Source of the DNA: Halorubrum rubrum
GTDB taxonomy: Archaea > Halobacteriota > Halobacteria > Halobacteriales > Haloferacaceae
Assembly (NCBI RefSeq): GCF_024494685.1
Contig: NZ_JANHDM010000004.1
Span: 62,001-126,000 of the forward strand
Reading direction: 5' to 3'
DNA length: 64,000 bases
The notes beneath the pieces are model-generated. The model did no database searches. It was given only the letters and a program-made list of their open reading frames with translations, and was not told the DNA's origin. Both the position numbers and the translations under genes were made by a program. How positions within the stretch are numbered: position 1 is the stretch's first letter; the number at the start of each line of letters is the position of its first letter. This document shows positions 1 through 64,000 of this stretch, piece by piece.

Positions 1-547
1 ATCTGACCGTACATACGAGCCAGCGGCTAGAAACCATCTGAACTGGGTCGTATCCAGACAGACGGAGAACGGATGGTTTAGAAACGCAGGATTCTCCGAA
101 GGGGAAACACCGTATCTCCACACCCTCGCCTACACGATTCGTGGGTTGCTTGAGAGCGGATTCGTTCTTGATGATTCGACATATATCTCCTCAGCTCGGC
201 TCGCTGCCGATCAGCTCCGTGAGATCAGGCTCAAAGACGGCCCTCTCAAAGGAAAATACGATTCGGACTGGAATTCTAAGGCTTTCTATTGTTTACCTGG
301 GAGTATACAAACGGCTCTCGTTTGGCTCCGTATTCATTCGAACATAGCTGAAAATGAGGAATACATAGATAGAGCTAGGGATGAAATACAGAACATCAAA
401 ACGTATCAACGAATTAATTGTATGTCGATCGATGGAGGTATTAAGGGATCACATCCTGTTTGGGACGAATATATGCGCTTCCGTTATCCGAACTGGGCGG
501 CAAAATTCTTTATCGACGCACTTTTGTTAATTTCTGAGAATGAATAG
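1..547 (+). CDS. C-terminal part of a probable alpha/alpha-toroid glycan-locus protein (5' end outside window)
   Basis: The frame is open from the first bases of the window to TAG at 545-547, about 181 codons, so the true start lies upstream. Visible blocks are TPYLHTLAYTIRGLLE near the middle and YPNWAAKFFIDALLL at the end. These Trp/His-rich helical repeats resemble the alpha/alpha-toroid proteins often encoded in haloarchaeal polysaccharide loci; that family assignment is from memory of similar proteins, not a search. It lies just upstream of a small CopG-like gene and a glycosyltransferase, which fits a role in making or trimming a surface glycan. The activity (epimerase, lyase or other) cannot be told from this fragment. 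Confidence 0.6.
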   Translation, partial: SDRTYEPAARNHLNWVVSRQTENGWFRNAGFSEGETPYLHTLAYTIRGLLESGFVLDDSTYISSARLAADQLREIRLKDGPLKGKYDSDWNSKAFYCLPGSIQTALVWLRIHSNIAENEEYIDRARDEIQNIKTYQRINCMSIDGGIKGSHPVWDEYMRFRYPNWAAKFFIDALLLISENE

Positions 548-563
548 TTAGAGTGAATAACAA

Positions 564-767
564 ATGACGGAGATCTCGTTGGAAATACCACAAGAGCATA
601 TCGAGTACTGTGAGCAAGTCGTTGAAACGACAGAATTCGAAACGGTTGAGGAATATTTATCTTACGTTATTGAAGAAATAGCGATCGGTGTAGACTGTCA
701 TGAGGGCTCTCCTCATAGTATGCCGGATAACGTGTCTGATCAACTGGAGTCTCTCGGATATCTATAA
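564..767 (+). CDS. Small CopG/RHH-like protein with sulfatase-type C-terminal tail
   Basis: 67-residue protein starting at ATG 564, 16 nt after the preceding gene and in the same direction. The N-terminus is a short beta strand followed by two helices (MTEISLEIPQEHIEYC, then TEFETVEEYLSYVIEE), which looks like a ribbon-helix-helix or CopG fold. The C-terminus ends DQLESLGYL, a tail I associate with haloarchaeal sulfatase/phosphodiesterase-type proteins of glycan loci. The gene converges with the glycosyltransferase ending at 773. It may be a regulator or a small partner of glycan enzymes. The function is unknown. Confidence 0.65.
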   Translation: MTEISLEIPQEHIEYCEQVVETTEFETVEEYLSYVIEEIAIGVDCHEGSPHSMPDNVSDQLESLGYL

Positions 768-772
768 TTGTA

Positions 773-1960
773 TTATTTAGTTCGTTCAATACGGAGAGAT
801 TCTCGATAGAATTCTTCATATTTTGATATCTGTTCATTCCAACTGAACGAACGAGCATGGTCTTGGATTTTTTGGTGCTGCCATTCCTGTGTATATGAGT
901 TGACGATCACATTACTGATCTGTTCAATATCATCTGGTGGAACTCGATATCCTACGTGTTTGTTTGGTATTACTGGTTCTGGTACTTCTGTGGTTCCGAT
1001 CACCGGAATTCCGTGTTGCATAGCCTCAAGGAATACGAGGCCGAACGACTCGCTTCGTGTTGGAACTACGAGGAGATCTGCTTTCGAATACCATTTATCA
1101 ACATCATCGACACGCCCAGGGACAGATACAATATCTTTCACCTGCTGGTCTTTTATATACTTTTCAATCTTTTCAGTATCATCTGAACCAATAATTACTA
1201 ATTTTAGATCAGATACTTTTTTGTAACTTAGTATTGTAGCGTCAATCGTTCTATACACTCCTTTTCGTTCGGTGAACTCTCCAACGTAGAGGAGTGTGTG
1301 TTCTTCTGTTTTTTGCTCATTGTCCTGGATATTTTTATCTATATTATTGATCGAATTATATATGACTTGTGAGTGACCATCAAACGAACCTACGTGTTCT
1401 TCAACTTCACATCGAAGTTTATTGCTTACATATATCAGATGGTCACAGGCAGCATAACTTCGCTGGAGGATCGATCTATATTTTTCCGCTTTCTTTGGTT
1501 CTGAGTATGTAATTGAGTGGACACTGTGAGAGGTTGCTATTAGCGGAGTATTCTCATCAACGACGAGTGATGCCACGTAGTGGCGGAATCTCAGTTCATG
1601 AGCATGAACGACATCTGGATTCGTTTTGTGATATATACCGGTGAGAAAAATATAATAAACGATCATGTGTATTACTCTCACTACTCCGAGTGATCGGTAC
1701 GTAGTTATGATCTCCACTATGTCTGGTAGTTCTATATTTTTCAAAGACAGACCTATGGGTAAATTTCTCACAGATCGGCCTATTACTTGAAACTCTCCGT
1801 GTATATATTGTTTTCCTAAGTAGTTGTCAGCAAAAACGATCACTGAATGATCACTATCCGTTAGATGGGTCGCTAATTGCCAAACGTGAGTAGCTACACC
1901 GCCGCTTTCTTTAAACGCTCCTTTTTCTTTTGGAATTGTTCCTAACTGGAGTATATTCAT
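773..1960 (-). CDS. Glycosyltransferase family 4 (GT-B)
   Basis: 395 residues, the normal length for a GT4 retaining glycosyltransferase. The N-terminal domain has the Gly-rich acceptor-side loop ESGGVATHVWQLA (residues 19-31) and an HAHE motif near 119-122. The C-terminal Rossmann domain carries LLYVGEFTERKG (about 223-234) and the donor-binding E-x7-E block ESFGLVFLE (Glu304 and Glu312). It presumably transfers a nucleotide-activated sugar to a lipid-linked glycan on the cytoplasmic face of the membrane. The gene is AT-rich compared with the rest of the genome, as is typical of exchangeable polysaccharide genes. The sugar specificity cannot be read from sequence. Confidence 0.88.
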   Translation of the reverse strand: MNILQLGTIPKEKGAFKESGGVATHVWQLATHLTDSDHSVIVFADNYLGKQYIHGEFQVIGRSVRNLPIGLSLKNIELPDIVEIITTYRSLGVVRVIHMIVYYIFLTGIYHKTNPDVVHAHELRFRHYVASLVVDENTPLIATSHSVHSITYSEPKKAEKYRSILQRSYAACDHLIYVSNKLRCEVEEHVGSFDGHSQVIYNSINNIDKNIQDNEQKTEEHTLLYVGEFTERKGVYRTIDATILSYKKVSDLKLVIIGSDDTEKIEKYIKDQQVKDIVSVPGRVDDVDKWYSKADLLVVPTRSESFGLVFLEAMQHGIPVIGTTEVPEPVIPNKHVGYRVPPDDIEQISNVIVNSYTQEWQHQKIQDHARSFSWNEQISKYEEFYRESLRIERTK

Positions 1961-2033
1961 TGATTGTGTGTATATCCTTTTGGACTTTTACTCTTCAGTC
2001 ACGAACTGATTGTTGGTTTCCAGTGACATTGAA

Positions 2034-3260
2034 TCATTCCATTTTATGAGATCCTGTTCTAACCTCTGATCTTTGTATAGTTATATTGTGTATTGCGTAT
2101 CCGATCCCGAGTGTAACGATAGTTGACCTCATTGACAAACCGAAAATAGAGAAAGTCTCAAACATTTGTGTTATTACTGCGATTACTACAAACCCAAATA
2201 AGAAGAAAGACCGCTCATCAGTAATGGCCCGGGCAGTTTGTGTGATCGCCAGTACATGGATACTTAAGTAGGCTCCTCCACCGATTAGGCCCGTTTCAAT
2301 AAACATACGTAGGAACGAGTTGTGAGGACTATATCCTTCTAATCTATCAAGGAACGGTTCCATCATCAAGTCTGCTGTTCCAAATCCAGTACCTAGGATG
2401 GGATTTTGAGAGAACGCAGCGGCACCTGCGAGCCAGAGTGGCTTTCGATTACTCAGATCTTGTGATTGTAATATATATGGACCAGGAAGCAGATCAAACA
2501 CGACTGCTAGAATCACGACTCCACAGACACCACCCACAAATGTAGTACCAAGTACACCACTCCGACCCCAAATCTGATACGATAACCATAAGATCACCAA
2601 CGCGATAAGGACAAGCCATCCACCTATATAGTCTGTGAAAATTAGTCCCATTAGAGAAACGCCGAATAAGCCAATTGAAAGTTGAGTATCATAGAGGCGG
2701 TACTCTACAGCTGCACAAATTGTACCAATAAGTGAGAGAAATCCGAGTACATTTGGATTGCTGAAAATACTGGTTATCGCATTAAACTGGATACTGACTA
2801 CTGAGGCCTGATAAGGCCATAATGATAGGTCAAAACCGAATATTGCTGTAGGACCAATGAGTGGTATAAAACCAATACACACAATCACTGTAGAAAGGCG
2901 TGCGAACATCGCGAAAAAATATCGCTCTGGAATTATTCTAGGAAGATATACAAGATTGGTGAATATAAGCCCAAAAAAGGCTATTGTTCGAGTGACTATT
3001 CCGAGCCTGGGAGTAGCTACCAAATGATAGAACGCAATAAGAAAGATCACCGTGAGTGTAGCCGCTACCCAGTTGGGGATCACCATAATAGTGTCTCTAG
3101 GAAGTGTGTAGCACAATACAAATGTATACAATAAGGCAGCAGCAATATATCCAATTAATTGAGGAAGTGTTGAATTTGGTAACAAGAGAGCAATAAAGAA
3201 TATCGCGATCAGTATGAGAAATCCAGTATTTTCTCTCATATAATGTACTCCAGTATTCAT
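2034..3260 (-). CDS. O-antigen polymerase/ligase-like polytopic membrane protein
   Basis: 408 residues with about ten to twelve hydrophobic segments and a larger extracytoplasmic loop near residues 270-330. That loop carries the motif NPILGTGFGTAD followed by YSPHNSFLRMFIETGLIGG. The pattern G-x-G followed by H-N-x-x-L is characteristic of the Wzy/WaaL (O-antigen ligase) superfamily, which polymerises or transfers lipid-linked glycans outside the membrane. The gene follows the GT4 gene's start by 73 bp and faces the TagB-like gene divergently. A second ATG at 3239 (MRENTG) is an equally possible start. AT-rich. Confidence 0.82.
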   Translation of the reverse strand: MNTGVHYMRENTGFLILIAIFFIALLLPNSTLPQLIGYIAAALLYTFVLCYTLPRDTIMVIPNWVAATLTVIFLIAFYHLVATPRLGIVTRTIAFFGLIFTNLVYLPRIIPERYFFAMFARLSTVIVCIGFIPLIGPTAIFGFDLSLWPYQASVVSIQFNAITSIFSNPNVLGFLSLIGTICAAVEYRLYDTQLSIGLFGVSLMGLIFTDYIGGWLVLIALVILWLSYQIWGRSGVLGTTFVGGVCGVVILAVVFDLLPGPYILQSQDLSNRKPLWLAGAAAFSQNPILGTGFGTADLMMEPFLDRLEGYSPHNSFLRMFIETGLIGGGAYLSIHVLAITQTARAITDERSFFLFGFVVIAVITQMFETFSIFGLSMRSTIVTLGIGYAIHNITIQRSEVRTGSHKME

Positions 3261-3387
3261 TTGGTAAAGATTTATCAGAATCCACCTAAAATTGTCGATT
3301 TGCTCTATCTATACGTCAATCAATTATCAAAAGTTATTATATGCCGTGTTCCGAAACTACTAATTTGTCAGAATTTAACTACAATGT
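3261..3387. promoter_or_regulatory. Divergent AT-rich promoter region
   Basis: 127-bp spacer between two divergent genes. A TATA-like stretch (TTATTATATG, about 3333-3342) points toward the gene at 3388, but about 45 nt upstream of its ATG, so that transcript would have a short leader. AT-rich boxes on the other strand could serve the polymerase gene. No clear operator repeat was seen. Confidence 0.4.
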
Positions 3388-4620
3388 ATGAATAGCCTAT
3401 TTCATCGGGTGATACACAAATATAAAAATGAAGGAATTTTACAGGTTCTTCAGTCTACTTTAGGATTTGGATGGAGGCAGATATCATTACCTATATTTCT
3501 AATTCTATATTTAATATCGAAAATAATACCTAAAAAAGATACAATTCACGTTTTTGGATATGGTGATAAAAACTCATTTACAGACAATTCTAAATTTATG
3601 TTTCTATATATTCACAACTGTGTGGAGGGTATAACGCCAGTATGGATTACAAAAAATAATGATCTTGCTCAAGAATTACGAAGTAATGGATTCCATGGTT
3701 ATACTTTTTGGTCGATTAGAGGCATCTATTATTCACTTCGATCGACTCTCGCATTTGTTACACATACTCGCCGAGATATTCCTTGGTGGTGGACTGGAGG
3801 CGCAACGATCGTTCGTTTAGGTCATGGTGTTCCTTTTAAAAAGTACCATTGGTCAAATGAGTCCGAATTAAAGGGAAGACCGATTAAAAAAGTATTGAAC
3901 AAATTTATCTTCTGGAATTATGATTATTCTATAGCTACCTCTTCGGAATATGTACCAAAAGTTGTGGAAGCAACGAATCTTGATCCAGAACGCGTTTTTG
4001 TGACGGGGTTACCCCGAATGGATATGTTCTATCGGAACTATCCTGGTCTCGAGATTGGAGTCAATAAAAAACTCATCTCAAAAATAAATTCAATAAATGG
4101 TACTACTTTGTTTTATTTCCCTACTTGGAGGGAGTCTGGACAAAATATAAGAAGCATTGTGACAGATGATGTGTGCGATAAATTAAAACAACAAAACATT
4201 CATTTATTTATAATTCCCCATCGTAATACAACTTTTGAGAGTATTGATGGAGATAATGTATATCTTGTCCAAAAATCTATGGATTTCTATCCTATTTTGG
4301 AAGAGATAGATGTATTTATGACTGACTATTCTTCTCTATTTTATGATTCTCTATATAACAGTACTCCAATAATTTTCTACCCATATGATATTACTGAATA
4401 TTTAGATGAGCGCGATCTGTTTTTTGAATATTCAAATGTTCCCGGCCATATCGCTGCCACGGAAGAAGAATTAATACAAATACTTTCGAACACTACTATT
4501 GCTACTCCTGATAACGAAAAATATTGGTTGAGATCTACATTTGAATATATTGATGGTAAGAACGCTCAACGGGTATTTTCTGAAATTTATGAGCGAGTCA
4601 ATTATCAACAAAATGATTAG
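3388..4620 (+). CDS. CDP-glycerol glycerophosphotransferase-like (TagB/TagF family) protein
   Basis: 410 residues. A hydrophobic segment near residues 30-48 follows a basic N-terminus, consistent with membrane association. The C-terminal half has the family hallmarks RLGHGVPFKK, TGLPRMDMFY, FYFPTWRES and VFMTDYSSLFYDSL, followed by PIIFYPYD. In bacteria this family transfers glycerol-phosphate (or a related polyol-phosphate) to teichoic acid or capsule precursors. Here it implies that a phosphorylated polyol or similar decoration is added to a surface glycan. It is among the most AT-rich genes in the window, suggesting recent transfer. Family assignment is good; the exact donor is unknown. 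Confidence 0.85.
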   Translation: MNSLFHRVIHKYKNEGILQVLQSTLGFGWRQISLPIFLILYLISKIIPKKDTIHVFGYGDKNSFTDNSKFMFLYIHNCVEGITPVWITKNNDLAQELRSNGFHGYTFWSIRGIYYSLRSTLAFVTHTRRDIPWWWTGGATIVRLGHGVPFKKYHWSNESELKGRPIKKVLNKFIFWNYDYSIATSSEYVPKVVEATNLDPERVFVTGLPRMDMFYRNYPGLEIGVNKKLISKINSINGTTLFYFPTWRESGQNIRSIVTDDVCDKLKQQNIHLFIIPHRNTTFESIDGDNVYLVQKSMDFYPILEEIDVFMTDYSSLFYDSLYNSTPIIFYPYDITEYLDERDLFFEYSNVPGHIAATEEELIQILSNTTIATPDNEKYWLRSTFEYIDGKNAQRVFSEIYERVNYQQND

Positions 4621-5002
4621 ATCCTTCGTCAAAGATATTTTTAAATGATATAGCAAATAATATAACTTAAATAACCAATGTGTCTGTTACGAACTCGATT
4701 CACCTTATCCCCGATCGACGATTTCGCCCTAGTTACGTTCATACGAACCCGCAAAAGTGGATCGGCAAAGAATGACATGTTACTTGTTCCCAGTGAGAAA
4801 TCTGTGTCAATCAGGAATCACTCATTACAGTTGGACTGGAGGCACAGTACTTTGAGCTAATGATAGGCCTGCATCACGAACCAAATGAGTGTACATTTAT
4901 TCTCTTGCTTCTATCTTCAAACCCAACGCTGATCCGTCGCTTCTACGGATTCAATAGAGTAGAATAATAAAATATATTATTTAGCCCACTATTAAACCAC
5001 CT
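4621..5002. other. Gene-poor AT-rich spacer
   Basis: 382 bp between two co-directional glycan genes. It contains a 60-codon open frame (4678-4860) that I cannot match to anything and that may be a transposase or gene remnant. A TATA-like stretch (AATATATTATTTAG, 4971-4984) lies about 20-30 nt upstream of the ATG at 5003 and probably drives that gene. Confidence 0.4.
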
Positions 5003-6214
5003 ATGAAAGTAGCATTTTTGACTTCTTGGTTCCCAAAATATTCTAAGACATTTATTATTAATCAAGTTGTATCTTTACTTGACCTTGGACATGATGTGAC
5101 GATTATCAGTTTAGGAGAGCCCGACCCTCCCGCAAACCATTCTATCGTTAATAACTATAACCTCAAAGAAAAAACATATTATATACCGAAGATTAATACA
5201 TATACTGGTGGCATCAAACAGTATGTTAAATTTGTACTTGAACACAAATCAATCTTAAGAATAATATCTGAAATAAAATATGGTAAGCAGAGTCCAGAAA
5301 GGTTAGCTGCTCAATCTGTTCTTCATGATCCAAATAAATTCGATGTCTTCCATGCCCATTTTGGTCCAACTGCGCGATGCTGGGATTTTCTTTCTAAAGA
5401 ACATCCAGATATACCCTTTGTAGCCACATATTATGGATATGATGTCACGAAACACCTTCACCCGGAAAATTACAACTATTATTCTCGGACAAATCACTGG
5501 GAATCAGTCGATTTAGCAATTGGAATCAGCGAGCATATTCGATCAAGGATGCTGATGGCTGGCTGCCCGGAAGAGATCACAACGACACTCCCGATCGGAA
5601 TTGATCCCGATCTTTTTCAGTTTTCACCATCAGACTACGATCCTAACGAGACACTCCGTTTGGTATCCACGTGTAGACACACCGGGAAGAAGGGAATTGA
5701 ATACGCTATCCGAGCGGTAAGCCAGGTCAAAAACGGAGGAGTCGATCTATCATACACTATCGCTGGTGACGGGGATCTAACACCGCAATACCGCGAGATC
5801 GCTTCGGAGGCCGGGATCTCAGATGAAATCGAATTTATCGGGAGAGTTCCACAAGAGCGTGTTTCAGAGCTGATGCAGGAAGCCCACCTTTACATACAAC
5901 CAAGCGTCACCACTTCTGACGGCGACATGGAGGGACAAGGACTCGTGTTTCAGGAGGCACAGGCTACTGGTACCCCGCCGATTACGACTTTCCACGATGG
6001 TATTCCCGAAGGAGTTCGACACGCCGAGACTGGTCGGTTAGCACCGGAACGAGATGTCTCCCGTCTCGCCGACGAAATAGAGTATTTTGTGAACAACCCT
6101 AAAGAGATAATTCGGTATACGCATCGTGGCCGAGAATGGGTCGAGTCGAAATATGACTACGCTAAACTTGGAAAACGACAGGAAGAGATCTACGAATCCC
6201 TACTGAGTAAGTGA
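5003..6214 (+). CDS. Glycosyltransferase family 4 with a compositional break
   Basis: 403 residues. The N-terminus MKVAFLTSWFPKYSKTFI is typical of the WcaL/colanic-acid-type GT4 group. The C-terminal domain has GIDPDLFQF, FIGRVPQERV and the donor-site block EGQGLVFQEAQATGTPPI. Base composition changes inside the gene: 5041-5100 has 18 G/C of 60, while 5881-5940 has 33 of 60, with the change near 5500-5560. That is about where the acceptor-binding domain ends and the donor-binding domain begins. The gene may therefore be a natural chimera of a transferred N-terminal domain and a resident C-terminal domain. It is convergent with the sugar-nucleotide operon. Confidence 0.87.
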   Translation: MKVAFLTSWFPKYSKTFIINQVVSLLDLGHDVTIISLGEPDPPANHSIVNNYNLKEKTYYIPKINTYTGGIKQYVKFVLEHKSILRIISEIKYGKQSPERLAAQSVLHDPNKFDVFHAHFGPTARCWDFLSKEHPDIPFVATYYGYDVTKHLHPENYNYYSRTNHWESVDLAIGISEHIRSRMLMAGCPEEITTTLPIGIDPDLFQFSPSDYDPNETLRLVSTCRHTGKKGIEYAIRAVSQVKNGGVDLSYTIAGDGDLTPQYREIASEAGISDEIEFIGRVPQERVSELMQEAHLYIQPSVTTSDGDMEGQGLVFQEAQATGTPPITTFHDGIPEGVRHAETGRLAPERDVSRLADEIEYFVNNPKEIIRYTHRGREWVESKYDYAKLGKRQEEIYESLLSK

Positions 6215-6227
6215 AGTCTGAGTGATT

Positions 6228-7160
6228 CTATAATTGCGTCTTAAAGTACTCGATAGACGTTTTCAGCCCATCGCCTAGAGGAACTTGAGGAGACCAGCCT
6301 AGTTCTCGCTGTGCCTTCGAGATGTCCGGTCTTCGAACTTGTGGATCTTGTGGTGGGAGTTCCTCATGTACGAGCCCGCTTTCACTCCCTGCGATGTTTA
6401 ACACGGATTCGGCCAGCTCATTTATTGTTCGTTCGTCGGGATTTCCGATGTTCACGGGGGATTGAACATCCGACTCCAGCAACGTAATGAGTCCACGAAT
6501 CATATCCGATACGTAACAAAAACTCCGAGTCTGCTCACCATCTCCGTACACGGTGAGATCCCTTCCGGTCAACGCTTGTTTCGCGAAATTCGGGATCACA
6601 CGGCCGTCATCGAGACGCATTCGTGGACCATATGTATTGAAGATACGAGCGACTCGAACATCGAGGTCATGTTTATCGCGATATGCCCGAACCAGAGATT
6701 CGCCGTATCGTTTCGACTCGTCGTAACACGATCGGGGGCCGTATGGATCTACATTCCCGCGATATTCCTCTGGTTGTGGATTTATTTCAGGATCCCCGTA
6801 TACCTCGCTCGTGGACGTGAACAGATATGTTGCATCTTTCTCCTTGGCGAGTCCGAGCGTCTTGTGTGTTCCGAGTGCACCAACCTTCAACGTCTTGATC
6901 GGATGATCCCGGTAGAACACCGGTGAAGCGAGGCTCGCTAGATGTAGAACGGCATCTAGTTCCCCAGAAATATGTATGAACTCCGTAACATCGTGATCAT
7001 AAAATGAGAATCTATCGTTCTCAAAAGCGTCGTCGAGGTTCTCCGTTCGACCGCTTACCTGATTGTCCATTCCGATGACTTCATATCCGTCGGCTAGCAA
7101 CTCATCGCAAAGGTGTGATCCGAGGAATCCTGCGGCACCGGTGACAAGGAGACGACTCAT
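6228..7160 (-). CDS. Extended SDR, UDP-glucuronate decarboxylase-like
   Basis: 310 residues from ATG 7158-7160; this start is chosen because the NAD-binding motif begins directly after it (VTGAAGFLGSHLCDEL) and the ATG overlaps the GalU stop as ATGA. The catalytic YxxxK motif is in YDESKRYGE, and ARIFNTYGPRM plus the product-specific block RSFCYVSDMIRG are typical of UDP-xylose synthase / UDP-glucuronate decarboxylase and close relatives. It would convert UDP-glucuronate to UDP-xylose (or act as an epimerase/dehydratase on a UDP-sugar) using NAD. It is the last gene of the operon flippase-GalU-SDR, so it supplies an activated sugar to the locus. Confidence 0.82.
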   Translation of the reverse strand: MSRLLVTGAAGFLGSHLCDELLADGYEVIGMDNQVSGRTENLDDAFENDRFSFYDHDVTEFIHISGELDAVLHLASLASPVFYRDHPIKTLKVGALGTHKTLGLAKEKDATYLFTSTSEVYGDPEINPQPEEYRGNVDPYGPRSCYDESKRYGESLVRAYRDKHDLDVRVARIFNTYGPRMRLDDGRVIPNFAKQALTGRDLTVYGDGEQTRSFCYVSDMIRGLITLLESDVQSPVNIGNPDERTINELAESVLNIAGSESGLVHEELPPQDPQVRRPDISKAQRELGWSPQVPLGDGLKTSIEYFKTQL

Positions 7161-8023
7161 TCGGCCCAATCTCCGAGCAGCGTCTTGACGGCTGCGTTGA
7201 TCTCGCCATTGTCGTATTTCAGTGCCAATTCGACATTTGCCTGTAGCCAAGACGGAATATTTCCGATATCGTAACGATCGCCATCGAGTTCCATACCACG
7301 TACCTCATCGAGCTTCCGGATCGCATCGGTGAGTTGTAACTCACCTCCGGCGCCCTTCCCGGTTGTTTCAAGTTTTTCGAAGATATCCGGTGTGAGGATA
7401 TATCGCCCAGTGATCGCGAGGTTTGAAGGTGCTTCTTCCTGCGATGGTTTTTCTACGAAATCGCTGACTGGAAAGCTCTCAGTAGTTGAATCCACTTCAT
7501 CAATATCCGCGACTCCGTACGAAGGAACATCATCCCACGGAACCCGTTCAAGCGAGAGAACAGAAGTTTCGTGTTCTTCTGCGGCCATAACAAGCGACTG
7601 AGTACACGGTGTTTCGTTCTTGATGATTGTATCGCCGAGTAGGAGTGCAAATGGTTCATCACCGACGTGCTTTTCAGCATACAGCACAGCGTCTCCCAAT
7701 CCTTCTCGTTCCTTCTGACGAACGTAATGAATGTCCGCGAGATCAGCGATGTCCCGAACTTGCTCGAGACGATCGAGTTTCCCGTCCGCTTCTAATTCCT
7801 CTTCAAGTTCGTACGATTTGTCAAAATGGCGCTCGATAGCTTGCTTTCCGCGTCCAGTAATGATCAGAATATCATCAATTCCGGCCTCAATAGCTTCTTC
7901 AACGACGTACTGGATCGTTGGTTTATCTAGGACTGGCATCATCTCCTTTGGCTGTGACTTGGTCACAGGAAGAAATCGGGTTCCGAACCCCGCAGCTGGA
8001 ATAACTGCTTTCGTTACTTTCAT
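7157..8023 (-). CDS. galU: UTP--glucose-1-phosphate uridylyltransferase
   Basis: 288 residues, normal for GalU. The nucleotidyltransferase signature AAGFGTRFLP is at residues 10-19 and is followed by TKSQPKEMMPVLDKP, the GalU-type lysine loop. Other conserved blocks are GLGDAVLYAEKHVG, LLLGDTI, FVEKP and GRYILTPDIFE. The enzyme makes UDP-glucose from UTP and glucose-1-phosphate in the cytoplasm. Its stop overlaps the ATG of the SDR gene by 4 bp, so the two are translationally coupled. A 209-bp AT-rich region upstream probably holds its own promoter. Confidence 0.93.
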   Translation of the reverse strand: MKVTKAVIPAAGFGTRFLPVTKSQPKEMMPVLDKPTIQYVVEEAIEAGIDDILIITGRGKQAIERHFDKSYELEEELEADGKLDRLEQVRDIADLADIHYVRQKEREGLGDAVLYAEKHVGDEPFALLLGDTIIKNETPCTQSLVMAAEEHETSVLSLERVPWDDVPSYGVADIDEVDSTTESFPVSDFVEKPSQEEAPSNLAITGRYILTPDIFEKLETTGKGAGGELQLTDAIRKLDEVRGMELDGDRYDIGNIPSWLQANVELALKYDNGEINAAVKTLLGDWAE

Positions 8024-8232
8024 GAATCGTCTGTTCTATACTCCGGGGGCTATGTATCTTTTATCATTAACTCGGAAGCAATCGTTGATCTTCTATGTGT
8101 AATATTTCATAAAATAGTAGAATATCATATAATACCTTGAGTTGAGCTACTATAACCATTATATATAGTATTCAAAATTGGATTTAATTGGTATCTAATG
8201 TATGTCTTCTCATAGTTCGAGTCGCATCCACT
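8024..8232. promoter_or_regulatory. AT-rich spacer, probable galU promoter
   Basis: 209 bp between the flippase stop and the galU start, on the minus strand. It has several TATA-like stretches (ATTATATATAG around 8158-8168, and AT-rich blocks at 8100-8140). No gene was found in it. It indicates that galU and the SDR gene can be transcribed separately from the flippase. Confidence 0.4.
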
Positions 8233-9681
8233 CTAAAATTGGGATATTCGATGCCAGATTATATCTAATGAAACATACCCGAAAATGACGTTAATTCCGA
8301 TGAACAGTACCAACCCCAACGGTGGGAATATGAGAAGCGAAACCAACGAGGAGATCTCTGTAATGGACACGATTGCGAGGAACACGACGGCGAACGCACC
8401 CTGCGCGAGTACGAAGGGAATTGTCCATCGGAGTGACACTACTTCGAACGGAGAGTAGAACCAGATACCGACGTTGCCGACGAACAGCATGACGTACGAG
8501 ATCGTTGTCCCGATCCCCGCCCCAATGATCCCGTATCGAGGGATCAATACGACGTTCAACAGGACGTTGAGCAGGAGGGCTCCGGCGGTCATCAGCTCCG
8601 TGTGTCTCACCCACCCGGTTGCCTGAAAGACGGGAACGATCACTCGGCTGACTCCAAAAAAGAACGTTCCTAAGATGAGCAATTGTAGGGTGTCTGCGGC
8701 AGCAACGTAATTCCCGCCGAAGTAGACCTGGAGAAACGGTTCGGCGAGAGCGAACAGCCCGACGCCGAACAGCGTCAGCGCCAGTACGCTGTATTTGATC
8801 CCGGTTTTGATCTGTTTGTTTATCTCTTCGATGTTGTCTTCCGCCCAGAGATTCGCCGTGTGCTGTAAAAACGCCATTTGAATGACCGACGGGACGAACC
8901 AGATCATCTCCGCGGGAACGATCGCGCTGTTGTACAGCGCCGTCGCCGTCGACGTTCGGAAGTACTCGACGAGGAGGATGTCCGCCTTGTATAGGAAGGC
9001 CGCACTCACCCCTCCAATCAGCTGAAACCCTCCGAACGTCGCTACTTCCCGTCCGTGTACTCTGATACTCCCCATCGAAGGGATCGAGAACTCGAAGTGC
9101 TTACGTACATACGCGATTCCGAGAACCCCGACAACGACGAAGGACACACTGTACGCCGCGAACAAGCCTTGTAGATCGTACCCGAGGTACGCCAACGTGA
9201 GCCCGATGACCACGTAGAACACTCGTCTTCCCACGTGGAGAATTTCGGCCACGTGTTCGCGCTGTTGTCCATAGAACGTGCCCCTTACGATGCTGAAAAT
9301 GTTTTCAAAGACCACCGCCAAAAGAAGGATCCACACAAACGAGACGTAGCGAGACGGAACGACCCCAACCAGCATGGCAATCGCAGCGGCTGATATCGCT
9401 ACGATCCCATATCCAACACTAATTACGAGCGATACCGAAACGATCTCGGATGCCGTTTTTTGCTCCGTTACGTTCTCGGCGATGATTTTCCGAGTCGCAT
9501 CGAAGAGTCCTCCTCTGGCAAGGAGAGCGAAGATCGAGAATCCGGCGAACACGCTGACGTACAATCCGTATTGTTCTTGAGAAATGATCCGAACTAAGAT
9601 CGGGGTGAATGCTAGGCTTATCAGCAGATTCGCCGCTTTTCCAGAAAAAATCGAAAATATCGATCGAAGAATGGTCGACAT
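8233..9681 (-). CDS. Polysaccharide flippase (Wzx/MATE-like)
   Basis: 482 residues with about 12-14 transmembrane helices. The N-terminus (SGKAANLLISLAFTPILVRIISQEQYGLYV as a region, residues 13-42) is the typical start of the polysaccharide-biosynthesis/flippase (MVF) family. Later blocks LLVEYFRTSTATALYN and PRYGIIGAGIGTTISY also fit. It would flip lipid-linked glycans to the outer face of the membrane, matching the polymerase and transferases in the same locus. It lies at the edge of the locus; downstream (rightward) the accessory island begins. Its GC content is closer to the genome average than that of the central locus genes. Confidence 0.9.
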   Translation of the reverse strand: MSTILRSIFSIFSGKAANLLISLAFTPILVRIISQEQYGLYVSVFAGFSIFALLARGGLFDATRKIIAENVTEQKTASEIVSVSLVISVGYGIVAISAAAIAMLVGVVPSRYVSFVWILLLAVVFENIFSIVRGTFYGQQREHVAEILHVGRRVFYVVIGLTLAYLGYDLQGLFAAYSVSFVVVGVLGIAYVRKHFEFSIPSMGSIRVHGREVATFGGFQLIGGVSAAFLYKADILLVEYFRTSTATALYNSAIVPAEMIWFVPSVIQMAFLQHTANLWAEDNIEEINKQIKTGIKYSVLALTLFGVGLFALAEPFLQVYFGGNYVAAADTLQLLILGTFFFGVSRVIVPVFQATGWVRHTELMTAGALLLNVLLNVVLIPRYGIIGAGIGTTISYVMLFVGNVGIWFYSPFEVVSLRWTIPFVLAQGAFAVVFLAIVSITEISSLVSLLIFPPLGLVLFIGINVIFGYVSLDIIWHRISQF

Positions 9682-10567
9682 AATTCGAACGAGCTCGTTA
9701 TTTCAACAGCGGCCATTCGTCCGCCGATTACCCATCAACACGTCGAAGGCAGTCAGTGTCGAGAATCTGGAGACCGGTTCGGGATCTGACGATGACATAC
9801 AGGGAGTTGTCCGATTTCGGACGGCGACCCGAATAATGTCGTCGGTCTCGTTCCGTGCGCGACGTCTGCGCGTGTTTCCGACGGTCGTTCGCCGAACTCG
9901 TCCGGATCTCCTCCACCACCGTCGCGACCACACCCTCGATGAGCGGGAGCGTCCATCTCGTGTGCTTTCCGCCTCACGTCCTCCCGTGATGGCGTTGAGA
10001 GAGAGTAGATTTCGTCTGTTTCGCCTCTCTCGACGGTGGCGCTCGTTCCTGGCTCACCGATCGGCTCGTGTCGATCGTACTCTCGTGTCGTCCGTACCGA
10101 GACGAACCCGTATTAGAGACGAGATCGAAACGGAACGCGACCGGTGACACCTCGCCGCGAAGACAGACGAAACGTACTCTCTCGCTTTGCTAGTGAGCGA
10201 GTGGGAATCCACGGAATCCTACCGGGGTCATTCCCGAGACAGACGAAATGAGGTGTGTCCCTCCGTCATCGCCACCGCACCCTATCTAACTCGGAAGCTT
10301 CCGCAATACGTCGACACGGCGACTACGCCCGCGGATACGCGTCGGGGTCTCCTGCTCGAACGCGAGCGCCACCCCGGTCGAACACCTGACGCGGTGGGGT
10401 GCGGTGCGAGACCTGTCGTTGGTCGTCTCCGAGAACGCTCGACACGGTGGGGCGTGGGACCGACTGCTCCCCCTGGAAAAAAGCACTCTACGTAGTGGGA
10501 TGTCAGGAACTCGTCCCGCTCTCCCCACTCAGCAACTCGCTCGCCCGCTCCACGCCCGCGGGCGCGT
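9682..10567. other. Decayed, gene-free left edge of the accessory island with ORB-like repeats
   Basis: About 0.9 kb with no convincing intact gene. It carries three copies of the ACAGACGAAA-type repeat also found at the Orc1/Cdc6 origin (9999-10020 reverse, 10162-10183 forward, 10238-10260 forward). A short reading of the plus strand at about 10376-10500 (VEHLTRWGAVRD...) resembles the C-terminus of the winged-helix antitoxin-like family in this island, which would make it another fragment. The rest looks like degraded DNA. Confidence 0.55.
9999..10260. repeat. ORB-like repeat cluster without an initiator gene
   Basis: Three repeats are visible: 9999-10020 (reverse complement reads ACAGACGAAATCTACTCTC), 10162-10183 (GACAGACGAAACGTACTCTC and two more bases) and 10238-10260 (GACAGACGAAATGAGGTGTG...). 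The first two form an inverted pair about 140 bp apart. They share the CAGACGAAA core of the repeats beside the Orc1/Cdc6 gene 9-11 kb away. There is no AT-rich unwinding region or orc gene here, so this looks like a vestigial or detached half of an origin. Confidence 0.6.
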
Positions 10568-11027
10568 TCACGCGGAGTGACCCGCGTCGTCGTGGAGCGT
10601 CTCGACGCGGTCGGTGACGTGGTCGAGAACCGTGAACGGCACGTCGAGATGGTGGAAGCCGAGGGGTGACGGTTCCGCACCGCCGGCGTCCGGGGGTGGA
10701 TGAACGTGTGCTCTGGGTGCGTCCGTCTTCGGATGGCGATCCCACCGACACTGGAAGCGAGCCGTTCCACGCGTCTCGACGTAGTGAACGGAGTAGGCGT
10801 TCGTCACGAACCAGTGATATCGATCCGTGCGGCGTCGACCGCGTCGGGAGACGCGGTCGAGTCGAGCGAGATGGCGAGCGAGCGCGGCGAGACCGAGTCG
10901 GGTTCGAACGGAACGCCCACGACTCGACGAGCGGACGTGTCGCTGCCCGTCGGCCGAGCGTTCGCATCGTCGTCCGGTCGAGTCGCCCACCGGCGGGCAC
11001 GTCATCGGGGGGTGTATCGTCCGGCAT
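10568..11027 (-). pseudogene. Frameshifted TumE-like toxin (cassette copy 1)
   Basis: Reading the minus strand from ATG 11025-11027, the protein can be followed only by changing frame twice. It goes MPDDTPPDDVPAGG...PLVESWAF, then (near 10920) FEPDSVSPRSLAISLDS...DAARIDI, then (near 10815) HWFVTNAYSVHYVETRG...CRWDRH...AHVHPPPDAGG to the stop at 10568. Joined, this matches the intact family members at 13573-14019 and 18484-18921, including the RWDRH...H-HP-PD signature. No single frame is intact, so the gene is dead unless the differences are sequencing errors. It follows its truncated antitoxin partner with an 11-bp gap. Confidence 0.75.
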
Positions 11028-11038
11028 GTCCTTCCCGG

Positions 11039-11460
11039 TCAGGCGGACGCACCGAGGTCGCCACCGTCACGTTGCCGATCGGCCGCCCGCGAGACGGCCC
11101 GCTGGAGCAGTTCGATGTCGTGCCGAACCGTTCGCCACCGAGACAGCGACTCGAGTCGATCGTGGACCGCCGCGTGGTCGCCGTCCTCGATCCGCGCGAC
11201 CTCGACGGAATCGGGGGAGGGAACACCGAACGAGCCCTGGAGGTCGGCGTCCTCTTCGAGGAGCTGATCCAGGCGCTCCCGGAGCTCCGCATGGGTGTGT
11301 TCGTCGGCCAGCCGTTCGACGCGCTTCCACTGGAAATACGACTCGTTGCGTCGATACTCCACGGGGTGACTCCCACGTCGGTCGACGATTCCCATCTCGG
11401 CCAGTTGGGTGAGCGCGTCTCGCGCCCCGTCAGTGGAGCAGTCCGCACGATCGGCGATCG
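11039..11460 (-). pseudogene. N-terminally truncated winged-helix antitoxin-like gene (cassette copy 1)
   Basis: The minus-strand frame ending at 11039 encodes IADRADCSTDGARDALTQL, RNESYFQWKRVERLADE and SRWRTVRHDIELLQRAV. These match the HTH and C-terminal helices of the intact family members at 14016-14585 and 17954-18487. The first ~50 residues are missing: at about 11455-11460 the sequence turns into the antisense of an ArsR-like gene tail (11455-11623, plus strand). The join falls in a short GGCGATCGCGTGCGCGG stretch that the intact ArsR-like gene also has almost exactly (17697-17713), so short-homology recombination is a likely cause. Confidence 0.75.
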
Positions 11461-11623
11461 CGTGCGCGGGTACCCGTACAAGTTCTATCGGCTCACCTCG
11501 CAGGCTCGAGAGCTGTTCGATCGAAACGACCTGTTCCCCGCAGACGCGTGGCAGCGACAATACGCCCGCGTGGAGAAGACCGGCGAAATCGCCGAACTCG
11601 AAGCAATGCCTCGACCCGAGTGA
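11455..11623 (+). pseudogene. C-terminal remnant of an ArsR-like regulator
   Basis: The plus-strand frame from about 11455 to the stop at 11623 reads GDRVRGYPYKFYRLTSQAR, then LFDRNDLFPADAW and ends ELEAMPRPE. This is nearly identical to the last ~55 residues of the intact regulator at 17439-17867. The N-terminal winged-helix part is absent; upstream sequence is the antisense of the truncated antitoxin-like gene. It is a fragment left by rearrangement. Confidence 0.8.
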
Positions 11624-11990
11624 ATTGCCCTCTCGCATGGCGGACTTCTCGGATCCCGTCATAGACCGACCACGCCACTGATCCCCGTCAGCGAACTCGA
11701 TTCTGTCTCGTACCCGATCTCCTTACGGTGCTGCTGTGTCGACATTCCCGTCCGAATTCGTAACCGAGCTGTTGAGATACAAAAAAGAAGCAGCGACAAT
11801 TCTGCGAGTCTCATCACTCGGGAGTATCATCTATTGGTTTGGCGTATTTGCTGGAATTTTCGTTTCGAACAACCGCTGAAGTGCAGTCCACAGAATTTCT
11901 GTCGGAACCGATTTTAAATCATTCTCTTTTCGCGATGAACACGCAGAAAGGACACGAACCGTACTCACTCACTCCGAACCGATTATATCA
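11624..11990. other. Gene-free spacer
   Basis: 367 bp between the regulator remnant and the membrane hydrolase gene. Composition falls to AT-rich after 11760 (runs such as ATACAAAAAAGAAG and GATTTTAAATCATT). A short open frame at 11839-12027 has no recognisable features. No repeats or RNA genes were recognised. Confidence 0.4.
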
Positions 11991-12497
11991 TCACGCGTCT
12001 GGATTATCTGTACGCATCAAACGCTGATCGACGACCCAAACGAGACTAGCAAGCACCGCCGCAGCGATGACTGGCCACCGGTCCGTGCTGAGATAAAACC
12101 CATCGATGGCAAGGCCATGGGTGACGAACGGCCACAACAACGGACTCGTGATCCCAGACGGCTTGTACAACAGCAAATCGAGCACGTAGTGGGAGCTAGC
12201 ACCAACACTCAAGAGAACGAACACGACACGCCGATACGCCTTCGGGACGAGGAGTGCGCCAATACACACAATGAGGAGTGTGCCACCGACACGGTGGAGC
12301 GGATTCCACGTGAACGGCAGCCCCAAGAGCACTGAAATCGACTCCTCGGGGACCACCAGATCGATCCGATTGAGGTCTGGGAGCGTCGATCCGATCAGCA
12401 CCATCGTGACGAACGGGTAGGGGATCCACTCGTACCGCCACGAGAGCATGATCGCGAGGGTGTACCCGATCAAAATATGCGTGAAGAGATCAGCCAC
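11991..12497 (-). CDS. Membrane-bound metal-dependent hydrolase-like protein (YdjM/DUF457 type)
   Basis: 168 residues from GTG 12495-12497, chosen because the conserved N-terminus VADLFTHILIGYTLA begins there and the GTG overlaps the upstream gene's stop by 8 bp. There are about four hydrophobic helices. Histidines and acidic residues typical of the family are visible: FTHIL near residue 6, STLPDLNRID near 40, and SHYVLDLLLY near 100. In bacteria YdjM is a LexA-regulated inner membrane protein of unknown activity. The gene is coupled to the membrane protein upstream (12490-13005). No catalytic function has been shown for this group. Confidence 0.72.
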   Translation of the reverse strand: MADLFTHILIGYTLAIMLSWRYEWIPYPFVTMVLIGSTLPDLNRIDLVVPEESISVLLGLPFTWNPLHRVGGTLLIVCIGALLVPKAYRRVVFVLLSVGASSHYVLDLLLYKPSGITSPLLWPFVTHGLAIDGFYLSTDRWPVIAAAVLASLVWVVDQRLMRTDNPDA

Positions 12498-13005
12498 TGG
12501 CTTCCTCCTCCGACAGATAGCGGGTATGAAGTGGTGTGTCCCGGGGTGAGAAGGTGACCGTCTCCGGATCGAATCGCCACCCATCGGCGATCCGGAGCGC
12601 AACGAACAGTGCGCCAAGCACCGAGATCGCGTACATGTACGTCGTCTCCCACGGCTCTCGAACGACTGTCCGGTCCCGATCCGCGGCAAGCGTTCCGTCC
12701 GCCGTGAGCGTGCCATCAACGATGATGTCTTGGCCAACGGCGACGTCTGGCGCATTCTCGACAGGAAGGTGTTGTGTAGTGGTGCCGTCGGTGACCTCAA
12801 TAATGACAGGGTCAGTTTCGATCACGACGCCGCCAGTCTCAAGATGCTTGCCGGCCAGATCGGCTGGTGTTACGTCAGGTTCTGCGAGGTCAGGTCCCAG
12901 ACTGGTGGACGCTGGATATCCTGCGCCAGCAAGCACAAAGAGTCCACCAAGAGCGACGACACAGACTCCGAGGGCGACGAGTCGGGACCCGACAGCAGAA
13001 GCCAT
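12490..13005 (-). CDS. Hypothetical membrane protein with OB-like extracytoplasmic domain
   Basis: 171 residues. An N-terminal hydrophobic segment (about 8-28) is followed by an acidic beta-rich domain (about 35-115) containing ETGGVVIETDPVIIEVTDG and VAVGQDIIVDGTLTADG. A second hydrophobic segment lies at about 124-142. The beta-rich part resembles an OB-fold presented outside the membrane. It is translationally coupled to the YdjM-like gene, so the two probably work together in the envelope. I do not recognise a named family. Confidence 0.65.
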   Translation of the reverse strand: MASAVGSRLVALGVCVVALGGLFVLAGAGYPASTSLGPDLAEPDVTPADLAGKHLETGGVVIETDPVIIEVTDGTTTQHLPVENAPDVAVGQDIIVDGTLTADGTLAADRDRTVVREPWETTYMYAISVLGALFVALRIADGWRFDPETVTFSPRDTPLHTRYLSEEEASG

Positions 13006-13106
13006 CTAGAGAGTCATCCGTCGCTGACAAATAAAGATCCATCGGTGGTCTGGTCTACAGACAACTCATTGACCTCCTCCAGAGAAGAAATCGTGGTTTT
13101 AGAATT

Positions 13107-13125
13107 CGTAGTTTCAGAAACTACG
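13107..13125. promoter_or_regulatory. Perfect 19-bp palindrome upstream of ATPase remnant
   Basis: CGTAGTTTC A GAAACTACG: two 9-bp arms around a single A, 33 bp before the ATG at 13158. It is placed where an operator for the AAA-type ATPase gene would sit. It is conserved although the gene behind it is broken. Confidence 0.6.
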
Positions 13126-13157
13126 ATTTCTACTTAGCCGGGGATGCTACTGACGGT

Positions 13158-13530
13158 ATGGAGCAATTCGTTGATCGGGATGTCGAACTCGATCAACTCA
13201 CGGACTGCTATGACCGAGACGCGGACTTCGTCGTGAGCCGACGGCATCGAAACGCGGTCGCTATCGCATTGTAGCTCCGCTGTTCCGATTCGTATACGGC
13301 AACCAAGATCAGCTTCGCATGCTCGGAGATACCGCGTATGACGAACTCGTTGTACCGGAACTGGCGGATTACCGGAGAATCGAGGAGAAAGCCTCGCGTC
13401 GACCTTGCTCTTACGGACATCCTGAGCAGTTTCACATCGCTGTCGCGGTATGACCTCGATTCGCCTGCGTGCTCACGAGTAGTAACGTACGGGACCGTCG
13501 ATGCGGCGACGTTCCGGACGGCACTCTCCA
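13158..13530 (+). pseudogene. Remnant of an archaeal AAA-type ATPase (DUF234-associated family)
   Basis: ATG 13158 begins MEQFVDRDVELDQLTDCY..DADFVV, the N-terminus of the archaeal ATPase family (P-loop NTPase with a C-terminal DUF234 domain). Immediately after this the P-loop and most of the protein are missing. A second matching piece, LFRFVYGNQDQLRMLGD followed by TAYDELVVPELADY, appears at about 13276-13370, in the C-terminal region of the family. The normal length is about 450-480 residues, so most of the gene has been deleted. The intact members are often found in mobile regions. Confidence 0.7.
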
Positions 13531-13572
13531 CCGACTGATCCCCTCGGAACGCCGATCACAAAGAGAGCTCAC

Positions 13573-14019
13573 TTACCGGGTCCAGAAGGCACGCTGGCGG
13601 TCTTCGATCTCCGAAAGCACCGTCGAGAGAACGCCACGCCAGTCGGTCGGGTGTGTCGTATCGTCGCCGGGCGTCGGTGCGTCCGGTCCCGGATGGACGT
13701 GATCACGAGTGTTGTGACCGGACGGGTGTCTGTCCCATCGGTGATCGAACGCCCCCGTCTCGTGGGTTTCGTGATAGTGGAGCGAGAAATCCCCGTTTTC
13801 GAACCAGACGACCTCCAAACGAGCATTTCGCACGCGATCGGGGTAGAGTTCTTGGTCGTACCGACAGACCAGTCGTTCGGGAGCGAACGCTGGCTGTTCA
13901 CCGACCTCGGTGAACCGATCGTCCGTCGCGAGGCGCTCTCGGATGATCTCCAGCCGGTCGAAATCGATCGGCCCGCTGGAACCCGGATCGGGCGTATCGT
14001 TCCCGCGGCCGGCAGTCAT
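13573..14019 (-). CDS. TumE-like toxin candidate (cassette copy 2)
   Basis: 148 residues from ATG 14017-14019, chosen because it overlaps the upstream partner's stop as ATGA. The C-terminal half contains FSLHYHETHE and the signature DHRWDRHPSGHNTRDHVHP followed by PDAP, shared with the two other copies in this window. The RWD-x-H...H-x-H pattern recalls TumE-type toxins (PF20126), where a HTH antitoxin is encoded next to the toxin. This is a similarity I infer by eye, not a search result. The protein ends in a helix ending RAFWTR. Two-gene layout, 4-bp overlap and gene order (HTH first) all fit a toxin-antitoxin module. Confidence 0.68.
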   Translation of the reverse strand: MTAGRGNDTPDPGSSGPIDFDRLEIIRERLATDDRFTEVGEQPAFAPERLVCRYDQELYPDRVRNARLEVVWFENGDFSLHYHETHETGAFDHRWDRHPSGHNTRDHVHPGPDAPTPGDDTTHPTDWRGVLSTVLSEIEDRQRAFWTR

Positions 14020-14585
14020 ACCGCGGATCCGAGATCCGTGGCGTCGTCGGACATAGGGGTGAGTGCTCGTTCGAGGAGGGAGACGCGACGGCGAGCAGTC
14101 TCCCATGACGAGAGCTCCTCCCAGACCGCCTCGATAGACTGGTCGCTTGCTGCGGCATACTGTGTGATCGAGACCGTCGTCGGAGATTCGGCATCGAACT
14201 CGCGTGCGAGTGCGTCCGCCCGCTCCGATTCCGACCGTAGCAGGTCGAGCAATTCCTCGGTGGTGTATTCACGTCGGAGCTTCTGGACGCGTCGCCAGTT
14301 CAGATACTCCTGATTCCGCTCGTAGGTGGCCGGTGATTCCGTGATCTGGATGACGATGCCCATCTGTTCGAACCAGTCCAAGTATTCACGTGCGGCGTCG
14401 ACCCCATGGCCCGCACGGTCGGCGACCTCGCTGGCTGTAGCCGGGTCGTTGAGCCCGAGCACGGCATCGAAGAAGTCGTCTCGCGTTCGGTCACCACGGA
14501 CGACCTCTTCCGGTGGGGTCAGCGCGTCGAAGTCCGGTGCGCGTTCGCCGGTGTCGCCTTGGATATCCGAGCTCGGATCCTCCAT
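14016..14585 (-). CDS. Winged-helix antitoxin/regulator candidate (cassette copy 2)
   Basis: 189 residues. The N-terminal tail is acidic and probably disordered. A winged-helix domain lies at about 40-100 (ATASEVADRAGHGVDAAREY, MGIVIQITESPATYERNQEY). It is followed by NWRRVQKLRREYTTEELLDLL and a C-terminal coiled-coil region with the family motif WEELSSWETARRRVSLLE. I associate this domain layout with haloarchaeal DUF7342-like HTH proteins. Together with the overlapping downstream gene it would form an autoregulated pair. A TATA-like box (minus-strand TTTTAT at 14611-14616) about 25 nt upstream of the ATG implies a leaderless transcript. Confidence 0.75.
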   Translation of the reverse strand: MEDPSSDIQGDTGERAPDFDALTPPEEVVRGDRTRDDFFDAVLGLNDPATASEVADRAGHGVDAAREYLDWFEQMGIVIQITESPATYERNQEYLNWRRVQKLRREYTTEELLDLLRSESERADALAREFDAESPTTVSITQYAAASDQSIEAVWEELSSWETARRRVSLLERALTPMSDDATDLGSAV

Positions 14586-14607
14586 ACCTCACAATGCGGC
14601 TCAAAAC

Positions 14608-14617
14608 GTGATAAAAC
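14608..14617 (-). promoter_or_regulatory. TATA-like promoter of antitoxin-like copy 2
   Basis: Minus-strand GTTTTATCAC, with its core ending about 25 nt before the ATG at 14585, the spacing expected for a leaderless haloarchaeal transcript. Confidence 0.5.
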
Positions 14618-14635
14618 TTTTTTAGACGGATTATT

Positions 14636-14653
14636 CCGCTTAAACTGAAGCGG
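14636..14653. repeat. Putative left-end hairpin of the TnpB element
   Basis: CCGCTT-aaactg-AAGCGG stem-loop, followed by a run of short inverted segments (CTCCTT-cctc-AAGGAG at about 14666-14681) before tnpB. Subterminal hairpins like these are typical of IS200/IS605-group ends. The exact element boundary cannot be fixed from one sequence. Confidence 0.5.
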
Positions 14654-14771
14654 TAGCGCGGAGTCTCCTTCCTCAAGGAGCGACCGAAGGGAGCGAGTAG
14701 GGAGGGAAGGAGCGCGTTCGTATTTGTCACAAACACCAGTCTATAAATAGCCACTTGTTCACATTGAATAC

Positions 14772-16028
14772 GTGGCAGACGACTACGTGCGTCGGACGGC
14801 AATCACCCGCCTCTCGGTAGATGGCGAGCAACGCGAGTTGCTTGAGGAAACCATCTCCGAGTGGAAGCGTGGTTGCCAACTCGCCACGGACATGGCGTGG
14901 GGGAAGTGTAACGCCAAGAGCGACGTACAACCCCTCGCCTACGACCACGTGCGCAAACACACCGACCTCGGTAGTCAGCACGCGATTCTCGCCACTCACC
15001 AAGCCGCACAAGCCATCACCGGCTGTCTCGAACGCCGCTCGAACGGCAAGCAGGTCAGCAAACCCACGTTCACCGCACCCACGGTAACGTACGACACCCG
15101 AACGATGACGCTGTTCGATGACGATACGGTGTCGCTCTCCACGACGGAGAGTCGCGTCCGGTGTGATCTTGCTCTGCCCGACGCCGACGATGGCTACCAA
15201 CGGCAGTACCTCGACTCCGACAACTGGAGCGTTACGGAAAGCACACTCACCACTCGTGACGGCGACTACTTGTTACACATCGGCTTCCGCCGACACAAGA
15301 CCGACACCGAGCGGAACACCGCCGAGGACGGAACGGTCCTCGGGGTCGACCTCGGTATCGAAAATCTCGCCGTCACCAGCACTGCCTACTTCTTCAGCGG
15401 ACGGGAGTTAACCCATAATCTCCGCGAGTTCGAGAAGGTGCGTGCCGGGCTCCAACAGGCCGGAACGCGAAGCGCCCACCGAACGCTCGAACAATCAAGT
15501 GGACGCGAACTACGATACGTTCGTGACGTGCTTCACCAAGCGTCGAACGCGATTGTGGATGAAGCACTTCGATACGAGTGTGACGTGATCGCGTTCGAGG
15601 ACTTGACCGACATCCGCGACCGCACGGGTGCGTCATGGGGACACAGGTGGGCGTTCCGAACGCTGTACGAGCAGGTAGAATACAAAGCCGAAGTGGTCGG
15701 CGTCTCGGTGAAGCAAGTCGGGTCGGCGTACACGTCGACACGGTGTGCCGAGTGTGGATTCACAGCTGAGGAGAATCGCCGAACTCGCACGGACTTCCGG
15801 TGCGTAAAGTGTGAGTCAGAAGCGAACGCGGACTACAATGCGGCGAAGAACATCGGGATGCGGTATGTCCGTCGAGGCCAACAGTCGTCTCGGCGGACGG
15901 GCAACAGTCAGCTTGCCCTCAAGTCTGGAACAGTGACGCCGAGTGGTGGATTCACCGTCCACCCGAACGGGTTCGAGGCTGAGTTCATGGACAAGCCTCA
16001 TCACCAGAAGTCACAGACTTCTGGTTAG
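14772..16028 (+). CDS. tnpB: TnpB, RNA-guided endonuclease of an IS200/IS605 (IS1341-type) element
   Basis: 418 residues from GTG 14772. The RuvC-like catalytic residues are in place: Asp193 in LGVDLGIENLAV, Glu276 in IAFEDLTDIRD, and Asp354 in ANADYNAAKNIG. The zinc-finger cysteines are Cys325/Cys328 (CAEC) and Cys344/Cys347 (CVKC). TnpB proteins are RNA-guided nucleases that cut DNA at the donor site and help the element persist; the guide RNA is transcribed from the 3' end of tnpB and the right end. No tnpA transposase is present, so this is a lone-TnpB element dependent on a transposase in trans. All catalytic residues look intact, so it should be active. Confidence 0.93.
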   Translation: MADDYVRRTAITRLSVDGEQRELLEETISEWKRGCQLATDMAWGKCNAKSDVQPLAYDHVRKHTDLGSQHAILATHQAAQAITGCLERRSNGKQVSKPTFTAPTVTYDTRTMTLFDDDTVSLSTTESRVRCDLALPDADDGYQRQYLDSDNWSVTESTLTTRDGDYLLHIGFRRHKTDTERNTAEDGTVLGVDLGIENLAVTSTAYFFSGRELTHNLREFEKVRAGLQQAGTRSAHRTLEQSSGRELRYVRDVLHQASNAIVDEALRYECDVIAFEDLTDIRDRTGASWGHRWAFRTLYEQVEYKAEVVGVSVKQVGSAYTSTRCAECGFTAEENRRTRTDFRCVKCESEANADYNAAKNIGMRYVRRGQQSSRRTGNSQLALKSGTVTPSGGFTVHPNGFEAEFMDKPHHQKSQTSG

Positions 16029-16110
16029 CAGCCAGAACTCTTCGAGTTCTGGCGACACCCTCCACGAGCGAACCCCTCAGGGTGAGCGAAGTAGGGTGGG
16101 GTTGTTGACC
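15900..16110 (+). ncRNA. Predicted omega-RNA (reRNA/sotRNA) region of the TnpB element
   Basis: Established for haloarchaea: sense-overlapping RNAs at the 3' end of IS1341-type tnpB genes. Here the 3' end of tnpB and its flank carry two strong hairpins: CCAGAAGTC-aca-GACTTCTGG (16004-16024, spanning the stop codon) and GCCAGAACTC-ttc-GAGTTCTGGC (16031-16053). A third, longer inverted region follows (about 16055-16100, ACCCT...AGGGT and AACCCC...GGGGTT). The guide part would lie just past the right end near 16105-16110. The limits given are approximate. Confidence 0.6.
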
Positions 16111-16135
16111 AGCGGTGACGTGTTCGAGACGACCG

Positions 16136-16384
16136 TCATTCTCGCGCGTACTCGACGTCGAGCGCGAGATCCTCCTCGGTGTAGTGTCGTTCCACCCCGC
16201 GTTCTCCGAGGAGCCGATGGAACTCCGCCTTCGAAAGACCGGCTAGCTCTCGTGCCTTTCCGAAGGACAGATACTCCTCCCGGTACAGCGACACCGCGAG
16301 TTCCTGCCGGACGATCGGTTCGCGATCCTCCGGCGGTGCCGCGATCGCGTCCAGCACGTCCGACGGAAGATCGATGCTGCTCAT
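16136..16384 (-). CDS. UPF0175 family protein (orphan antitoxin)
   Basis: 82 residues, full length for the family. Key blocks are VRQELAVSLYREEYLSFGKARELAGLS and FHRLLGERGVERHY, forming an HTH-like helical bundle followed by an acidic tail. UPF0175 proteins are commonly the antitoxin-like partner of a DUF3368/PIN-domain gene immediately downstream. Here the downstream side (below 16136) is the right end of the TnpB element, and no PIN gene is present. It is therefore an orphan, possibly separated from its toxin by the insertion. Confidence 0.85.
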   Translation of the reverse strand: MSSIDLPSDVLDAIAAPPEDREPIVRQELAVSLYREEYLSFGKARELAGLSKAEFHRLLGERGVERHYTEEDLALDVEYARE

Positions 16385-16439
16385 GTCGTTTGATCCGGCG
16401 TCGTACTACTTAGTAACGCCGCTCGTCCACTCGTCTAGA

Positions 16440-16583
16440 TCACGAGGTTTGTTGCCTTGACGCCGTCTCGAGGACGTGCTCGAGCAGGGGTCGGCCCGCC
16501 ACCTCGACGAGCCCCTTCGGTCGGTCCGCCATCAGCTCGCCGAGTCGACTGCCGCGCCCGGCAGCGGGGATGACCGCGTCCAT
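16440..16583 (-). pseudogene. 5' fragment of a sugar nucleotidyltransferase
   Basis: From ATG 16581-16583 the minus strand reads MDAVIPAAGRGSRLGELMAD then RPKGLVEVAGRPLLEHVLE and stops after 47 codons. This is the N-terminal signature of glucose-1-phosphate nucleotidyltransferases (AAGxGSR and KGL.EV.GRP.L), which normally run 230 residues or more. The rest of the gene is missing, so it is a truncated remnant. Confidence 0.8.
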
Positions 16584-16648
16584 GACGAGTCGGTCGACCA
16601 CTCGACACCTGACTCCGTCGATCCCGCCTGCGTCCCCGATAGACCCTC

Positions 16649-17323
16649 TCACGGAATTCGCTCGACCGCGCTCTCGAGCTCGTCGAGCGTCGCCCACTCC
16701 ACGACCCGGTCACCCACCGCCGCCTCGAGGGCGGCCAGATGCGAGGCAGCCATCCCGTTCTCGTACTGCGCCCGCTGTGTCTCCGGGTCGTCGTACACAC
16801 GCTTCAGCAGCCACAACACATCTCGCACGCTCGTCTGCCGTCGATACAGGTAGCCGAGCTCCCAGACGTGCCCGCCGTCGAAGTCCTCGATCACGCCGAC
16901 GACCCACGTCGACTGCGACGACAACACTTCGAAGGCCGGGGCCCACAGGTCGAGGTCGTCAGCGTCGAACCCGAACTCTTCCAGTCTGAACGCGACGGCG
17001 TCCCGGCGGTCGTCCAACCGAGCACACACGTGCCGGCGACGCTCACCGGACTCACCCGATCCGCTGCCGACAACGAGATACCGACGGTCGGCCCGGCGGA
17101 CGTCGTCGAACCGGGACTCGTGAAGTCCGTTCTTGAGTCGCTGGTGTTGTTCGGGCGTGAGCGACAACGTCGCTTCGTCGTGGAGTTCGTCATCCGCGAC
17201 GTCACCGATCAGACCGGCTTCTGCGTGTCGTGTGGTCCCACCGGCAGTCTCGTCGTCAGCACGTCTCCTATCGTCGGCGCCGCCACGATCGCCGTGACTG
17301 TCATCGGCGTCACCGTCTTCCAT
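16649..17323 (-). CDS. Conserved haloarchaeal hypothetical protein, possibly deoxyribosyltransferase-like
   Basis: 224 residues. The first ~45 are Asp/Gly/Arg-rich and probably disordered. The core contains RYLVVGSGSGESGERRRHVC, LDDRRDAVAFRLEEFG, WVVGVIEDFDGGHVWELG and DVLWLLKRVYDD, ending WATLDELESAVERIP. The alternating beta/alpha pattern with an E-x-G-H-x-x-E-x-G motif near residue 150 recalls nucleoside 2-deoxyribosyltransferase / TIR-like Rossmann folds, but this is only a visual impression. It lies alone on the minus strand between a gene fragment and the ArsR-like regulator. A later start is possible because the N-terminus is not conserved-looking. Confidence 0.6.
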   Translation of the reverse strand: MEDGDADDSHGDRGGADDRRRADDETAGGTTRHAEAGLIGDVADDELHDEATLSLTPEQHQRLKNGLHESRFDDVRRADRRYLVVGSGSGESGERRRHVCARLDDRRDAVAFRLEEFGFDADDLDLWAPAFEVLSSQSTWVVGVIEDFDGGHVWELGYLYRRQTSVRDVLWLLKRVYDDPETQRAQYENGMAASHLAALEAAVGDRVVEWATLDELESAVERIP

Positions 17324-17438
17324 TCCATATCACGATCCAGTTTGTCGTTGTATAGTGATACTGATTACGAAACTACTTGATCAATTGGTTGTATCCAGAG
17401 ACCAAGTGTTTATGCTCCATCCGTCTCTAGTAGCGTGT

Positions 17439-17867
17439 ATGAACCCCCAACTCACGGAGACGAACACGGCGGACGCTGGTGGAGAGCCTGGCGGGTTTGA
17501 GGCGTGGACGGCGCTCCAGAAGGCTACCGACCAAACCCGTGCGAACTTGATCGCAGACATCGTCGGCCATCCGCAGGGAGCCCCGAGCGTCCGAGAACTC
17601 GATTACATGAACCCCGCGCTCGGTGAGGACGCGATCCGTCGACATCTCGGCGTGTTACGAGATGTCGGCGTCGTTGCGGAACTGGTCGTTGAGCCGGGCG
17701 ATCGCGTGCGCGGCTACCCGTACAAGTTCTACCGGCTTACCGAACAGGCCCGAGATCTCTTCGATCGAAACGACCTGTTCCCGACGGACGCATGGCGGAG
17801 ACAGTACGCCCGCGTCGAGAAGACCGGTGAGATCGCTGAACTCGAAGAGATGCCGCGGCCCGAGTGA
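17439..17867 (+). CDS. ArsR-like winged-helix transcriptional regulator
   Basis: 142 residues from ATG 17439, chosen over an in-frame ATG at 17355 because a TATA-like TTTATG (17409-17414) ends 24 nt before it, as in a leaderless transcript. The HTH lies at about 30-85 (SVRELDYMNPALGEDAIRRH, LGVLRDVGVVAELVVEPGD) and is followed by VRGYPYKFYRLTEQARDLFD and the conserved tail ARVEKTGEIAELEEMPRP. A near-identical tail survives as a fragment at 11455-11623. It sits 87 bp upstream of cassette copy 3 in the same direction and may regulate it or be carried with it. Confidence 0.8.
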   Translation: MNPQLTETNTADAGGEPGGFEAWTALQKATDQTRANLIADIVGHPQGAPSVRELDYMNPALGEDAIRRHLGVLRDVGVVAELVVEPGDRVRGYPYKFYRLTEQARDLFDRNDLFPTDAWRRQYARVEKTGEIAELEEMPRPE

Positions 17868-17953
17868 CCGGTTGCCGGAATCGTCCCTTCATTTTATTGA
17901 CCAAATGAATCGGCGACACAAGAATTATATCGTCAAATCGACTATCGATCGCC

Positions 17954-18487
17954 ATGACGGTCGACGATCCGGTCGGAGCGTTCGGACTCGCCGAGGGGTT
18001 CGGGACAGACCTCGAGTCCGAGCCCGCCGACGAGCGAGTGTACCGGATCGCGCTCCAGCTGTACGATCCGGCGGGCGTCTCGGACATCGCGGAGCGCGCC
18101 TCGTGTGCGCCGGACACCGCCCGGCGGCACCTCGAGCGGCTGGCCGACATCGGGGTCGTCGAAGCCGTCTCGGAGTCCCCGCTCACCTACGTCCGAAACG
18201 AGTCGTACTTCGAGTGGCGGCGTCGAAACCGGCTCGAGGGTCTGTCGCGCGACGAGCTCCACGAGGCCCTCGCCGAGCTCACCGATCGCGAGGCCGCGTT
18301 TCGCGAGCGCTTCGACGCGGAGTCGCCGACGGCGGTCGACGCGTTCGATCACGCCGACTACGACGATCTCGAGGCGGTCTGGCTCGCGTTGAGCGAGTGG
18401 CACACGCTCAGAGACCGGATCGACCGACTGGAAGTCGTTCGGCGGGATCGCGGCTCGGACTCCTCGCTCGAGGAGAACGCCGTGTGA
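17954..18487 (+). CDS. Winged-helix antitoxin/regulator candidate (cassette copy 3)
   Basis: 177 residues from ATG 17954; a TATA-like TTATAT (17925-17930) lies 23 nt upstream, so the transcript is probably leaderless. The winged helix is at about 30-90 (VSDIAERASCAPDTARRHLE, LADIGVVEAVSESPLTYVRN) and is followed by YFEWRRRNRLEGLSRDEL and a helical C-terminus with AVWLALSEWHTLRDRIDRL. It matches copies 1 and 2 throughout. The stop TGA overlaps the GTG of the next gene (GTGA), so the pair is translationally coupled. The predicted role is DNA-binding antitoxin and autorepressor. Confidence 0.77.
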   Translation: MTVDDPVGAFGLAEGFGTDLESEPADERVYRIALQLYDPAGVSDIAERASCAPDTARRHLERLADIGVVEAVSESPLTYVRNESYFEWRRRNRLEGLSRDELHEALAELTDREAAFRERFDAESPTAVDAFDHADYDDLEAVWLALSEWHTLRDRIDRLEVVRRDRGSDSSLEENAV

Positions 18488-18921
18488 CCGGTCCCGACCG
18501 GTCGCGGTCCGTCGACGAGGCGACGCTCCGCTATCTCGCCCGCGCGTTCGGTCGACGACCCGAGGTCTACAAGACGTCTCTGTTTCCCACGAACAAGCTA
18601 GAGAGCCTCGTCGTGACGCTCGACGCCGAGTACTACCCCACAGACGTCGAGAGCGTCTCACTCGAGCTCCGTGCGTACACGAACGGCGATTTTCACGTGT
18701 CGTACCACGAGACACGCGCGGGTGATCGGCGATGGTGTCGATGGGATCGACACGACCAGCCACACAACGCCTGGGATCACTACCATCCGCTTCCGGATGT
18801 GGGCACGGCCGCCGCGATCGACCGAAACTACGCGATTGATCTCACGCGAGTCGTCGAACGGACCATTCTCCCGTGGATTGACGAGCGGGTCGGCGCTCTC
18901 TGGGAGTCGGCCACCGACTGA
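18484..18921 (+). CDS. TumE-like toxin candidate (cassette copy 3)
   Basis: 145 residues from GTG 18484, overlapping the antitoxin stop by 4 bp. The N-terminus has TLRYLARAFGRR, then LVVTLDAEYYPTDVESVSLE, and the signature VSYHETRAG...WCRWDRHDQPHNAWDHYHP with LPD. The family core RWDRH-x(4)-HN-x2-DH-x-HP is shared with copy 2 and, in part, copy 1. His/Asp-rich motifs of this kind suggest a metal-dependent or acid-base nuclease-type active site, as proposed for TumE-like toxins; the activity is not demonstrated. Length and position match copy 2. Confidence 0.7.
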   Translation: MTGPDRSRSVDEATLRYLARAFGRRPEVYKTSLFPTNKLESLVVTLDAEYYPTDVESVSLELRAYTNGDFHVSYHETRAGDRRWCRWDRHDQPHNAWDHYHPLPDVGTAAAIDRNYAIDLTRVVERTILPWIDERVGALWESATD

Positions 18922-19055
18922 GATTGGGGGGATCCGGTCGGGGCGGTCAAAGCTGTCAAGGTGAGTAGCCCAGACTACTGTAGCTCAAACGACAGTGGGC
19001 TGAACGACGTTCTTTGATGGGTGTTTTTGCCGTCGGCGTGTAACGACACCCTACG

Positions 19056-19580
19056 ATGGGCCTGTACGACGACGTGCTGGTCGCAGATGGCGTCAGGCTG
19101 CCGAAGTTTCCGGAGGAAGTCAGTCCGTCCGCGATAAAGTGGCAGACAAAAGAGATCGGTCGGCCAGCCATGCAGACGTACAAAATTACCGCGGAAGGAC
19201 GGCTCCTCCGGCGTGAGCGGGAATTCCGCGATAAAACACCTACAGAAAAACAGACAGAGGCCACCGAGCATGGCTTCGAATCGTGGGACGAGTACGTTTC
19301 GTTTTGTGAAGACGCGGATCCGCACGATCGCCTCCACCGCGGAATCGGTCTTGGAGTGCCGAACACTCAGACCGTCGACGAGGAGTTCTGGCTCGACCAC
19401 AACATGCACGGGAGCTTCGAATTCCACGGTCGAAGCGACGATATCGAAGACGGGTTCTTCTGGTCGTACGAAGCCAGATTCACACGTGGTCAGCTCGATA
19501 CCATCGTCTTCCTTGGCGAACGAGGCGGTGGCGACCCCGATGACTACAAGCCGGACGAGTCTGTCTGCGTCGAGTTCTAG
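19056..19580 (+). CDS. Conserved haloarchaeal hypothetical protein
   Basis: 174 residues. It begins MGLYDDVLVADGVRLPKFPE, and the segment IKWQTKEIGRPAMQTYKIT followed by GRLLRRE is typical of a small uncharacterised haloarchaeal family often seen in plasmids and proviruses. The C-terminus has MHGSFEFHGRSDD and ARFTRGQLDTIVFLGERG. No known catalytic motif is visible. A TATA-like stretch is not obvious upstream. It lies between the toxin cassette and the Orc1/Cdc6 gene, on the opposite strand to the latter. The function is unknown. Confidence 0.7.
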   Translation: MGLYDDVLVADGVRLPKFPEEVSPSAIKWQTKEIGRPAMQTYKITAEGRLLRREREFRDKTPTEKQTEATEHGFESWDEYVSFCEDADPHDRLHRGIGLGVPNTQTVDEEFWLDHNMHGSFEFHGRSDDIEDGFFWSYEARFTRGQLDTIVFLGERGGGDPDDYKPDESVCVEF

Positions 19581-19926
19581 TGGCCATGCCATACGGAGGC
19601 GAATCTCGGAAGACGAGGTCCGAAAGCCGTCGATGTGATCACAGGGTCCGCGGGTTCCGTCGAGATCGAACACATAGCTCGAACTCACACCCCTCGTTTC
19701 GTCTGTTCTTCTCCAGACCAACGATACTACCCTACTTCGCTCAGTCTACCGACTTCGCTCGTTGAAGGTGGGGCTTGTCCGTGAGTTCGGTCTCGAACCC
19801 ATCTGGATGTTCGGTGAATCCTTGAACACCCTCCACTCGTTTCACGATGTATCGACCCGATCCATGGTCTCGGAGATCCACCGGACACACCCCTCGTTTC
19901 GTCTGTTCTGCCTCCCAAAAGAGAGC
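19581..19926. other. Spacer with two inverted ORB repeats, downstream of orc1
   Basis: 346 bp without a gene. It holds two identical 23-bp repeats, 19686-19708 and 19886-19908, exactly 200 bp apart, both reading GAACAGACGAAACGAGGGG plus GTGTG on the minus strand. They are in the opposite orientation to the repeats upstream of the orc1 gene. Confidence 0.65.
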
Positions 19927-21126
19927 TCACATCGATTCGGCTTCGATCGCATCCCGCGTTTCGAGGACGATGGTTGGATCGAGTGCTAACTCGTACTGGT
20001 AGTGAGCGCCACCTGCGCGTCCCTCGTTGTGTTCAGTCCGTTCGAGAAACCCCAACATGGTGAGATCGGCGAGATGGTTCTGGATACTCTTGAGCGTGGT
20101 GAGCGGGTCTTGCTGTCTCCCTTCAGCCACGCGGACGTATGCCTGCTGTACTTGCTTCGACTTGGCGGGCGTCGAGCCGCCGACTTCGAGTTTCGCGAGC
20201 GCTTCGAGGATCAATTGACCGTGCATGGTCTGATCACGCAGTTTGTTCTCGACGCGACCGCGCTGAACGCGATCGACTGCGACCTCGATGTGTTCGTCCG
20301 TGATCTCGCTGGCACCGTTCTCCTCGGCAACGTCGCCCCCCTCTCGGAGCAGGTCGATGGCTTGCCGTGCGCTTCCGGTGTCCTTTGCTGCGTTGGCCGC
20401 GGCGAGTTTGATCGCCGAATCGTCCCACGCGTCCTCGATCAACGCTTTCTCCGCTCGTGTCATGAGAATCGATCGAAGCTCGTCGGCATCGTACGGTGAG
20501 AACGCGATCTCTTTTTCCATCAGCGTATCCTTTACTTTCGGACTCAGCGAGGAACGGAACGCGTAGTTGTTGCTGATCCCGATGACGCCTACTCGCGAGG
20601 CGGTCAGATGATCGTTCGCGCGTGCTCGCGGGAGCTCATACAATAGTGTGTTCGGATCGGAGAGATGATCTATCTCGTCGAGGACGAACAGATACGTTCC
20701 ACCGTTCGAATCCATCTCCTCATAGAGTGTCTCTAGTGCGTGTGCCGTCGAATGGCCGGTCTCTGGAAACGGCTCGCGGTCATCTCTACGGATACTGTTG
20801 ATCAGTGCTCGAACCGTGCGATAGACCGTATCGTCGTTACAGTTCCGGAAATGGACGTGGAGATCGTCCGCGTCGTCTCGCCGCTTCACTTCAGCTTTGA
20901 GCGCGGTCATGATATACTCCGTGACCGCGGTCTTTCCGACCCCTGTCTTCCCGTAGATGAACACATTGGAAGGATTCCGGCCGAACAAGACGTCCTTGAG
21001 TGCGGACCGGAAGGCATCGATCTCGTCTTCGCGTTCGACGATCTCGTCCGGCTGGTACTCCTCCGAAAGAATGGCCTTGTTCTCGAAGAGCGTATCCGTG
21101 ATATCCGAAAAGAGATCTTCGCTCAT
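19927..21126 (-). CDS. Orc1/Cdc6-family replication initiator
   Basis: 399 residues, full length. The AAA+ core has Walker A GKTGVGKTAV (residues 59-68), Walker B LFVLDEIDHL and sensor 1 VIGISNN, with a sensor-2 region GSARQAIDLLREGG. The C-terminal winged-helix domain (about 300-395) would bind the ORB repeats. A TATA-like box (minus-strand AATTTATATA, 21159-21167) lies about 32 nt upstream. Haloarchaea carry several such initiators, many on plasmids or integrated elements, each next to its own origin. This one is surrounded by matching repeats, so it is the initiator of a local origin rather than an orphan. Confidence 0.93.
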   Translation of the reverse strand: MSEDLFSDITDTLFENKAILSEEYQPDEIVEREDEIDAFRSALKDVLFGRNPSNVFIYGKTGVGKTAVTEYIMTALKAEVKRRDDADDLHVHFRNCNDDTVYRTVRALINSIRRDDREPFPETGHSTAHALETLYEEMDSNGGTYLFVLDEIDHLSDPNTLLYELPRARANDHLTASRVGVIGISNNYAFRSSLSPKVKDTLMEKEIAFSPYDADELRSILMTRAEKALIEDAWDDSAIKLAAANAAKDTGSARQAIDLLREGGDVAEENGASEITDEHIEVAVDRVQRGRVENKLRDQTMHGQLILEALAKLEVGGSTPAKSKQVQQAYVRVAEGRQQDPLTTLKSIQNHLADLTMLGFLERTEHNEGRAGGAHYQYELALDPTIVLETRDAIEAESM

Positions 21127-21638
21127 TATGTGTGTGTGTCTACCAATAACCCATTTCTATATAAATTTGTGTATTCGTCTGTTTCGTCTGATTCGTCATT
21201 ATATCTATTTCTTCTAGAATCGAAAGAAGACGTACCGAAAATATACCAATAACAGACGAAATGAGGGGTGTGTCTCATCCATCTACAGACGAGCAGGCGG
21301 AGTGTCTCAAAGTTTGACCTGAGACAGGTCCATCTCACATGCTACCTCAAAGAACAGACGAAACGAGGGGTGTGTCTTACTAATCCCTGCTACCATAGAT
21401 TCGAAGAACAGACGAAACGAGGGGTGTCTGAGAACTCCGGCGTGTCGATGCCGGCATTCGATTGTGACGCTTCGTTCAGCTGAAACCATCGGAGAGGGAA
21501 GCATCCGCGACAGACGAAACGTACTCTCTCACCCATCCACGAACGCCAGTACGTCCGAATCCACACGCCCCCGAAAGGGGAACCGTTTTAGTTCCCGCCC
21601 GACACCCACGGGATAATGCGACTCATGGGTGGTCCCTC
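21127..21638. other. Putative replication origin with ORB repeats and AT-rich unwinding element
   Basis: 512 bp upstream of orc1. An AT-rich stretch (about 21140-21250) could unwind. Forward ORB-like repeats follow at 21251-21272, 21352-21374, 21406-21427 and a divergent one at 21509-21530. The core GAAACGAGGGG with its G-string is the hallmark of haloarchaeal ORBs. A weak reverse copy (TTCGTCTGTT) lies in the AT-rich part near 21175-21184. The layout of initiator, AT-rich DNA and ORB array is that of a functional haloarchaeal origin. It is gene-free up to the DUF4330 gene. Confidence 0.72.
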
Positions 21639-22739
21639 ATGGAACTGATCGACGACGACGGCGACCTGTTCGGCGTCGTCAACGTCGTCGACGCGCTCGT
21701 CGTGCTGTTGATCCTCGCGGTCGGCGTCGCCGGCGTCGCGCTCGTCTTCTCCGACGACCCCGAGCCCGAACCCGACCTCGACTCCACCCACGCGACGATC
21801 GAGATGGGCCCGCAGCCGGCGTACGTCGTCGAGGCGATAAACGAGGGCGACACCTACAGCCCGAACGACGTCTCGACGATGACCGTCACCGACGTCCACC
21901 TCACGCCGCGCGGAAGTAACATCGGCGTCACGCTCCGCGTCGAACTCGAGGGCGAACTCGACGGGGACGGTTCGATCGCCTACGACGGTGCCCCGCTCAG
22001 GCTCGGCCGGAGCCTCGCGCTCAACACCGATCGCTACCAGTTGGACGGACGGATCCGCGGGGTGGGCGAGGGCGACGCGCTCGAGCGCGAGGAGACGACG
22101 GTCGTCCTCCGGGACACGCTCTCGACCGCGGACGCCGAGGACGTCTCTCCCGGCGACGAGGTCCGGATCGCGGGCCGGACCGTCGCGACGATCGAGAACG
22201 TGACGCAGTTCGCGACGAACGACCCCGACCGGCGCCGGGTGTTCGTCGCCGCGACCCTCCGAACCCACCGGCAGGGCGGTGACCAGCGCTTCGGCGGCAG
22301 CCCCGTACGGCGCGGTCAGAACGTCCGGCTGTCGACCGCGGACTACACCATCGACGGCCGGATCGAGCGGGTCGGCGGCGACCTCCAGGTCGGGTCGGCG
22401 TCCACCCGCACGGTCACCCTCCGGATGGACGACGTCCGCGACGACATGGCCGACGCGCTCGATCCGGGGATGGCCGAGGAGGCCGGCGGGGACACCGTCG
22501 CGCGGGTCACCGCCGTCGACACCCGACCCTCGCTTATCATCGCCACCGGCGACAACGGGACGGTGAACGTGGTCGACCATCCGGTCGACCGCGAGGTGAC
22601 GCTCACGACCGAGCTCCAGGTGCGCGAGACCGTCTCCGGCCCGCGGTTCAAGGGCGATCCCCTCCGGCAGGGCGAGACCGTGACACTCGATCTGGGAACC
22701 GTCACCGTCCGCGCGACCGTCGTCAACGTCAGCGGCTAG
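21639..22739 (+). CDS. DUF4330 family membrane-anchored protein
   Basis: 366 residues from ATG 21639. The N-terminus is ELIDDDGDLFGVVNVVDALV, followed by one transmembrane helix (about 20-40), the standard DUF4330 layout. The rest is an extracytoplasmic beta-rich region with repeated blocks (NDVSTMTVTDVHLTPRGSN, GSPVRRGQNVRLSTADYTI and GDPLRQGETVTLDLG) that look like three related domains. The family is found in haloarchaea and some bacteria and has no known activity. Its stop codon lies inside the first unit of a 17-bp tandem repeat. Confidence 0.85.
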   Translation: MELIDDDGDLFGVVNVVDALVVLLILAVGVAGVALVFSDDPEPEPDLDSTHATIEMGPQPAYVVEAINEGDTYSPNDVSTMTVTDVHLTPRGSNIGVTLRVELEGELDGDGSIAYDGAPLRLGRSLALNTDRYQLDGRIRGVGEGDALEREETTVVLRDTLSTADAEDVSPGDEVRIAGRTVATIENVTQFATNDPDRRRVFVAATLRTHRQGGDQRFGGSPVRRGQNVRLSTADYTIDGRIERVGGDLQVGSASTRTVTLRMDDVRDDMADALDPGMAEEAGGDTVARVTAVDTRPSLIIATGDNGTVNVVDHPVDREVTLTTELQVRETVSGPRFKGDPLRQGETVTLDLGTVTVRATVVNVSG

Positions 22740-22800
22740 TCGGCGTCGGCGGCTAGTCGGCGTCGGCGGCTAGCCGGCGTCGGCGGCTAGTCGGCGTCGG
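22733..22800. repeat. Four-copy 17-bp tandem repeat over the DUF4330 stop codon
   Basis: Four units of CGGCTAGTCGGCGTCGG (one base differs in the third unit), starting 4 bases before the TAG stop. Each unit repeats the TAG triplet. It probably arose by slippage at the gene's end. Confidence 0.9.
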
Positions 22801-22958
22801 CCGCCGTCCCCGGCTTCGGTGACGTTCCGTCGTTCCGAAACGTATCACTCGTTGCTCCGAACCATCGGTCGGATACGCGGAGTGGCCCTTCTCCCTTGCC
22901 CGAGCGATGCCCGCCGCGATCACAACCGGTTTGATGCTCCACTCGATCGGTCTACTCG

Positions 22959-23579
22959 ATGACGACTCGTGACGCGGACGGGGACGTCTCGCGAACCACC
23001 GCCGACTCCGGCGACGGACTGCTCTCGCGGGTCGGCTCCGGCTCGGTCCTCCTCGATCGCGCCCGGTCGGCGGCCGATCGCGTCGCGGGCGCGGTCCGCG
23101 CCTCGTGGCTGTACCGCTGGCTCACGGCCGAGCCCGACCCGGAGGTGATCGTGATCGACCTCCGCGAGACGTGGACGGTCGGGCCCTTCCTCCGGGTCCT
23201 CGACCGCGTGCTCGACTTCCTGATCGGGGCGATGGAGGGGTCGATCCTCGCCGATGCGGCCGGAGCCGCAGTGAGACACGTCCGCGAGACGCCCCTGCGC
23301 GTCGCCGGCGGGCTCGCCGTGGGCGCGGGATCGCTCGCCTTCCTCGCCGCGGTCGCCGGCGACGCCGTCTCGCGGACGCTCCTCGCGGGCGCGCTCGGCC
23401 TCTACGCGGTCGGCTTCGCGGCGATGCGCGACCGGCGGAGCTGGGCGGCGCTCCGCGACACGCGGCCCGTCGAACTCCTGGTCCGCGCGCTCGAACCGCC
23501 GGCTCCGCCGGAGGCTGACGACGATCCCGACGGTTCGGAGGCCGGTACGGGTCCGGACGACGATCGCTCCGGTCGGTAG
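22959..23579 (+). CDS. Hypothetical protein with central hydrophobic segments
   Basis: 206 residues. After an acidic, low-complexity start (1-25) comes an amphipathic region with EPDPEVIVIDLRETWTVGP (about 58-76), a helix pair (RVLDRVLDFLIGAMEG), and two hydrophobic segments (about 112-132 and 138-152). The C-terminal ~40 residues are acidic, Pro/Asp-rich and likely disordered. Conserved-looking haloarchaeal protein without a named domain. It precedes the UppP-like gene in the same direction (gap 124 bp). Confidence 0.65.
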   Translation: MTTRDADGDVSRTTADSGDGLLSRVGSGSVLLDRARSAADRVAGAVRASWLYRWLTAEPDPEVIVIDLRETWTVGPFLRVLDRVLDFLIGAMEGSILADAAGAAVRHVRETPLRVAGGLAVGAGSLAFLAAVAGDAVSRTLLAGALGLYAVGFAAMRDRRSWAALRDTRPVELLVRALEPPAPPEADDDPDGSEAGTGPDDDRSGR

Positions 23580-23703
23580 CCGCTCGTCGCGAGTGTCGGT
23601 TCCGTCCGCGGCTGACGCTTCCGCTCTTCCCGTTGTCCTCTCTTTCGCCACCACGCGAACGGATCGGCGTCGCTTAAGTACCCGGATCGCGCGAGTGTGA
23701 GAC

Positions 23704-24531
23704 GTGACGGACATGGACCTCCTCGTCGCGGTCCTCGCCGGGATCGTTCAGGGCGTCGTCGAGTGGCTGCCGGTCTCGAGCCAGGGGAACCTCGCGTTGT
23801 TCCTCACGTTCGTCGGCACCGAGCCGGAGGCCGCCCTCCAGCTCGCGCTCTTCTTACAGGTGGGGACGACGCTCTCGGCGGCGACGTACTACCGCGGGGA
23901 GATCCTGACCGCGCTGCGCGCGACACCCGGCTGGCGGCCCGCCGGCGCGTACGACGGCGACGCGGCGCTCGTCTCGTATCTCGTCCTCGCCAGTGCGATG
24001 ACCGGTCTGGTCGGGATCCCGCTGTACGTCTTCGCCGTGGACCTGGCGAGTCGGCTCACGGGCGGCGTCTTCATCGCCGTCATCGGCGTCCTGCTCCTGG
24101 TGACCGGCGTCCTGACGTACGCCTCCGAGTCGGTGTCGATGGGCGGGCGACACGATCCGACGCTCGTCGACTCGCTGCTCGTCGGGGCCGCCCAGGGCCT
24201 CGCGATCCTTCCGGGCATCTCTCGGTCCGGGATGACGGCGAGCACGCTGTTGTTCCGGAGCTACGACCCGCCGTCGGCGTTTCGGCTGTCCTTTCTGCTT
24301 TCGATCCCCGCGAGCCTCGGTGCGGCGGTCCTGACGCTTCTCGATGCCGGGGGACTTCCGGGGATCGACCCGACCGCGGCCGCAGTCGCGCTCGGAGTCA
24401 GCGCGGTCGTCGGCTACGCCACGATCGATGCGCTGATGCGGATCGTCGAGCGGGTCCCGTTCTGGGCCGTCTGTTTCGCGCTCGGGGGGATCGCGATCGT
24501 CGGCGGCGGCGTCGTCTCGGTCGTCGTGTGA
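23704..24531 (+). CDS. UppP/BacA-type undecaprenyl-diphosphate phosphatase family protein
   Basis: 275 residues, normal length, with about seven or eight membrane helices. The active-site motifs are present: residues 15-30 contain GVVEWLPVSSQGNLAL (family consensus E-F/W-LPISSxxH/N) and LPGISRSGMTAS lies near 175. It is expected to recycle polyprenyl (dolichyl-type) diphosphate carriers at the membrane, which would feed N-glycosylation and polysaccharide export. Start is GTG 23704; ATG 23713 is an alternative. The usual first-motif histidine is replaced by Asn (SSQGN), a variant seen in archaeal members. Confidence 0.88.
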   Translation: MTDMDLLVAVLAGIVQGVVEWLPVSSQGNLALFLTFVGTEPEAALQLALFLQVGTTLSAATYYRGEILTALRATPGWRPAGAYDGDAALVSYLVLASAMTGLVGIPLYVFAVDLASRLTGGVFIAVIGVLLLVTGVLTYASESVSMGGRHDPTLVDSLLVGAAQGLAILPGISRSGMTASTLLFRSYDPPSAFRLSFLLSIPASLGAAVLTLLDAGGLPGIDPTAAAVALGVSAVVGYATIDALMRIVERVPFWAVCFALGGIAIVGGGVVSVVV

Positions 24532-24810
24532 GTCGCGGCGAGATCCGCGCCGTGACCGTCCGTCGATGACGCGAATACGTACTACGGCTATTCTGTCATT
24601 AGATTTCACGGACGACGGCTCTAGTGCTTCCTTCCCGGAAATTTATCGGATCAGAAACGTCCATTTTCGTAACCGATATATGATCGACCGGGTTGGGTAC
24701 GAGTATCCCGCAGTGCGTGACCGTCTGGCGGTCGCGCGGGCGTTGAGCGTCGGCGTTGTCGACGCCTGAGCATCCGCGCTAGCGGCAGCACCGGCGCTCG
24801 TGGGCCAATC
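24532..24810. promoter_or_regulatory. Spacer upstream of surface-protein gene
   Basis: 279 bp with TATA-like stretches (AAATTTATCGG near 24638, CGATATATG near 24674) and a small hairpin GACCG-tctgg-CGGTC (24719-24733). A 67-codon open frame (24566-24769) lies here, but it has no family features and I do not call it a gene. Confidence 0.4.
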
Positions 24811-27800
24811 ATGACACGTGAGAACTCGCTTCGGATCGTCGCGATCGTTGCCGTTCTAACTATCGTCGTCAGTCTGGCCGGGATCGGGTTGGGGGCTTCT
24901 GTGGTGGATGCTGAATCATCTGATGAAGTTTATATAAACCAGACGGGATCTCCGACAGATATTGTTCCTGGAGATACTACTCATACCGTTCATGATATAC
25001 AAATTAATCAAAATAGTGATTATTCTGAAAATGAAAATGTCTACTTAGACATTGACCTTTCTAGAATCTCAACACATGGCGTAAACACATCATCTGCATA
25101 CATCGAAAATACAACAATACGAAATGGAGATCTTCTCAGTCAAGAAGAATATGTCTCTGATAATGGTAATAAGAGTCTCCGTCTGGTGATTGAACATTCC
25201 GGTAATGGGGATCCTATCTATGTCGATAGGATATTAATTGCTGGAATTGTTATAGATGCTGCTAATCCATATTCAAATGTTCAGTATTCTTTCGAAGTTG
25301 GTCGTAATAATAACAGTTCATTACGCAATTCTTTTTCGTCTACAAGTGACTCGATACTCTCTGAAAGATTTAATATCGCCGGAGGATCGTTCCAATTTAG
25401 AGATCAGGCAACTGGATCTCCTGACGAAGATGGGTTCACCACTCTTTCTGCTACAGTTGAGGATGTGGAAGCAAACGTAAATAGCACACTTGTTGTCGCT
25501 TTTGACGGAAAATATACTCGTATTGCGGGGATTAAATCTGTTTCACACGATGATCTTAATGGAGATAATGAGATCTCTATTAAATATCTTGAATCAAATG
25601 GTTTTCCAGGACCACATGCGATTTATCTCGTACCAGAAAGTCGATTGAGCAGTGAAGACTATAGTGCTGGAGATGAATTGCCAGAAGCAGCTTCAGAATT
25701 CTATATTGATAAACACGTGAGTAAGTCATTATATGGATCAATAAATTTTGAGAACATCTCCGCTGATACGGCAATAACAGACAACATCACTATCTCAAAT
25801 ACACTATTAGATGATGAATACGGCGGTTCTACTCCCTATATTGTTACTCTCCATCCGGTCTCGAATGATGGATCTGTTGTAACTGACGAATATATTGGAT
25901 CATCACAAATACTCACCGGGAATCAAGAAGATGTTATAATTGAATTGAAAAACAAATACGACGAAGAAACTCATCTGTCACAAAGTAACAAATATACAGC
26001 CGTTATGCGCCTTACTGATGATGGAACTGATGTTGGAGATCCTGTTTCTCTTGGATCTTATCCGATATTACAGAATTCAGACTTTAATCGGCAATTTGTA
26101 CAGAATGGTATTTCCGATAGTGGCTTAATATCTATCAATAAATCTGAAAAAGCAACCTCTGCTACGAAACATTCGTTCACTCGTACAGAGTATCTGAATA
26201 CAACGATATACGCTGGAGGTCTCGTTGCTTTTGAAGTACCTAGCGACGAATCAGACCGTATTGAGTTATATCGTGAATCAGAGCACACGACATCTGTTCT
26301 CCAGGGAACAGAATCAACAAGCAATAGTTCGAGTCTCGTCTATTTCAATACTTCTCAGCTCCAAACCGGCGATTACTTTCTCCTTGGTGGCGGCTTTGAT
26401 GAAAACTCATCTTTCAGCGTAATCAGTAGTCGTGATCAATATTCTAACCTAACTGTTGTTCCTAACTCAACTACTCTTGGAAACAAAACTGAATTCGAAT
26501 TAGTGGCAGATGCCAACACAACCAACCTCGCGATCACGGAGTCGAACACGGATACACAGATAGCCACCGCGAGCGTTACGACGCCACGTGAAGAACCGAC
26601 CACGCTCCGTTTCAACACGTACGCGGCGGGCAACCCCGATCTCGCCGGCGATCTCTTCACGATCGAGGAGCCGGGAACGATCGAGTCGGTCACGACTCCG
26701 GAAATCGACGGATCGATTCCACCGGGAGAGTACGAGATCACGGCGACTGCGGCCCCGAACGGACCGATCGACACCGCGACCGTGAGGCTTCGAAACCGAT
26801 CGACGAACGGCCTCTCGCTGTATTCGACCGCGGAAACCGCCGCCGCCGACTTCTCCGCGCCCGAGACGGTCTCGGACGCGATCGCGAACGAGACGCTCAC
26901 ATCCACGGCGACGGTTACCGACAACGACACCGTCGTCTACGCGATCAACGCCACCGGACTCGACGGCTACACCTCGGTCCGCGACCCGGCCCTCACGACC
27001 GGGTCCGATCTCGATCGACTCGCCGGACTCGAGTTCGCGATCTCGAACGCGACGGGTTCCGGATCGACCGCGACGCCCGTAGCGACCGCGAACGGCACGA
27101 CGGTCCTCCCACACGCGACGGGGCTGTTCCTCGTCGGCAACGCCAACGAGACGCTCGGCGAGACCGTCGCGGCGACCGGTGAAACCGACCTCGCGGCGAC
27201 GTTCGACGTGGTCGACGACCGCCTCCGCACGGCCGCCGGATCGAACGCCACCCACGCCGGTGTCGCCCCGTTCACGTACGCCCGAAATACGACCGAACCC
27301 GCCGGAACCGGTGGCTCCGACGAAACCGACGAGTCGGACGGTTCCACCGACTCCGGCAACGTCACCGACTCCGGCAACGTCACCGACTCCGACGGATCCG
27401 ACGCCGAATCGTCGACTGGAACGACGACCGACGGGACCGCGTCGTCCGACACTACGGACGGAGGCGACGATGAAACGACCACCGACGGCGATGGTACCGC
27501 GGATCAACCCGGACGGACGACCACCGGAACCGACGAGAACACTAACACGACTGACACAACCGAAACCAGCGACGGGACGGACGGCGTAAGCGATACGTCG
27601 ACTACGGAGACCGATCCGACCGACGGAGAGGCGGTCGATGAGGCGACCGTCACCGACGGGACCGCTGACGATACGGTCGCCGCCGATGACGGCAGTGACG
27701 GGTCCGACTCCGGTGGGTCCGAATCGGCCGACGCCGGCGGAGGGACCGAAACGGGTGGTACACCCACCGGTGCCGGAGATTCAACCGATCCCGGCTCGAC

Positions 27801-28590
27801 GAGTCCCGATACCAGCGGCGACGGAGGCAACGGCGGGAGTGGCGGTGGGGGTAGTGAGAGCGGGGGCGAGGGTAGTGGCGGTACGAGCGCTGCTGGCGGA
27901 AGTGGCGGCAGTGGTGGAGGCGGTAGTGGTGGAGGCGGTAGTGGTGGAAGCGGTAGTGGTGGAGGCGGGGACAGCAGTGGAGGCGGCGGGGGCGTAGGAG
28001 AGAGTAGCGGCGTCGGACGTGGCGATGGCGCCGGCGATCGATCCGGTCCCGGTGACGGACCGGGGTCGGGATCGAACGCCGACGCCGGCGACTCGACTCC
28101 CGCGACCGACCGCGATGAAAGCGTGTCCGGCGTCGACGACCCGACGACCCGATCGAGTTCCGCGGACGACGGCGGGGGCGTTCGGCGCGCGGATCCCGAT
28201 CGAGCGTCCTCGATTCGTGCCGCCGAGGAGCGTGCCCTCCGTGACCGCAAGGAGATCGGTCCCCGACCGGTGGCCGATCTGAACGCTCCCGACGAGGCCG
28301 AGTACGTCTCGCGCTTCACGGCCGTCGAGCGGGCGTCATCGCGCGACGCGACGAAAGCGAGCGATCGCGACGGCCCCCCGACCGAGGCTCCGGCGACCGA
28401 GGAGGCGGCCGCCGCTGATGGGTCCCCCGCGTCGGAGGGGGATCGCTCCGAGCGGCCGCCCACCTTCGAGGAGGCCCCGCTGCGCTCGACCGCCTACGAC
28501 GTTCCGGGCTTCGACGTCGGTACCGCGCTGGTCGCGCTCGTCGCGGCGAGCCTGCTCGCCGGCCGCCGGCGAACGGGGTCGAAGGGGTAG
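24811..28590 (+). CDS. Large PGF-CTERM surface glycoprotein with AT-rich ectodomain
   Basis: 1259 residues. A signal peptide (about 1-34, ending GASVVDA) is followed by an ectodomain rich in N-x-S/T sequons. Two segments resemble DUF7282-type beta domains: FQFRDQATGSPDEDGFTTL (near 195) and YGSINFENISADTAIT through EYIGSSQILTGNQEDVIIEL (near 310-380). Then come a Thr/Asp-rich stalk (about 830-1010) and a Gly/Ser-rich low-complexity stretch. The C-terminus has the archaeosortase signal: PGFDVGTALVALVAASLLAG then RRR. ArtA would cut there and attach a lipid. Composition is mosaic: 25681-25740 has 21 G/C of 60, 27001-27060 has 39 of 60, with sharp switches near 24915 and 26520. Confidence 0.87.
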   Translation: MTRENSLRIVAIVAVLTIVVSLAGIGLGASVVDAESSDEVYINQTGSPTDIVPGDTTHTVHDIQINQNSDYSENENVYLDIDLSRISTHGVNTSSAYIENTTIRNGDLLSQEEYVSDNGNKSLRLVIEHSGNGDPIYVDRILIAGIVIDAANPYSNVQYSFEVGRNNNSSLRNSFSSTSDSILSERFNIAGGSFQFRDQATGSPDEDGFTTLSATVEDVEANVNSTLVVAFDGKYTRIAGIKSVSHDDLNGDNEISIKYLESNGFPGPHAIYLVPESRLSSEDYSAGDELPEAASEFYIDKHVSKSLYGSINFENISADTAITDNITISNTLLDDEYGGSTPYIVTLHPVSNDGSVVTDEYIGSSQILTGNQEDVIIELKNKYDEETHLSQSNKYTAVMRLTDDGTDVGDPVSLGSYPILQNSDFNRQFVQNGISDSGLISINKSEKATSATKHSFTRTEYLNTTIYAGGLVAFEVPSDESDRIELYRESEHTTSVLQGTESTSNSSSLVYFNTSQLQTGDYFLLGGGFDENSSFSVISSRDQYSNLTVVPNSTTLGNKTEFELVADANTTNLAITESNTDTQIATASVTTPREEPTTLRFNTYAAGNPDLAGDLFTIEEPGTIESVTTPEIDGSIPPGEYEITATAAPNGPIDTATVRLRNRSTNGLSLYSTAETAAADFSAPETVSDAIANETLTSTATVTDNDTVVYAINATGLDGYTSVRDPALTTGSDLDRLAGLEFAISNATGSGSTATPVATANGTTVLPHATGLFLVGNANETLGETVAATGETDLAATFDVVDDRLRTAAGSNATHAGVAPFTYARNTTEPAGTGGSDETDESDGSTDSGNVTDSGNVTDSDGSDAESSTGTTTDGTASSDTTDGGDDETTTDGDGTADQPGRTTTGTDENTNTTDTTETSDGTDGVSDTSTTETDPTDGEAVDEATVTDGTADDTVAADDGSDGSDSGGSESADAGGGTETGGTPTGAGDSTDPGSTSPDTSGDGGNGGSGGGGSESGGEGSGGTSAAGGSGGSGGGGSGGGGSGGSGSGGGGDSSGGGGGVGESSGVGRGDGAGDRSGPGDGPGSGSNADAGDSTPATDRDESVSGVDDPTTRSSSADDGGGVRRADPDRASSIRAAEERALRDRKEIGPRPVADLNAPDEAEYVSRFTAVERASSRDATKASDRDGPPTEAPATEEAAAADGSPASEGDRSERPPTFEEAPLRSTAYDVPGFDVGTALVALVAASLLAGRRRTGSKG

Positions 28591-28665
28591 ACCACCGGGA
28601 TCGACCGGCGCGGCCGTCCGCGGTTTGGCGGTATCCTTTTCGTGACGCGACGCCTTCCTCCGCGT

Positions 28666-28833
28666 ATGAGCGTCACCATCTCACCCCCGACCGACCGAAC
28701 CTGCGAACTGTGCGGCCGCACCGAACGCTGGGACGACGAGGTGGAGGGCTGGCGGATCGACGAGGACCCCGGCGACGTCTACTGTATCCACGACTGGGAC
28801 GTCAACGGAACGTACGCACCGTTCGAAGAGTAG
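28666..28833 (+). CDS. HEWD family small zinc-finger-like protein
   Basis: 55 residues from ATG 28666. CELCGRTERWDDE near residues 13-25 and CIHDWDVNGTYAPFEE at the end give a C-x-x-C...C pattern and the H-D/E-W-D motif that names this haloarchaeal family. Probably a small zinc-binding protein of unknown role; haloarchaea encode many such proteins. Earlier in-frame starts are possible, but this ATG gives the family's usual length. Confidence 0.82.
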   Translation: MSVTISPPTDRTCELCGRTERWDDEVEGWRIDEDPGDVYCIHDWDVNGTYAPFEE

Positions 28834-29049
28834 TTGACGAACGACCGGATATATCGCGGATCGGGGTGTCTCTATCGCACTTCCTTAGCTGATCGTCTAT
28901 TTTTGAATCTGTTTTGGGCTCGTTTTTGACTGAACGTAGATTGTGATAAACCGTACCAATCCCTTATAGATAATTACCTTATATTCCCTAATGTGTGTAC
29001 GATGGTTCCTACCCATATCAGGGTTATTCCTTTAACCCATGATCCGTGA

Positions 29050-29054
29050 GGAGG
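29050..29054 (+). promoter_or_regulatory. Shine-Dalgarno GGAGG before gltB
   Basis: GGAGG (in GAGGAGGTG) lies 3 nt before ATG 29058, closer than the usual 5-9 nt. It supports that ATG rather than GTG 29046. An inverted repeat GGGTTA-ttcctt-TAACCC (29021-29038) lies just upstream. Confidence 0.5.
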
Positions 29055-29057
29055 TGT

Positions 29058-32000
29058 ATGACCAAGTCACGTAGTACCATCCCCGAGCCGGGGACGACTC
29101 GGGACGACCGCGACGCGGGGCTCGCCTCCCCGACCGACGACCGCTCGAACTGCGGTATCGGCGGCGTCATCGACCTCGACGGCGCGCCCGCTCACGACAC
29201 CGTACGCGACGCCGTCCGCCTCTTGGAGAACCTCGAACACCGGGGGACGACCGGCGCGGAGGAGAACACCGGCGACGGGGCCGGGATCATGGTCGCGCGG
29301 CCCGACGAGTTCTTCGCGGCGGTCGTCGACGCCGACCTCCCCGAGGAGTACGCCGTCGGCTCCGTCTTCATGCCGCCGGAGCCGGGCGTACAAGCCGAGA
29401 TCCACGACGTCATCGCCGAGGTGCTCTCCGTGTACGGCTTGGAGGTGCTCGCCTGGCGGGACGTCCCGACCGACAACGGCGACCTCGGCGAGACCGCGCT
29501 CGACTCGGAGCCCCACGTCGCTCAGCTGTTCGTCGCGCCGGTCGAGGGGGCCGGACTCGCCGAGCGGTTCACCGATCCGGACGCCGACCCCGACGCCGAT
29601 CCCGACCTGCTCGGGTTCGACCGCGCGCTGTACGCCGCCCGTCGCGAGATCGAGAACGTCGTGGGCGACGTCGACGGCGCGGGGCGCTTTTACGTCTGCT
29701 CGTTCGACCGCCAGCGCGTCGTGTACAAGGGACTTCTCAAGGGCTCACAGCTCGCCGAGTACTACCCGGATCTTCGAGACGAGCGGTTCGCGAGCTACGT
29801 CGCGTTGGTCCACGCCCGCTTCTCGACGAACACGCTCGGCGCGTGGCACCTCGCGCATCCGTACCGCAACGTGGTCCACAACGGCGAGTTCAACACGATC
29901 CGCGGGAACGTGAACTGGATGCGCGCCCGCGAGAACGACCTGGACCACCCGGCGTTCGGCGCGGAGCTCGAGACGATCCGCCCGGTGATCGACGACCCGA
30001 ACCAGTCCGACACCGCCAGCCTCGACAACGCGGTCGAGCTCCTCTTACAGACCGGCCGCGACCTCCCGCACGTCCTGCGGATGCTCGTTCCCGAGGCGTT
30101 CCGCGACGACGACCTCATGGCCGCGGAGCGCGCGGACTTCTACGACTACCACGCCTCGCTCGTCGAGCCGTGGGACGGTCCCGCGCTCGTCATCGGCTTC
30201 GACGGCGACCGCGTCGCGGGCGTGCTCGACCGCAACGGGCTCCGGCCCTGCCGCTACGAGGTCACGACCGAGAACCGGCTCGTCGTCGGCAGCGAGGTCG
30301 GCGCGCTCCCGACCGACGCCGCGGACGTGACGCGCCGCGGCCGCCTCCAGCCCGGCGAGATCTTCGTCGCCGACCCCGAGGAGGGCCGGATCGTTCCCGA
30401 CGACGAAGTGTTCGACGAGCTCACCGACGAGAGGTACGGCGAGTGGGTCGACGACGGACAGACGGCGCTCGACGACCTCGTCGGCGAGGACGCGGAGGCG
30501 ACGACGGACGCCGACTCGGCGACGGACGAGGGCCCGGCGGACGAGGACCGCACCGTCCGCGCGTACCAGGCCGCCTTCGGCTACACCACGGACTCGCTGA
30601 ACCACCTCGTGGAGCCGATGGCCGAGGCGGGGAAGGACCCCGTCGGGTCGATGGGCGACGACACGCCGCTGTCGGTACTCGCCGACGTCGACCGGCCGCT
30701 CTTCACCTACTTCAAACAGCTGTTCGCGCAGGTGTCGAACCCGCCGATCGACTACATCCGCGAGGAGCTCGTCACCTCGCTCGAGTCCCGGATCGGCAAC
30801 CAGCGCAACCTGCTCGCGGAGACGCCCGAGCACGCCCGCCAGATCGTCGCCGACTCTCCCGTCCTGTCGAACGTCGAGACGGCTGCGCTGAAGGACCTCG
30901 ACGGCGATACGGGCTTCTCCGCCGAGACCGTCGACATCACCTACGACCGCGGCACGTCGCTCACCGACGCCGTCACCCGGATCCGCCGGGAGGCGTCCGC
31001 CGCGATCGAGGCGGGCGCGGACGTGGTCGTGCTCTCGGACCGGGCGATCGGTCCGGACCGGCTCGCGGTGCCGAGCCTGCTCGTCACCGGCGCGGTTCAC
31101 CACCACCTCGTGCGCAACGGGCTCCGGAACCGCGCGGGACTCGTCGTCGAGTCCGGCGAGCCGCACGAGGTCCACCACCTCGCCACGCTCGTCGGCTACG
31201 GGGCGGACGCGGTCGACCCGTACCTCGCGTACGCCTCCATCGCCGACGTGGTTGCCGGCCCGGACGGCGCGGACGAGGCTGACGCGCTCGCCGCCTACCG
31301 CGGCGCGCTGGAGGACGGCCTCCTGAAGACGATGGCGAAGATGGGGATCTCGACGGTCGAGTCCTACCAGGGCGCACAGATCTTCGAGGCGGTCGGGCTC
31401 GACTCCGGGCTCGTCGGCGAGTTCTTCGAGGGCACCGAGATCCGCACCGAGGGGATCGGGCTCGAGGAGATCGAGGACGACCTCCGGACCCGCCACGCGA
31501 TGGCCTTCGGCGTCGACCCCGAACTCGAGACGGTCGGCGAGTACGAGAACCGTTCGTCGGGCGTCCATCACGGCTGGAACCCGCAGACGGTCGGAACGCT
31601 CCAGCAGGCGGTCCGGAGCGGCGACTACGAGCAGTACGGCGAGTTCGCCGACCTGGTCAACGACCAGTCCGAGACGCTCCAGACGCTGCGCGGACTCTTA
31701 GAGTTCGACTCCGACCGCGACCCGGTCCCGGTCGAGGAGGTGGAGCCCGTCGAGTCGATCGTCGAGCGCTTCTCGACGGCCGCGATGAGCCTCGGGAGCC
31801 TCTCGCCGGAGGCCCACGAGAACAACGCGATCGCGATGAACCGGCTGGGCGCGAAGTCCAACACCGGCGAGGGCGGCGAGCCGCCCGAGCGGTTCGACAC
31901 CGAGAAGGAGTGTACCGTGAAACAGGTCGCCTCCGGGCGCTTCGGCGTCACCGCGGAGTACCTCGCGAGCGCGGACGAGCTCCAGATCAAGATGGCACAG

Positions 32001-33698
32001 GGGTCGAAGCCGGGCGAGGGCGGCCACCTCCCCGGCGAGAAGGTCAACGAGATGATCGCCCACGTCCGGTGTTCCACGCCCGGCGTCGGGCTCATCTCCC
32101 CGCCACCGCAACACGACATCTACTCGATCGAGGACCTGAAACAGCTCATCTTCGATCTGAAGGCGGCGAACCCCGCCGCCGACGTCAACGTGAAGCTCGT
32201 CTCGGAGGCGGGGATCGGCACCATCGCGGCGGGCGTCGCGAAGGCGAACGCCGACGTGGTCCACGTCTCCGGCCACTCCGGCGGGACCGGAGCGTCGCCG
32301 AAGACGTCGATCAAGAACGCGGGGCTCCCGTGGGAGCTGGGGCTCGCGGAGGCGAATCAGATGCTTCGCGCGACCGGGCTGCGCGACCGGATCCGGGTGG
32401 CGGCCGACGGCGGGCTCAAGACCGGCCGCGACGTGGCCGTCGCCGCCGCGCTCGGCGCGGAGGAGTACGTCTTCGGTACGGCCTCGCTCGTCACCTCCGG
32501 CTGCGTGATGGCCCGGCAGTGTCACGAGAACACCTGCCCCGTCGGCGTCGCCACCCAGCGCGAGGACCTCAGACAGCGGTTCCCCGGCCAGCCCGACCAC
32601 GTGATCAACTACATGACGTTCATCGCTCAGGAGCTGCGCGAGCTCATGGCCGAGCTCGGGTTCACGGAGCTCGAGGAGTTCGTCGGCCGGCCCGACCTGT
32701 TGGCCCAGCGCGAGACCGACCACGAGAAGGCGAGCCACCTCGACCTCTCGGCGGTGATCGCCGACCCTGCCGGCGACTCCCGCACCAAGACGCGCGCACA
32801 GACGCACGCCGGCATCGAGTCGCTGCTCGACTGGGACCTGATCGAGGAGGCGTCGCCCGCCATCGAGGACGGGACGCCCGTCGCGCTCACCCGCGACATC
32901 GACAACGTCGACCGCGCGGTCGGCGCGACGCTCTCGAACCGCGTCGTCTCCGAACACGGCGGCGAGGGGCTCGCGGACGACACCGTCACCTGTCGGTTCG
33001 ACGGGCACGCGGGACAGAGTTTCGGCGCGTTCCTCGCGCGCGGGATCACGATGGAGCTCGCCGGCGCGGCGAACGACTACGTCGGCAAGGGGCTCTCCGG
33101 CGGGCGGATCGTGATCTCGACCCCCGAGGACGCGGGCTACGACCCGGCCGAGAACGTCGTCGCCGGCAACGTCTGTCTCTACGGCGCGACCGCGGGCGAG
33201 ACGTACGTCAACGGCGTCGCCGGCGAGCGCTTCGGCGTCCGCAACTCGGGCGTGAAAGCCGTCGTCGAGGGGCTCGGAGACCACGGCTGTGAGTACATGA
33301 CCGGCGGCGTCGTCGCCGTGCTCGGCGACACCGGCCGCAACTTCGCGGCCGGGATGTCCGGCGGCGTCGCGTACGTGTACGACCCCGACGACCGGCTCGA
33401 CGACCGGATCAACCGCGGGATGGTGTCGCTCTCGCGCGACCTCGACGCCAGCGACGAGGCGATGCTCCGCCGGCTCGTCGAGAACCACCGGGCGTACACC
33501 GACAGCGATCGCGCCGCCGAGCTGCTCGACGACTGGGAGGCCACGCTCTCGGACTTCGTGCGGGTCTTCCCCGACGCGTACGCCGACGTGATCGCCGAGG
33601 GCACGGGCACCGACGTGCGCGAGGAGCCGCCCGCGCCGGCCGACGCCGCGCCCGCTGCCGCCGCCGACACGACCGGGCAGGTCTCGAGCGGCGACTGA
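29058..33698 (+). CDS. gltB: Glutamate synthase large subunit
   Basis: 1546 residues, full GltB length. Domain order: class II glutamine amidotransferase (CGIGGVIDLDG with the nucleophile Cys near residue 32, NLEHRGTTGAEENTGDGAG), central domain, FMN-binding synthase domain (GSLSPEAHENNAIAMNRLGA; GEGGHLPGEKV; VSGHSGGTGASP), iron-sulfur cysteines (CVMARQCHENTCPVGV) and the C-terminal GXGXG beta-helix. It transfers the glutamine amide to 2-oxoglutarate, making two glutamates. No small (GltD) subunit gene is adjacent, so it probably uses ferredoxin or a distant partner. About 30 residues precede the catalytic Cys; they would have to be removed to expose it. Confidence 0.95.
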   Translation: MTKSRSTIPEPGTTRDDRDAGLASPTDDRSNCGIGGVIDLDGAPAHDTVRDAVRLLENLEHRGTTGAEENTGDGAGIMVARPDEFFAAVVDADLPEEYAVGSVFMPPEPGVQAEIHDVIAEVLSVYGLEVLAWRDVPTDNGDLGETALDSEPHVAQLFVAPVEGAGLAERFTDPDADPDADPDLLGFDRALYAARREIENVVGDVDGAGRFYVCSFDRQRVVYKGLLKGSQLAEYYPDLRDERFASYVALVHARFSTNTLGAWHLAHPYRNVVHNGEFNTIRGNVNWMRARENDLDHPAFGAELETIRPVIDDPNQSDTASLDNAVELLLQTGRDLPHVLRMLVPEAFRDDDLMAAERADFYDYHASLVEPWDGPALVIGFDGDRVAGVLDRNGLRPCRYEVTTENRLVVGSEVGALPTDAADVTRRGRLQPGEIFVADPEEGRIVPDDEVFDELTDERYGEWVDDGQTALDDLVGEDAEATTDADSATDEGPADEDRTVRAYQAAFGYTTDSLNHLVEPMAEAGKDPVGSMGDDTPLSVLADVDRPLFTYFKQLFAQVSNPPIDYIREELVTSLESRIGNQRNLLAETPEHARQIVADSPVLSNVETAALKDLDGDTGFSAETVDITYDRGTSLTDAVTRIRREASAAIEAGADVVVLSDRAIGPDRLAVPSLLVTGAVHHHLVRNGLRNRAGLVVESGEPHEVHHLATLVGYGADAVDPYLAYASIADVVAGPDGADEADALAAYRGALEDGLLKTMAKMGISTVESYQGAQIFEAVGLDSGLVGEFFEGTEIRTEGIGLEEIEDDLRTRHAMAFGVDPELETVGEYENRSSGVHHGWNPQTVGTLQQAVRSGDYEQYGEFADLVNDQSETLQTLRGLLEFDSDRDPVPVEEVEPVESIVERFSTAAMSLGSLSPEAHENNAIAMNRLGAKSNTGEGGEPPERFDTEKECTVKQVASGRFGVTAEYLASADELQIKMAQGSKPGEGGHLPGEKVNEMIAHVRCSTPGVGLISPPPQHDIYSIEDLKQLIFDLKAANPAADVNVKLVSEAGIGTIAAGVAKANADVVHVSGHSGGTGASPKTSIKNAGLPWELGLAEANQMLRATGLRDRIRVAADGGLKTGRDVAVAAALGAEEYVFGTASLVTSGCVMARQCHENTCPVGVATQREDLRQRFPGQPDHVINYMTFIAQELRELMAELGFTELEEFVGRPDLLAQRETDHEKASHLDLSAVIADPAGDSRTKTRAQTHAGIESLLDWDLIEEASPAIEDGTPVALTRDIDNVDRAVGATLSNRVVSEHGGEGLADDTVTCRFDGHAGQSFGAFLARGITMELAGAANDYVGKGLSGGRIVISTPEDAGYDPAENVVAGNVCLYGATAGETYVNGVAGERFGVRNSGVKAVVEGLGDHGCEYMTGGVVAVLGDTGRNFAAGMSGGVAYVYDPDDRLDDRINRGMVSLSRDLDASDEAMLRRLVENHRAYTDSDRAAELLDDWEATLSDFVRVFPDAYADVIAEGTGTDVREEPPAPADAAPAAAADTTGQVSSGD

Positions 33699-33888
33699 GT
33701 CGGCGAACGCCCCTCTCTCGTGGTTTTGGCTGGACTCGCGATGCTGACGTAACTGGAGATCAAAGTAGGTGGTGCCGTCGACGTCCTCTACTATACGACT
33801 CCGCGAGCGTATCGGACGGCTGCGTCATCCGTTCCAGTTCGAACGAATGACACTCCGAGATCCGGACGGTGTCTCCGGACTCGGGCCG

Positions 33889-34065
33889 TTACTCCTCGTC
33901 GTCTTTCATCGCGCCGAGTCGCTCGACGAGTTCGTCGGTATCGGCGTCGCCCTCGACGGAGACGTCGCCGTCGTGGTCGTGCTCGTGGACGTTCACGGCC
34001 CCGTCCTCGTCGGCGTCGACCTCCTGTCCCCCCTGTTCGCTCTCGTCGTACGATCCGAATCCCAT
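33889..34065 (-). CDS. DUF5786 family small acidic protein
   Basis: 58 residues from ATG 34063-34065, chosen because the family starts MGFGSYDESEQ. It is very acidic, with a His-rich centre (VNVHEHDHDGDVSVEG) and a C-terminal helix ELVERLGAMKDDEE. Haloarchaea-specific; function unknown. It lies between gltB and the bactofilin gene and faces away from the latter. Confidence 0.88.
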   Translation of the reverse strand: MGFGSYDESEQGGQEVDADEDGAVNVHEHDHDGDVSVEGDADTDELVERLGAMKDDEE

Positions 34066-34194
34066 ACGACCGAGTCGGGGAGCGGGGTGAAAAGGGCGGT
34101 GACCGCGGGGCGCATCGGGAACGGTCCCCACGAGTGAGAGAGTCTGCCGGGGAGCGCGATGGGCGTCGGACGCCCGTCGGACGCCCCCCTATCG

Positions 34195-34200
34195 TTTATG
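34195..34200 (+). promoter_or_regulatory. TATA-like box deciding the bactofilin start
   Basis: TTTATG ends 25 nt before GTG 34225, the expected distance for a leaderless transcript; the upstream ATG at 34159 would lie outside the transcript. Confidence 0.5.
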
Positions 34201-34224
34201 TCTCCCGAGGGAGTTCCCACGGGT

Positions 34225-35427
34225 GTGTCACTGAGGGGGAGCGGTCCGATAGACGAGCTCTCGGTTCCGTCGGGGACCACCGTCGAGGAGCACGACGTCG
34301 TCGTCGACGGCGACGTGCTCGTGGGCGGACAGTCGACCGTCGAGTTCGGGATCCGCGGCCGAAACGTCGCTATCGGCGAGCGCGTCGACGTCGGCGACGA
34401 CATCGAGGCGGACGGCGACTGTCGGCTCGACACCTGGTGTTCCGTCGACGGTAACGTCCTCGTTGGAGAAGACGCCTACCTCGGCGAGCGGGTGACGGTC
34501 ACCGGCCGGCTCATGGTCTCCGGCGACCTCGACATCGGCGACGACGTCGAGATCGAGGAGGGGTTCGAGGCCAACGGCTGGATCGTCATCCGGAACCCCG
34601 TCCCAACGCTCGTCTTCTACTTCATCGTGCTCTCCCAGCTGTTGCGCGTCGGCGAGACGGACGCGGCAGACGAGCTGGCCGAGGCGCTCGCCGACGGCGA
34701 GGACGTGCGCGATCCGCTCCTCGTGCCCCGCGGGGCCGAGGTCTCCGACGACGCCTGGCGCGTGTCGACGCCCGCGACGGTCGGCGACGACTGCCGGCTC
34801 CACGGCAACCTCCGGGCCGAGTCGGTCGCCGTCGGCGAGGACAACGAGGTGTTCGGCTCGCTGCGCGCCCGCGGCGACGTCACGGTCGGTGCCGACACCG
34901 TCATCCACGGCGACGTGACCACCCGCGGCGGGACGGTCACGATCGAGGCGGACGCCCACGTCCGCGGCGACGTCTCCGCCGGCGACCTCGTGATCCACGA
35001 CGGCGCGGAGATCGACGGATCGCTGCGAGCCCGCGGCGAGATGAAGCTGGTCCAGTCGATCGAAGAGGAGGGCGATATCGACGAGGACGACGGTGACGAC
35101 GACGAGCCGGAACCGGATGCCGAGCCGGAACCCGACGCCGGGCCGGGCGAGGACGCGGACCCGGAGACGGCCGAGAACGGTGTCGACCGAGGAGAGACGG
35201 GAAAACCGGAGGAACCGACGGACGCGGAGCCGACCGTCGCGACGGCCGACGGATCCGGGGCCGACGGGGATCGCGAGGGCACGGCTGACGACCCCGACGA
35301 CGCCTCGATCGCGACCTCAGGGTCGTTACATACGACGCTTGAGGGGGCGGAGTCGGTCGAGACGGACGGTCCTCCCGAGCCGGGTGTCTCAGCCGCGGAA
35401 GACGACGGGAGGGCGGACCGTGAGTAA
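34225..35427 (+). CDS. Polymer-forming cytoskeletal (bactofilin-type) protein
   Basis: 400 residues from GTG 34225 (VSLRGSGPIDEL). The body is a right-handed beta-helix of short repeats: VVVDGDVLVGGQSTVEFG, DIEADGDCRLDTWC, EDAYLGERVTVTGRLMVSGD and later GDVTVGADTVIHGDVTTR. A hydrophobic stretch (TLVFYFIVLSQLLRVGE, about 130-146) interrupts it, which could pin the filament to the membrane. The last ~120 residues are acidic, Pro/Glu/Asp-rich and disordered. Bactofilins polymerise without nucleotides and scaffold shape or envelope functions. GTG 34225 is chosen from the TATA-box spacing; ATG 34159 is the alternative. Confidence 0.85.
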   Translation: MSLRGSGPIDELSVPSGTTVEEHDVVVDGDVLVGGQSTVEFGIRGRNVAIGERVDVGDDIEADGDCRLDTWCSVDGNVLVGEDAYLGERVTVTGRLMVSGDLDIGDDVEIEEGFEANGWIVIRNPVPTLVFYFIVLSQLLRVGETDAADELAEALADGEDVRDPLLVPRGAEVSDDAWRVSTPATVGDDCRLHGNLRAESVAVGEDNEVFGSLRARGDVTVGADTVIHGDVTTRGGTVTIEADAHVRGDVSAGDLVIHDGAEIDGSLRARGEMKLVQSIEEEGDIDEDDGDDDEPEPDAEPEPDAGPGEDADPETAENGVDRGETGKPEEPTDAEPTVATADGSGADGDREGTADDPDDASIATSGSLHTTLEGAESVETDGPPEPGVSAAEDDGRADRE

Positions 35428-35492
35428 CGGCTCCGGAACCGCCGGCCTCGGCGCGACGGACCGAGCGCGGAACGGCGGGACGTTCGGGGGAG

Positions 35493-35984
35493 TCACTCGT
35501 CGCCGCGGATCGTCAACACCGGCCGATCCGCCATCCGCACGACCTTCTCCGCGACGCTACCCAGCAGGTACCGTTCGACGCCCGTACGGCCGTGGGTCCC
35601 CATCACGATGAGGTCGACGTCGCGGTCGTCGGCGTAGCGCAGGATCGCCGAATGCGGGGTCCCCGTCTCGACGGCCGGTACCGTCTCGACGTCGCCGAGC
35701 GCCGCGGCCGCCTCCTCGACGATCGCCTTCGCCTGCTCCGCGATCTCGTCGTCCACGTCGGGCTTCTCCATGCCCTCGTAGCCGGTCTCGGCGCTCCGTC
35801 CGCTCATCGCCGACGGCTCGTCGGAGTGGAATCCCCCGCTCGCTCCGAGCCCGGCGTGACGCATGTCGACCACGTGTAACACGTGGACGGTCGCGTCGAA
35901 CGACGACGCCAGGTTCCGAACGTGCTCCGCCGCCGCTTCCGACCCGGTGCTTCCGTCCGTCGGGTACAGGATGTCCTGGTACAT
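35493..35984 (-). CDS. Universal stress protein (UspA family)
   Basis: 163 residues from ATG 35984 (MYQDILYPTDGSTGSEAA); a GTG at 35996 would add four residues. The ATP-binding motif G-x2-G-x9-G-S/T is present near the end: MGTHGRTGVERYLLGSVAEKV. The single-domain length is typical. Usp proteins bind ATP and respond to stress; haloarchaea carry dozens. It has an independent promoter region shared with no neighbour. Confidence 0.92.
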   Translation of the reverse strand: MYQDILYPTDGSTGSEAAAEHVRNLASSFDATVHVLHVVDMRHAGLGASGGFHSDEPSAMSGRSAETGYEGMEKPDVDDEIAEQAKAIVEEAAAALGDVETVPAVETGTPHSAILRYADDRDVDLIVMGTHGRTGVERYLLGSVAEKVVRMADRPVLTIRGDE

Positions 35985-36082
35985 GGTCTCGTTCACCCCT
36001 TCTCAATGACAAAGCAAAAACACGTCGGCGACGACGGGACGTTCCGCCGCCGGTTCTCGACCGCTCGCTGCCCGGCTGGTCG

Positions 36083-36862
36083 CTACCGCTCTCCGGCCGT
36101 GTGCTCTCCGACCGCCGGCGCGAACACGTCGCGATGGAGCGACTCACAGACCGCGTCCGCGAGCGTCCGCAGGTTCTCCGTGTCCTCGCGGTTGTACGAG
36201 ACGAGCGTCTCGAGGGCGTCGTCGTCGCCGCGCTCGTACTCGCGCCAGAGCCGAACCGCGTCCCGTCCCGACAGGTCCGGACGGTCGCGCTCGATGCCGA
36301 TCTGCTTCTCGATGGGCTTCAGTCCGCCGGAGAGACCGATCCGCTTCGCCGGGTACATGAGATCGAGGTGAGGGGTGTCGACGTCGATCCCGAAGGCGGT
36401 CTCGAGGAACGGCACGTCGAAGCGCGCCCCGTTGAACGTCGCCAGCAGGTCGGCCTCCCGGAACCGCTCGCGGAGCCGGTCGGCGGTGAGGTCCCGGCCC
36501 GCCACCAGGGTCGTCGTCTCCCCGTCCTGGTGGAAGCTGACGGTCGTGACCCGGTCGCGGTGCTCGTCGAGGCCGGTGGTCTCGATGTCGAAGAAGCAGG
36601 TCTCCTCCCGGAAGTCCTCGTAGAGCCGCCAGCGCTCGCCGCTCGGGAACCGCCGGTCGAAGTAGGCGGCGTCGCCGTCGTCGAGGCGGGCGCGGGCCTC
36701 CGCGATGAACGACTCGATCCGGTCGGCCGTGGTGGAGCCGACGCCGGCGACGTCGACGGCGGGGTCGAACTCGTCCCAGGTCCGGACGCCTCGCTCCCAG
36801 AGCCGGCGTTCCGTCGTCTCGCCGACCCCTTCGACCGGAATGAAGCTGTTCTCGATGCGCAT
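36083..36862 (-). CDS. Ribonuclease H-like exonuclease with N-terminal helix-hairpin-helix
   Basis: 259 residues from ATG 36860-36862 (MRIENSFIPVEGVGE). An N-terminal HhH-like region (about 8-50: PVEGVGETTERRLWE, VAGVGSTTADRIE) is followed by a RNase H-fold 3'-5' exonuclease core: CFFDIETTGLDEHRD (Asp-x-Glu), LLATFNGARFDVPFLE, and a late LVSYNREDTENL with catalytic Asp. This fits the YprB-like ribonuclease-H-like family. It probably processes DNA or RNA ends in the cytoplasm. Substrate unknown. The HhH points to DNA binding. Confidence 0.85.
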   Translation of the reverse strand: MRIENSFIPVEGVGETTERRLWERGVRTWDEFDPAVDVAGVGSTTADRIESFIAEARARLDDGDAAYFDRRFPSGERWRLYEDFREETCFFDIETTGLDEHRDRVTTVSFHQDGETTTLVAGRDLTADRLRERFREADLLATFNGARFDVPFLETAFGIDVDTPHLDLMYPAKRIGLSGGLKPIEKQIGIERDRPDLSGRDAVRLWREYERGDDDALETLVSYNREDTENLRTLADAVCESLHRDVFAPAVGEHTAGER

Positions 36863-36998
36863 GTCCGCTACCGGGAGACGGGCGGGCAAAAACCCCGCGG
36901 GAGGCTCCGCCGGGGGGCCGCGGCCGTCGACGGCTTTCCAACCGCAGCGCTTCGGTGTACTCGGCCACGCTCGTCCGCAACGGTCGGCGGGTCGCGTC

Positions 36999-39050
36999 TC
37001 ACGACGCGTTCGGGAGGCGGATCGCGACCGTCGTTCCCTCGTCCCCCGCCGTCGTTTCGAGTTCACCGTCGAGGCTGGTGACGATCCAGTGGACCAGCCA
37101 CAGACCGAGGCCCTCGCCGTGAACCAGCGGCGTCTCCACGTTCGACCGTAGAACGTCCCGTTCCATTTCGGGGAGCCCCGGCCCGTCGTCCCTGACGGCG
37201 ATCGTCGCTCCCGTCTCGGTGACCGTCACGTCGATCTCGACGACGGGCGGGTCACCGCCGTGTTTCGCGGCGTTTTCCACGACCTCCCACAGTGCCGTTT
37301 TGAGACGGTCGTGCGCGTTCACTACGGCGGTGTCGGGAGCGTCGATGGTCACCGACGCCTCGGGATACTGTATCCGTAGTTCCGAAACGGTGTCCTCGAG
37401 CATCGGGACGATGTCGACCGGTTCGAGCTCGGGTGACAGCTCCCGGTACTCCTCGAGACGCCGGGCCGACTCGGTCAGATCGAGCAACTGGTCGGCCGTG
37501 TCCCTGATACGTGTCGCCTTCTCCGCGTCCTCGCCGCCGAGCCGGCTCTCGAGCATCTCCGCGTAACCGATGATGACGCCCATCTTGTTCCGCATGTTGT
37601 GACGCAGAACGCGGTTGATGACGCTGATGAGACCCTCACGCTCCCGACGGTTCGTCGCGTCACGCACCATCAACTGGATGCCCACGATGTCTTCCGTGGT
37701 TCGCTCGTCGTCGGGAACGTTTCCGTTATATATGGGAACGCCACGCACGTCCGTGAACACGGTCGTCCCGGCTTTCGTCTCCAGCGGAAAGTCCCGCACC
37801 ATGTTTCGTTCGCCGTCGAATATCGGCTCGATCTCGTTCCACGCTCGCTCGACCGTCGCCTCGTTCGGGAGGGTGACCGAAACCGGTTGCCCTTCGAGTT
37901 CCGCCGGCGAGTAGCCGAGGAACTCCTCCACGGACGGCGAGGCGAAGGTGAACCGGCCCCCTTCGTCGATCCGGAAGACGAAGCCGAAACTGACGTCGAT
38001 GACGCCCCGATAGAGTTCGTTCTGCTCGTTGATCTCGGCCTCGCGTTCGGCGAGTTGGCGGCGCTGGCGCTCCGTCCGGGTCACGTCCGATAGCAGTACG
38101 ATCTGGGCACCGGTGTCACCGAGCGTGGTGGTGCTCGTCGAGACGAAATAGTACCGTCGTTCGCCGGACCGTTCGCGTTCGAGTATCTGGTCGTCGCTCT
38201 CGAGGGCCTCGACGACCGACGGAACGGCCTCGGCGAGGCGGTCGCCCGTCGACTCGTCGAGTTCCGGGAGCACCTCCCTGGCGGTCGGGGAGTAGTCACG
38301 AATACGCCCCCGTTCGTCGAGATAGATGGAGAGGTCGTCACCGAGCGACGCCTGCTGTACCGCGAGGAAGCGGCGTTCGAAGACGAACAGCACGCCGACT
38401 GCGAACACTGCCACCCCGATGGGGGCGTAGATGATGTTGATGAGCAACGGCGTGAACTGGGCGGTGATGTCGAACGCGACCGGGAGCCCGATCAGGACCG
38501 ACAGCGCGCTGAGGGGGCGGGTGTCGTACTCCGATTCGAAAAAGAGTTGGAAGACCATGAACAGCCCCACCGCCGACAACACGTACGACAGGCCGGTCGC
38601 GGTCCAGTGGAGCACGTTGTGTTCCACCGCGAGGTGTGCGAACGGCGTCGACACATGCCTCGCCGTGAAGTACGCCCCGTGGACGGGGTTCGTGACTTTG
38701 ATTGAAACGACGACGAGGAAGACGGCCGCACTCACCCGTCGCAACGACGTGTTGCGGTGGTACGTCCGTCCGGAGTAGGCGGAACAGAAGTAGAGCCACG
38801 CCCAGACGGTGGCGAACCCGATGGCGAGTCCGACGATGTACGCCGGCACACGGAACGGGTCGGGGAGCAGGAACCCGGCGGCCCTGAGGAGCGCCCATCC
38901 GCCGGCAGTGGCGAGCAACCCCACCAACCCGCGGCGGACGTCGGGATCCTGAAACTTCCGTGCCCGACCGATGGCGGCGACACAGACGAGACCGCTGAGC
39001 GCGAAGACGCCGACGTATATCTGCCCGACGATACCCAGATCGTGCAACAC
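36999..39050 (-). CDS. Sensor histidine kinase with N-terminal 7TM domain and PAS
   Basis: 683 residues. Seven hydrophobic helices (about 8-225) form the 7TM histidine-kinase N-terminal sensor domain. PAS-like modules follow at about 235-325 and 345-470. The H-box is VLRHNMRNKMGV with phospho-acceptor His484, and the ATPase domain shows ENAAKHGG, RDDGPGLP and GEGLGLWLVHWIV. It would sense an unknown membrane or extracellular signal and phosphorylate a response regulator; none is encoded next to it. Start and length fit the family. Confidence 0.93.
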   Translation of the reverse strand: MLHDLGIVGQIYVGVFALSGLVCVAAIGRARKFQDPDVRRGLVGLLATAGGWALLRAAGFLLPDPFRVPAYIVGLAIGFATVWAWLYFCSAYSGRTYHRNTSLRRVSAAVFLVVVSIKVTNPVHGAYFTARHVSTPFAHLAVEHNVLHWTATGLSYVLSAVGLFMVFQLFFESEYDTRPLSALSVLIGLPVAFDITAQFTPLLINIIYAPIGVAVFAVGVLFVFERRFLAVQQASLGDDLSIYLDERGRIRDYSPTAREVLPELDESTGDRLAEAVPSVVEALESDDQILERERSGERRYYFVSTSTTTLGDTGAQIVLLSDVTRTERQRRQLAEREAEINEQNELYRGVIDVSFGFVFRIDEGGRFTFASPSVEEFLGYSPAELEGQPVSVTLPNEATVERAWNEIEPIFDGERNMVRDFPLETKAGTTVFTDVRGVPIYNGNVPDDERTTEDIVGIQLMVRDATNRREREGLISVINRVLRHNMRNKMGVIIGYAEMLESRLGGEDAEKATRIRDTADQLLDLTESARRLEEYRELSPELEPVDIVPMLEDTVSELRIQYPEASVTIDAPDTAVVNAHDRLKTALWEVVENAAKHGGDPPVVEIDVTVTETGATIAVRDDGPGLPEMERDVLRSNVETPLVHGEGLGLWLVHWIVTSLDGELETTAGDEGTTVAIRLPNAS

Positions 39051-39255
39051 TAGTCATAACGTAATCTCTTCAGATAATAATAAACGTTGGCTTGTGGAAC
39101 ACGAATACGTCCTCCGAGAGCGTCTCGCGGACGGTCGACCGGTGAGTGGACTTGACGCGATGTGTCACATCTCAGATCTCGACTGCCGACTGCGCGATCG
39201 AGTTCCGCCGGCCGGTTCACTTCCCGTCTCGTAGAGGGATCGACGGATCCAACGT

Positions 39256-40440
39256 TCACTCGCCCGCGTCGAACGCCCCCTCGCCGTGTTCCTCGACGGC
39301 CGCGAGCAGCTCGTCGCGCTGCCGGCGGAGTTCGAGCGGGAGGTCGGCGTAGGCGTGCTCGAACATCGCGGCCGGGTCGGGCTCGACCGCCTCGGCCGCG
39401 TCGATCGCGTCGGCGACGAGGTCGTCGGCGCGGTCGCGGGCCGCCGCGACGCCCTCGTCGTCGATCCGGCCCGTCTCCCGGAGGAACGTCTCCATGCGGT
39501 CGATCGGGTCGATCGCCCGCCAGGGATCGACCGCGTCGTCGTCGCGGTAGGCGGTGGGATCGTCGGCGGTGGTGTGCGCGCCGTAGCGGTACTCGACGAA
39601 CTCGATCAGGATCGGTCGGGCCGGGGCGTCGGAGCCTTCCTCCCCATCCGCGCCCCACCCGGCTCCGCCGCCGCGGGCGCGCTCGGCCGCCTCCCGCGTG
39701 ACGGCGTAGCTCGCGAGCGGGTCCATCCCGTCGACGCGGACGCCCTCGAAGCCGTAGGCGGTCGCCTTCGCGGCGAGCGTCGAACTCGCGGTCTGGCGCT
39801 CGCGCGGCACGGAGATCGCCCAGCCGTTGTTGTGACAACAGAACAGGGTCGGCGTGTCGAACACCCCGGCGAAGTTCAACGCCTCGTGGAAGTCGCCCTC
39901 GCTCGTCGCGCCGTCGCCGAAGTGACACGCCACCACGCGGTCCTCGTCGCGGAGGTCGAACGCCCACGACGCCCCCACCGCGTGCGGGAGGTGCGCCGCG
40001 ATCCCGATGTTGAGCGGGAAGACGTTGCCCTCGGCGATCGCCGCCGTCCCGGCCTCGTGGCCCATCCAGTACGGGAGGTACTCGGCGAGCAGGTCGCGGA
40101 CGACGACCGCGCCGTGCTCGCGGTACTGGTAGCTGATCAGGTCGCGCGCTTCGAGCGCGTGCGTCGATCCGACCGCCGACCCCTCCTGGCCGGCACACGG
40201 CGCGTACGTCCCCATTCGGCCCTGCCGCTGGAGGCTGACCGCGCGCTCGTCGAACCGCCGGGTGGTGACCATGTCGCGGTAGATCGCGCGGAACCTCGCG
40301 TCCGACAGGTCCGGAACGGCCGCGTCCGGGAGGGGGCGTCCGTCCGGTCCGAGCACGCGGTAGACGTCCTCGTCGGCGAGGGGATCGCTGCCGTCGCCGG
40401 CGACCGCGTCGTCGGGTGCGTCGACACCGTCTTCGTCCAT
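39256..40440 (-). CDS. 2-oxoacid dehydrogenase E1 component, alpha subunit
   Basis: 394 residues. The thiamine-diphosphate motif GDGATSEGDFHEALN followed by CCHNNGWAIS is intact, as is the N-terminal PCAGQEGSAVGSTHAL region. The conserved phosphorylation-loop area YRYGAHTTADDPTAYR is present. It would decarboxylate a 2-oxoacid (pyruvate or branched-chain) together with a beta subunit and an E2. No E1-beta, E2 or E3 gene is adjacent: the next gene upstream is an unrelated membrane protein. The substrate is therefore uncertain. Confidence 0.9.
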   Translation of the reverse strand: MDEDGVDAPDDAVAGDGSDPLADEDVYRVLGPDGRPLPDAAVPDLSDARFRAIYRDMVTTRRFDERAVSLQRQGRMGTYAPCAGQEGSAVGSTHALEARDLISYQYREHGAVVVRDLLAEYLPYWMGHEAGTAAIAEGNVFPLNIGIAAHLPHAVGASWAFDLRDEDRVVACHFGDGATSEGDFHEALNFAGVFDTPTLFCCHNNGWAISVPRERQTASSTLAAKATAYGFEGVRVDGMDPLASYAVTREAAERARGGGAGWGADGEEGSDAPARPILIEFVEYRYGAHTTADDPTAYRDDDAVDPWRAIDPIDRMETFLRETGRIDDEGVAAARDRADDLVADAIDAAEAVEPDPAAMFEHAYADLPLELRRQRDELLAAVEEHGEGAFDAGE

Positions 40441-40462
40441 ACGCGTTGGGTGTGTCCCGGAC

Positions 40463-40945
40463 TCACAAGGAGTTAGCGGTCGTGGGGGAGTTCGACCGGC
40501 TCGCGCCCCGCCGACGAACGTAGGCGAACGGGACCCCGACGAGGGTCCCCGCGAGCGCCGTCGCCCCGAGCACGACCCCGACGAGCAGCGGCACGGGACC
40601 GGCCGCGAGCATCTCGACGCTCCAGATCGACACGAACCGGACGGTCCACGCCGCCCCGGTCGCGAGCGCGGTGAGCAGCCCGAACGCGGCTCCCGCGAGG
40701 TAGGTGTACGCGCCCCGACGCTCGACGATCGCCCACCAGATCGCCGCGCCGGCGACGAGCGCCGGGCTCGCGAGGAGGGGCATCGAGAGCGCCGCCGGGA
40801 GGCCGATCACCTCGGCGAAGACGCCGAGCACGTTCGAGAGGAGGGTCGCCGTCAGCGTGGCACAGCCGAACGCGTAGACGCCCGCGAGGATCGACCACCG
40901 TCGTGAGGAGGAGAGTCCGGATCCGGGCGAGAGATCGGCGTCCAT
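40463..40945 (-). CDS. Hypothetical four-helix membrane protein
   Basis: 160 residues with four predicted membrane segments (about 18-38, 52-72, 82-102, 117-140) and charged tails. No conserved motif is recognised. It ends 22 bp before the E1-alpha start on the same strand, so the two may be co-transcribed. Alanine/glycine-rich helices; function unknown. Confidence 0.65.
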   Translation of the reverse strand: MDADLSPGSGLSSSRRWSILAGVYAFGCATLTATLLSNVLGVFAEVIGLPAALSMPLLASPALVAGAAIWWAIVERRGAYTYLAGAAFGLLTALATGAAWTVRFVSIWSVEMLAAGPVPLLVGVVLGATALAGTLVGVPFAYVRRRGASRSNSPTTANSL

Positions 40946-41009
40946 AGGCGAACGTTACGGAGGCGTCGGATATCTCTTTCCGAGAGTGAAACGCCGGCTT
41001 GAGCCTTCC

Positions 41010-42050
41010 TCAGGGCGTGATGACGGCGCGGCCGTCGATCTCGCCGTGCTCGAGCTTCTCGGCGACCGTGTTGACCTCGCCGAGGTCGTATCGGCTGGTG
41101 TGGAGGTCGACGTCGCCCTGTTCGACGAGCGCGACGAGCTCCTGGAGCTCGGCGTAGCGCCCGACGATGTTCCCGACGAAGGAGAACTCGCCGTTCACCA
41201 GGGCCTGCGCCGGCTCGTGGACGTGCCCGCCGTAGCCAATGATGTGGTGATCGCCGCCGGCGGCGGTGATGTCGGGCGCGTACGCCGTCGTCACGTCCTC
41301 GCCGACGAAGTCGAGCACCTGCGCCGCGCCGGTGCCGTCCGTGATCGCTTCGATCTCCGCCGGCACGTCGTCCTCGGTCGGGTCGATCAGGTGGTCGGCG
41401 CCGTAGCGGTCCGCCAAGTCGAGCGCCGACTCCTTCAGGTCGACCGCAGTGATCCGGGCCGCGCTCATCGCGTCGAGACACTGGAGCCCGATGTGGCCGA
41501 GACCGCCCACGCCGATGACGACCGCGTGGTCGCCGGGATTGAGGTCGGCGACCGCCTTCTTGGCGGCGTGGTACGCCGTGATCCCCGCGTCGGCGTGGGG
41601 GGCGATGTCGATCGGCTCGACGCCACCCGGAAGCGGGATCACCGAGCGTTCGCTCGTGTGGAGGTACTCGGCGAAGCCGCCGTCGGTGGTCAGCCCGTTG
41701 AACGCGCTGTTCTCGCAGTACATCGTCTCGCCGAGCCGACAGGGACGACACGTGCCGCAGGTCTGGACCGGGTGACAGATGACCGGATCGCCCTCGGAGA
41801 CGAGTTCGACGTCCTCGCCCGTCTCGACGACCGTCCCGGCGTTCTCGTGGCCGAGCGTCATCGGGAGGTCCTGCGGGACGTACTCCGCCCACATCCCCTC
41901 GATGATGTGGTTGTCGGTCTGACACCACCCCGCTCCCTCGACCTCGACGATCACGTCGTCCGGGCCCGTCGCCGCGGGGCGGTCGACCTCGTCGATGGTG
42001 AGCCCCTCGCTCATGTCGTCCGTGTACGCGTGGAGTCTGGCTGCTTCCAT
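41010..42050 (-). CDS. Zinc-dependent NAD(P) alcohol dehydrogenase (MDR family)
   Basis: 346 residues. The catalytic-zinc region is GAGWCQTDNHIIEGMW and LGHENAGTVVE; the structural-zinc loop CGTCRPCRLGETMYC is complete; the coenzyme-binding motif is VIGVGGLGHIGLQCL. It oxidises an alcohol or reduces an aldehyde. It is divergent from the amidohydrolase/DUF59 operon, and both promoters lie in the 154-bp gap (42051-42204). In bacteria an ADH, amidohydrolase and DUF59 protein accompany binuclear-iron monooxygenases; no monooxygenase is seen here. Confidence 0.9.
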   Translation of the reverse strand: MEAARLHAYTDDMSEGLTIDEVDRPAATGPDDVIVEVEGAGWCQTDNHIIEGMWAEYVPQDLPMTLGHENAGTVVETGEDVELVSEGDPVICHPVQTCGTCRPCRLGETMYCENSAFNGLTTDGGFAEYLHTSERSVIPLPGGVEPIDIAPHADAGITAYHAAKKAVADLNPGDHAVVIGVGGLGHIGLQCLDAMSAARITAVDLKESALDLADRYGADHLIDPTEDDVPAEIEAITDGTGAAQVLDFVGEDVTTAYAPDITAAGGDHHIIGYGGHVHEPAQALVNGEFSFVGNIVGRYAELQELVALVEQGDVDLHTSRYDLGEVNTVAEKLEHGEIDGRAVITP

Positions 42051-42204
42051 GTGTGATCCATGCTCCCACGGCCTTTCACATAAACGTTCGTTATGAATGC
42101 CGGCTCGAGCGGACGAGCCGCTTCGCGTCGGCGCCCGTCGACCATCTGTAACTATCCTGAACGATCCTTATCGTTATGTGTACACACATCTCAGTCGAAC
42201 CCGT

Positions 42205-43266
42205 ATGTACGAAATGGACGGCGAGGAGATCTTCGTCATCGACGGCCACGTCCACCTGTGGGACGCCCGTCGGGAGAACATCACCCACGAGGGCGGCGAG
42301 CAGTTCATCCAGTGTTTCTACGACTACCACACCGGGTTCACCCCCGAGGAGAAGCAGTGGGACATGGACGAGTACCGCCACTACGGCGCGGACCGGATGG
42401 CGACGGACCTCTTCGGGAACGCGGCGGTCGACATGGCGGTTTTCCAGCCCACGTACCTCACGGAGTTCTACGACGAGGGGTTCAACACGACCGAACAGAA
42501 CGCCGAGTTGGCCGAGGAGTATCCCGAGCGGTTCGTGCTCAACGGGAGCTTCGACCCGCGCGACGGCGAGGAGGGGCTCCGGTACCTCGAACACCTCAAA
42601 GAGGAGTACGACGTTCCGGGCGTGAAGCTGTACACCGCCGCGTGGCGCGGGGAGTCGAAGGGGTGGCGGCTCGATAGCGACGACGCCTTCGAGTTCTTAG
42701 AGAAGTGTTCCGACCTCGGGATCGAGAACATCAACGCGCACAAGGGCCCGACGATCCGGCCGCTCAACCGCGACGCCTTCGACGTGAAGGACGTCGACGA
42801 CGCGGCTTCCTCGTTCCCGGAGCTCAACTTCATCGTCAACCACGTCGGACTGCCGCGACTCGACGACTTCTGTTGGATCGCCGCCCAGGAGCCGAACGTC
42901 TACGGCGGGCTCGCGGTCGCCTCGGCGATGACCACGAACCGCCCGCGGAAGTTCGGCGAGATCATGGGCGAGCTGCTCTACTGGCTCGGCGAGGATCGGG
43001 TCCTGTTCGGCTCCGACTACGCGCTGTGGAACCCCGACTGGCTCGTCGACCAGGTGATGAACGCCGAGCTCACCGACGAACAGCGCGACGAGTACGGGGT
43101 CGAACTCGACGTCGACACGATGCGGAAGGTGATGGGCGAGAACGCCGCCCGGCTGTACGACATCGACATCGAGGAGAAGAAGCGGCAGTTCCGCGACGAC
43201 GCGGTGACCGAGCGGTTCGATCTTGTCGACCACTACGGCGGCGACGCGGGGGCCGCGGCGGACTGA
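42205..43266 (+). CDS. Amidohydrolase family metal-dependent hydrolase
   Basis: 353 residues from ATG 42205 (MYEMDGEEIFVIDGHVHLWD). The metal-binding H-x-H is HVHLWD, further ligands are in INAHKGPTIRP and FIVNHVGLPR, and the terminal Asp in LFGSDYALWNP. This is the amidohydrolase-2 (ACMSD/TIM-barrel) group. A TATA-like region (about 42168-42180) lies upstream. The stop overlaps the next gene's ATG (TGATG), so the two are coupled. The natural substrate is not known. Confidence 0.88.
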   Translation: MYEMDGEEIFVIDGHVHLWDARRENITHEGGEQFIQCFYDYHTGFTPEEKQWDMDEYRHYGADRMATDLFGNAAVDMAVFQPTYLTEFYDEGFNTTEQNAELAEEYPERFVLNGSFDPRDGEEGLRYLEHLKEEYDVPGVKLYTAAWRGESKGWRLDSDDAFEFLEKCSDLGIENINAHKGPTIRPLNRDAFDVKDVDDAASSFPELNFIVNHVGLPRLDDFCWIAAQEPNVYGGLAVASAMTTNRPRKFGEIMGELLYWLGEDRVLFGSDYALWNPDWLVDQVMNAELTDEQRDEYGVELDVDTMRKVMGENAARLYDIDIEEKKRQFRDDAVTERFDLVDHYGGDAGAAAD

Positions 43267-44081
43267 TGTCGGGGAGCCGCACGGACGCCGGCGGGACCGG
43301 CGCGAGGGACGCGGTCCCCGACACCGCGGACGATCGCGACGAGGCCGCCGTCACGGCGCGGCTCGACCGCGTCGAGGACCCGGAGCTGGCCCGCTCGATC
43401 GTCGAACTCGACTACGTCGGCACGATCGAGATCGACGACGATCGCGTCCGCGTGACGTTCACGCTCCCGACCGCCTGGTGTTCGCCCGCCTTCGCGTGGA
43501 TGATGGCGGTCGACGCGCGCGACGAGGTCGAGGACCTCGAGTGGGTCCGCGAGGCGCGGGTGGAGCTCCACGACCACATGCACGCCGAGGAGATCACGAC
43601 CGGCGTGAACGCCGGGGACACCTTCGGCGAGACGTTCCCCGACGCCGACGGCGGCGTCGCGGAGGTCAGAGCGACGATCGCCGACAAGGCCCGCGTCTCC
43701 CGACAGCGCGAGGCGATAGAGGCCCTCCTGGCGGCCGGGGTCGATCCCGTCCAGATCGTCGACCTCGACCGCGGCGACGTGAGTCTCGACGGCGACGACG
43801 CCCACGTCGCGCTCGACGGGCTCTCGGTCGTCGTCGATCGCGAGCCCGTCGCGGACTACCTCGGACGCGCGGAAGCCAGCGGACACGTGACGACCGACGA
43901 CGACACGCTGTTTCTCACCCCCGAGGGCGAGCCGATCCCGGCCGACCAGCTCGCTCTCGTCCAGAAGCGATCGCGGCTCGCCGACGTCAACATGGGCGGC
44001 CAGGGCGCGGTGTGTGACGCGCTCCACCGCGCCCGCCACGGGCCGAACGGACCGGGAGAGTCTGGGGATCCGACCGCCTAG
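43266..44081 (+). CDS. DUF59/MIP18-domain iron-sulfur assembly-like protein
   Basis: 271 residues from ATG 43266, overlapping the amidohydrolase stop. The N-terminal DUF59-like domain has VEDPELARSIVELDYVG and TLPTAWCSPAFAW with a conserved Cys. The C-terminal half (about 120-271) is extra, with VDPVQIVDLDRGDVSLDGD and KRSRLADVNMGGQGAVCDAL. Family members help load iron-sulfur or diiron centres. Coupling to the amidohydrolase suggests it matures that enzyme or a third protein encoded elsewhere. Confidence 0.8.
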   Translation: MSGSRTDAGGTGARDAVPDTADDRDEAAVTARLDRVEDPELARSIVELDYVGTIEIDDDRVRVTFTLPTAWCSPAFAWMMAVDARDEVEDLEWVREARVELHDHMHAEEITTGVNAGDTFGETFPDADGGVAEVRATIADKARVSRQREAIEALLAAGVDPVQIVDLDRGDVSLDGDDAHVALDGLSVVVDREPVADYLGRAEASGHVTTDDDTLFLTPEGEPIPADQLALVQKRSRLADVNMGGQGAVCDALHRARHGPNGPGESGDPTA

Positions 44082-44118
44082 GGCTCCCACACCCCGGTCA
44101 ACGGATCGGCCCGAGACT

Positions 44119-44313
44119 TCAACGGATCGGCCCGAGACCGCCCATCCCGCCGCCGGAGCCGCCGTCCCGCTCCGGCTCGCCGTGTCCCTCCGTCTGTAGG
44201 CCATGTCGTCCGCGGGCGGCCCACGCCTCGCGACTCCAGCCGCACTCGGGACACTCGTCTTCCCCCCAGTCGAACGGCTCGCCACAGCCGAGACAGGCGT
44301 TCTCCGTGTTCAT
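44119..44313 (-). CDS. Small zinc-ribbon protein
   Basis: 64 residues. Two CxxC knuckles (CLGCGEPFDWGEDECPECGW) form a zinc ribbon; the next segment is SREAWAARGRHGL and the C-terminal 25 residues are Gly/Glu-rich and flexible. Common in haloarchaea, role unknown. Confidence 0.78.
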   Translation of the reverse strand: MNTENACLGCGEPFDWGEDECPECGWSREAWAARGRHGLQTEGHGEPERDGGSGGGMGGLGPIR

Positions 44314-44402
44314 CGATACCGTTCGACTCGGTGCGCACGACCAAAACGTTCACGACGAGCGCCCCACCCGAGAGAGGGTCGCGTCCGTCGAGATCGCCCC
44401 GG

Positions 44403-45122
44403 TCAGTTCCGGGGGTTCGTCCGTCCGTGTCGCTCCGCTCGGTCCGCCCGCTTCGCCCGACCCGCCCGGCCCGCCGGGGTCGACCCCCGCGGCGAGCGGG
44501 ATCGGCTCCCGCGTCCGTCCGCGTGGTCGCTGGCGGTCGCGTACGCCTCCTGGACCCGACGGAACGCCTCCTCGTCGCCGCCGCGGTCCGGGTGCGTCTC
44601 CTTGACGCGCTCGCGGTAGGCGCGTTTCACCGCGTCCGCGTCGGCGTCGGTCGGGAGCCCGAGCTCCGCGTACGCGTCCGCGACGCGGTCGTTTCGGCGG
44701 GACCGATCGGGATCGGAGCCCCAGTCGGGTTCGGTCACGTCGAACGGCAGCCGCCGGCCCAGCCCGCGGCCGGGCATCTCGTGTTCGCACAACACGGCGT
44801 GGACGTTCTCCCCCTCGAGCCGGAAGTAGTCGTGCGCGTCGAAGGTCACGGCGACCCCCCGCGCCGGGAGGTAGAAGGGGACGACCACCCCGCCGACGGC
44901 GTGGTCCTCGAGGAAGCGCTCGCCGATCGCCGCCAGGTACGCGCGTATCTCCCCACGACGGCGCGCGTCGCCGCTCGGCGTCCCCTCGACGGACGACGCC
45001 TCCTCCGGGAACAGCCGGTGCCCGAGGTAGAAGACGATCGCGACGACGACGCTCGCGGCGACGCCGAGGGCGACCCCCCAGAGCACCCACTGCGGGACGA
45101 CGCCGGTAGCGGCCACGGTCAC
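44403..45122 (-). CDS. Membrane-anchored J-domain protein
   Basis: 239 residues from GTG 45122. A single N-terminal membrane helix (about 10-35) precedes a middle domain (about 50-150). The J domain lies at about 155-210: VADAYAELGLPTDADADAVK and YRERVKETHPDRGGDEEAF, with the HPD triad intact. The C-terminus is Arg/Ser/Gly-rich. The J domain should stimulate DnaK at the membrane; the client is unknown. Confidence 0.88.
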   Translation of the reverse strand: MTVAATGVVPQWVLWGVALGVAASVVVAIVFYLGHRLFPEEASSVEGTPSGDARRRGEIRAYLAAIGERFLEDHAVGGVVVPFYLPARGVAVTFDAHDYFRLEGENVHAVLCEHEMPGRGLGRRLPFDVTEPDWGSDPDRSRRNDRVADAYAELGLPTDADADAVKRAYRERVKETHPDRGGDEEAFRRVQEAYATASDHADGRGSRSRSPRGSTPAGRAGRAKRADRAERHGRTNPRN

Positions 45123-45315
45123 GGCCGAGTTAACGGCCGCGTGCCTATCAACCTCTCGCCGGCGGGAACGGAGACGCTACGAGAAAACATGAATGTATTA
45201 TATTTCAGATGGGACTTTACCGGTGGAACCGTCTCAACCACCGGGTCGTACGCTCTCGATTCGTCGATGCTTTTCATATTCGTTTCGGAGATCAGCTCCT
45301 CTGTAGAGGATATTG

Positions 45316-45325
45316 TTAAATAATA
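45316..45325 (+). promoter_or_regulatory. TATA-like box for the PQQ-propeller lipoprotein gene
   Basis: TTAAATAATA ends 22 nt before ATG 45348, in an AT-rich stretch that stands out in GC-rich surroundings; implies a leaderless transcript. Confidence 0.5.
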
Positions 45326-45347
45326 ACTTGTCGTATGATCGAACGTT

Positions 45348-46574
45348 ATGCGACGGCGACGTTTGATCGCTGTATGTGGCGCTGGCGTAGTTTCAGGGTG
45401 CCTTCGAGTCGGAGAGACTGCCGCGGATGACGGATCGGAACCCACCGATGAGCCCGAGGAGTCCGAAAACGAGGCTGCTGGCAACGGTAGCGAGTCGGCT
45501 GACGACGACTCGGTCGAAGGTTCCGAACCGTCGAGCGACGAATCCGACGAGATCACGTCGCTCGATCTAACACCGGCTTGGGATCTCGACCTCCGTTTTC
45601 GCGACGTTTTCGCCGCCGATTCGACGTTCGTCGGTCGGTTCAGACTCGATACGTTGGTCCGTCTCGATCCCGACGGTACCGTATCGTGGAACACGGACGA
45701 CCTCTCGGACGCATACGGCATCCAACTCGACCCGACCGGAACCGTCTACGAGGAGGCGATCTATGCCGGTACAAGCGGTCAGGCGGGTGATGCGGACAAC
45801 GCTCGACTGTACGCGTTCGATCCTAACTCCGGCGACGTACAGTGGACCGACGAAACGGCAACGAACGGCACGAGAGACCTGATCGACCACTACACACGGA
45901 TCGACGACTGTGTGGTTTACGGGGGCCAAAGCGGTGGAACGGATAACGAGCAGGACTCAGTGGTCCGGGCACTGGATGCCGAGACGGGTGATGAACTGTG
46001 GGACGACGAACTCGGAACCCGATTCGTCGTCGGTTTGGAAGGCTACGACGGTCGAGCGTTCGTGGGAACGACGGACGAGATCATCGTGTACGACGCCGAA
46101 ACCGGTACCGAAGAGGGGACGATCGAACTGACGCTCGGATTTAGCGGCGTAACGTACGCCGACGAGACGCTGTACGCATACGAGCGGGTCAACGAAACGG
46201 TCACCGCGGTGGACGCGAACGACTACGAAACGTTGTGGCAAACGGAATCGATGACCGAACCGCTCGGTCCATCCATCGGAGATACACGGTTCTACGTCGG
46301 TGATCCCGCAGGATTCGTTCGAGCGTACGATCGTTCGACGGGAGAGCGCCACTGGGAGTCCCCTATTGACGGGTCAGTAGCAACCGCCCCGATACCCGAT
46401 GGGGATCGAGTATGGGCAGGCAGTGATCGGGGAGAAGTGATCGCTTTTGCTGCCGATACCGGCGATCTATTGTACAAGGATAGGTTCGACGACGAGGAAG
46501 TCGCGTTCGGGGTCATAGACGACGTGTTGCTTACCGATGCCAAACGGACGGGATACGAGATTCGAGAGGAGTGA
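45348..46574 (+). CDS. PQQ-like beta-propeller lipoprotein
   Basis: 408 residues. The N-terminus MRRRRLIAVCGAGVVSGC has an Arg cluster and a lipobox-like VSGC, so it is probably a Tat-exported lipoprotein anchored at Cys18. An acidic linker (about 20-70) follows. The rest is a beta-propeller of PQQ/WD-type repeats: ALDAETGDELWDDELG, VYDAETGTEEGTIEL, AYDRSTGERHWESPIDG and AFAADTGDLLYKD. Related propellers act in outer-surface assembly or redox sensing. No adjacent partner gene suggests its target. Confidence 0.85.
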   Translation: MRRRRLIAVCGAGVVSGCLRVGETAADDGSEPTDEPEESENEAAGNGSESADDDSVEGSEPSSDESDEITSLDLTPAWDLDLRFRDVFAADSTFVGRFRLDTLVRLDPDGTVSWNTDDLSDAYGIQLDPTGTVYEEAIYAGTSGQAGDADNARLYAFDPNSGDVQWTDETATNGTRDLIDHYTRIDDCVVYGGQSGGTDNEQDSVVRALDAETGDELWDDELGTRFVVGLEGYDGRAFVGTTDEIIVYDAETGTEEGTIELTLGFSGVTYADETLYAYERVNETVTAVDANDYETLWQTESMTEPLGPSIGDTRFYVGDPAGFVRAYDRSTGERHWESPIDGSVATAPIPDGDRVWAGSDRGEVIAFAADTGDLLYKDRFDDEEVAFGVIDDVLLTDAKRTGYEIREE

Positions 46575-46666
46575 CTGCCGGAATCCGGTTCCATTGCCTC
46601 TCATTACGCCGGGGCCGCGAAAGTACACGCGGTGGAAGCGGGGATTCCGACTCGACCTCGACCGCC

Positions 46667-46924
46667 TCAGATCAGCTCCTTCGACTCGAGCGCATCGAGG
46701 ATGTCGTCGACGAGCTCCTCGGGGGTGTCGTACGGGAAGTCCTGGGCGCTGCCGAGCTTGGCGGCCAGCTCCATCGCGGTGAAGCTCACGTCGCCCGCCT
46801 CGAACTTCGTCGCCGGCCCGTTCGGCAGCGCCGGGACGAGATCCATCTGGTTTTGGACGGGGAAGTCCGCGCCGCCGAACGCGTCCATGAACTGTTCGCG
46901 GAGTTCCGCTTTGACGTCCGTCAT
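46667..46924 (-). CDS. MTH865 family protein
   Basis: 85 residues from ATG 46922-46924. Motifs ELREQFMDAFGGADFPVQ, GDVSFTAMELAAKL and DFPYDTPEELVDDILDAL match the all-helical MTH865-like fold (structure known from Methanothermobacter; function unknown). It diverges from the M42 peptidase gene. Confidence 0.85.
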   Translation of the reverse strand: MTDVKAELREQFMDAFGGADFPVQNQMDLVPALPNGPATKFEAGDVSFTAMELAAKLGSAQDFPYDTPEELVDDILDALESKELI

Positions 46925-47053
46925 GCTCCCACCTCTCCGGAGGGCCCGCAAAAGCGTTGTGGAACCACGGGAAATCGGTTCACCGTTTCCGACACCGGAA
47001 GGACGGTCGCCGGAACCTACGGTACTTTGACCGTGGCGACGCTCGTCCCGAGT

Positions 47054-48145
47054 ATGTCCGCCGCGTCCGACGACGACCCGTTCGACGGTGACGACCCGCT
47101 CGATTCCGACCTGCTGTACGAACTGACCGAGGCCCGAGGGGTTCCCGGCTACGAGGACCGCGTCCGCGAGATCGTTCGCCGCGAGCTCGCCGACTCGGTC
47201 GACCGCGTCCGCACGGACGCGATGGGGAACGTCGTCGGGACGATCGAGGGCGACGCGGACCCGGACTACTCGGTCGCGGTGGCGGCTCACATGGACGAGA
47301 TCGGGTTCATGGTCCGGCACGTCGACGACGAGGGGTTCGTCCGGGTGGACGCGCTCGGCGGGTTCGATCCGCGGGTGCTCCGGGCCCAGCGCGTGACCGT
47401 CCACGGCGAGGAGGACCTCACGGGCGTCATCGGCTCCGTGCCGCCGCACACCCTCACCGACGAGCAGACGGAGGCGGACGAGGAGGTGTCGGACGTCTTC
47501 ATCGACCTCGGCCGCGACGCCGACGCGGTCGCCGAGGCGGTGAGCGTCGGCGATCTCGTCACGCTCGACCAGACGACGACGCGGATGGGCGACTGCGTGA
47601 CCGGGAAGGCGCTCGACGACCGCGTCTGTCTGTTCGCGACCCTCGAGGCGGCGCGCCGGATCGAGGAGCCGGAGGTCACGATCCACTTCGCCGCGACGGT
47701 GCAAGAGGAGGTCGGCCTCCGCGGCGCGCACGCGCTCGGCGTCGATATCGATCCGGACCTGGCGATCGCGCTCGACGTCACCGTCGCGAACGATGTCCCG
47801 CAGATCGGCGAGGCGGCCGACGCGGTGACGAGCCTCGGCGAGGGCGCGGCGATCAAGCTCAAGGACTCCTCCGTGATCACGAGCCCGAAGGTCCACCGGC
47901 GGCTGACCGAGATCGCGGAGTCGAACGGCATCGACCACCAACACGAGGTGTTGCCGGCGGGCGGCACCGACACGGCGGGGTTCCAGACGCCGGGCGGCGC
48001 GAAGCCGGTCGGCGCGATCTCGATCCCCACGCGGTACCTCCACACCGTGACGGAGACCGCGAACGTGCGGGACGTCGGCGCGACGATCGATCTGTTGACG
48101 GCCTTCCTGGAGTCGGAGACCGGCGAGCACGACTACACGCTGTGA
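47054..48145 (+). CDS. M42 family metallopeptidase
   Basis: 363 residues from ATG 47054. Metal ligands and catalytic residues lie in VAAHMDEIGFMVRHVDDEG, CVTGKALDDRVCLFA, ATVQEEVGLRGAHALGVD, ALDVTVANDVP and LPAGGTDTAGFQTPGG. These are the M42 (TET aminopeptidase / FrvX) motifs, a large cytoplasmic peptidase that trims peptides after the proteasome. A long intrinsically acidic start (residues 2-18) is present. The 24-bp tandem repeat begins 5 bp after the stop. Confidence 0.92.
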   Translation: MSAASDDDPFDGDDPLDSDLLYELTEARGVPGYEDRVREIVRRELADSVDRVRTDAMGNVVGTIEGDADPDYSVAVAAHMDEIGFMVRHVDDEGFVRVDALGGFDPRVLRAQRVTVHGEEDLTGVIGSVPPHTLTDEQTEADEEVSDVFIDLGRDADAVAEAVSVGDLVTLDQTTTRMGDCVTGKALDDRVCLFATLEAARRIEEPEVTIHFAATVQEEVGLRGAHALGVDIDPDLAIALDVTVANDVPQIGEAADAVTSLGEGAAIKLKDSSVITSPKVHRRLTEIAESNGIDHQHEVLPAGGTDTAGFQTPGGAKPVGAISIPTRYLHTVTETANVRDVGATIDLLTAFLESETGEHDYTL

Positions 48146-48150
48146 GGTCG

Positions 48151-48259
48151 GAGCGTCGCGGCGGTGACGTGGCGGAGCGTCGCGGCGGTGACGTGGTGGA
48201 GCGTCGCGGCGGTGACGTGGTGGAGCGTCGCGGCGGTGACGTGGTGGAGCGTCGCGGCG
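48151..48259. repeat. 24-bp tandem repeat array, four and a half units
   Basis: Units start at 48151, 48175, 48199, 48223 and 48247 (last incomplete). The unit is GAGCGTCGCGGCGGTGACGT followed by 4 bases, nearly identical in all copies, lying between the M42 peptidase gene and L44e. It is not a gene. Confidence 0.92.
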
Positions 48260-48345
48260 ACGCGGCCCTCGCGCCGCCCGGCGTCCACGCCAGACCAAAC
48301 CCGTTTTAAGCGTCGGCGTCGAACCGCCTCCCAAGGTAGATATCC

Positions 48346-48627
48346 ATGGAAATGCCACGCCGCTTCAATACGTACTGCCCTCACTGTGACTCCCACCAGG
48401 AGCACGAGGTCGAGAAGGTCCGATCGGGCCGTGCGACCGGCATGAAACGCGACGCGCGACAGCGACGCCGCGCGCTCGCGACGATCGGCAACGCCGGCGG
48501 GTACTCGAAGGTGCCCGGTGGGGACAAGCCCACCAAGAAGACGCACCTGAAGTACCGCTGCAGCGACTGCGGGAAGGCCCACATGCGCGAGGGATGGCGC
48601 GCGGGCCGACTCACGTTCCAGGAGTGA
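48346..48627 (+). CDS. rpl44e: 50S ribosomal protein L44e
   Basis: 93 residues, full length. It starts [14 protein letters not shown] and contains [36 protein letters not shown] and [18 protein letters not shown]. Two CxxC pairs bind zinc. It is a large-subunit protein near the E site. First gene of a ribosome/translation cluster with S27e 2 bp downstream. Confidence 0.97.
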
Positions 48628-48629
48628 GC

Positions 48630-48803
48630 ATGGCGGGAAGCTTCTACCGCGTGCGCTGTGCGGACTGTGAGAACGAACAAGTCGTCTTCGGCAAGGCGTC
48701 CTCGGTCGTCTCGTGTGCCGTCTGCGGCACCACGCTCGCGACCCCGACCGGCGGGGAGGCCGAGCTGGCCGGCGACGTCGTGGAAACCGTTGAGGCGCGG
48801 TAA
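48630..48803 (+). CDS. rps27e: 30S ribosomal protein S27e
   Basis: 57 residues from ATG 48630 ([20 protein letters not shown]), chosen because the family begins here. The zinc ribbon is CADC...CAVC. It follows L44e with 2 bp between and precedes aIF2-alpha by 17 bp, the normal archaeal gene order. Confidence 0.96.
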
Positions 48804-48820
48804 CCGCCTCGCCTCCCATC

Positions 48821-49621
48821 ATGAAGTACAGCGGCTGGCCCGAACCCGGTGAGCTCGTCGTCGGCGAGATCGACGAGATCGCCGACTTCGGCGTCTTCGT
48901 CGATCTAGACCAGTACGAGGACAAACGCGGCCTGTGTCACATCAGCGAAGTGGCCTCCGGCTGGATCAAGAACGTCCGCGACCACGTCCGCGAGGGACAG
49001 ACGGTCGTCGCGAAGGTGCTGGAGGTCGACCGGTCCTCGAACCAGATCGACCTGTCGATCAAGGACGTCAACGAACACCAGCGCAAGGAGACGATACAGG
49101 ACTGGAAGAACGAGCGCAAGGCCGACAACTGGATGCTGATCGCGCTCGGCGAGGACGTGGACGACGACCGCTACACCGCGGTCGCCAACGCGCTCCTCCG
49201 CGAGTACGACTCGCTGTACGACGCCTTCGAGGCGTCCGCCATCCGCGGGCTCGAGGCGCTCGAGGACGTGGACCTCGACGACGACGCGGCGGCGGCGATC
49301 GTCGACGCGGCCCGAGACAACGTCTCGGTCCCGTACGTCGACGTCACGGGCTACGTCGACCTCGAGTCGACCGCCGCCGACGGCGTCGACGACGTCAAGA
49401 GCGCCCTGGCGGCCGCCGAGGGGAACGGCGAGATCCCCGACGGCGTCGAGCTTGACGTCGGCTACGTCGGCTCGCCGGAGTACCGGATCAAGGTTCGCGC
49501 GCCCGACTACAAGACGGCCGAGGACGAACTCGAGGCCGCCGCGGAGCGCGCCCGCGAGGCGATCGAGTCCGCCGGCGGCGTCGGATCCTTCCACCGCGAG
49601 CGGCGCGAGGACGACGAGTAA
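48821..49621 (+). CDS. Translation initiation factor 2 subunit alpha
   Basis: 266 residues. N-terminal S1 domain (about 8-82) with [18 protein letters not shown] and [19 protein letters not shown], then the helical domain (about 90-170) and C-terminal alpha/beta domain with [19 protein letters not shown]. It binds initiator tRNA as part of the aIF2 heterotrimer. Full length. Confidence 0.96.
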
Positions 49622-49659
49622 CCCGCGTCGCCGTCTCACCTCCGTCACCTCTCTCACCC

Positions 49660-49842
49660 GTGCACTCCGACATCCGACGCTGTTCCGACTGGGAAGCGAC
49701 CCACGACCGGCCGGTGTACACCCTCGGCGACCGCTGTCCGCTCTGTGGCGCGCCGACCGAGAACGGCGCGCCGGCTCCCTTCGACCCGACCGACCGGTAC
49801 GGCGAGTACCGTCGTCGGGCGCGCCCCGACCGTCCCGAGTGA
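49660..49842 (+). CDS. nop10: H/ACA RNP protein Nop10
   Basis: 60 residues from GTG 49660 (HSDIRRCSDW), chosen by match to the family start. It contains RPVYTLGDRCPLCG and PAPFDPTDRYGEYRRRAR. Nop10 joins the archaeal H/ACA ribonucleoprotein for pseudouridylation of rRNA. Part of the translation cluster. Confidence 0.94.
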   Translation: MHSDIRRCSDWEATHDRPVYTLGDRCPLCGAPTENGAPAPFDPTDRYGEYRRRARPDRPE

Positions 49843-49918
49843 CGGCGACCGGGGACGCGCCCCGACCGTGATCCCCGAATAGCCATCCTCTTGTGACCGC
49901 CGCCCGCACGGACACCGT

Positions 49919-50674
49919 ATGGACGACATCGAGATCGACGAGGTGGCGACGCGGGAGCTCGACGACCCGGTGCTGATCGAGGGCCTGCCGGGCGTCGGCC
50001 ACGTGGGGAAGCTCGCGGCCGAACACCTCCTCGAGGAGTTCGACGGCGAACTGGTCCGGCGGGTGTACGCCACGGAGTTCCCGCCGCAGGTGAGCGTCGA
50101 CGGCGAGGACGGGGTCGCGGAGCTCACCTGTGCGGAGTTCCACGCCGTCGAAACCGACGGCTCCGACCTCCTCGTGTTGACGGGAGACCACCAGGCGGGG
50201 TCGAACGCGGGCCACTACCGACTCACCTCGACGTTCCTCGACGTCGCCGAGTCGTTCGGCGCGGAGCGCGCGTTCGCGCTCGGCGGCGTGCCCACGGGCG
50301 AGCTCGTCGAGGAGTACACCGTGCTCGGCGCTGTCTCCGAGGCGGCGCTCGCGGACGACCTCCGCGAGGCGGGCGTCGAGTTCCGGCCGGACGAGCCGGC
50401 GGGCGGGATCGTCGGCGTCTCGGGGCTCGTACTCGGGCTCGGCGGCCGACGCGGGTTCGAGGCGGCCTGCCTGATGGGCGAGACGAGCGGCTACCTCGTC
50501 GACCCGAAGAGCGCGCGGGCAGTGCTCGAGGTCCTCGAGACGCTGCTCGGGTTCGAACTCGGCTACGACTCCCTCGAGGACCGCGCCGAGGAGATGGAGG
50601 AGGTCGTCGGCAAGATCCGCGAGATGCAGGACGGGCCGGCGGTCCCCGACGACGACCTGCGGTACATCGGATAG
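49919..50674 (+). CDS. PAC2-family proteasome assembly chaperone
   Basis: 251 residues. Conserved blocks: LIEGLPGVGHVGKLAAEHL (residues 20-38), YATEFPPQVSVDGEDG, LLVLTGDHQAGSNAGHY, ALGGVPTGELVEEYTV and CLMGETSGYLVDPKSAR. It is expected to help assemble the proteasome core. It belongs with the preceding aIF2-alpha/Nop10 genes in many archaea. Confidence 0.92.
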   Translation: MDDIEIDEVATRELDDPVLIEGLPGVGHVGKLAAEHLLEEFDGELVRRVYATEFPPQVSVDGEDGVAELTCAEFHAVETDGSDLLVLTGDHQAGSNAGHYRLTSTFLDVAESFGAERAFALGGVPTGELVEEYTVLGAVSEAALADDLREAGVEFRPDEPAGGIVGVSGLVLGLGGRRGFEAACLMGETSGYLVDPKSARAVLEVLETLLGFELGYDSLEDRAEEMEEVVGKIREMQDGPAVPDDDLRYIG

Positions 50675-50748
50675 CGTAGCCAGTTTCTTCGTCCCCGCGG
50701 TTCCCGCTTCCGGCAGAGCTAAACGCGGTCCCCGGCCATCGATCGTGT

Positions 50749-51915
50749 ATGACCGAGGTACGCGTCGCCGGCGTCGGACTCACGCGGTTCGGGAGCCACC
50801 CCGAGCGGACCGGCAGGGACCTGTTCGCGGAGGCGGCCGACCGCGCGTTCGCCGACGCCGGCGTCGACCGGGACGACGCCGAGGAGCTGAACTACGGCAA
50901 CTTCATGGGGGCGCTCGCGGAGCACCAGGGCCACCAGGCCCCGCTGATGGCGGAGGCGGCGGGCGTCCGCTGTCCGGCCACCCGCTACGAGTCGGCGTGC
51001 GCGTCGGCGGGGGTCGCGGTTCGCGAGGCGGTCCGGACGGTGGCGGCGGGCGACGCGGACGTCGTCCTCGCCGGCGGGATGGAGCGGATGACGAACCTCG
51101 ACACCGGGGGGGCCACGGAGGGGCTCGCGATCGCCGCCGACGACCTCTTCGAGGTGCGCGCGGGGGTCACGTTCCCCGGCGCGTACGCGCTGATGGCCCG
51201 CGCCTACTTCGAGGCGCACGGCGGGAGTCGGGAGGACCTCGCACACGTCGCCGCGAAGAACCACGAGAACGCCCTCCCGAACGAGTACGCCCAGTTCCGC
51301 AGCGAGGTGTCGGTCGAGGAGGCGCTCGACTCCCCGCCGGTCGCGGAGCCGCTCCACCTCTTCGACGCCTGCCCGATCACCGACGGCGCGAGCGCGCTCG
51401 TGCTCGTCTCCGCGGAGTACGCCGCCGAGAACGATCTGGACGCGTCCGTCGCCGTGACCGGCACGGGGCAGGGGACCGATCGGATGGCGCTCGCCGACCG
51501 GGCGGACCTCGCCGCGACGCCCGCGGCGGTCGACGCCGCGACCGCCGCCTACGACGCGGCCGGTATCGGGCCGGCCGACGTCGACCTCGCGGAGGTCCAC
51601 GACTGTTTCACGATCGCCGAGGTGCTCGCGATCGAGGCGCTCGGGTTCGCGGAGCCGGGCGAGGGGATCGCCGCCGCCCGCGACGGCTACACGACCGCCG
51701 ACGGCGACCTCCCGGTGAACCTCTCGGGGGGACTCAAAGCGAAGGGGCACCCGGTCGGCGCGACCGGCGGTTCGCAGATCGCGGAGCTGACGCGGCTGCT
51801 CAGGGGAGACCATCCGAACAGCGAGCACGTGCCCGACGCCGAGGTGGCCGTCGCCCACAACGCGGGCGGGACGGTCGCGAGCGCGGTCGTCCACGTGCTG
51901 GAGGTGGCGGAATGA
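50749..51915 (+). CDS. Archaeal thiolase-family protein (acetoacetyl-CoA thiolase type)
   Basis: 388 residues. Active-site Cys in YESACASAGVAVREAV, central block GGMERMTNLDTGG, and C-terminal EVHDCFTIAEVLAIEALGF and GGLKAKGHPVGATGGSQIAEL. It condenses acetyl-CoA units (or cleaves a 3-ketoacyl-CoA). In archaea this thiolase forms a complex with a DUF35 protein and HMG-CoA synthase for mevalonate synthesis. The stop overlaps the DUF35 gene's ATG (ATGA), supporting the complex. Confidence 0.9.
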   Translation: MTEVRVAGVGLTRFGSHPERTGRDLFAEAADRAFADAGVDRDDAEELNYGNFMGALAEHQGHQAPLMAEAAGVRCPATRYESACASAGVAVREAVRTVAAGDADVVLAGGMERMTNLDTGGATEGLAIAADDLFEVRAGVTFPGAYALMARAYFEAHGGSREDLAHVAAKNHENALPNEYAQFRSEVSVEEALDSPPVAEPLHLFDACPITDGASALVLVSAEYAAENDLDASVAVTGTGQGTDRMALADRADLAATPAAVDAATAAYDAAGIGPADVDLAEVHDCFTIAEVLAIEALGFAEPGEGIAAARDGYTTADGDLPVNLSGGLKAKGHPVGATGGSQIAELTRLLRGDHPNSEHVPDAEVAVAHNAGGTVASAVVHVLEVAE

Positions 51916-52352
51916 CGGACGAGGCCGAGTCTGGCGGGAGCGCGCCGGCCGCGAACGCCGGCTACGACGAGTGGCTCGACGCGCTCGCGGCGGAGGAGGG
52001 GTACGCGCTCGTCTGTCCGGAGGGTCACGGGTCGCTGCCGCCGCGGCGCGTGTGCCCGGAGTGCGGTGCCTCCGACCTCTCGGAGGAGCCGCTCCCGGCG
52101 GAGGGGACCGTCGAGACGTACACCGTCGTCCACGTCCCCTCGCCGCGCTTCTCGGACGACGCGCCGTACGTCACCGCCGTCGCGCAGTTCGGACCGGTCC
52201 GGCTGACCGGAGTCGTTCGGGAGGTCGACGGCGACGGCGGCGTCGATGTCGACGGCGACGCCATCGAGGTCGGCTCCGCGGTCGAGGCCGGCGTCGGGGA
52301 GCGCGAGACCGACGGCGGGCGGATCGTCGTCTTCCGGCCGATGGAGACCTGA
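51912..52352 (+). CDS. DUF35 OB-fold/zinc-ribbon partner of thiolase
   Basis: 146 residues from ATG 51912, overlapping the thiolase stop by 4 bp. The rubredoxin-like ribbon region has CPEGHGSLPPRRVCPECGA; only three Cys are visible, the fourth position being His. The OB-fold follows (GTVETYTVVHVPSPRFSDD, PYVTAVAQFGPVRLTGVV). These proteins scaffold thiolase and channel CoA intermediates. HMG-CoA synthase is not adjacent. Confidence 0.9.
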   Translation: MTDEAESGGSAPAANAGYDEWLDALAAEEGYALVCPEGHGSLPPRRVCPECGASDLSEEPLPAEGTVETYTVVHVPSPRFSDDAPYVTAVAQFGPVRLTGVVREVDGDGGVDVDGDAIEVGSAVEAGVGERETDGGRIVVFRPMET

Positions 52353-52534
52353 TGAGGGCGGACGCCGTGGATCGATCCGTCGACCCGTAACGGGGCCGGA
52401 TCGGTTCGCTCACCGACGATCGGTTCCGTCATCCGGCGCGCCGACGTGTCGCGATCCGATCGACGACGTCTCTGCGATTCGAGGGGGCGGTGCCCCGAGA
52501 CCGGGTTTCATCGAGGCTCGCTTCGCTCGTTCGG

Positions 52535-52921
52535 CTACGTTCGTCCCGCCCGGATCTCGACTACCTCACGTTCGGGTATCCGAATAGTGATCGATCGGAT
52601 CCCCGTTCCGGGTCCGACTCGGACGGGATCGGTCGTCGGCGAACCGTCCTCCAACGTGGCTTCGACGCGTGCCGAGCCGACGGTTTCCGGGTTCTCGAAC
52701 GATCCGCTCTCGGACTCGCCGGCGTCGAGCGCGACGGTCCGTTCGAAGAGCGAGTCGCCCTCGAACGTCACCGAGGCCGTTACCTCGTGAGCGGTACTGC
52801 TCTCATTGTCGACGTGAACGGCGACCGTCTCGTTCGTCCCACCGAATCCGAGACAGCCAACCAGTCCCGTCGCCGTTGCTGTTACGCTGCTCCGGAGGGT
52901 CGACCGTCTAGAGCGGGGCAT
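52535..52921 (-). CDS. Small hypothetical lipoprotein
   Basis: 128 residues from ATG 52919-52921. The N-terminus MPRSRRSTLRSSVTATATG is followed by a lipobox LVGC, so it is likely lipid-anchored; an Arg pair suggests Tat export. The rest is a beta-sandwich-like domain (ETVAVHVDNESSTAHEVTAS, FERTVALDAGESESGSFEN). It is typical of haloarchaeal secreted Ig-like lipoproteins with unknown roles. Confidence 0.75.
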   Translation of the reverse strand: MPRSRRSTLRSSVTATATGLVGCLGFGGTNETVAVHVDNESSTAHEVTASVTFEGDSLFERTVALDAGESESGSFENPETVGSARVEATLEDGSPTTDPVRVGPGTGIRSITIRIPEREVVEIRAGRT

Positions 52922-53029
52922 CGCCTCCACGGTTCGACGCGACCGATAAGTGCTTTCTCTACGCCGACCGATCCGACCGAGCACGAACGCGCCCCGCCGG
53001 CGAACGTGAGCGTCGACCGAGCCGGTCGG

Positions 53030-53797
53030 TCAGTCCTCGGTGACCAGTTCGACCTCGTGGCCGTCCTGGTCCTTGGTAAACGCGTAGCGGTCGTCACACG
53101 ACTCGGGGTCGCGGTAGTCGGCGGCCTCACGGAGCATCAACTCCTCCCAGGCGTCGTCGAGGTCGTCGACCTGGAGCGCGAGGTGGCCCCACGCGTCGCC
53201 CATCTCGTAGGAGCGGCCGTCGTAGTTGTAGGTGAGTTCGAGCTTCATCGCCTCCCTCGGGGCGTCCTCGGGCGCGACGAAGTAGTTCGCGAACGTGTCG
53301 GCCTCCCAGCGGTCGCGGGCCTCGCCGAACTCGAACTTGCGCGTCCAGTAGCCGAGCGCCTCGTCGGCGTCCTCGACGCGGATCATCGTGTGATCGAGGC
53401 TCCACTTCGCGCCGTAGTCGCGTTTGACGATCTCGACCTCGTGGCCGTCGGGGTCCTTCACGAACGCGTAGCGGTTCCCGCAGGACTCGGGGTCGCGGTA
53501 GTCCTCGACGCCCTCCTCCATCAACTGGTCGTACGACTCCTGAAGCGCGTCCTCGGGCACGCGCACCGCGATGTGGCCCCACGCGTCGCCCATCTCGTAG
53601 GAGCGGCCGTCGTGGTTGTAGGTCAACTCGAGCAGCGCACCCGCGTCGTGGACGTCCTCGGGGCCGAGGAACACGTTCGTGAACGTGTCGGCCTCCCAGC
53701 GACCCTTCTCCTCGTAGTTCAGGTGGGTCTGATACCAGTCGAGGCTCTCCTCTAGATCCTCGACGCGGATCATCACGTGGTCGAACGTGGACTCCAT
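53030..53797 (-). CDS. Tandem VOC (glyoxalase-type) domain protein
   Basis: 255 residues from ATG 53797. Two VOC halves: 1-125 (FDHVMIRVEDLEESLDWYQ; ELTYNHDGRSYEMGDAWGHI; DPDGHEVEIVK) and 130-255 (LDHTMIRVEDADEALGYW; ELTYNYDGRSYEMGDAWGHL; DQDGHEVELV). Each has the N-terminal His and C-terminal Glu metal ligands of lactoylglutathione-lyase-like proteins. The duplication is internal. It could act on methylglyoxal or be a dioxygenase; haloarchaea use no glutathione, so the thiol substrate is open. Confidence 0.88.
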   Translation of the reverse strand: MESTFDHVMIRVEDLEESLDWYQTHLNYEEKGRWEADTFTNVFLGPEDVHDAGALLELTYNHDGRSYEMGDAWGHIAVRVPEDALQESYDQLMEEGVEDYRDPESCGNRYAFVKDPDGHEVEIVKRDYGAKWSLDHTMIRVEDADEALGYWTRKFEFGEARDRWEADTFANYFVAPEDAPREAMKLELTYNYDGRSYEMGDAWGHLALQVDDLDDAWEELMLREAADYRDPESCDDRYAFTKDQDGHEVELVTED

Positions 53798-53911
53798 GTT
53801 CGTCCGTTCGGCCGCTCGACGCAAAAACGTACTGAAGCGTTCCACCGCGGATCGACGGCCCCCTCCGTCGCGGGTCGGCAGACACTTGTCGCGGCCGCCG
53901 CACGTCCCGAC

Positions 53912-54343
53912 ATGGACACCACCTACCTCCCGTACGCGCTGCTGGCGATGGGCGCGTACACGTTCGTCTCGCCGCTCATGCGGATCGCGACCACCGGCCC
54001 GAACGCGGTCCCGAGCGACGTCGCCGTCATCGTCTCGAACACCCTCCTCGTCTCGATGGCGGCCGGCGTCGTCTGGTACACCGGCCAGGGCTTCAGCTCG
54101 CACCTCGGCTCCCCGAAGCTGCTCCACGTGCTCGCGGCCGGCGTCTTCCTCGGCGTCGGGATCCTCGCGCTGTACCGCGCGCTCTCGTTGGGGCCCGTCA
54201 GCGTCGTGACACCGATCTTCGCGACCTTCCTCGTCTTCTCCTCGCTGATCGGGGTGGTCCTCCTCGGCGAGTCGTTCTCGGCGCGGAAGGCGCTCGGTAT
54301 CGCCTTCGCCGTCGCCTCCGTCTACCTCGTCTCCGGGACCTGA
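53912..54343 (+). CDS. Single-domain EamA-family membrane protein
   Basis: 143 residues from ATG 53912, with about five membrane helices forming one EamA half: YALLAMGAYTFVSPLMRIA, FLGVGILALYRALSLGP and SVVTPIFATFLVFSSLIGVV followed by LLGESFSARKALGIAFAVAS. Half-size (EmrE-like) DMT members dimerise to transport. Substrate unknown. Confidence 0.85.
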   Translation: MDTTYLPYALLAMGAYTFVSPLMRIATTGPNAVPSDVAVIVSNTLLVSMAAGVVWYTGQGFSSHLGSPKLLHVLAAGVFLGVGILALYRALSLGPVSVVTPIFATFLVFSSLIGVVLLGESFSARKALGIAFAVASVYLVSGT

Positions 54344-54430
54344 GAGCCACGATCGGCCGATGCCGATCCGGAAATGCCAGCCGCGTGAGGAAACGCCTTT
54401 ATTGCTGCCGGGAAAGGGTCCGTACTTCCA

Positions 54431-55876
54431 GTGTCCTCCGTTCCGAATCCCTTCCGACTCGTCGTTCTCTACATCGGCTTCGGGCTCGCGCGCCTGGGGC
54501 TGATCGATCGCCACCGGGTGGTCCGGACGACGGACCTCGCGTGGCCGCGGATCGTCACGGGCGTCGCTCGAATGTCGAAGAACGCCGTCGACGTGGCGAT
54601 GGTCGGCGTCGCCATCGGGACCAGCGCGGTCGCCGGCGTCGGCTTCGCCGGCCCGTTCTGGGGCGTCGCGTTCGCCATCGGCGGCGGGGTCGCCGGCGGG
54701 ACCATCGCGCTGGTCTCACAGCGCTACGGGGCGGAGTCGTTCCGGGAGCTCGGCGACGCGGTCCGCGCCAGCACCCTCCTGGTGGTCGTCATAAGCACCC
54801 CCGTCACGGTCGTCTTCTGGACGTACCCGAGCGAACTCATCTCGCTCATCAGCAGCAACGAGGCGGCGATCCGGTTGGGGGCCGACTACCTGCGAGTCGT
54901 CGGGCTCGGGGTCCCCTTTGCGGGCTTGAATCTCGTCGGGAGCCGGGTGCTCGTGGGCTGTGACGACGCCTACACCGCGATGCAGCTTCGCGCCGGCGGC
55001 GCGATCGCGAACGTCGCGTTGAACGTGGGGTTCATCTTCGGGCTCGGGTGGGGCGTCGAGGGGGCCGCACTCGGGACCGTCCTCTCGAACGTCGTCGTCA
55101 CCGCGGCGTTCGCCGCCGGGATCGCGTGGGGGCGGCTCCCCCTTCTGGGCGCGTTCCCGGTCGCGATCGACCCGTTCGGGTCGTACCTCAACCCGAAGAT
55201 GCTGCGCGACCTCGTCGAGATCGGGCTCCCCGTCGGGGCTCGCAACCTCGTGTGGACCGCCGCGGAGTTCCCGATGCTGTCCGTCCTCGACATCTTCGGC
55301 GAGAACACCGTGGCGGCGTTCGTCATCGCCCGCCGGATCTGGGGCATCATGAACACGCCGGGGTGGGGGTTCGGCCTCGCGTCCTCGAGCCTCGTCGGCC
55401 AGGAGCTCGGCGGCGACGACCCCGGCGAGGCCGAGGCGTACGCCCGCGACATCATCCGCTTCTCGGTCGGGACGTACCTCGTGAGCGCGGCGCTCATCGC
55501 GGTCTTCGCGACCGACATCGTGGTGCTCTTCGCGGAGAGCGCGGCCAGCCCCGAGGTCCCCATCGCCGTGAACCTGGTGTACGCCGCCTGCGTCGCGGTG
55601 ATCTTCCAGGGGATCTCCGGCGGGGCCGCGGGGCCGCTCGACGCCGCCGGCGACACGAAGATACCCTTCGCCAGCCAGTTCGTCGGGATGTTCCTCGTGT
55701 CGATCCCCCTGGCGTACGTCGGGGCGACCACCGGGCTCGGGCTGTGGGGACTCTACTTAGCGTTCCTCGCCGAGACGACGATCCCCGCGGCGATCAACTA
55801 CTGGCGGTTCCGGTCGGGCAAGTGGAAGGCGATAAGCCAGGCGTACCGCCCCGACGCGGCGGTCGCCGACGATTAG
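54431..55876 (+). CDS. MATE family efflux transporter
   Basis: 481 residues from GTG 54431, with about twelve membrane helices in two related halves: MSKNAVDVAMVGVAIGTSA (about 54-72), GGVAGGTIALVSQRYGA, and in the second half DLVEIGLPVGARNLVWTAAE and FIARRI-like AFVIARRIWGIMNTPG. It would export a drug or metabolite in exchange for Na+ or H+. Similar haloarchaeal MATE proteins usually stand alone, as here. Confidence 0.9.
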   Translation: MSSVPNPFRLVVLYIGFGLARLGLIDRHRVVRTTDLAWPRIVTGVARMSKNAVDVAMVGVAIGTSAVAGVGFAGPFWGVAFAIGGGVAGGTIALVSQRYGAESFRELGDAVRASTLLVVVISTPVTVVFWTYPSELISLISSNEAAIRLGADYLRVVGLGVPFAGLNLVGSRVLVGCDDAYTAMQLRAGGAIANVALNVGFIFGLGWGVEGAALGTVLSNVVVTAAFAAGIAWGRLPLLGAFPVAIDPFGSYLNPKMLRDLVEIGLPVGARNLVWTAAEFPMLSVLDIFGENTVAAFVIARRIWGIMNTPGWGFGLASSSLVGQELGGDDPGEAEAYARDIIRFSVGTYLVSAALIAVFATDIVVLFAESAASPEVPIAVNLVYAACVAVIFQGISGGAAGPLDAAGDTKIPFASQFVGMFLVSIPLAYVGATTGLGLWGLYLAFLAETTIPAAINYWRFRSGKWKAISQAYRPDAAVADD

Positions 55877-55917
55877 TCGAGCGTCGCGACCGGCCGTCCC
55901 CGCCGTCGGCGACCGCC

Positions 55918-57123
55918 TCACCACGCCCCGCGGAGCACGCCCTCGATCCGCTCCGGAGAGGCGTCGATCCCCGCCGGCGCCCGCTCCATCGGCGGGTCCT
56001 CGGCGACGAACGCCGCGATCGCGGGGAGGTCGTCCTCCCGAACGGCGTCGAGGTCGCGCAGGCGGTCCGGCACGGGGAGGGCGTCGCGGACGGCCGCGAC
56101 CGCGTCGACGACCGCCTCGGCGACCGCGTCGTCGTCGCGTCCCTCGGCGTCGATGCCGAACCCGGCCGCGAGCGCCCGGCGGCCCGCGTCGGCCTCCTCG
56201 AAGAGGTACGCGAGGACGTGCGGGGCGACGACCGCGTGGATCGCCCCCTGTTGGACGTCGTACCGGCGGGCGAAGCCGTGACCGAACGCGTGGATGACGT
56301 TGATCTTCCGGTCGATCTGGACGAGCAGCGCGCCCGCGACGGCCCGGTCCATCGCGGCGGCCTCGTCGCCAGCGCGGTCGCCCGCGACGACCGGAAGCGC
56401 CCCGGAGAGGAGTCGGACCCCGTGGATCGCGGTCGCGTCGCTGACGGGCGAGGCGTCGCGGGCGTACGTCGTCTCGACCCCTTTGTCGAAGCCGTTCATC
56501 GCGGAGCCGGCGAGGACGGGCCGCGGCGTCGTCTCGAACAGGTCCGGATCGAGCAGATCGACGACCGGCATGGCGGAGCCCCGCACCGATATGGGGTGGT
56601 CCGTCGGCGATTCGGCGGCCGAGTACACCTCGAGTGACCCTCCGGCCGAGAGGTCCGCGCCCGCGAACGTGGTCGGCACGACGACCACGGGGAGCGCGGG
56701 CTCCGCGGTCGCCGGCGCGATCGACCCCGAGCGCGCCTCGGCCTCGAGGGCCGCGAGGTCGCGACCGTCCGCGGCGAGGACGGAGGCCTGTCTGGCGACG
56801 TCGAGGCTGCTTCCTCCGCCGACGGCGACGAGGGCGTCGGCGCCCGTCGCCGACGCCGCCTCGAGCAGGTCGAAGACGGTTTCCGCCCGCTTTTCGGGCG
56901 TCGTCCCGTCGAAGGTCCCGGCGTGTCGGTCGCCGAGCCCCTCCCGGATCGGGTCCATGAGGTCGTCGTTCGCCCCGACGTTGGAGCCGCAGACGACGAG
57001 CGCGTCGTCGACTCCTCGATCGGCGAGCGACGACCCGAGGTCGGCGACCCGCCCGCGCCCGTACAGCACCTCACAGCCCTCGTACTCCGCCTCGAACCGG
57101 TCCGCGATCGGCAACATGCCCAT
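55918..57123 (-). CDS. Iron-containing alcohol dehydrogenase family protein
   Basis: 401 residues from ATG 57121-57123; a GTG at 57132 would add three. NAD-binding GGGSSLDVARQASVLA, PTTFAGADLSAGGS, and the metal-binding region HAFGHGFARRYDVQQGAIHA with HVLAYLF carry the conserved His residues of the Fe-ADH / dehydroquinate synthase-like fold. A TATA-like box (minus strand CTATATAC, near 57170-57177) lies about 50 nt upstream. The reaction is an alcohol/aldehyde or polyol oxidation, not known exactly. Divergent from the FtsZ-like operon. Confidence 0.88.
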   Translation of the reverse strand: MGMLPIADRFEAEYEGCEVLYGRGRVADLGSSLADRGVDDALVVCGSNVGANDDLMDPIREGLGDRHAGTFDGTTPEKRAETVFDLLEAASATGADALVAVGGGSSLDVARQASVLAADGRDLAALEAEARSGSIAPATAEPALPVVVVPTTFAGADLSAGGSLEVYSAAESPTDHPISVRGSAMPVVDLLDPDLFETTPRPVLAGSAMNGFDKGVETTYARDASPVSDATAIHGVRLLSGALPVVAGDRAGDEAAAMDRAVAGALLVQIDRKINVIHAFGHGFARRYDVQQGAIHAVVAPHVLAYLFEEADAGRRALAAGFGIDAEGRDDDAVAEAVVDAVAAVRDALPVPDRLRDLDAVREDDLPAIAAFVAEDPPMERAPAGIDASPERIEGVLRGAW

Positions 57124-57246
57124 CCGTACCACGACGAGCGGTTTGTACCTGTGGGGAGCGGACGGATCCGGTATATAGGTCGAAACTGCCGATCCGTCCG
57201 CGTTCGTTTACGGGATCTGTCAAAAAAACATCCAGCCATCGAATAA

Positions 57247-57252
57247 TTTATA
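57247..57252 (+). promoter_or_regulatory. TATA-like box of the FtsZ-like operon
   Basis: TTTATA in AATAATTTATAGATAG, 30 nt before ATG 57282. The surrounding 40 bp are AT-rich against a GC-rich background. A TTG (57270) precedes in frame, but the ATG is preferred. Confidence 0.5.
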
Positions 57253-57281
57253 GATAGTTGTAAGGATCATTGAGTGTCAGC

Positions 57282-60200
57282 ATGAATCTCCCAAGCAGAA
57301 TATTTGCGATCGGGGGTGCTGGGAAGGCCATTACGTACGAGCTACTGAAAGCCGATTGGGTCCAGGAGGCGGTCCTGCGACCTCGCCCGAACCCCGAGAC
57401 GTTGACCGTGACCGTGATCGACACGGCGGAGGAGGAGGAGAACCGTGACCTCGAGCGGATCAAGGAGATCGAACAGCAGATCCAGGAGACGAAAGACCGG
57501 CTCCGCTCCGAACACACCGGTCGACCGGGAGAGATATCGATCGAGTACATCCCGCTCACCCGGAACATCCAGCTCCACGACCAGAACGACCTCATCGGCG
57601 AGGAGGCGGTGCCGCGGATCGCCTCGGGGGTCGGCATGGAGGAGGAGAACTGGTGGCTCAAACCGGAGTTCATCAACGAGAACCTCGACTTCGCCACCGG
57701 CGTCGTCCGGAAGCGCGGCCTGGGGAAGGGGCTCTACTACAAGGCGTACGCCGAGGACGACGACGTGCGGACGGCCATCGACCTTCCGGGCCGCGGGAAG
57801 GTCGCGGTCATCGCGGGGCTCGGCGGCGGCTCCGGCTCGGGGATCTTCATCGACCTCGTCAAACACCTCAAACGCACCCAGCGGACGGCCGAGATCACGC
57901 TGTTCGGCGTGTTGCCGAACGACGACGAGGGCGACGCGGAGAACGCGAACGCCCACGCCGCGCTCTCTGAACTGGAGTACCTCAGCCTCCAGGACGAGGA
58001 CCTGTTCAAAGACCGAATCTTGATCCCGATCGACCCCACCGGGTTCGGCGGGAAGAAGGCGAACATCCTCCAGAGCTCGGACGCGCTCTTAGAGTTCGAC
58101 CGGGCGGCGATCTACCTGATCGCGACCTACTACAACATGATGGACATGGAGGACCCGTTCGCGGACACGCCCTCCTACGCTCCCTTCATCATCGGGATAC
58201 CGCAGGTCCTCCGGTACAACGTCGACGCGATACAGGACGCGAAGACCGTCACGAAGGACATCCTGAACGCCAAACAGGACGCCCTCGAGGCGGAGGCGGA
58301 CATCTACGCCGGCGTCGACCGGTTCCTCTCGCGCGAGTGGAGCCCCGACGGCATGAACGGCGAGCTCCACGACTCCGACCGGACGGACCTCGAGACGCGG
58401 CTCAACAACGTGAAGTCGCTGCTCGACCTCGATCTGTTCACGGAGCTCGACTACGAGTCGGTCTCGATCTACCGCGAGATCGTCTCGGAGGCGGAGATGG
58501 AGGCGGACGACATCGTCGAGCTCATCGAGGTGATCGGCGGCTCGATCCGCGCCGGTACCGCCGAGGTGAGCAGCGACGGCGAGCAGTTCGTCGACAGCAT
58601 CGACAAGCAGCTCGGCGACGTGATCCGCGACGAACTGAACCGGCTCGCCCACCGGAAGGACCTCCTCGTGCGGCTCCGCGCGGTCGACGACAACCGCGTC
58701 GAGAGCACGATCAGCTACCTTCTCGCGCTGGAGGACGAGGCGATAAACGCCGGCGTCCGGCTCAACCAGCTCGAGGCAAAACTCGATGAGGCCACGGAGC
58801 GGAGAGACCGGCTCCAGTCCGACTTGGAGGACGCGGACGAGGAGCTCGAGGAGCGGCGGCGGTCCCAACAGGACGAGGTCGACCGCCGCGTCGACGAGTG
58901 GGAGCGGTCGGTCCAGCCGATCTACGAGGAGTACGAGGACTGCCGCTCGATCGACGCCGAGCGGATGGGCGACGACCTCGAGATGGCCCTCGAGACGTAC
59001 GGCCGCGAGGTGAAGAACGCCGAGACGGAAGACCAGCTCGAGGCGGTGAGCGACGGACAGGTCCGGAGTACGCTCAACGAGCTCTCCGAGGAGTTCGACC
59101 GCGTCGGGATCAACGTCTCCGACACCGAACGACGGATAAACGCCTCCCTGGCCGACCTGGCGGACGCCAAACAGGCGTTCCTCCAGATGAACCAGGAGGA
59201 GGGGACCCTCGAGTCCATCCTCCCGTGGGACACCTCCGGCGAGGAGGAGCGCAAGCAGGCGCAGAAGAACTACCGGATGAAGCGCAACCAGCTCGACGAC
59301 AACGAGGTGTTCACGATCTCCCGCGCCGGCGACTCGCTGTCGATCGAGCTGGAGTTCTCCGTCGGCAGCCTCCAGCGGACGATAGAGGAGGAGCTCGAGA
59401 ATCGCCGCCGCGACATCCTCACGGAGACGCGCGCCGAACTCGAGACGGACAGTCCGCGGGCGCTCGACGAGATCGAGCGGCAGCTCGACGCGGGCGCGAG
59501 CTTCTCCGAGCTCGCGCGCGAGTTCGAGGAGCTGATCAAAGACGAGGTCATCGAGACCGACGACATCGAGCGCCGGCGCGACGAGCTACAGTCGGAGCTC
59601 GAGGACGCGGAGCACAAAGCCGAGCTGTACGAGGGGACCGTCAGCCTCTTCGAGGAGCTCAACGGCCCGCGAGACGTGTTCATGAACTCGCAGAACGAGT
59701 ACCGGAACCTGCGGGAGAACTACAACGAGAGCCGGGAGACCACCGTCTCGACGGAGGACGAGCAGTACCACTACGTCAAGACGGTCAAGCCGCACGACAT
59801 CCTCCAGCTCAGGGACGACTCGGACATCGCGGAGAGCAAGCTGTTCGACGACGAGACTGAGCGCCAGCGGCTCCGCGGCTCCCTCGAGGAGCTCGCGAAG
59901 AACGCGCACAACCCCAAGTACACCGGGATCCGGAAACGCCGGATCAGCGGCGACCGCTCCCGCTACAACGACATGAACATCGTCGTCGGGGTGATGAGTC
60001 GAGCGATAAACCAGATCGGCGACGTGGCGGACCTCAAGCCGGTCTTCCAGGGCGCGTACAACCTGGGTGCCGGCAGCGAGAACTTCGCGTCGTTCCCGGT
60101 CGAGGCCGGCGGAAGCTGGGACATCGGGCTCGGGATCTTCATCGACGGGATCTTCCTGGACAACCTCCGCGCGGAGGTCGAAGCCGACGGCTACCAGACC

Positions 60201-60452
60201 GGCTACCGGGCCAAGGAGGCATCCGACGACACCGACATCCTGGTCCATCACACCTACGGACTCGACGAGGGACAGTACGTCCGCCGCAACGACGTGTTGA
60301 ACCTCGAGAACCCCAACGACACCCAGTTCTTCCTCCGCGACGAGGGGGATATCAAGGACGACCTCCTGAACGAGCACATCGAGCGCGTTCCGTTCTCCGA
60401 CGGGACGAAACAGGCCGACGTGCCCTCCGAGACGACGGACGGGGGGGAGTGA
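57282..60452 (+). CDS. FtsZ/tubulin-like GTPase with long coiled coils (FtsZl-1 / Tubulin_2 family)
   Basis: 1056 residues from ATG 57282. The nucleotide-binding domain is at about 1-330: FAIGGAGKAITYELLK at the start, and the tubulin signature VIAGLGGGSGSGIFIDLVK with GGGSGSG at residues 181-187. ATYYNMMDMEDPF and FIIGIPQVLRYN follow. A long helical region has coiled coils at about 485-545 (LNQLEAKLDEATERRDRL) and 740-795 (RRRDELQSELEDAEHKAEL). The C-terminal ~200 residues form a separate domain (DRSRYNDMNIVVGVMSRA). It matches the FtsZl-1 family predicted by Makarova and Koonin to drive membrane remodelling. First gene of a three-gene operon; 7 bp to the next. Confidence 0.88.
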   Translation: MNLPSRIFAIGGAGKAITYELLKADWVQEAVLRPRPNPETLTVTVIDTAEEEENRDLERIKEIEQQIQETKDRLRSEHTGRPGEISIEYIPLTRNIQLHDQNDLIGEEAVPRIASGVGMEEENWWLKPEFINENLDFATGVVRKRGLGKGLYYKAYAEDDDVRTAIDLPGRGKVAVIAGLGGGSGSGIFIDLVKHLKRTQRTAEITLFGVLPNDDEGDAENANAHAALSELEYLSLQDEDLFKDRILIPIDPTGFGGKKANILQSSDALLEFDRAAIYLIATYYNMMDMEDPFADTPSYAPFIIGIPQVLRYNVDAIQDAKTVTKDILNAKQDALEAEADIYAGVDRFLSREWSPDGMNGELHDSDRTDLETRLNNVKSLLDLDLFTELDYESVSIYREIVSEAEMEADDIVELIEVIGGSIRAGTAEVSSDGEQFVDSIDKQLGDVIRDELNRLAHRKDLLVRLRAVDDNRVESTISYLLALEDEAINAGVRLNQLEAKLDEATERRDRLQSDLEDADEELEERRRSQQDEVDRRVDEWERSVQPIYEEYEDCRSIDAERMGDDLEMALETYGREVKNAETEDQLEAVSDGQVRSTLNELSEEFDRVGINVSDTERRINASLADLADAKQAFLQMNQEEGTLESILPWDTSGEEERKQAQKNYRMKRNQLDDNEVFTISRAGDSLSIELEFSVGSLQRTIEEELENRRRDILTETRAELETDSPRALDEIERQLDAGASFSELAREFEELIKDEVIETDDIERRRDELQSELEDAEHKAELYEGTVSLFEELNGPRDVFMNSQNEYRNLRENYNESRETTVSTEDEQYHYVKTVKPHDILQLRDDSDIAESKLFDDETERQRLRGSLEELAKNAHNPKYTGIRKRRISGDRSRYNDMNIVVGVMSRAINQIGDVADLKPVFQGAYNLGAGSENFASFPVEAGGSWDIGLGIFIDGIFLDNLRAEVEADGYQTGYRAKEASDDTDILVHHTYGLDEGQYVRRNDVLNLENPNDTQFFLRDEGDIKDDLLNEHIERVPFSDGTKQADVPSETTDGGE

Positions 60453-60459
60453 TCGGTAG

Positions 60460-61902
60460 ATGACGGCGATCGGTGAGTTCCTCGAGGAGAACGGCGAGAA
60501 GGTCTTTCTCGTCGTGTACTTCGCGGTGATGGTGATCGTCGCCGGCCCGCTTTTCGTCTCGCTCGGGGAGGCGTGGCAGGCGTCGGACATCGTCAGGCCT
60601 GCCATCCTCGCGTTGAACCCGCTTTTGGGCGTCACCCTCGAACAGTTCTCCGCGCTGATGTTCGGGCTCTACCTCGGGCTGTTGATCCTCGTGACCCTCG
60701 ACCCGAAAAAGCGGGTCCAGGGGATACTGTTGTGTCTCGGGACCGTCTCCGCGCTCGTCGCGCTGTTGTCGATCGGGCTGTTCATCCCGAACATCGACTT
60801 CGGGGCCAACATCGTGTGGGTCCTCGGCGGCTTCGTCGGCGGCGGACTCGTCGGCGGCGGCCCCAAGCTGCTCGAGGTTCGGACGGCGAGCGCGCTCGAG
60901 TTCCGGCGCTCCGCGACGCTCCTGTTTTATCTGATCAGCATGATCGTCGTCGGCGGGCTGATCGAATACCACGTCAACTTCCCGCAGATCCTCCAGGTCT
61001 CCGCCGAGACCGTACGGATCGTGCCGCCGAGCCCGAACGTGAGCGTCGAGTGGGCCGGCGTCGGCGTGAACACGCTGATGGCGGCGGTGTTCGTGGTCAC
61101 GCTGCGCCGGTTCGTGACCTACGACGCCGAGGAGAACTTCTTCGTGTTGGGGCCGCAGGGGTCGGGGAAGTCGCTGTTCCTCGTCGGGAAGTACTTGGCC
61201 GCGCTCGACGACGCGGTCGGCCGCGAGGCCGACACGCCGCTGAACCCGAGCAGCGACCTCATGGAGCTGGTCGGGTCGCTCGACGCGGCGTCGAAGGACA
61301 CCGGCTGGAAGCTCGACGCGACCGGACAGACCGACGTCGAGGACCTGAACTTCAACTTCGTCGACGGCCGGGTGTTCCCGAAGAACATCGAGCTGTCGAG
61401 TCTCGACTACGCGGGCGAGTATCTCGAACGCCTGCCGAACGCGCTGATGAGTCCGGACGACGAGATCGACAACTCGACGCTCCGGCTGCTCGCCCAGCGG
61501 GTTCGAGACGCCAACACGCTGATCTTGATCATCGACGTCGAGCGGTACCACAACAACGAGCCGCTGGAGATTGAGCCGTACTTCGACATTCTGGACGTCG
61601 CCTCGAACAAGGACGTGCTGTTGGTCGCGACGAAGTGCGACATCCTCGCCGAGGAGTTCCGCGACAAGCAGGCGCTCGAGGCCCACCAGTACTTCGACGA
61701 GTTCCAGGACTTCGTCAGCGAGACGCTTATCGAGAACAACCAGACGGTTCGGACGCTCGTACAGGACACCTCCGGGTCGGACATTTACCCGGTGTACTAC
61801 CAGACGACGACCGACGAGAACGGCGAACGCGTTCCGATGCGCGACCGCAACGGGAACGTGATGACCGTCGGATTCGACGAACTCCTCGAGAAGATGGGGT
61901 GA
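60460..61902 (+). CDS. Polytopic membrane protein with P-loop GTPase-like domain
   Basis: 480 residues. About six membrane helices (residues 15-220) precede a cytoplasmic GTPase-like domain. Walker A/G1 is FFVLGPQGSGKSLFLVGKY with GPQGSGKS at 231-238; G3 is DYAG at 316-319; G4 is TKCD at 391-394. This layout fits the distinct GTPase known from FtsZl-1 gene neighbourhoods. It starts 7 bp after the FtsZ-like stop and ends 6 bp before the third gene, so the three are one operon. It probably recruits or signals to the FtsZ-like polymer at the membrane. Confidence 0.82.
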   Translation: MTAIGEFLEENGEKVFLVVYFAVMVIVAGPLFVSLGEAWQASDIVRPAILALNPLLGVTLEQFSALMFGLYLGLLILVTLDPKKRVQGILLCLGTVSALVALLSIGLFIPNIDFGANIVWVLGGFVGGGLVGGGPKLLEVRTASALEFRRSATLLFYLISMIVVGGLIEYHVNFPQILQVSAETVRIVPPSPNVSVEWAGVGVNTLMAAVFVVTLRRFVTYDAEENFFVLGPQGSGKSLFLVGKYLAALDDAVGREADTPLNPSSDLMELVGSLDAASKDTGWKLDATGQTDVEDLNFNFVDGRVFPKNIELSSLDYAGEYLERLPNALMSPDDEIDNSTLRLLAQRVRDANTLILIIDVERYHNNEPLEIEPYFDILDVASNKDVLLVATKCDILAEEFRDKQALEAHQYFDEFQDFVSETLIENNQTVRTLVQDTSGSDIYPVYYQTTTDENGERVPMRDRNGNVMTVGFDELLEKMG

Positions 61903-61908
61903 CCACGG

Positions 61909-63624
61909 ATGCCATCACTACGCGTATACGACACGAGAGGAAACGAACACTCGCCGACGGGCGGCGGCGGCCGGTCGAACGAACGGGTGAAGGACCTGGG
62001 TCCCGCCGGCGTGAGACTCGCGATCGAGGCGGGGCGTGAGCGCAAGTTCACGATGTTCTTCCGGGCGCGGGAGACCCGGAACGCCCGAACCGAGCAGTTC
62101 TACGCCGTGTACACCACGCGGGACGGGTCGATGCGGGAGTTCATCGACGCGCTGCGGGACCGGATCGAGGCCGAGTGGGGATACACGATAGACGACTCCG
62201 CCGACGACATGAGCGTCTTCCGGGCGCTCGACGCCGGCAACACCTCGCTGCCGGGCTCCGATCAGGACAGAGCGATACTCGAGGAGCTGGTCGGCTCGCG
62301 GCAGGGCGGGACCGTCGGCGTGCGCGACGCGGAGAGCGCGCTCGGGCTCGTCAACGAGCTCATGGGCACGTACAACCGCGCCGCCGTCGCGGACTCGCCG
62401 GAGTCGAACGCGCTGTCGGATTTCGATCTGGTGGTCGCCCCCGACGGGTCGAGCGGCATCGCCCCGATCGGCGACACCGAGGAACGGTGGGAGTCGACGA
62501 AGGAGTCGATCCGCAGCCGGCTCATCGACGAGGAGATCGCCTCGATCAACGAGTCCGTCCAGACGCTCTCGCGGGAGCACGGCCTCTCGAGTTCGGAGAT
62601 CCGGCGGCGGGTGAGCCAGCGCGTCCCGGCGTTGAGCGCGCCGAGTTCCGGCGGCTCCACGGCCGACCGGCTCTCGAGTGCGGGCTCCTCGAGCCGGTTC
62701 GACATGGCCGAGATCGGCAAGTACGTCGCCATCGGCGCGATCGTGTTGATCGTGTTGATCGGCGGGTTCTTCGGCGCGAGCGCCCTCGGCCTGATCGGCG
62801 GCGGGGGCGGCGACGACCCCGGCGCAGCCAACGGGACGGACGCCGCCCTCGCCACGATCAGCGGGAGCGTGGTCGACGCGGACGGAGAGACGATCGATTC
62901 GTCGGTCGAGGTGACCGCGGAACGGATCGTCGACGCGGACGGAAACGAGACGGATGGCCCGGCGAACACGACGACGGCGGAGGGCGGAACGTTCACCCTC
63001 GAGAACGTCTCGACCGGAACGTACGAGATCTCCGCCGAATCGACCGAGGTCTTCGAGTACGGAACCGCGAAGGTCGACGTCACCGAGAACGGGACCAACG
63101 AGGTCGAACTCGCCCCGACCAGCGCGACCGTGAGCGGTACGGTCGTCGACACGAACGGCGACGAACTCAACGCGACGATCGAACTCCTCGACGGGAACGG
63201 CGAGACCGTCGACTCCGTCGAGGGGAGCAGTTACGATTTCAGCGTCGACGACCTCGAGGGGAGCTACACCGTGCGCGCCCAGGCCGACGGCCACGAGTCG
63301 GCCGAGCACACCGTGGAGTCGTTCGGTGAGCAGGCTGACATCGAACTCGAATCGACGGGAGTAAGTCTCACAGGAGATATCAGCGACACGAACGGGGAAG
63401 CGATCGAGAACGCGACCGTCGAGGTGACGATCGCTCCGGGTGACGTCCGAACGGCGACATCCAGCTTGATCGGAGAATACGAGGTCACTGGGATCCCCTC
63501 GAACGGGGAATATCGGGTTGAAGTAAGCGCTGATGGTTACGAGACGAAATCGCGAACCGTCGACTTCAGCGGGGAGAACCAGGTCTTCGAGGAGGACTTC
63601 GATCTCAACTCGTCCCAGTCGTAG
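61909..63624 (+). CDS. Single-span protein: cytoplasmic domain plus three extracellular CarboxypepD-reg repeats
   Basis: 571 residues. N-terminal cytoplasmic part (about 1-265) starts MPSLRVYDTRGNEHSPTGGG and contains FTMFFRARETRNARTEQF and ISSINESVQT-like helices. One membrane helix follows at about 272-297 (VAIGAIVLIVLIGGFFGASA). Outside lie three carboxypeptidase-regulatory-like beta domains (ATISGSVVDADGETIDSSVE; ATVSGTVVDTNGDELNATIE; VSLTGDISDTNGEAIENATV) with N-glycosylation sequons. There is no lipobox or PGF-CTERM tail. It could couple the FtsZ-like/GTPase pair to the cell surface. No vWA domain is visible. Confidence 0.8.
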   Translation: MPSLRVYDTRGNEHSPTGGGGRSNERVKDLGPAGVRLAIEAGRERKFTMFFRARETRNARTEQFYAVYTTRDGSMREFIDALRDRIEAEWGYTIDDSADDMSVFRALDAGNTSLPGSDQDRAILEELVGSRQGGTVGVRDAESALGLVNELMGTYNRAAVADSPESNALSDFDLVVAPDGSSGIAPIGDTEERWESTKESIRSRLIDEEIASINESVQTLSREHGLSSSEIRRRVSQRVPALSAPSSGGSTADRLSSAGSSSRFDMAEIGKYVAIGAIVLIVLIGGFFGASALGLIGGGGGDDPGAANGTDAALATISGSVVDADGETIDSSVEVTAERIVDADGNETDGPANTTTAEGGTFTLENVSTGTYEISAESTEVFEYGTAKVDVTENGTNEVELAPTSATVSGTVVDTNGDELNATIELLDGNGETVDSVEGSSYDFSVDDLEGSYTVRAQADGHESAEHTVESFGEQADIELESTGVSLTGDISDTNGEAIENATVEVTIAPGDVRTATSSLIGEYEVTGIPSNGEYRVEVSADGYETKSRTVDFSGENQVFEEDFDLNSSQS

Positions 63625-63759
63625 TCATTCTCTCCGACCGAACTCTCACCGGAACCGACCCCGAGCCGTGGGTCGCCGTCGAGTACGTTCCCGGCGAACT
63701 CGAGCAGTCGAGTTCAGAGACTTCCTATTGGGGGGAATTCCTTTGATCGCCGATCGACT

Positions 63760-64000
63760 CTATTCGTCTCGCTCCAGCGACTCGAAGAGCCGTTCGATCC
63801 GCTCGCGTTCGCCCTCGGCCTCGGCGGGGTACGCGCCGGCGACGAGGACCACGTCCTCGCCGCGCTCGACGATGGTGAGGTGGATGTACCCTCGTTCCTC
63901 GGTGCCGTCGGGGAGGACGACGGTCGCCTCGTAGACGCTCACCTCGGTGGTCTCGCCGAACACCTCCTGTTCGATCGTCTCGTCGAGCTCCGGGTCGCGG
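63760..64000 (-). CDS. DUF6517 family protein (C-terminal part; runs off the window)
   Basis: The minus-strand frame is open from the window edge (reading RDPELDETIEQEVFGETTEV) to the stop at 63760, about 80 codons. Continuing residues YEATVVLPDGTEERGYIHL and ERGEDVVLVAGAYPAEAEGE fit the haloarchaeal DUF6517 lipoprotein family. Start and signal peptide lie outside the window. It converges with the FtsZ-like operon across a 135-bp gap. Confidence 0.75.
   Translation of the reverse strand, partial: RDPELDETIEQEVFGETTEVSVYEATVVLPDGTEERGYIHLTIVERGEDVVLVAGAYPAEAEGERERIERLFESLERDE

Follow-up and report, generated by a model that had tools for sequence, protein, structure and literature searches.

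The surface protein gene and its composition border

The window analysed here is the whole stretch of 64,000 nucleotides from Halorubrum rubrum (positions 62,001 to 126,000 of contig NZ_JANHDM010000004.1, assembly G000). At positions 24811–28590, on the forward strand, one uninterrupted frame encodes a PGF-CTERM surface protein of 1259 amino acids. The gene, its parts, its neighbours and other genes of the window are as follows.

146–9681: AT-rich cluster of glycan and cell-envelope genes, including glycosyltransferase-like genes
3388–4620, in this cluster: TagF-like glycerophosphotransferase
6228–7250, in this cluster: sugar-nucleotide dehydratase/epimerase
7157–8023, in this cluster: GalU
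8233–9681, in this cluster: polysaccharide flippase
19927–21126, − strand: replication initiator of the orc1/cdc6 family, a few kb upstream of the surface protein gene
23704–24531, + strand: upstream neighbour of the UppP/BacA family; left flank
24811–28590, + strand: whole surface protein gene; the product runs from a signal peptide through the type-A ectodomain, the conserved stalk and a low-complexity S/T/D/E/G linker to the PGF-CTERM
24811–24912, + strand: putative signal-peptide region of 34 codons, GC-rich, judged by look
24911–26514, + strand: swappable AT-rich ectodomain, type A (AT change points 24908–26525), without clear sequence match to type B
26521–27240, + strand: conserved GC-rich stalk domain, common to carriers of A and B (alignment A3, 20 rows)
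27286–28470, + strand: low-complexity linker rich in S/T/D/E/G, from the translation
28498–28572, + strand: PGF-CTERM archaeosortase signal, residues 1230–1254 (TIGR04126, at cut-off)
29046–33698, + strand: gltB, for the large subunit of glutamate synthase, next downstream; serves as right flank and as marker for the tree

The PGF-CTERM anchor of the original prediction was only just confirmed, TIGR04126 scoring 24.5 bits against a cut-off of 24.5. The archaeosortase family TIGR04125 was found above cut-off in the same genome and in all six others tried (7/7), and two marks of a PGF-CTERM substrate, the C-terminal domain and an archaeosortase A in the same genome, are thus present. No Pfam family matched the whole window protein, and searches of Pfam and NCBIfam gave no clear family for either type of ectodomain, the best for that of the window being DUF7282, below cut-off. 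The S-layer surface-glycoprotein signal peptide, TIGR04207, by which a canonical S-layer glycoprotein is recognised, was not found in the window protein; its sole match in the same genome lay elsewhere (C20:31679) and fell below cut-off.

A maximum-likelihood fit of two borders placed an AT-rich segment of about 1.6 kb, in frame, at positions 24908–26525, with a GC content of 0.381 inside and 0.686 outside; when the flanks were fitted separately the segment was 24907–26562. Third-position GC (GC3), measured in 30-codon windows, went from 0.67 to 0.07–0.43 inside the segment and to 0.70–0.93 beyond it. The homology borders against neighbours of the other ectodomain type lie at about 24911 and 26514, close to the composition borders, and the change of composition is therefore sharp. 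The original prediction had described an AT-rich centre between GC-rich ends, without loss of frame and with borders at 24915 and 26520, and had named a gradual change as evidence against itself; the description held and the change was not gradual.

Two types of ectodomain at one locus

Matches to the stalk (window 26521–27300) came from 24 of 39 genomes and from 5 of the 17 genera, and a stalk profile matched 47 of the 52 genomes of the genus Halorubrum, which include many named species; sampling was one genome per species throughout. The loci examined were the window and 46 orthologous loci. The surface protein gene is followed by gltB in 40 of these 47 and lies away from it in G001, G060, G061 and G066, while in G010, G013 and G056 the view of the neighbourhood is limited by contig ends or masking. 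Among the five genomes of the genus without a stalk match, G002 carries type A on a broken contig, G017 has a type-B fragment at a contig end, and the contigs of G012 and G050 stop just upstream of gltB. In the fifth, G041 (L173), the surface protein gene is absent and uppP and gltB nearly abut, the match to the window ending at uppP and resuming just before gltB. Both neighbours are in place, and the surface protein is therefore dispensable. Assemblies often break at or beside this gene (G001, G002, G003, G007, G009, G010, G012 and G017), perhaps because of the repetitive linker or the change of composition.

When all ectodomains were compared with one another, they fell into two groups, A and B, without clear mutual similarity. 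Group profiles classified 45 loci, 25 as A and 20 as B and never as both, with no third type among the 45; in the other two of the 47 (G001 and G060) the contigs carry no ectodomain. The ectodomain is partial in G003, G006, G007, G009 and G056, where it is cut short by the edge of a contig or by masking, and in G006 by a stop codon. This last case (L041/L145, Hrr. yunnanense) is a type-A ectodomain broken by one TAG codon, which may mark a pseudogene, read-through or a sequencing error. Comparison of the A and B profiles gave a probability of 9% over 106 columns near the C-ends, where a remote common domain is possible.

Among 392 genomes of the order, 34 matched A and 20 matched B, most matches beyond the genus being weak and partial, and none of the 392 held both full types. 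The closest type-A relatives outside the genus match only part of type A. Within it, the deep-branching genomes G066 and G061 carry A and B respectively, both AT-rich. In another family, a frame of 991 amino acids at about 3181–6153 of L185 (G031, a genome of roughly 50% GC) contains repeated stretches that match type A in its middle part.

Comparison of close relatives that differ in type delimits the exchanged unit. Between G015 (A) and G020 (B) the flanks are mostly 92–100% identical per 100 nt and the core about 38%, as expected of unrelated sequences; identity ends within the signal peptide and picks up again at the stalk. The same contrast was seen between G013 (Hrr. halodurans, B) and both G000 and G018 (A), and between G011 (B) and G014 (A). 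Flank identity reaches 95–98% where neighbours differ in type, and the signal-peptide region (24811–24912) is retained between such relatives. In all 13 A/B pairs tried, the homology and AT borders agreed within 67 nt in the first-named member, which places the exchanged unit in the window at about 24911–26514. These comparisons support an in-frame exchange of the exposed segment with its ends conserved, and dissimilar A and B sequences occupy one locus between homologous flanks, as in an idiomorph. The original prediction had suggested looking among orthologues for swapped central segments with conserved ends, and such segments were found.

Whether the exchange takes place within a cell is a separate matter. 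Antigenic variation had been raised as a possibility in the original prediction; if it drew on silent cassettes or on a diversity-generating element, it would likewise place a variable centre between conserved ends. The window's own genome, with one type-A match, no type-B match and one DNA match, speaks against antigenic variation in this strict sense, and A and B are fixed forms, not mosaics; we regard this explanation as very improbable. Silent cassettes were rejected as a source, G000 holding no donor cassettes. Collections of phages, viral contigs and plasmids yielded no copies matching type A, type B or the stalk, and cassettes carried by viruses or plasmids were rejected as well.

AlphaFold models of the two ectodomains had mean pLDDT values of 78.5 (A) and 81.8 (B) and took the form of strings of beta-rich domains. 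The first-ranked Foldseek match of type A was the Haloferax volcanii S-layer protein (7ptp_A; E 4.1e-13, with a low TM of 0.23). VIA-align to the same structure gave Z 6.7 for type A and Z 10.1 for type B, for which it stood at rank 34, and most top structural matches for both types were other Ig-like proteins. The prediction for both ectodomains is a string of beta-sandwich domains of the Ig-like kind. A sequence search of the PDB gave nothing for B and, for A, a single weak match to fibronectin (E 0.67). N-glycosylation sequons exceeded those in shuffled sequences in the two proteins tested (17 against 9.2, and 26 against 11.3). Together, the Ig-like models and the enriched sequons make surface exposure of the ectodomain likely, which falls short of proving an S-layer role.

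The ectodomain is AT-rich in 45 of the 45 loci with ectodomain sequence, GC3 being 0.22–0.51 as against 0.68–0.95 in the stalk of the same gene. In 37 genes compared for all three regions, mean GC3 was 0.317 in the ectodomain, 0.861 in the stalk and 0.938 in gltB; the ectodomain means were 0.322 for type A and 0.311 for type B. Recurrence of the same border in all 45 orthologues puts the AT-rich segment beyond chance. Alleles of one type differ at up to about 0.7 of their residues, yet all are AT-rich, which argues for a lasting state and against a fresh import. Distant stalk relatives (L022–L031) have no comparable AT core, except for a patchy one in L030.

These results bear on the reading of the AT-rich segment as foreign DNA recently brought into this strain. 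A sharp in-frame break of composition is what such an import would produce, and the original prediction had taken AT-richness as its mark while accepting that the same AT-rich centre everywhere would speak against it. That is what the 45 orthologues showed. The window's allele moreover groups with those of G018, G046 and G059, no copies were matched in phages, viral contigs or plasmids, and relatives outside the genus match type A only partly. Import has next to nothing left in its favour and was rejected as the main reading; what stands of the earlier proposal of replacement by foreign DNA is the in-frame swap with conserved ends (G015/G020 and the 13 A/B pairs), and what falls is the foreign origin.

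A different account of the composition derives AT-richness directly from the encoded protein or from codon selection (a product rich in Asn, Ser, Ile and Lys and N-glycosylated, or slow codons that serve export) and does not treat it as a side effect of suppressed recombination. It concerns only the cause of AT-richness and is compatible with the dimorphism. The unrelated A and B sequences are both AT-rich and sequons are enriched, as it would have it, and the S-layer genes of G000, G018, G043, G048 and G020 also have a low-GC3 first half. That slope is, however, milder and gradual, without a sharp border: in these canonical S-layer genes (L200–L203 and L205, five of six loci, L204 being omitted because the frame chosen there looks wrong) GC3 climbs from about 0.5–0.7 in the first half to 0.8–0.9 near the end. 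At our locus the border is abrupt and coincides with the homology border. Fourfold sites in the ectodomain are AT-rich too (GC4 0.19–0.39), and amino-acid choice therefore does not account for the composition; relatives of part of type A are encoded in GC-rich DNA in G383 and G223. We consider a direct effect of protein or codons possible, though less likely than not. Ectodomain GC3 did not track gltB GC3 (rho 0.22, p 0.19). Polarised fourfold sites of the ectodomain gave 297 AT-to-GC and 148 GC-to-AT changes in 13 overlapping triples, which could mean slow amelioration; a mirror excess in gltB (79 against 602) suggests that the test is biased by parsimony, and we draw no support from it.

Ectodomain type and species ancestry

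Mapped onto a DNA tree of gltB from 40 species, ectodomain type needs 11 changes (10–12 over bootstrap trees), of which at least nine are forced by well-supported branches, and a one-change solution occurred in none of 200 bootstrap trees. A quicker gltB tree gave 12 changes. Shuffling the labels on the gltB tree gave a mean of 13.3 changes, 72 of 500 shuffles being as low as the observed 11, and on the stalk tree 14 changes compared with 15.0 for shuffled labels. These counts show that type scarcely follows phylogeny as read from gltB, being distributed near-randomly over species; gltB is the only marker used outside the surface protein gene, lies adjacent to it and may itself recombine. Type switches between sister species on the gltB tree in G015/G020, G058/G021, G044/G045 and G000/G043, the last being the window's genome (A) and its gltB sister Hrr. 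cibi (B).

Within a type the pattern is different. Ectodomain distance tracks gltB distance, with Spearman coefficients of 0.55 for A (n=20) and 0.80 for B (n=17), and none of 999 Mantel permutations gave as high a correlation. The ectodomain trees of each type repeat species clades. Type A falls into the groups G000/G018/G046/G059, G004/G008/G057, G014/G019/G040/G052 and G015/G045/G051/G058/G062/G065/G067, and type B into G013/G043, G049/G053, G005/G011/G047/G048/G054 (G048 being presumably Hrr. lacusprofundi) and a ten-member group that includes G016, G020, G021 and G022.

Type near-random over species, together with allele trees that follow clades, is what an old two-form polymorphism would leave. 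The main rival is repeated exchange among close relatives, which would leave much the same picture. On that account the cassette passes horizontally between related Halorubrum, the incoming type replacing the other by way of the conserved flanks, and the two types need never have coexisted for long within a species. The 11 changes on the gltB tree, several of them between sister species, fit such exchange, and the borders suit recombination in the flanks. Among 326 same-type pairs, however, not one was closer in the ectodomain than in the stalk or gltB, so that no recent cassette transfer is seen among the sampled species; because evolution is faster in the ectodomain than in its flanks, only recent transfers would show up in this comparison. 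The agreement of within-type allele trees with species clades likewise tells against exchange, which we judge to be the less probable account, with perhaps a modest share of the probability.

A two-form surface locus and its known counterparts

We favour an ancient allelic dimorphism, shared across species, in which the ectodomain is a swappable cassette, and would give this reading a probability of roughly 0.6. Two marks of such a dimorphism were found: there are only two forms, deeply diverged, and both occur in several species clades, the allele trees within each form following species. One PGF-CTERM surface protein, encoded at a constant position ahead of gltB in most Halorubrum, has the same export signal, stalk and anchor throughout and an ectodomain that is either A or B. 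Both forms would have been maintained together since early in the genus and passed through speciations. Homologous recombination from flank to flank would replace the entire core in one step, as a unit, because A and B cannot pair. The same recombination would homogenise the flanks as far as the core, and we propose that this uncouples type from flank and keeps the border sharp.

What maintains the two types is probably balancing selection that acts on recognition at the cell surface, frequency-dependent and favouring the rarer form. Virus adsorption ranks first and cell–cell recognition second among the candidate interactions. S-layer proteins are named as receptors for haloarchaeal tailed viruses in PMC10544981, and surface variation is interpreted as virus evasion in PMC6011602 and PMC4535781. 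Escape from viruses by swapping the ectodomain, a role also raised in the original prediction, is possible. AT-richness would be the mark of a segment long under a substitution regime unlike that of the adjacent DNA. Perhaps A and B, unable to recombine with each other, have escaped whatever keeps the genome GC-rich, and loss of GC-biased conversion is a possible cause. One experimental study of Haloferax found nothing to indicate that conversion is directed by GC content (PMC8223754).

If the dimorphism is real, the locus would be an archaeal example of trans-species polymorphism, one in which the base composition changes exactly where exchange stops. It would offer a clean test of what balances alternative cell surfaces, whether viruses or cell–cell recognition, and of whether loss of recombination alone can turn a stretch of a GC-rich genome AT-rich.

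Fungal mating-type idiomorphs are unrelated sequences at one locus between homologous flanks, mutually exclusive and retained across species. The Halorubrum locus shares with them mutually exclusive, unrelated sequences between homologous flanks and trans-species retention; its products differ in being surface proteins, not transcription factors. A more speculative reading, which we hold to be unlikely, would make A and B an archaeal idiomorph, that is, compatibility types of a surface recognition protein (haloarchaeal cell fusion might, for instance, favour unlike or like types). Balancing selection would have held the two near-equal from the origin of the genus onwards, and their AT-rich core would be recombination-suppressed like a mating-type locus.

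Titles and abstract openings in the literature, mostly without subscription papers, included none describing this locus or such a dimorphism in archaea. Merozoite surface proteins of Plasmodium falciparum (PMC10919680) resemble it in having exactly two deeply diverged forms of one surface-protein domain that apparently do not recombine with each other. The Halorubrum locus differs from them in being archaeal, in involving whole ectodomains without detectable common sequence in about 45 species, and in its base-composition border; no paralogue donor was found for it. S-layer glycoproteins of Haloferax (PMC5867893) are also haloarchaeal surface proteins of two very divergent types. There, whole genes are split by clade, whereas here the ectodomain alone is swapped, between fixed borders, and type is near-random. 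Surface-protein variation is likewise found in the S-layer of Halorubrum lacusprofundi (54% identity between strains; PMC6011602) and in GI1 of Haloquadratum walsbyi (PMC4535781), where it is tied to recombination or virus pressure. Those cases lie at the level of genes or islands with many variants, in contrast to the cassette described here, which comes in strictly two forms, has conserved ends and is set off by an AT border. Haloarchaeal surface variation is usually cast as open-ended diversity of islands or S-layers, and a strict two-form ectodomain throughout a genus departs from that picture.

Follow-up and report, generated by a model that had tools for sequence, protein, structure and literature searches.

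A conserved haloarchaeal gene cluster of an FtsZ-like protein, a membrane GTPase and a single-span surface protein within a larger, patchily distributed cassette

Introduction

What does a protein of the tubulin family do when it is encoded beside a membrane GTPase and a surface-exposed protein, and does such a system end with these three genes? The question is raised by a 64,000-nucleotide stretch of Halorubrum rubrum DNA (contig NZ_JANHDM010000004.1, positions 62,001 to 126,000; the window, to which all coordinates below refer), in which a sequence-only reading had recognized an archaeal version of a membrane-remodelling system predicted in 2010. As has been reported previously (Makarova and Koonin 2010, PMC2875224), the FtsZ-like 1 (FtsZl1) family was itself defined from a haloarchaeal protein, Huta_2051 of Halorhabdus utahensis, and membrane-associated archaeal GTPases and linked kinases were noted in the same paper, so that the idea of a separate archaeal version is not supported. 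Membrane remodelling is a prediction and is rivalled by a newer, GTPase-centric conflict interpretation (Kaur et al. 2020, PMC7159879); the papers found contain no experimental test of FtsZl1, filament formation included, since the 2010 prediction.

Results

The first gene (57282..60452, + strand; 1056 aa), running from an ATG at 57282 to a stop codon ending at 60452, encodes FtsZl1 with a tubulin/FtsZ GTPase fold, based on its score against Pfam Tubulin_2 (38.8 bits; cut-off, 27), an AlphaFold model that matches tubulins, and its orthologues; no non-tubulin family gave a better match on testing. The T4 GTP-binding loop GGGSGSG (residues 181–187; 57822..57842, + strand) fits the pattern GGG[TS]G[ST]G, and in an alignment of 15 relatives its glycines 181, 182, 183, 185 and 187 are invariant, as are core residues. 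The haloarchaeal CetZ and FtsZ1/FtsZ2 have a GTPase fold of the tubulin type and the region of the T4 loop in common with gene 1 (about 41–50% identity over 70–100 residues), though these proteins have no such coiled coil, are not in an operon with the GTPase described below and are near-universal rather than patchy.

Long helices occupy residues 314–820 of the model, followed by a mixed alpha/beta end, and the middle segment with the coiled coils (residues about 322–823; 58245..59750, + strand) is absent from a short FtsZl1 paralogue (on C11), which also has an altered GTP loop. This paralogue shows that the coiled coil is removable. The C-terminal domain (residues about 824–1056; 59751..60449, + strand), defined from the model and the alignment, includes an invariant glutamate (E860) and is modelled as mixed alpha/beta, while in 2010 this end was called mostly alpha-helical (PMC2875224). 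A sequence test for a canonical FtsZ C-terminal domain in gene 1 was negative; the order of strands and helices in the model may nevertheless resemble that domain.

The second gene (60460..61902, + strand; 480 aa) begins 7 bp after the first and ends 6 bp before the third, and these spacings, the open reading frames and the four motifs named in the sequence-only reading (GGGSGSG, GPQGSGKS, DYAG and TKCD) are all accurate. Sequence motifs, hydropathy and profile comparison identify its product as a membrane P-loop GTPase distantly related to the double-GTPases, with a G1 motif GPQGSGKS (residues 231–238; 61150–61173, + strand), a Walker B motif with a conserved glutamate (DxxGE; DYAGE at residues 316–320, 61405–61419, + strand, and D-Y-x-G-E in most relatives) and TKCD (residues 391–394; 61630–61641, + strand). 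Six membrane helices had been proposed; hydropathy gives about six segments in total, of which only four are strong, and the count depends on the threshold. Comparison by hhalign with three archaeal DO-GTPase2 proteins (95.9%, E 6e-9) extends over 124 columns, beyond the P-loop, whereas P-loop decoys from outside the family align over 14–29 columns only. No match to Pfam DO-GTPase1/2 exceeded the cut-off for gene 2, and a methanogen relative reached 23.9 of the 27 bits needed against DO-GTPase Pfam (E 3.8e-5). Searches of the GTPase by phmmer, and of its profile against the PDB, returned no credible relative.

The third gene (61909..63624, + strand; 571 aa) encodes a single-span surface protein, as Pfam and hydropathy indicate, and the transmembrane partner expected from the sequence-only reading is borne out: one transmembrane helix (near residues 278–296, 62740..62796, + strand; model helix 267–293) is followed outside the cell by three CarboxypepD_reg beta-sandwich repeats (62806..63621, + strand; 94.6 bits; cut-off, 32.3). 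The cytosolic N-terminal domain (residues 1–200; 61909..62508, + strand), modelled mostly above pLDDT 90, yields a profile that matches haloarchaeal loci and the third genes of methanogens, and is conserved across both archaeal groups. Among relatives the ectodomain retains 56–64% identity vs 92–97% for the cytosolic part; by this comparison the ectodomain evolves far faster, which suggests a role in recognition.

Longin and roadblock proteins act as platforms for GTPases, as in folliculin-FNIP and SRX-SRbeta. In the model, the elements of the gene 3 N-terminal domain follow the longin order beta1-beta2-alpha1-beta3-beta4-beta5-alpha2-alpha3, and the protein has a membrane GTPase as its companion, but the domain continues into a membrane helix and the repeats at the surface and has no significant sequence or fold match to these proteins. 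Its best structural matches in the PDB, DENND10 (E 0.05, prob 0.47) and FLCN/FNIP2 complexes, are not significant, and the gene 3 profile found no credible relative in the PDB; the domain is therefore putatively longin-like in strand and helix order only. A GAP1 identity was also considered and rejected, as the N-terminal profile has no match to GAP1.

The trio is a conserved, co-inherited gene cluster. Relatives retain the gene order at identities between 96% and about 36%; this conservation, like the Tubulin_2 match, is well above chance. The trio is syntenic across haloarchaea, in agreement with the neighbourhood conservation anticipated earlier, and more diverged trios are present in Methanosarcinales/Methanomicrobia. 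Across 195 genomes, the GTPase was found in 11 of the 12 with a strong FtsZl1 (Fisher p = 3e-15, with genomes as the units and no correction for relatedness), so that the description of a dedicated GTPase stands. One GTPase paralogue is present here and two in relatives G009, G138, G132, G044 and Halosimplex; the G044 locus also adds HSP70, GrpE and a DnaJ-Ig protein alongside its second GTPase.

Two genomes depart from this pattern, one with the GTPase and gene 3 but no FtsZl1 (G025) and one with the GTPase alone (G179), and tubulin is therefore not always required. They lend weight to an alternative in which FtsZl1 forms no filament and is instead a nucleotide-dependent scaffold, an effector that is optional and attaches by its coiled coil to a receptor-switch pair of GTPase and gene 3. 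The failure to detect a canonical FtsZ C-terminal domain by sequence and the altered GTP loop of the coil-less paralogue point the same way. The invariant T4 loop and core residues, the tubulin-like fold and the FtsZ-like element order of the C-terminal domain argue against this scaffold, which is considered quite improbable.

The three genes are part of a larger unit. To the left lies an iron-containing alcohol dehydrogenase gene (55918..57132, − strand; Pfam Fe-ADH) that is outside the cassette, occurs in all 19 same-genus genomes searched and, at empty sites in same-genus genomes, adjoins the right-border gene. Between it and the trio, a TATA-like TTTATAGAT (57247..57255, + strand), 27 bp upstream of the first ATG and also kept in a relative (G465), is probably the promoter of a leaderless operon transcript. 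To the right, a DUF6517 lipoprotein gene identified by Pfam (− strand; 3' end at 63760, through the window end at 64000 to about 64428) is followed by a propeller-pseudokinase gene located wholly past the window end (about 64554–67244). Both are missing along with the trio at the empty sites, and these sites show that the cassette, of more than three genes, is gained or lost as a block; the proposal of a three-gene system was too narrow. DUF6517 was rejected as a system-specific partner since 27 of the 30 genomes from the taxonomic family contain a DUF6517 member, and cassette position is left as its sole tie to the trio. Repeats at the cassette borders amounted to a 9-bp match, not above chance. 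Cassette presence is patchy even inside a single genus.

Searches of NCBIfam, PADLOC and PHROGs returned nothing useful for the three proteins. A defence-island context was rejected: PADLOC matches among 67 neighbours of eight relatives were mostly to Cas12f models, fall on the same genes as Pfam Cas12f1-like_TNB matches and are interpreted as TnpB, and the neighbourhoods are mostly housekeeping and TnpB-like genes. A linked vWA protein is found in the majority of FtsZl1 operons predicted in 2010 (PMC2875224) but is not obligatory for members of the family; among the scanned neighbours of this locus there is no vWA gene. One haloarchaeal Tubulin_2 gene that does have a vWA neighbour (L099, G115) belongs to a different type, which is shorter.

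Discussion

Taken as a whole, the earlier interpretation is supported in part. As in the FtsZl1 loci of 2010, the locus encodes a protein of about 1050 aa with an N-terminal FtsZ-like domain, a coiled coil and a C-terminal domain, with a linked divergent GTPase (membrane-associated in archaea) and kinases nearby; unlike those loci, it has neither vWA nor OmpA. The constitutive membrane-remodelling or vesicle-forming cytoskeleton proposed there, and in the sequence-only reading, draws on the linkage of a tubulin-fold GTPase to two membrane proteins in nearly all carriers and on a published prediction, one already doubted by a reviewer of that paper (PMC2875224). Patchiness inside one genus and gain or loss as a block are unlike a basic ancient process, the scanned neighbours include no vesicle or coat proteins, and the fast ectodomain suggests recognition; such a cytoskeleton is considered rather unlikely.

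Patchy presence as a block and a fast-evolving ectodomain are instead consistent with an antiviral or kin-recognition conflict system, in which surface sensing would trigger NTP-dependent tubulin-effector assembly that harms an invader or infected cell. The GAP1-N2 double-GTPase systems (Kaur et al. 2020, PMC7159879) share the part types of this locus: a membrane GTPase that has a glutamate in its Walker B motif and membrane helices at its N terminus, a coiled-coil tubulin, a beta-sandwich repeat protein and kinase-like proteins, with the chaperone genes and second GTPase of G044 a further likeness. The differences are a single GTPase without a Pfam DO-GTPase match, and the lack of GAP1 and of effector genes. 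No GAP1-N2 exceeded the cut-off in the haloarchaeal carriers tested, DO-GTPase2 missed the GTPase, PADLOC gave no match, the neighbours are mostly housekeeping and TnpB-like, and no toxic effector was recognized, leaving conflict an unlikely function.

The preferred reading, given about an even chance, is a membrane-bound, GTP-gated signalling-to-polymer module in which a surface-gated GTPase switch controls a membrane-linked tubulin polymer. The surface domain of gene 3 would meet something extracellular, and its cytosolic domain would bind the GTPase and set its nucleotide state. The GTPase would then control FtsZl1 filament assembly on the cytoplasmic side of the membrane. The coiled coil might serve as a spacer or cross-linker, and the DUF6517 lipoprotein and propeller-pseudokinase might be accessory receptors or regulators; the output may be membrane remodelling, an envelope-stress response or defence. 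This module is favoured because of the conserved trio order, the co-occurrence of GTPase and FtsZl1, the tubulin fold, the DxxGE motif with double-GTPase profile kinship, the conservation of the gene 3 N-terminal domain while its ectodomain diverges, and the presence or absence of the block as a unit. The genomes without FtsZl1, and a longin likeness lacking statistical support, count against it.

A close relative had already led to the prediction of the FtsZl1 system in 2010, and what is new is a more exact description of its parts, boundaries and relatives. The sections of the 2010 text drawn on here (PMC2875224) do not mention the gene 3 N-terminal domain, the double-GTPase link, the removable coil or the cassette borders, while families A1-A2 of its supplement may include gene 3. 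The link to double-GTPases and the short paralogue revealing a removable coiled coil are additions, the competing predictions of membrane remodelling and conflict are placed side by side, and a conserved three-gene core, in a cassette whose borders are defined and whose empty sites occur naturally in other genomes of the genus, now forms a testable unit. It is tentatively proposed, as an improbable extension, that archaeal FtsZl1 trios form a GTPase-centred branch of their own. In this branch, the longin-like domain of a surface receptor would take the place of GAP1 and control a double-GTPase-like membrane switch, and the tubulin polymer driven by this switch would have its coiled coil as an insertion within a complete FtsZ fold. 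If true, non-Asgard archaea would possess a signalling path that runs from a receptor through a longin domain and a GTPase to a tubulin.

Architecture of the trio and identity of FtsZl1

The trio is a real, conserved system that has been named yet is uncharacterised. FtsZl1 (FtsZ-like 1, gene 1; 57282-60452, + strand, ATG at 57282, 1056 aa), with GGGSGSG at residues 181-187, is followed after 7 bp by a membrane P-loop GTPase (gene 2; 60460-61902, +, 480 aa) carrying GPQGSGKS, DYAGE and TKCD and, after a further 6 bp, by a surface protein with one transmembrane segment (gene 3; 61909-63624, +, 571 aa). These coordinates, spacings and motifs, described in the sequence-only reading, were all recovered from the window, while the six helices it gave gene 2 are threshold-dependent, with hydropathy indicating four strong and about six membrane segments in all. 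The TATA-like TTTATAGAT, 27 bp upstream of the ATG of gene 1 and also kept in one relative, is compatible with a single leaderless operon transcript.

Gene 1 belongs to the tubulin family. The protein scores 38.8 bits against Tubulin_2 (cut-off, 27; 25.7 against Tubulin, under the cut-off of 33), and a profile of 15 relatives matches FtsZ in the PDB (6e-7). Structures similar to its AlphaFold model (pLDDT 80.5, pTM 0.59) are those of tubulins, OdinTubulin, FtsZ and TubZ, the best at E 7.5e-5 with probability 1.00. No non-tubulin family thus gives a better alignment. Elements in the modelled C-terminal part run E899, H909-926, E935, E947, H971 and E998, as in the C-terminal domain of FtsZ, and the invariant E860 presumably stands where the T7 loop would have its catalytic acidic residue; the model suggests an FtsZ-type C-terminal domain with a T7-like E860. 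Sequence comparison of this part with haloarchaeal FtsZ and CetZ gave no match. Papers from 2010 and 2023 state that neither FtsZ_C nor Tubulin_C can be recognised in the family (PMC2875224, PMC9871819).

A 562-aa paralogue on another contig of the same genome (C11; L008 7155-8843) aligns to FtsZl1 residues 2-321 and 824-1043 and is missing everything in between; the coiled-coil region is therefore a removable segment and not a terminal extension. It has an altered GTP loop, GLGGATSG. Because its orthologue in genome G021 has the same loop, a sequencing error is an improbable cause of the change. No GTPase gene of the gene 2 type lies beside this paralogue.

The GTPase and the surface protein

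Protein 2 matched no Pfam family above its cut-off. In a comparison of 29 P-loop copies, almost every one has the motif D-[YH]-x-G-[EQP], mostly DYxGE, and a Walker B glutamate is the named hallmark of the double-GTPases (PMC7159879). Three archaeal proteins above the DO-GTPase2 cut-off (L124-L126) match the gene 2 family profile across 124 columns (95.9% probability, E 6e-9); singly, L124 aligns over 89 columns, L126 weakly over 99 and L125 over 28, against at most ~27-29 columns, around the P-loop, for unrelated P-loop proteins. A methanogen relative reaches DO-GTPase2 at 3.8e-5, below cut-off. We conclude that gene 2 is distantly akin to the double-GTPases and not a member of that family. 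Loci of five relatives hold two GTPases, the FtsZl1-adjacent copy having lost its P-loop, and these are GTPase/predicted pseudo-GTPase pairs.

The cytosolic N-terminal domain of gene 3 recurs across haloarchaeal loci (in three diverged loci weakly or by position) and aligns with the third gene of Methanosarcinales/Methanomicrobia loci (179 columns, 92%, E 6.5e-7). Residues 1-200 are mostly modelled at pLDDT >90, and we read their predicted strand and helix order as longin-like. DENND10 and FLCN/FNIP complexes are among the best PDB matches, all of which are weak and fall short of significance (E 0.05 or worse). Profile comparison ruled out GAP1. The ectodomain is CarboxypepD_reg here and CARDB, YceI-like or nothing recognisable in other relatives. 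When the nearest orthologues within the genus are compared, identity is 92-97% in the cytosolic part, against 56-64% with 32-85 gap positions in the ectodomain. At 61996-62007, gene 3 encodes LGPAG where close relatives have LFYDG, most bases of the short stretch differing together within near-identical flanking sequence.

Distribution and gene content

Among 195 genomes of the order, a strong FtsZl1 of the trio type was found in 12, the GTPase in 13 and both in 11 (Fisher p 3e-15, counting 195 genomes and ignoring relatedness). One genome (G025) has the GTPase and gene 3 with no detectable FtsZl1 in the locus (L121 10076-13243), and another (G179) has only the GTPase, close to the end of a contig. 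Carriers include Halorubrum halodurans (protein 95% identical to that of the window, full length), H. vacuolatum, Haloterrigena salina, Halovenus carboxidivorans, Halorientalis regularis, Haloferax profundi, Halorutilus salinus, Methanogenium marinum and Methanosarcina spelaei. The match to H. halodurans makes Halorubrum the most probable source of the window. A low-GC genome outside the order (G214) has a haloarchaeal-type trio (L109 4117-10497); transfer between lineages is possible, because this copy is 38% identical to haloarchaeal ones, much nearer them than other methanogen copies (about 20%). The haloarchaeon G115 has another, vWA-linked Tubulin_2 type adjoining an HSP70-like gene (L099 5231-11819).

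In three trio-less genomes of the same genus (G466, G460 and G457), the left alcohol dehydrogenase lies 133-154 bp from a right-border gene that in carriers is about 10 kb to the right. The block missing from these empty sites holds FtsZl1, the GTPase, gene 3, a DUF6517 lipoprotein and a protein that combines a beta-propeller with a kinase-like end, at times also a kinase-like transmembrane gene bearing CarboxypepD_reg domains. The sequence-only reading identified the system rightly but was wrong to limit it to three genes and to frame it as an archaeal version of a 2010 prediction. Kinase-like transmembrane proteins with CarboxypepD_reg ectodomains follow gene 3 in some relatives (L041 3955-6138, L129 16537-18882) and are without the catalytic motifs of kinases. 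The kinase-like domains are probably pseudokinases, as HRD and lysine motifs are not recognisable in them.

The genome G044 adds to the core a second GTPase, a gene 3 homologue, HSP70 and GrpE, together with a DnaJ-CarboxypepD_reg protein (L049 8129-18518, L122 9935-15254). GAP1-N2 double-GTPase systems are listed with these same accessory proteins, and in G404 an archaeal GAP1-N2 system has HSP70-like genes alongside a pair of GTPases. These two observations are the main reason to weigh whether the trio is a conflict system of the GTPase-centric type, which we consider unlikely: the 67 neighbours of eight relatives are mostly housekeeping and TnpB-like genes with no defence island, GAP1 is absent from the haloarchaeal carriers tested, and no known effector is present.

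We give about even odds to a surface-gated GTPase switch that would control a membrane-linked tubulin polymer. New here is the anatomy of the trio, which goes beyond the descriptions we found in the literature on this system.
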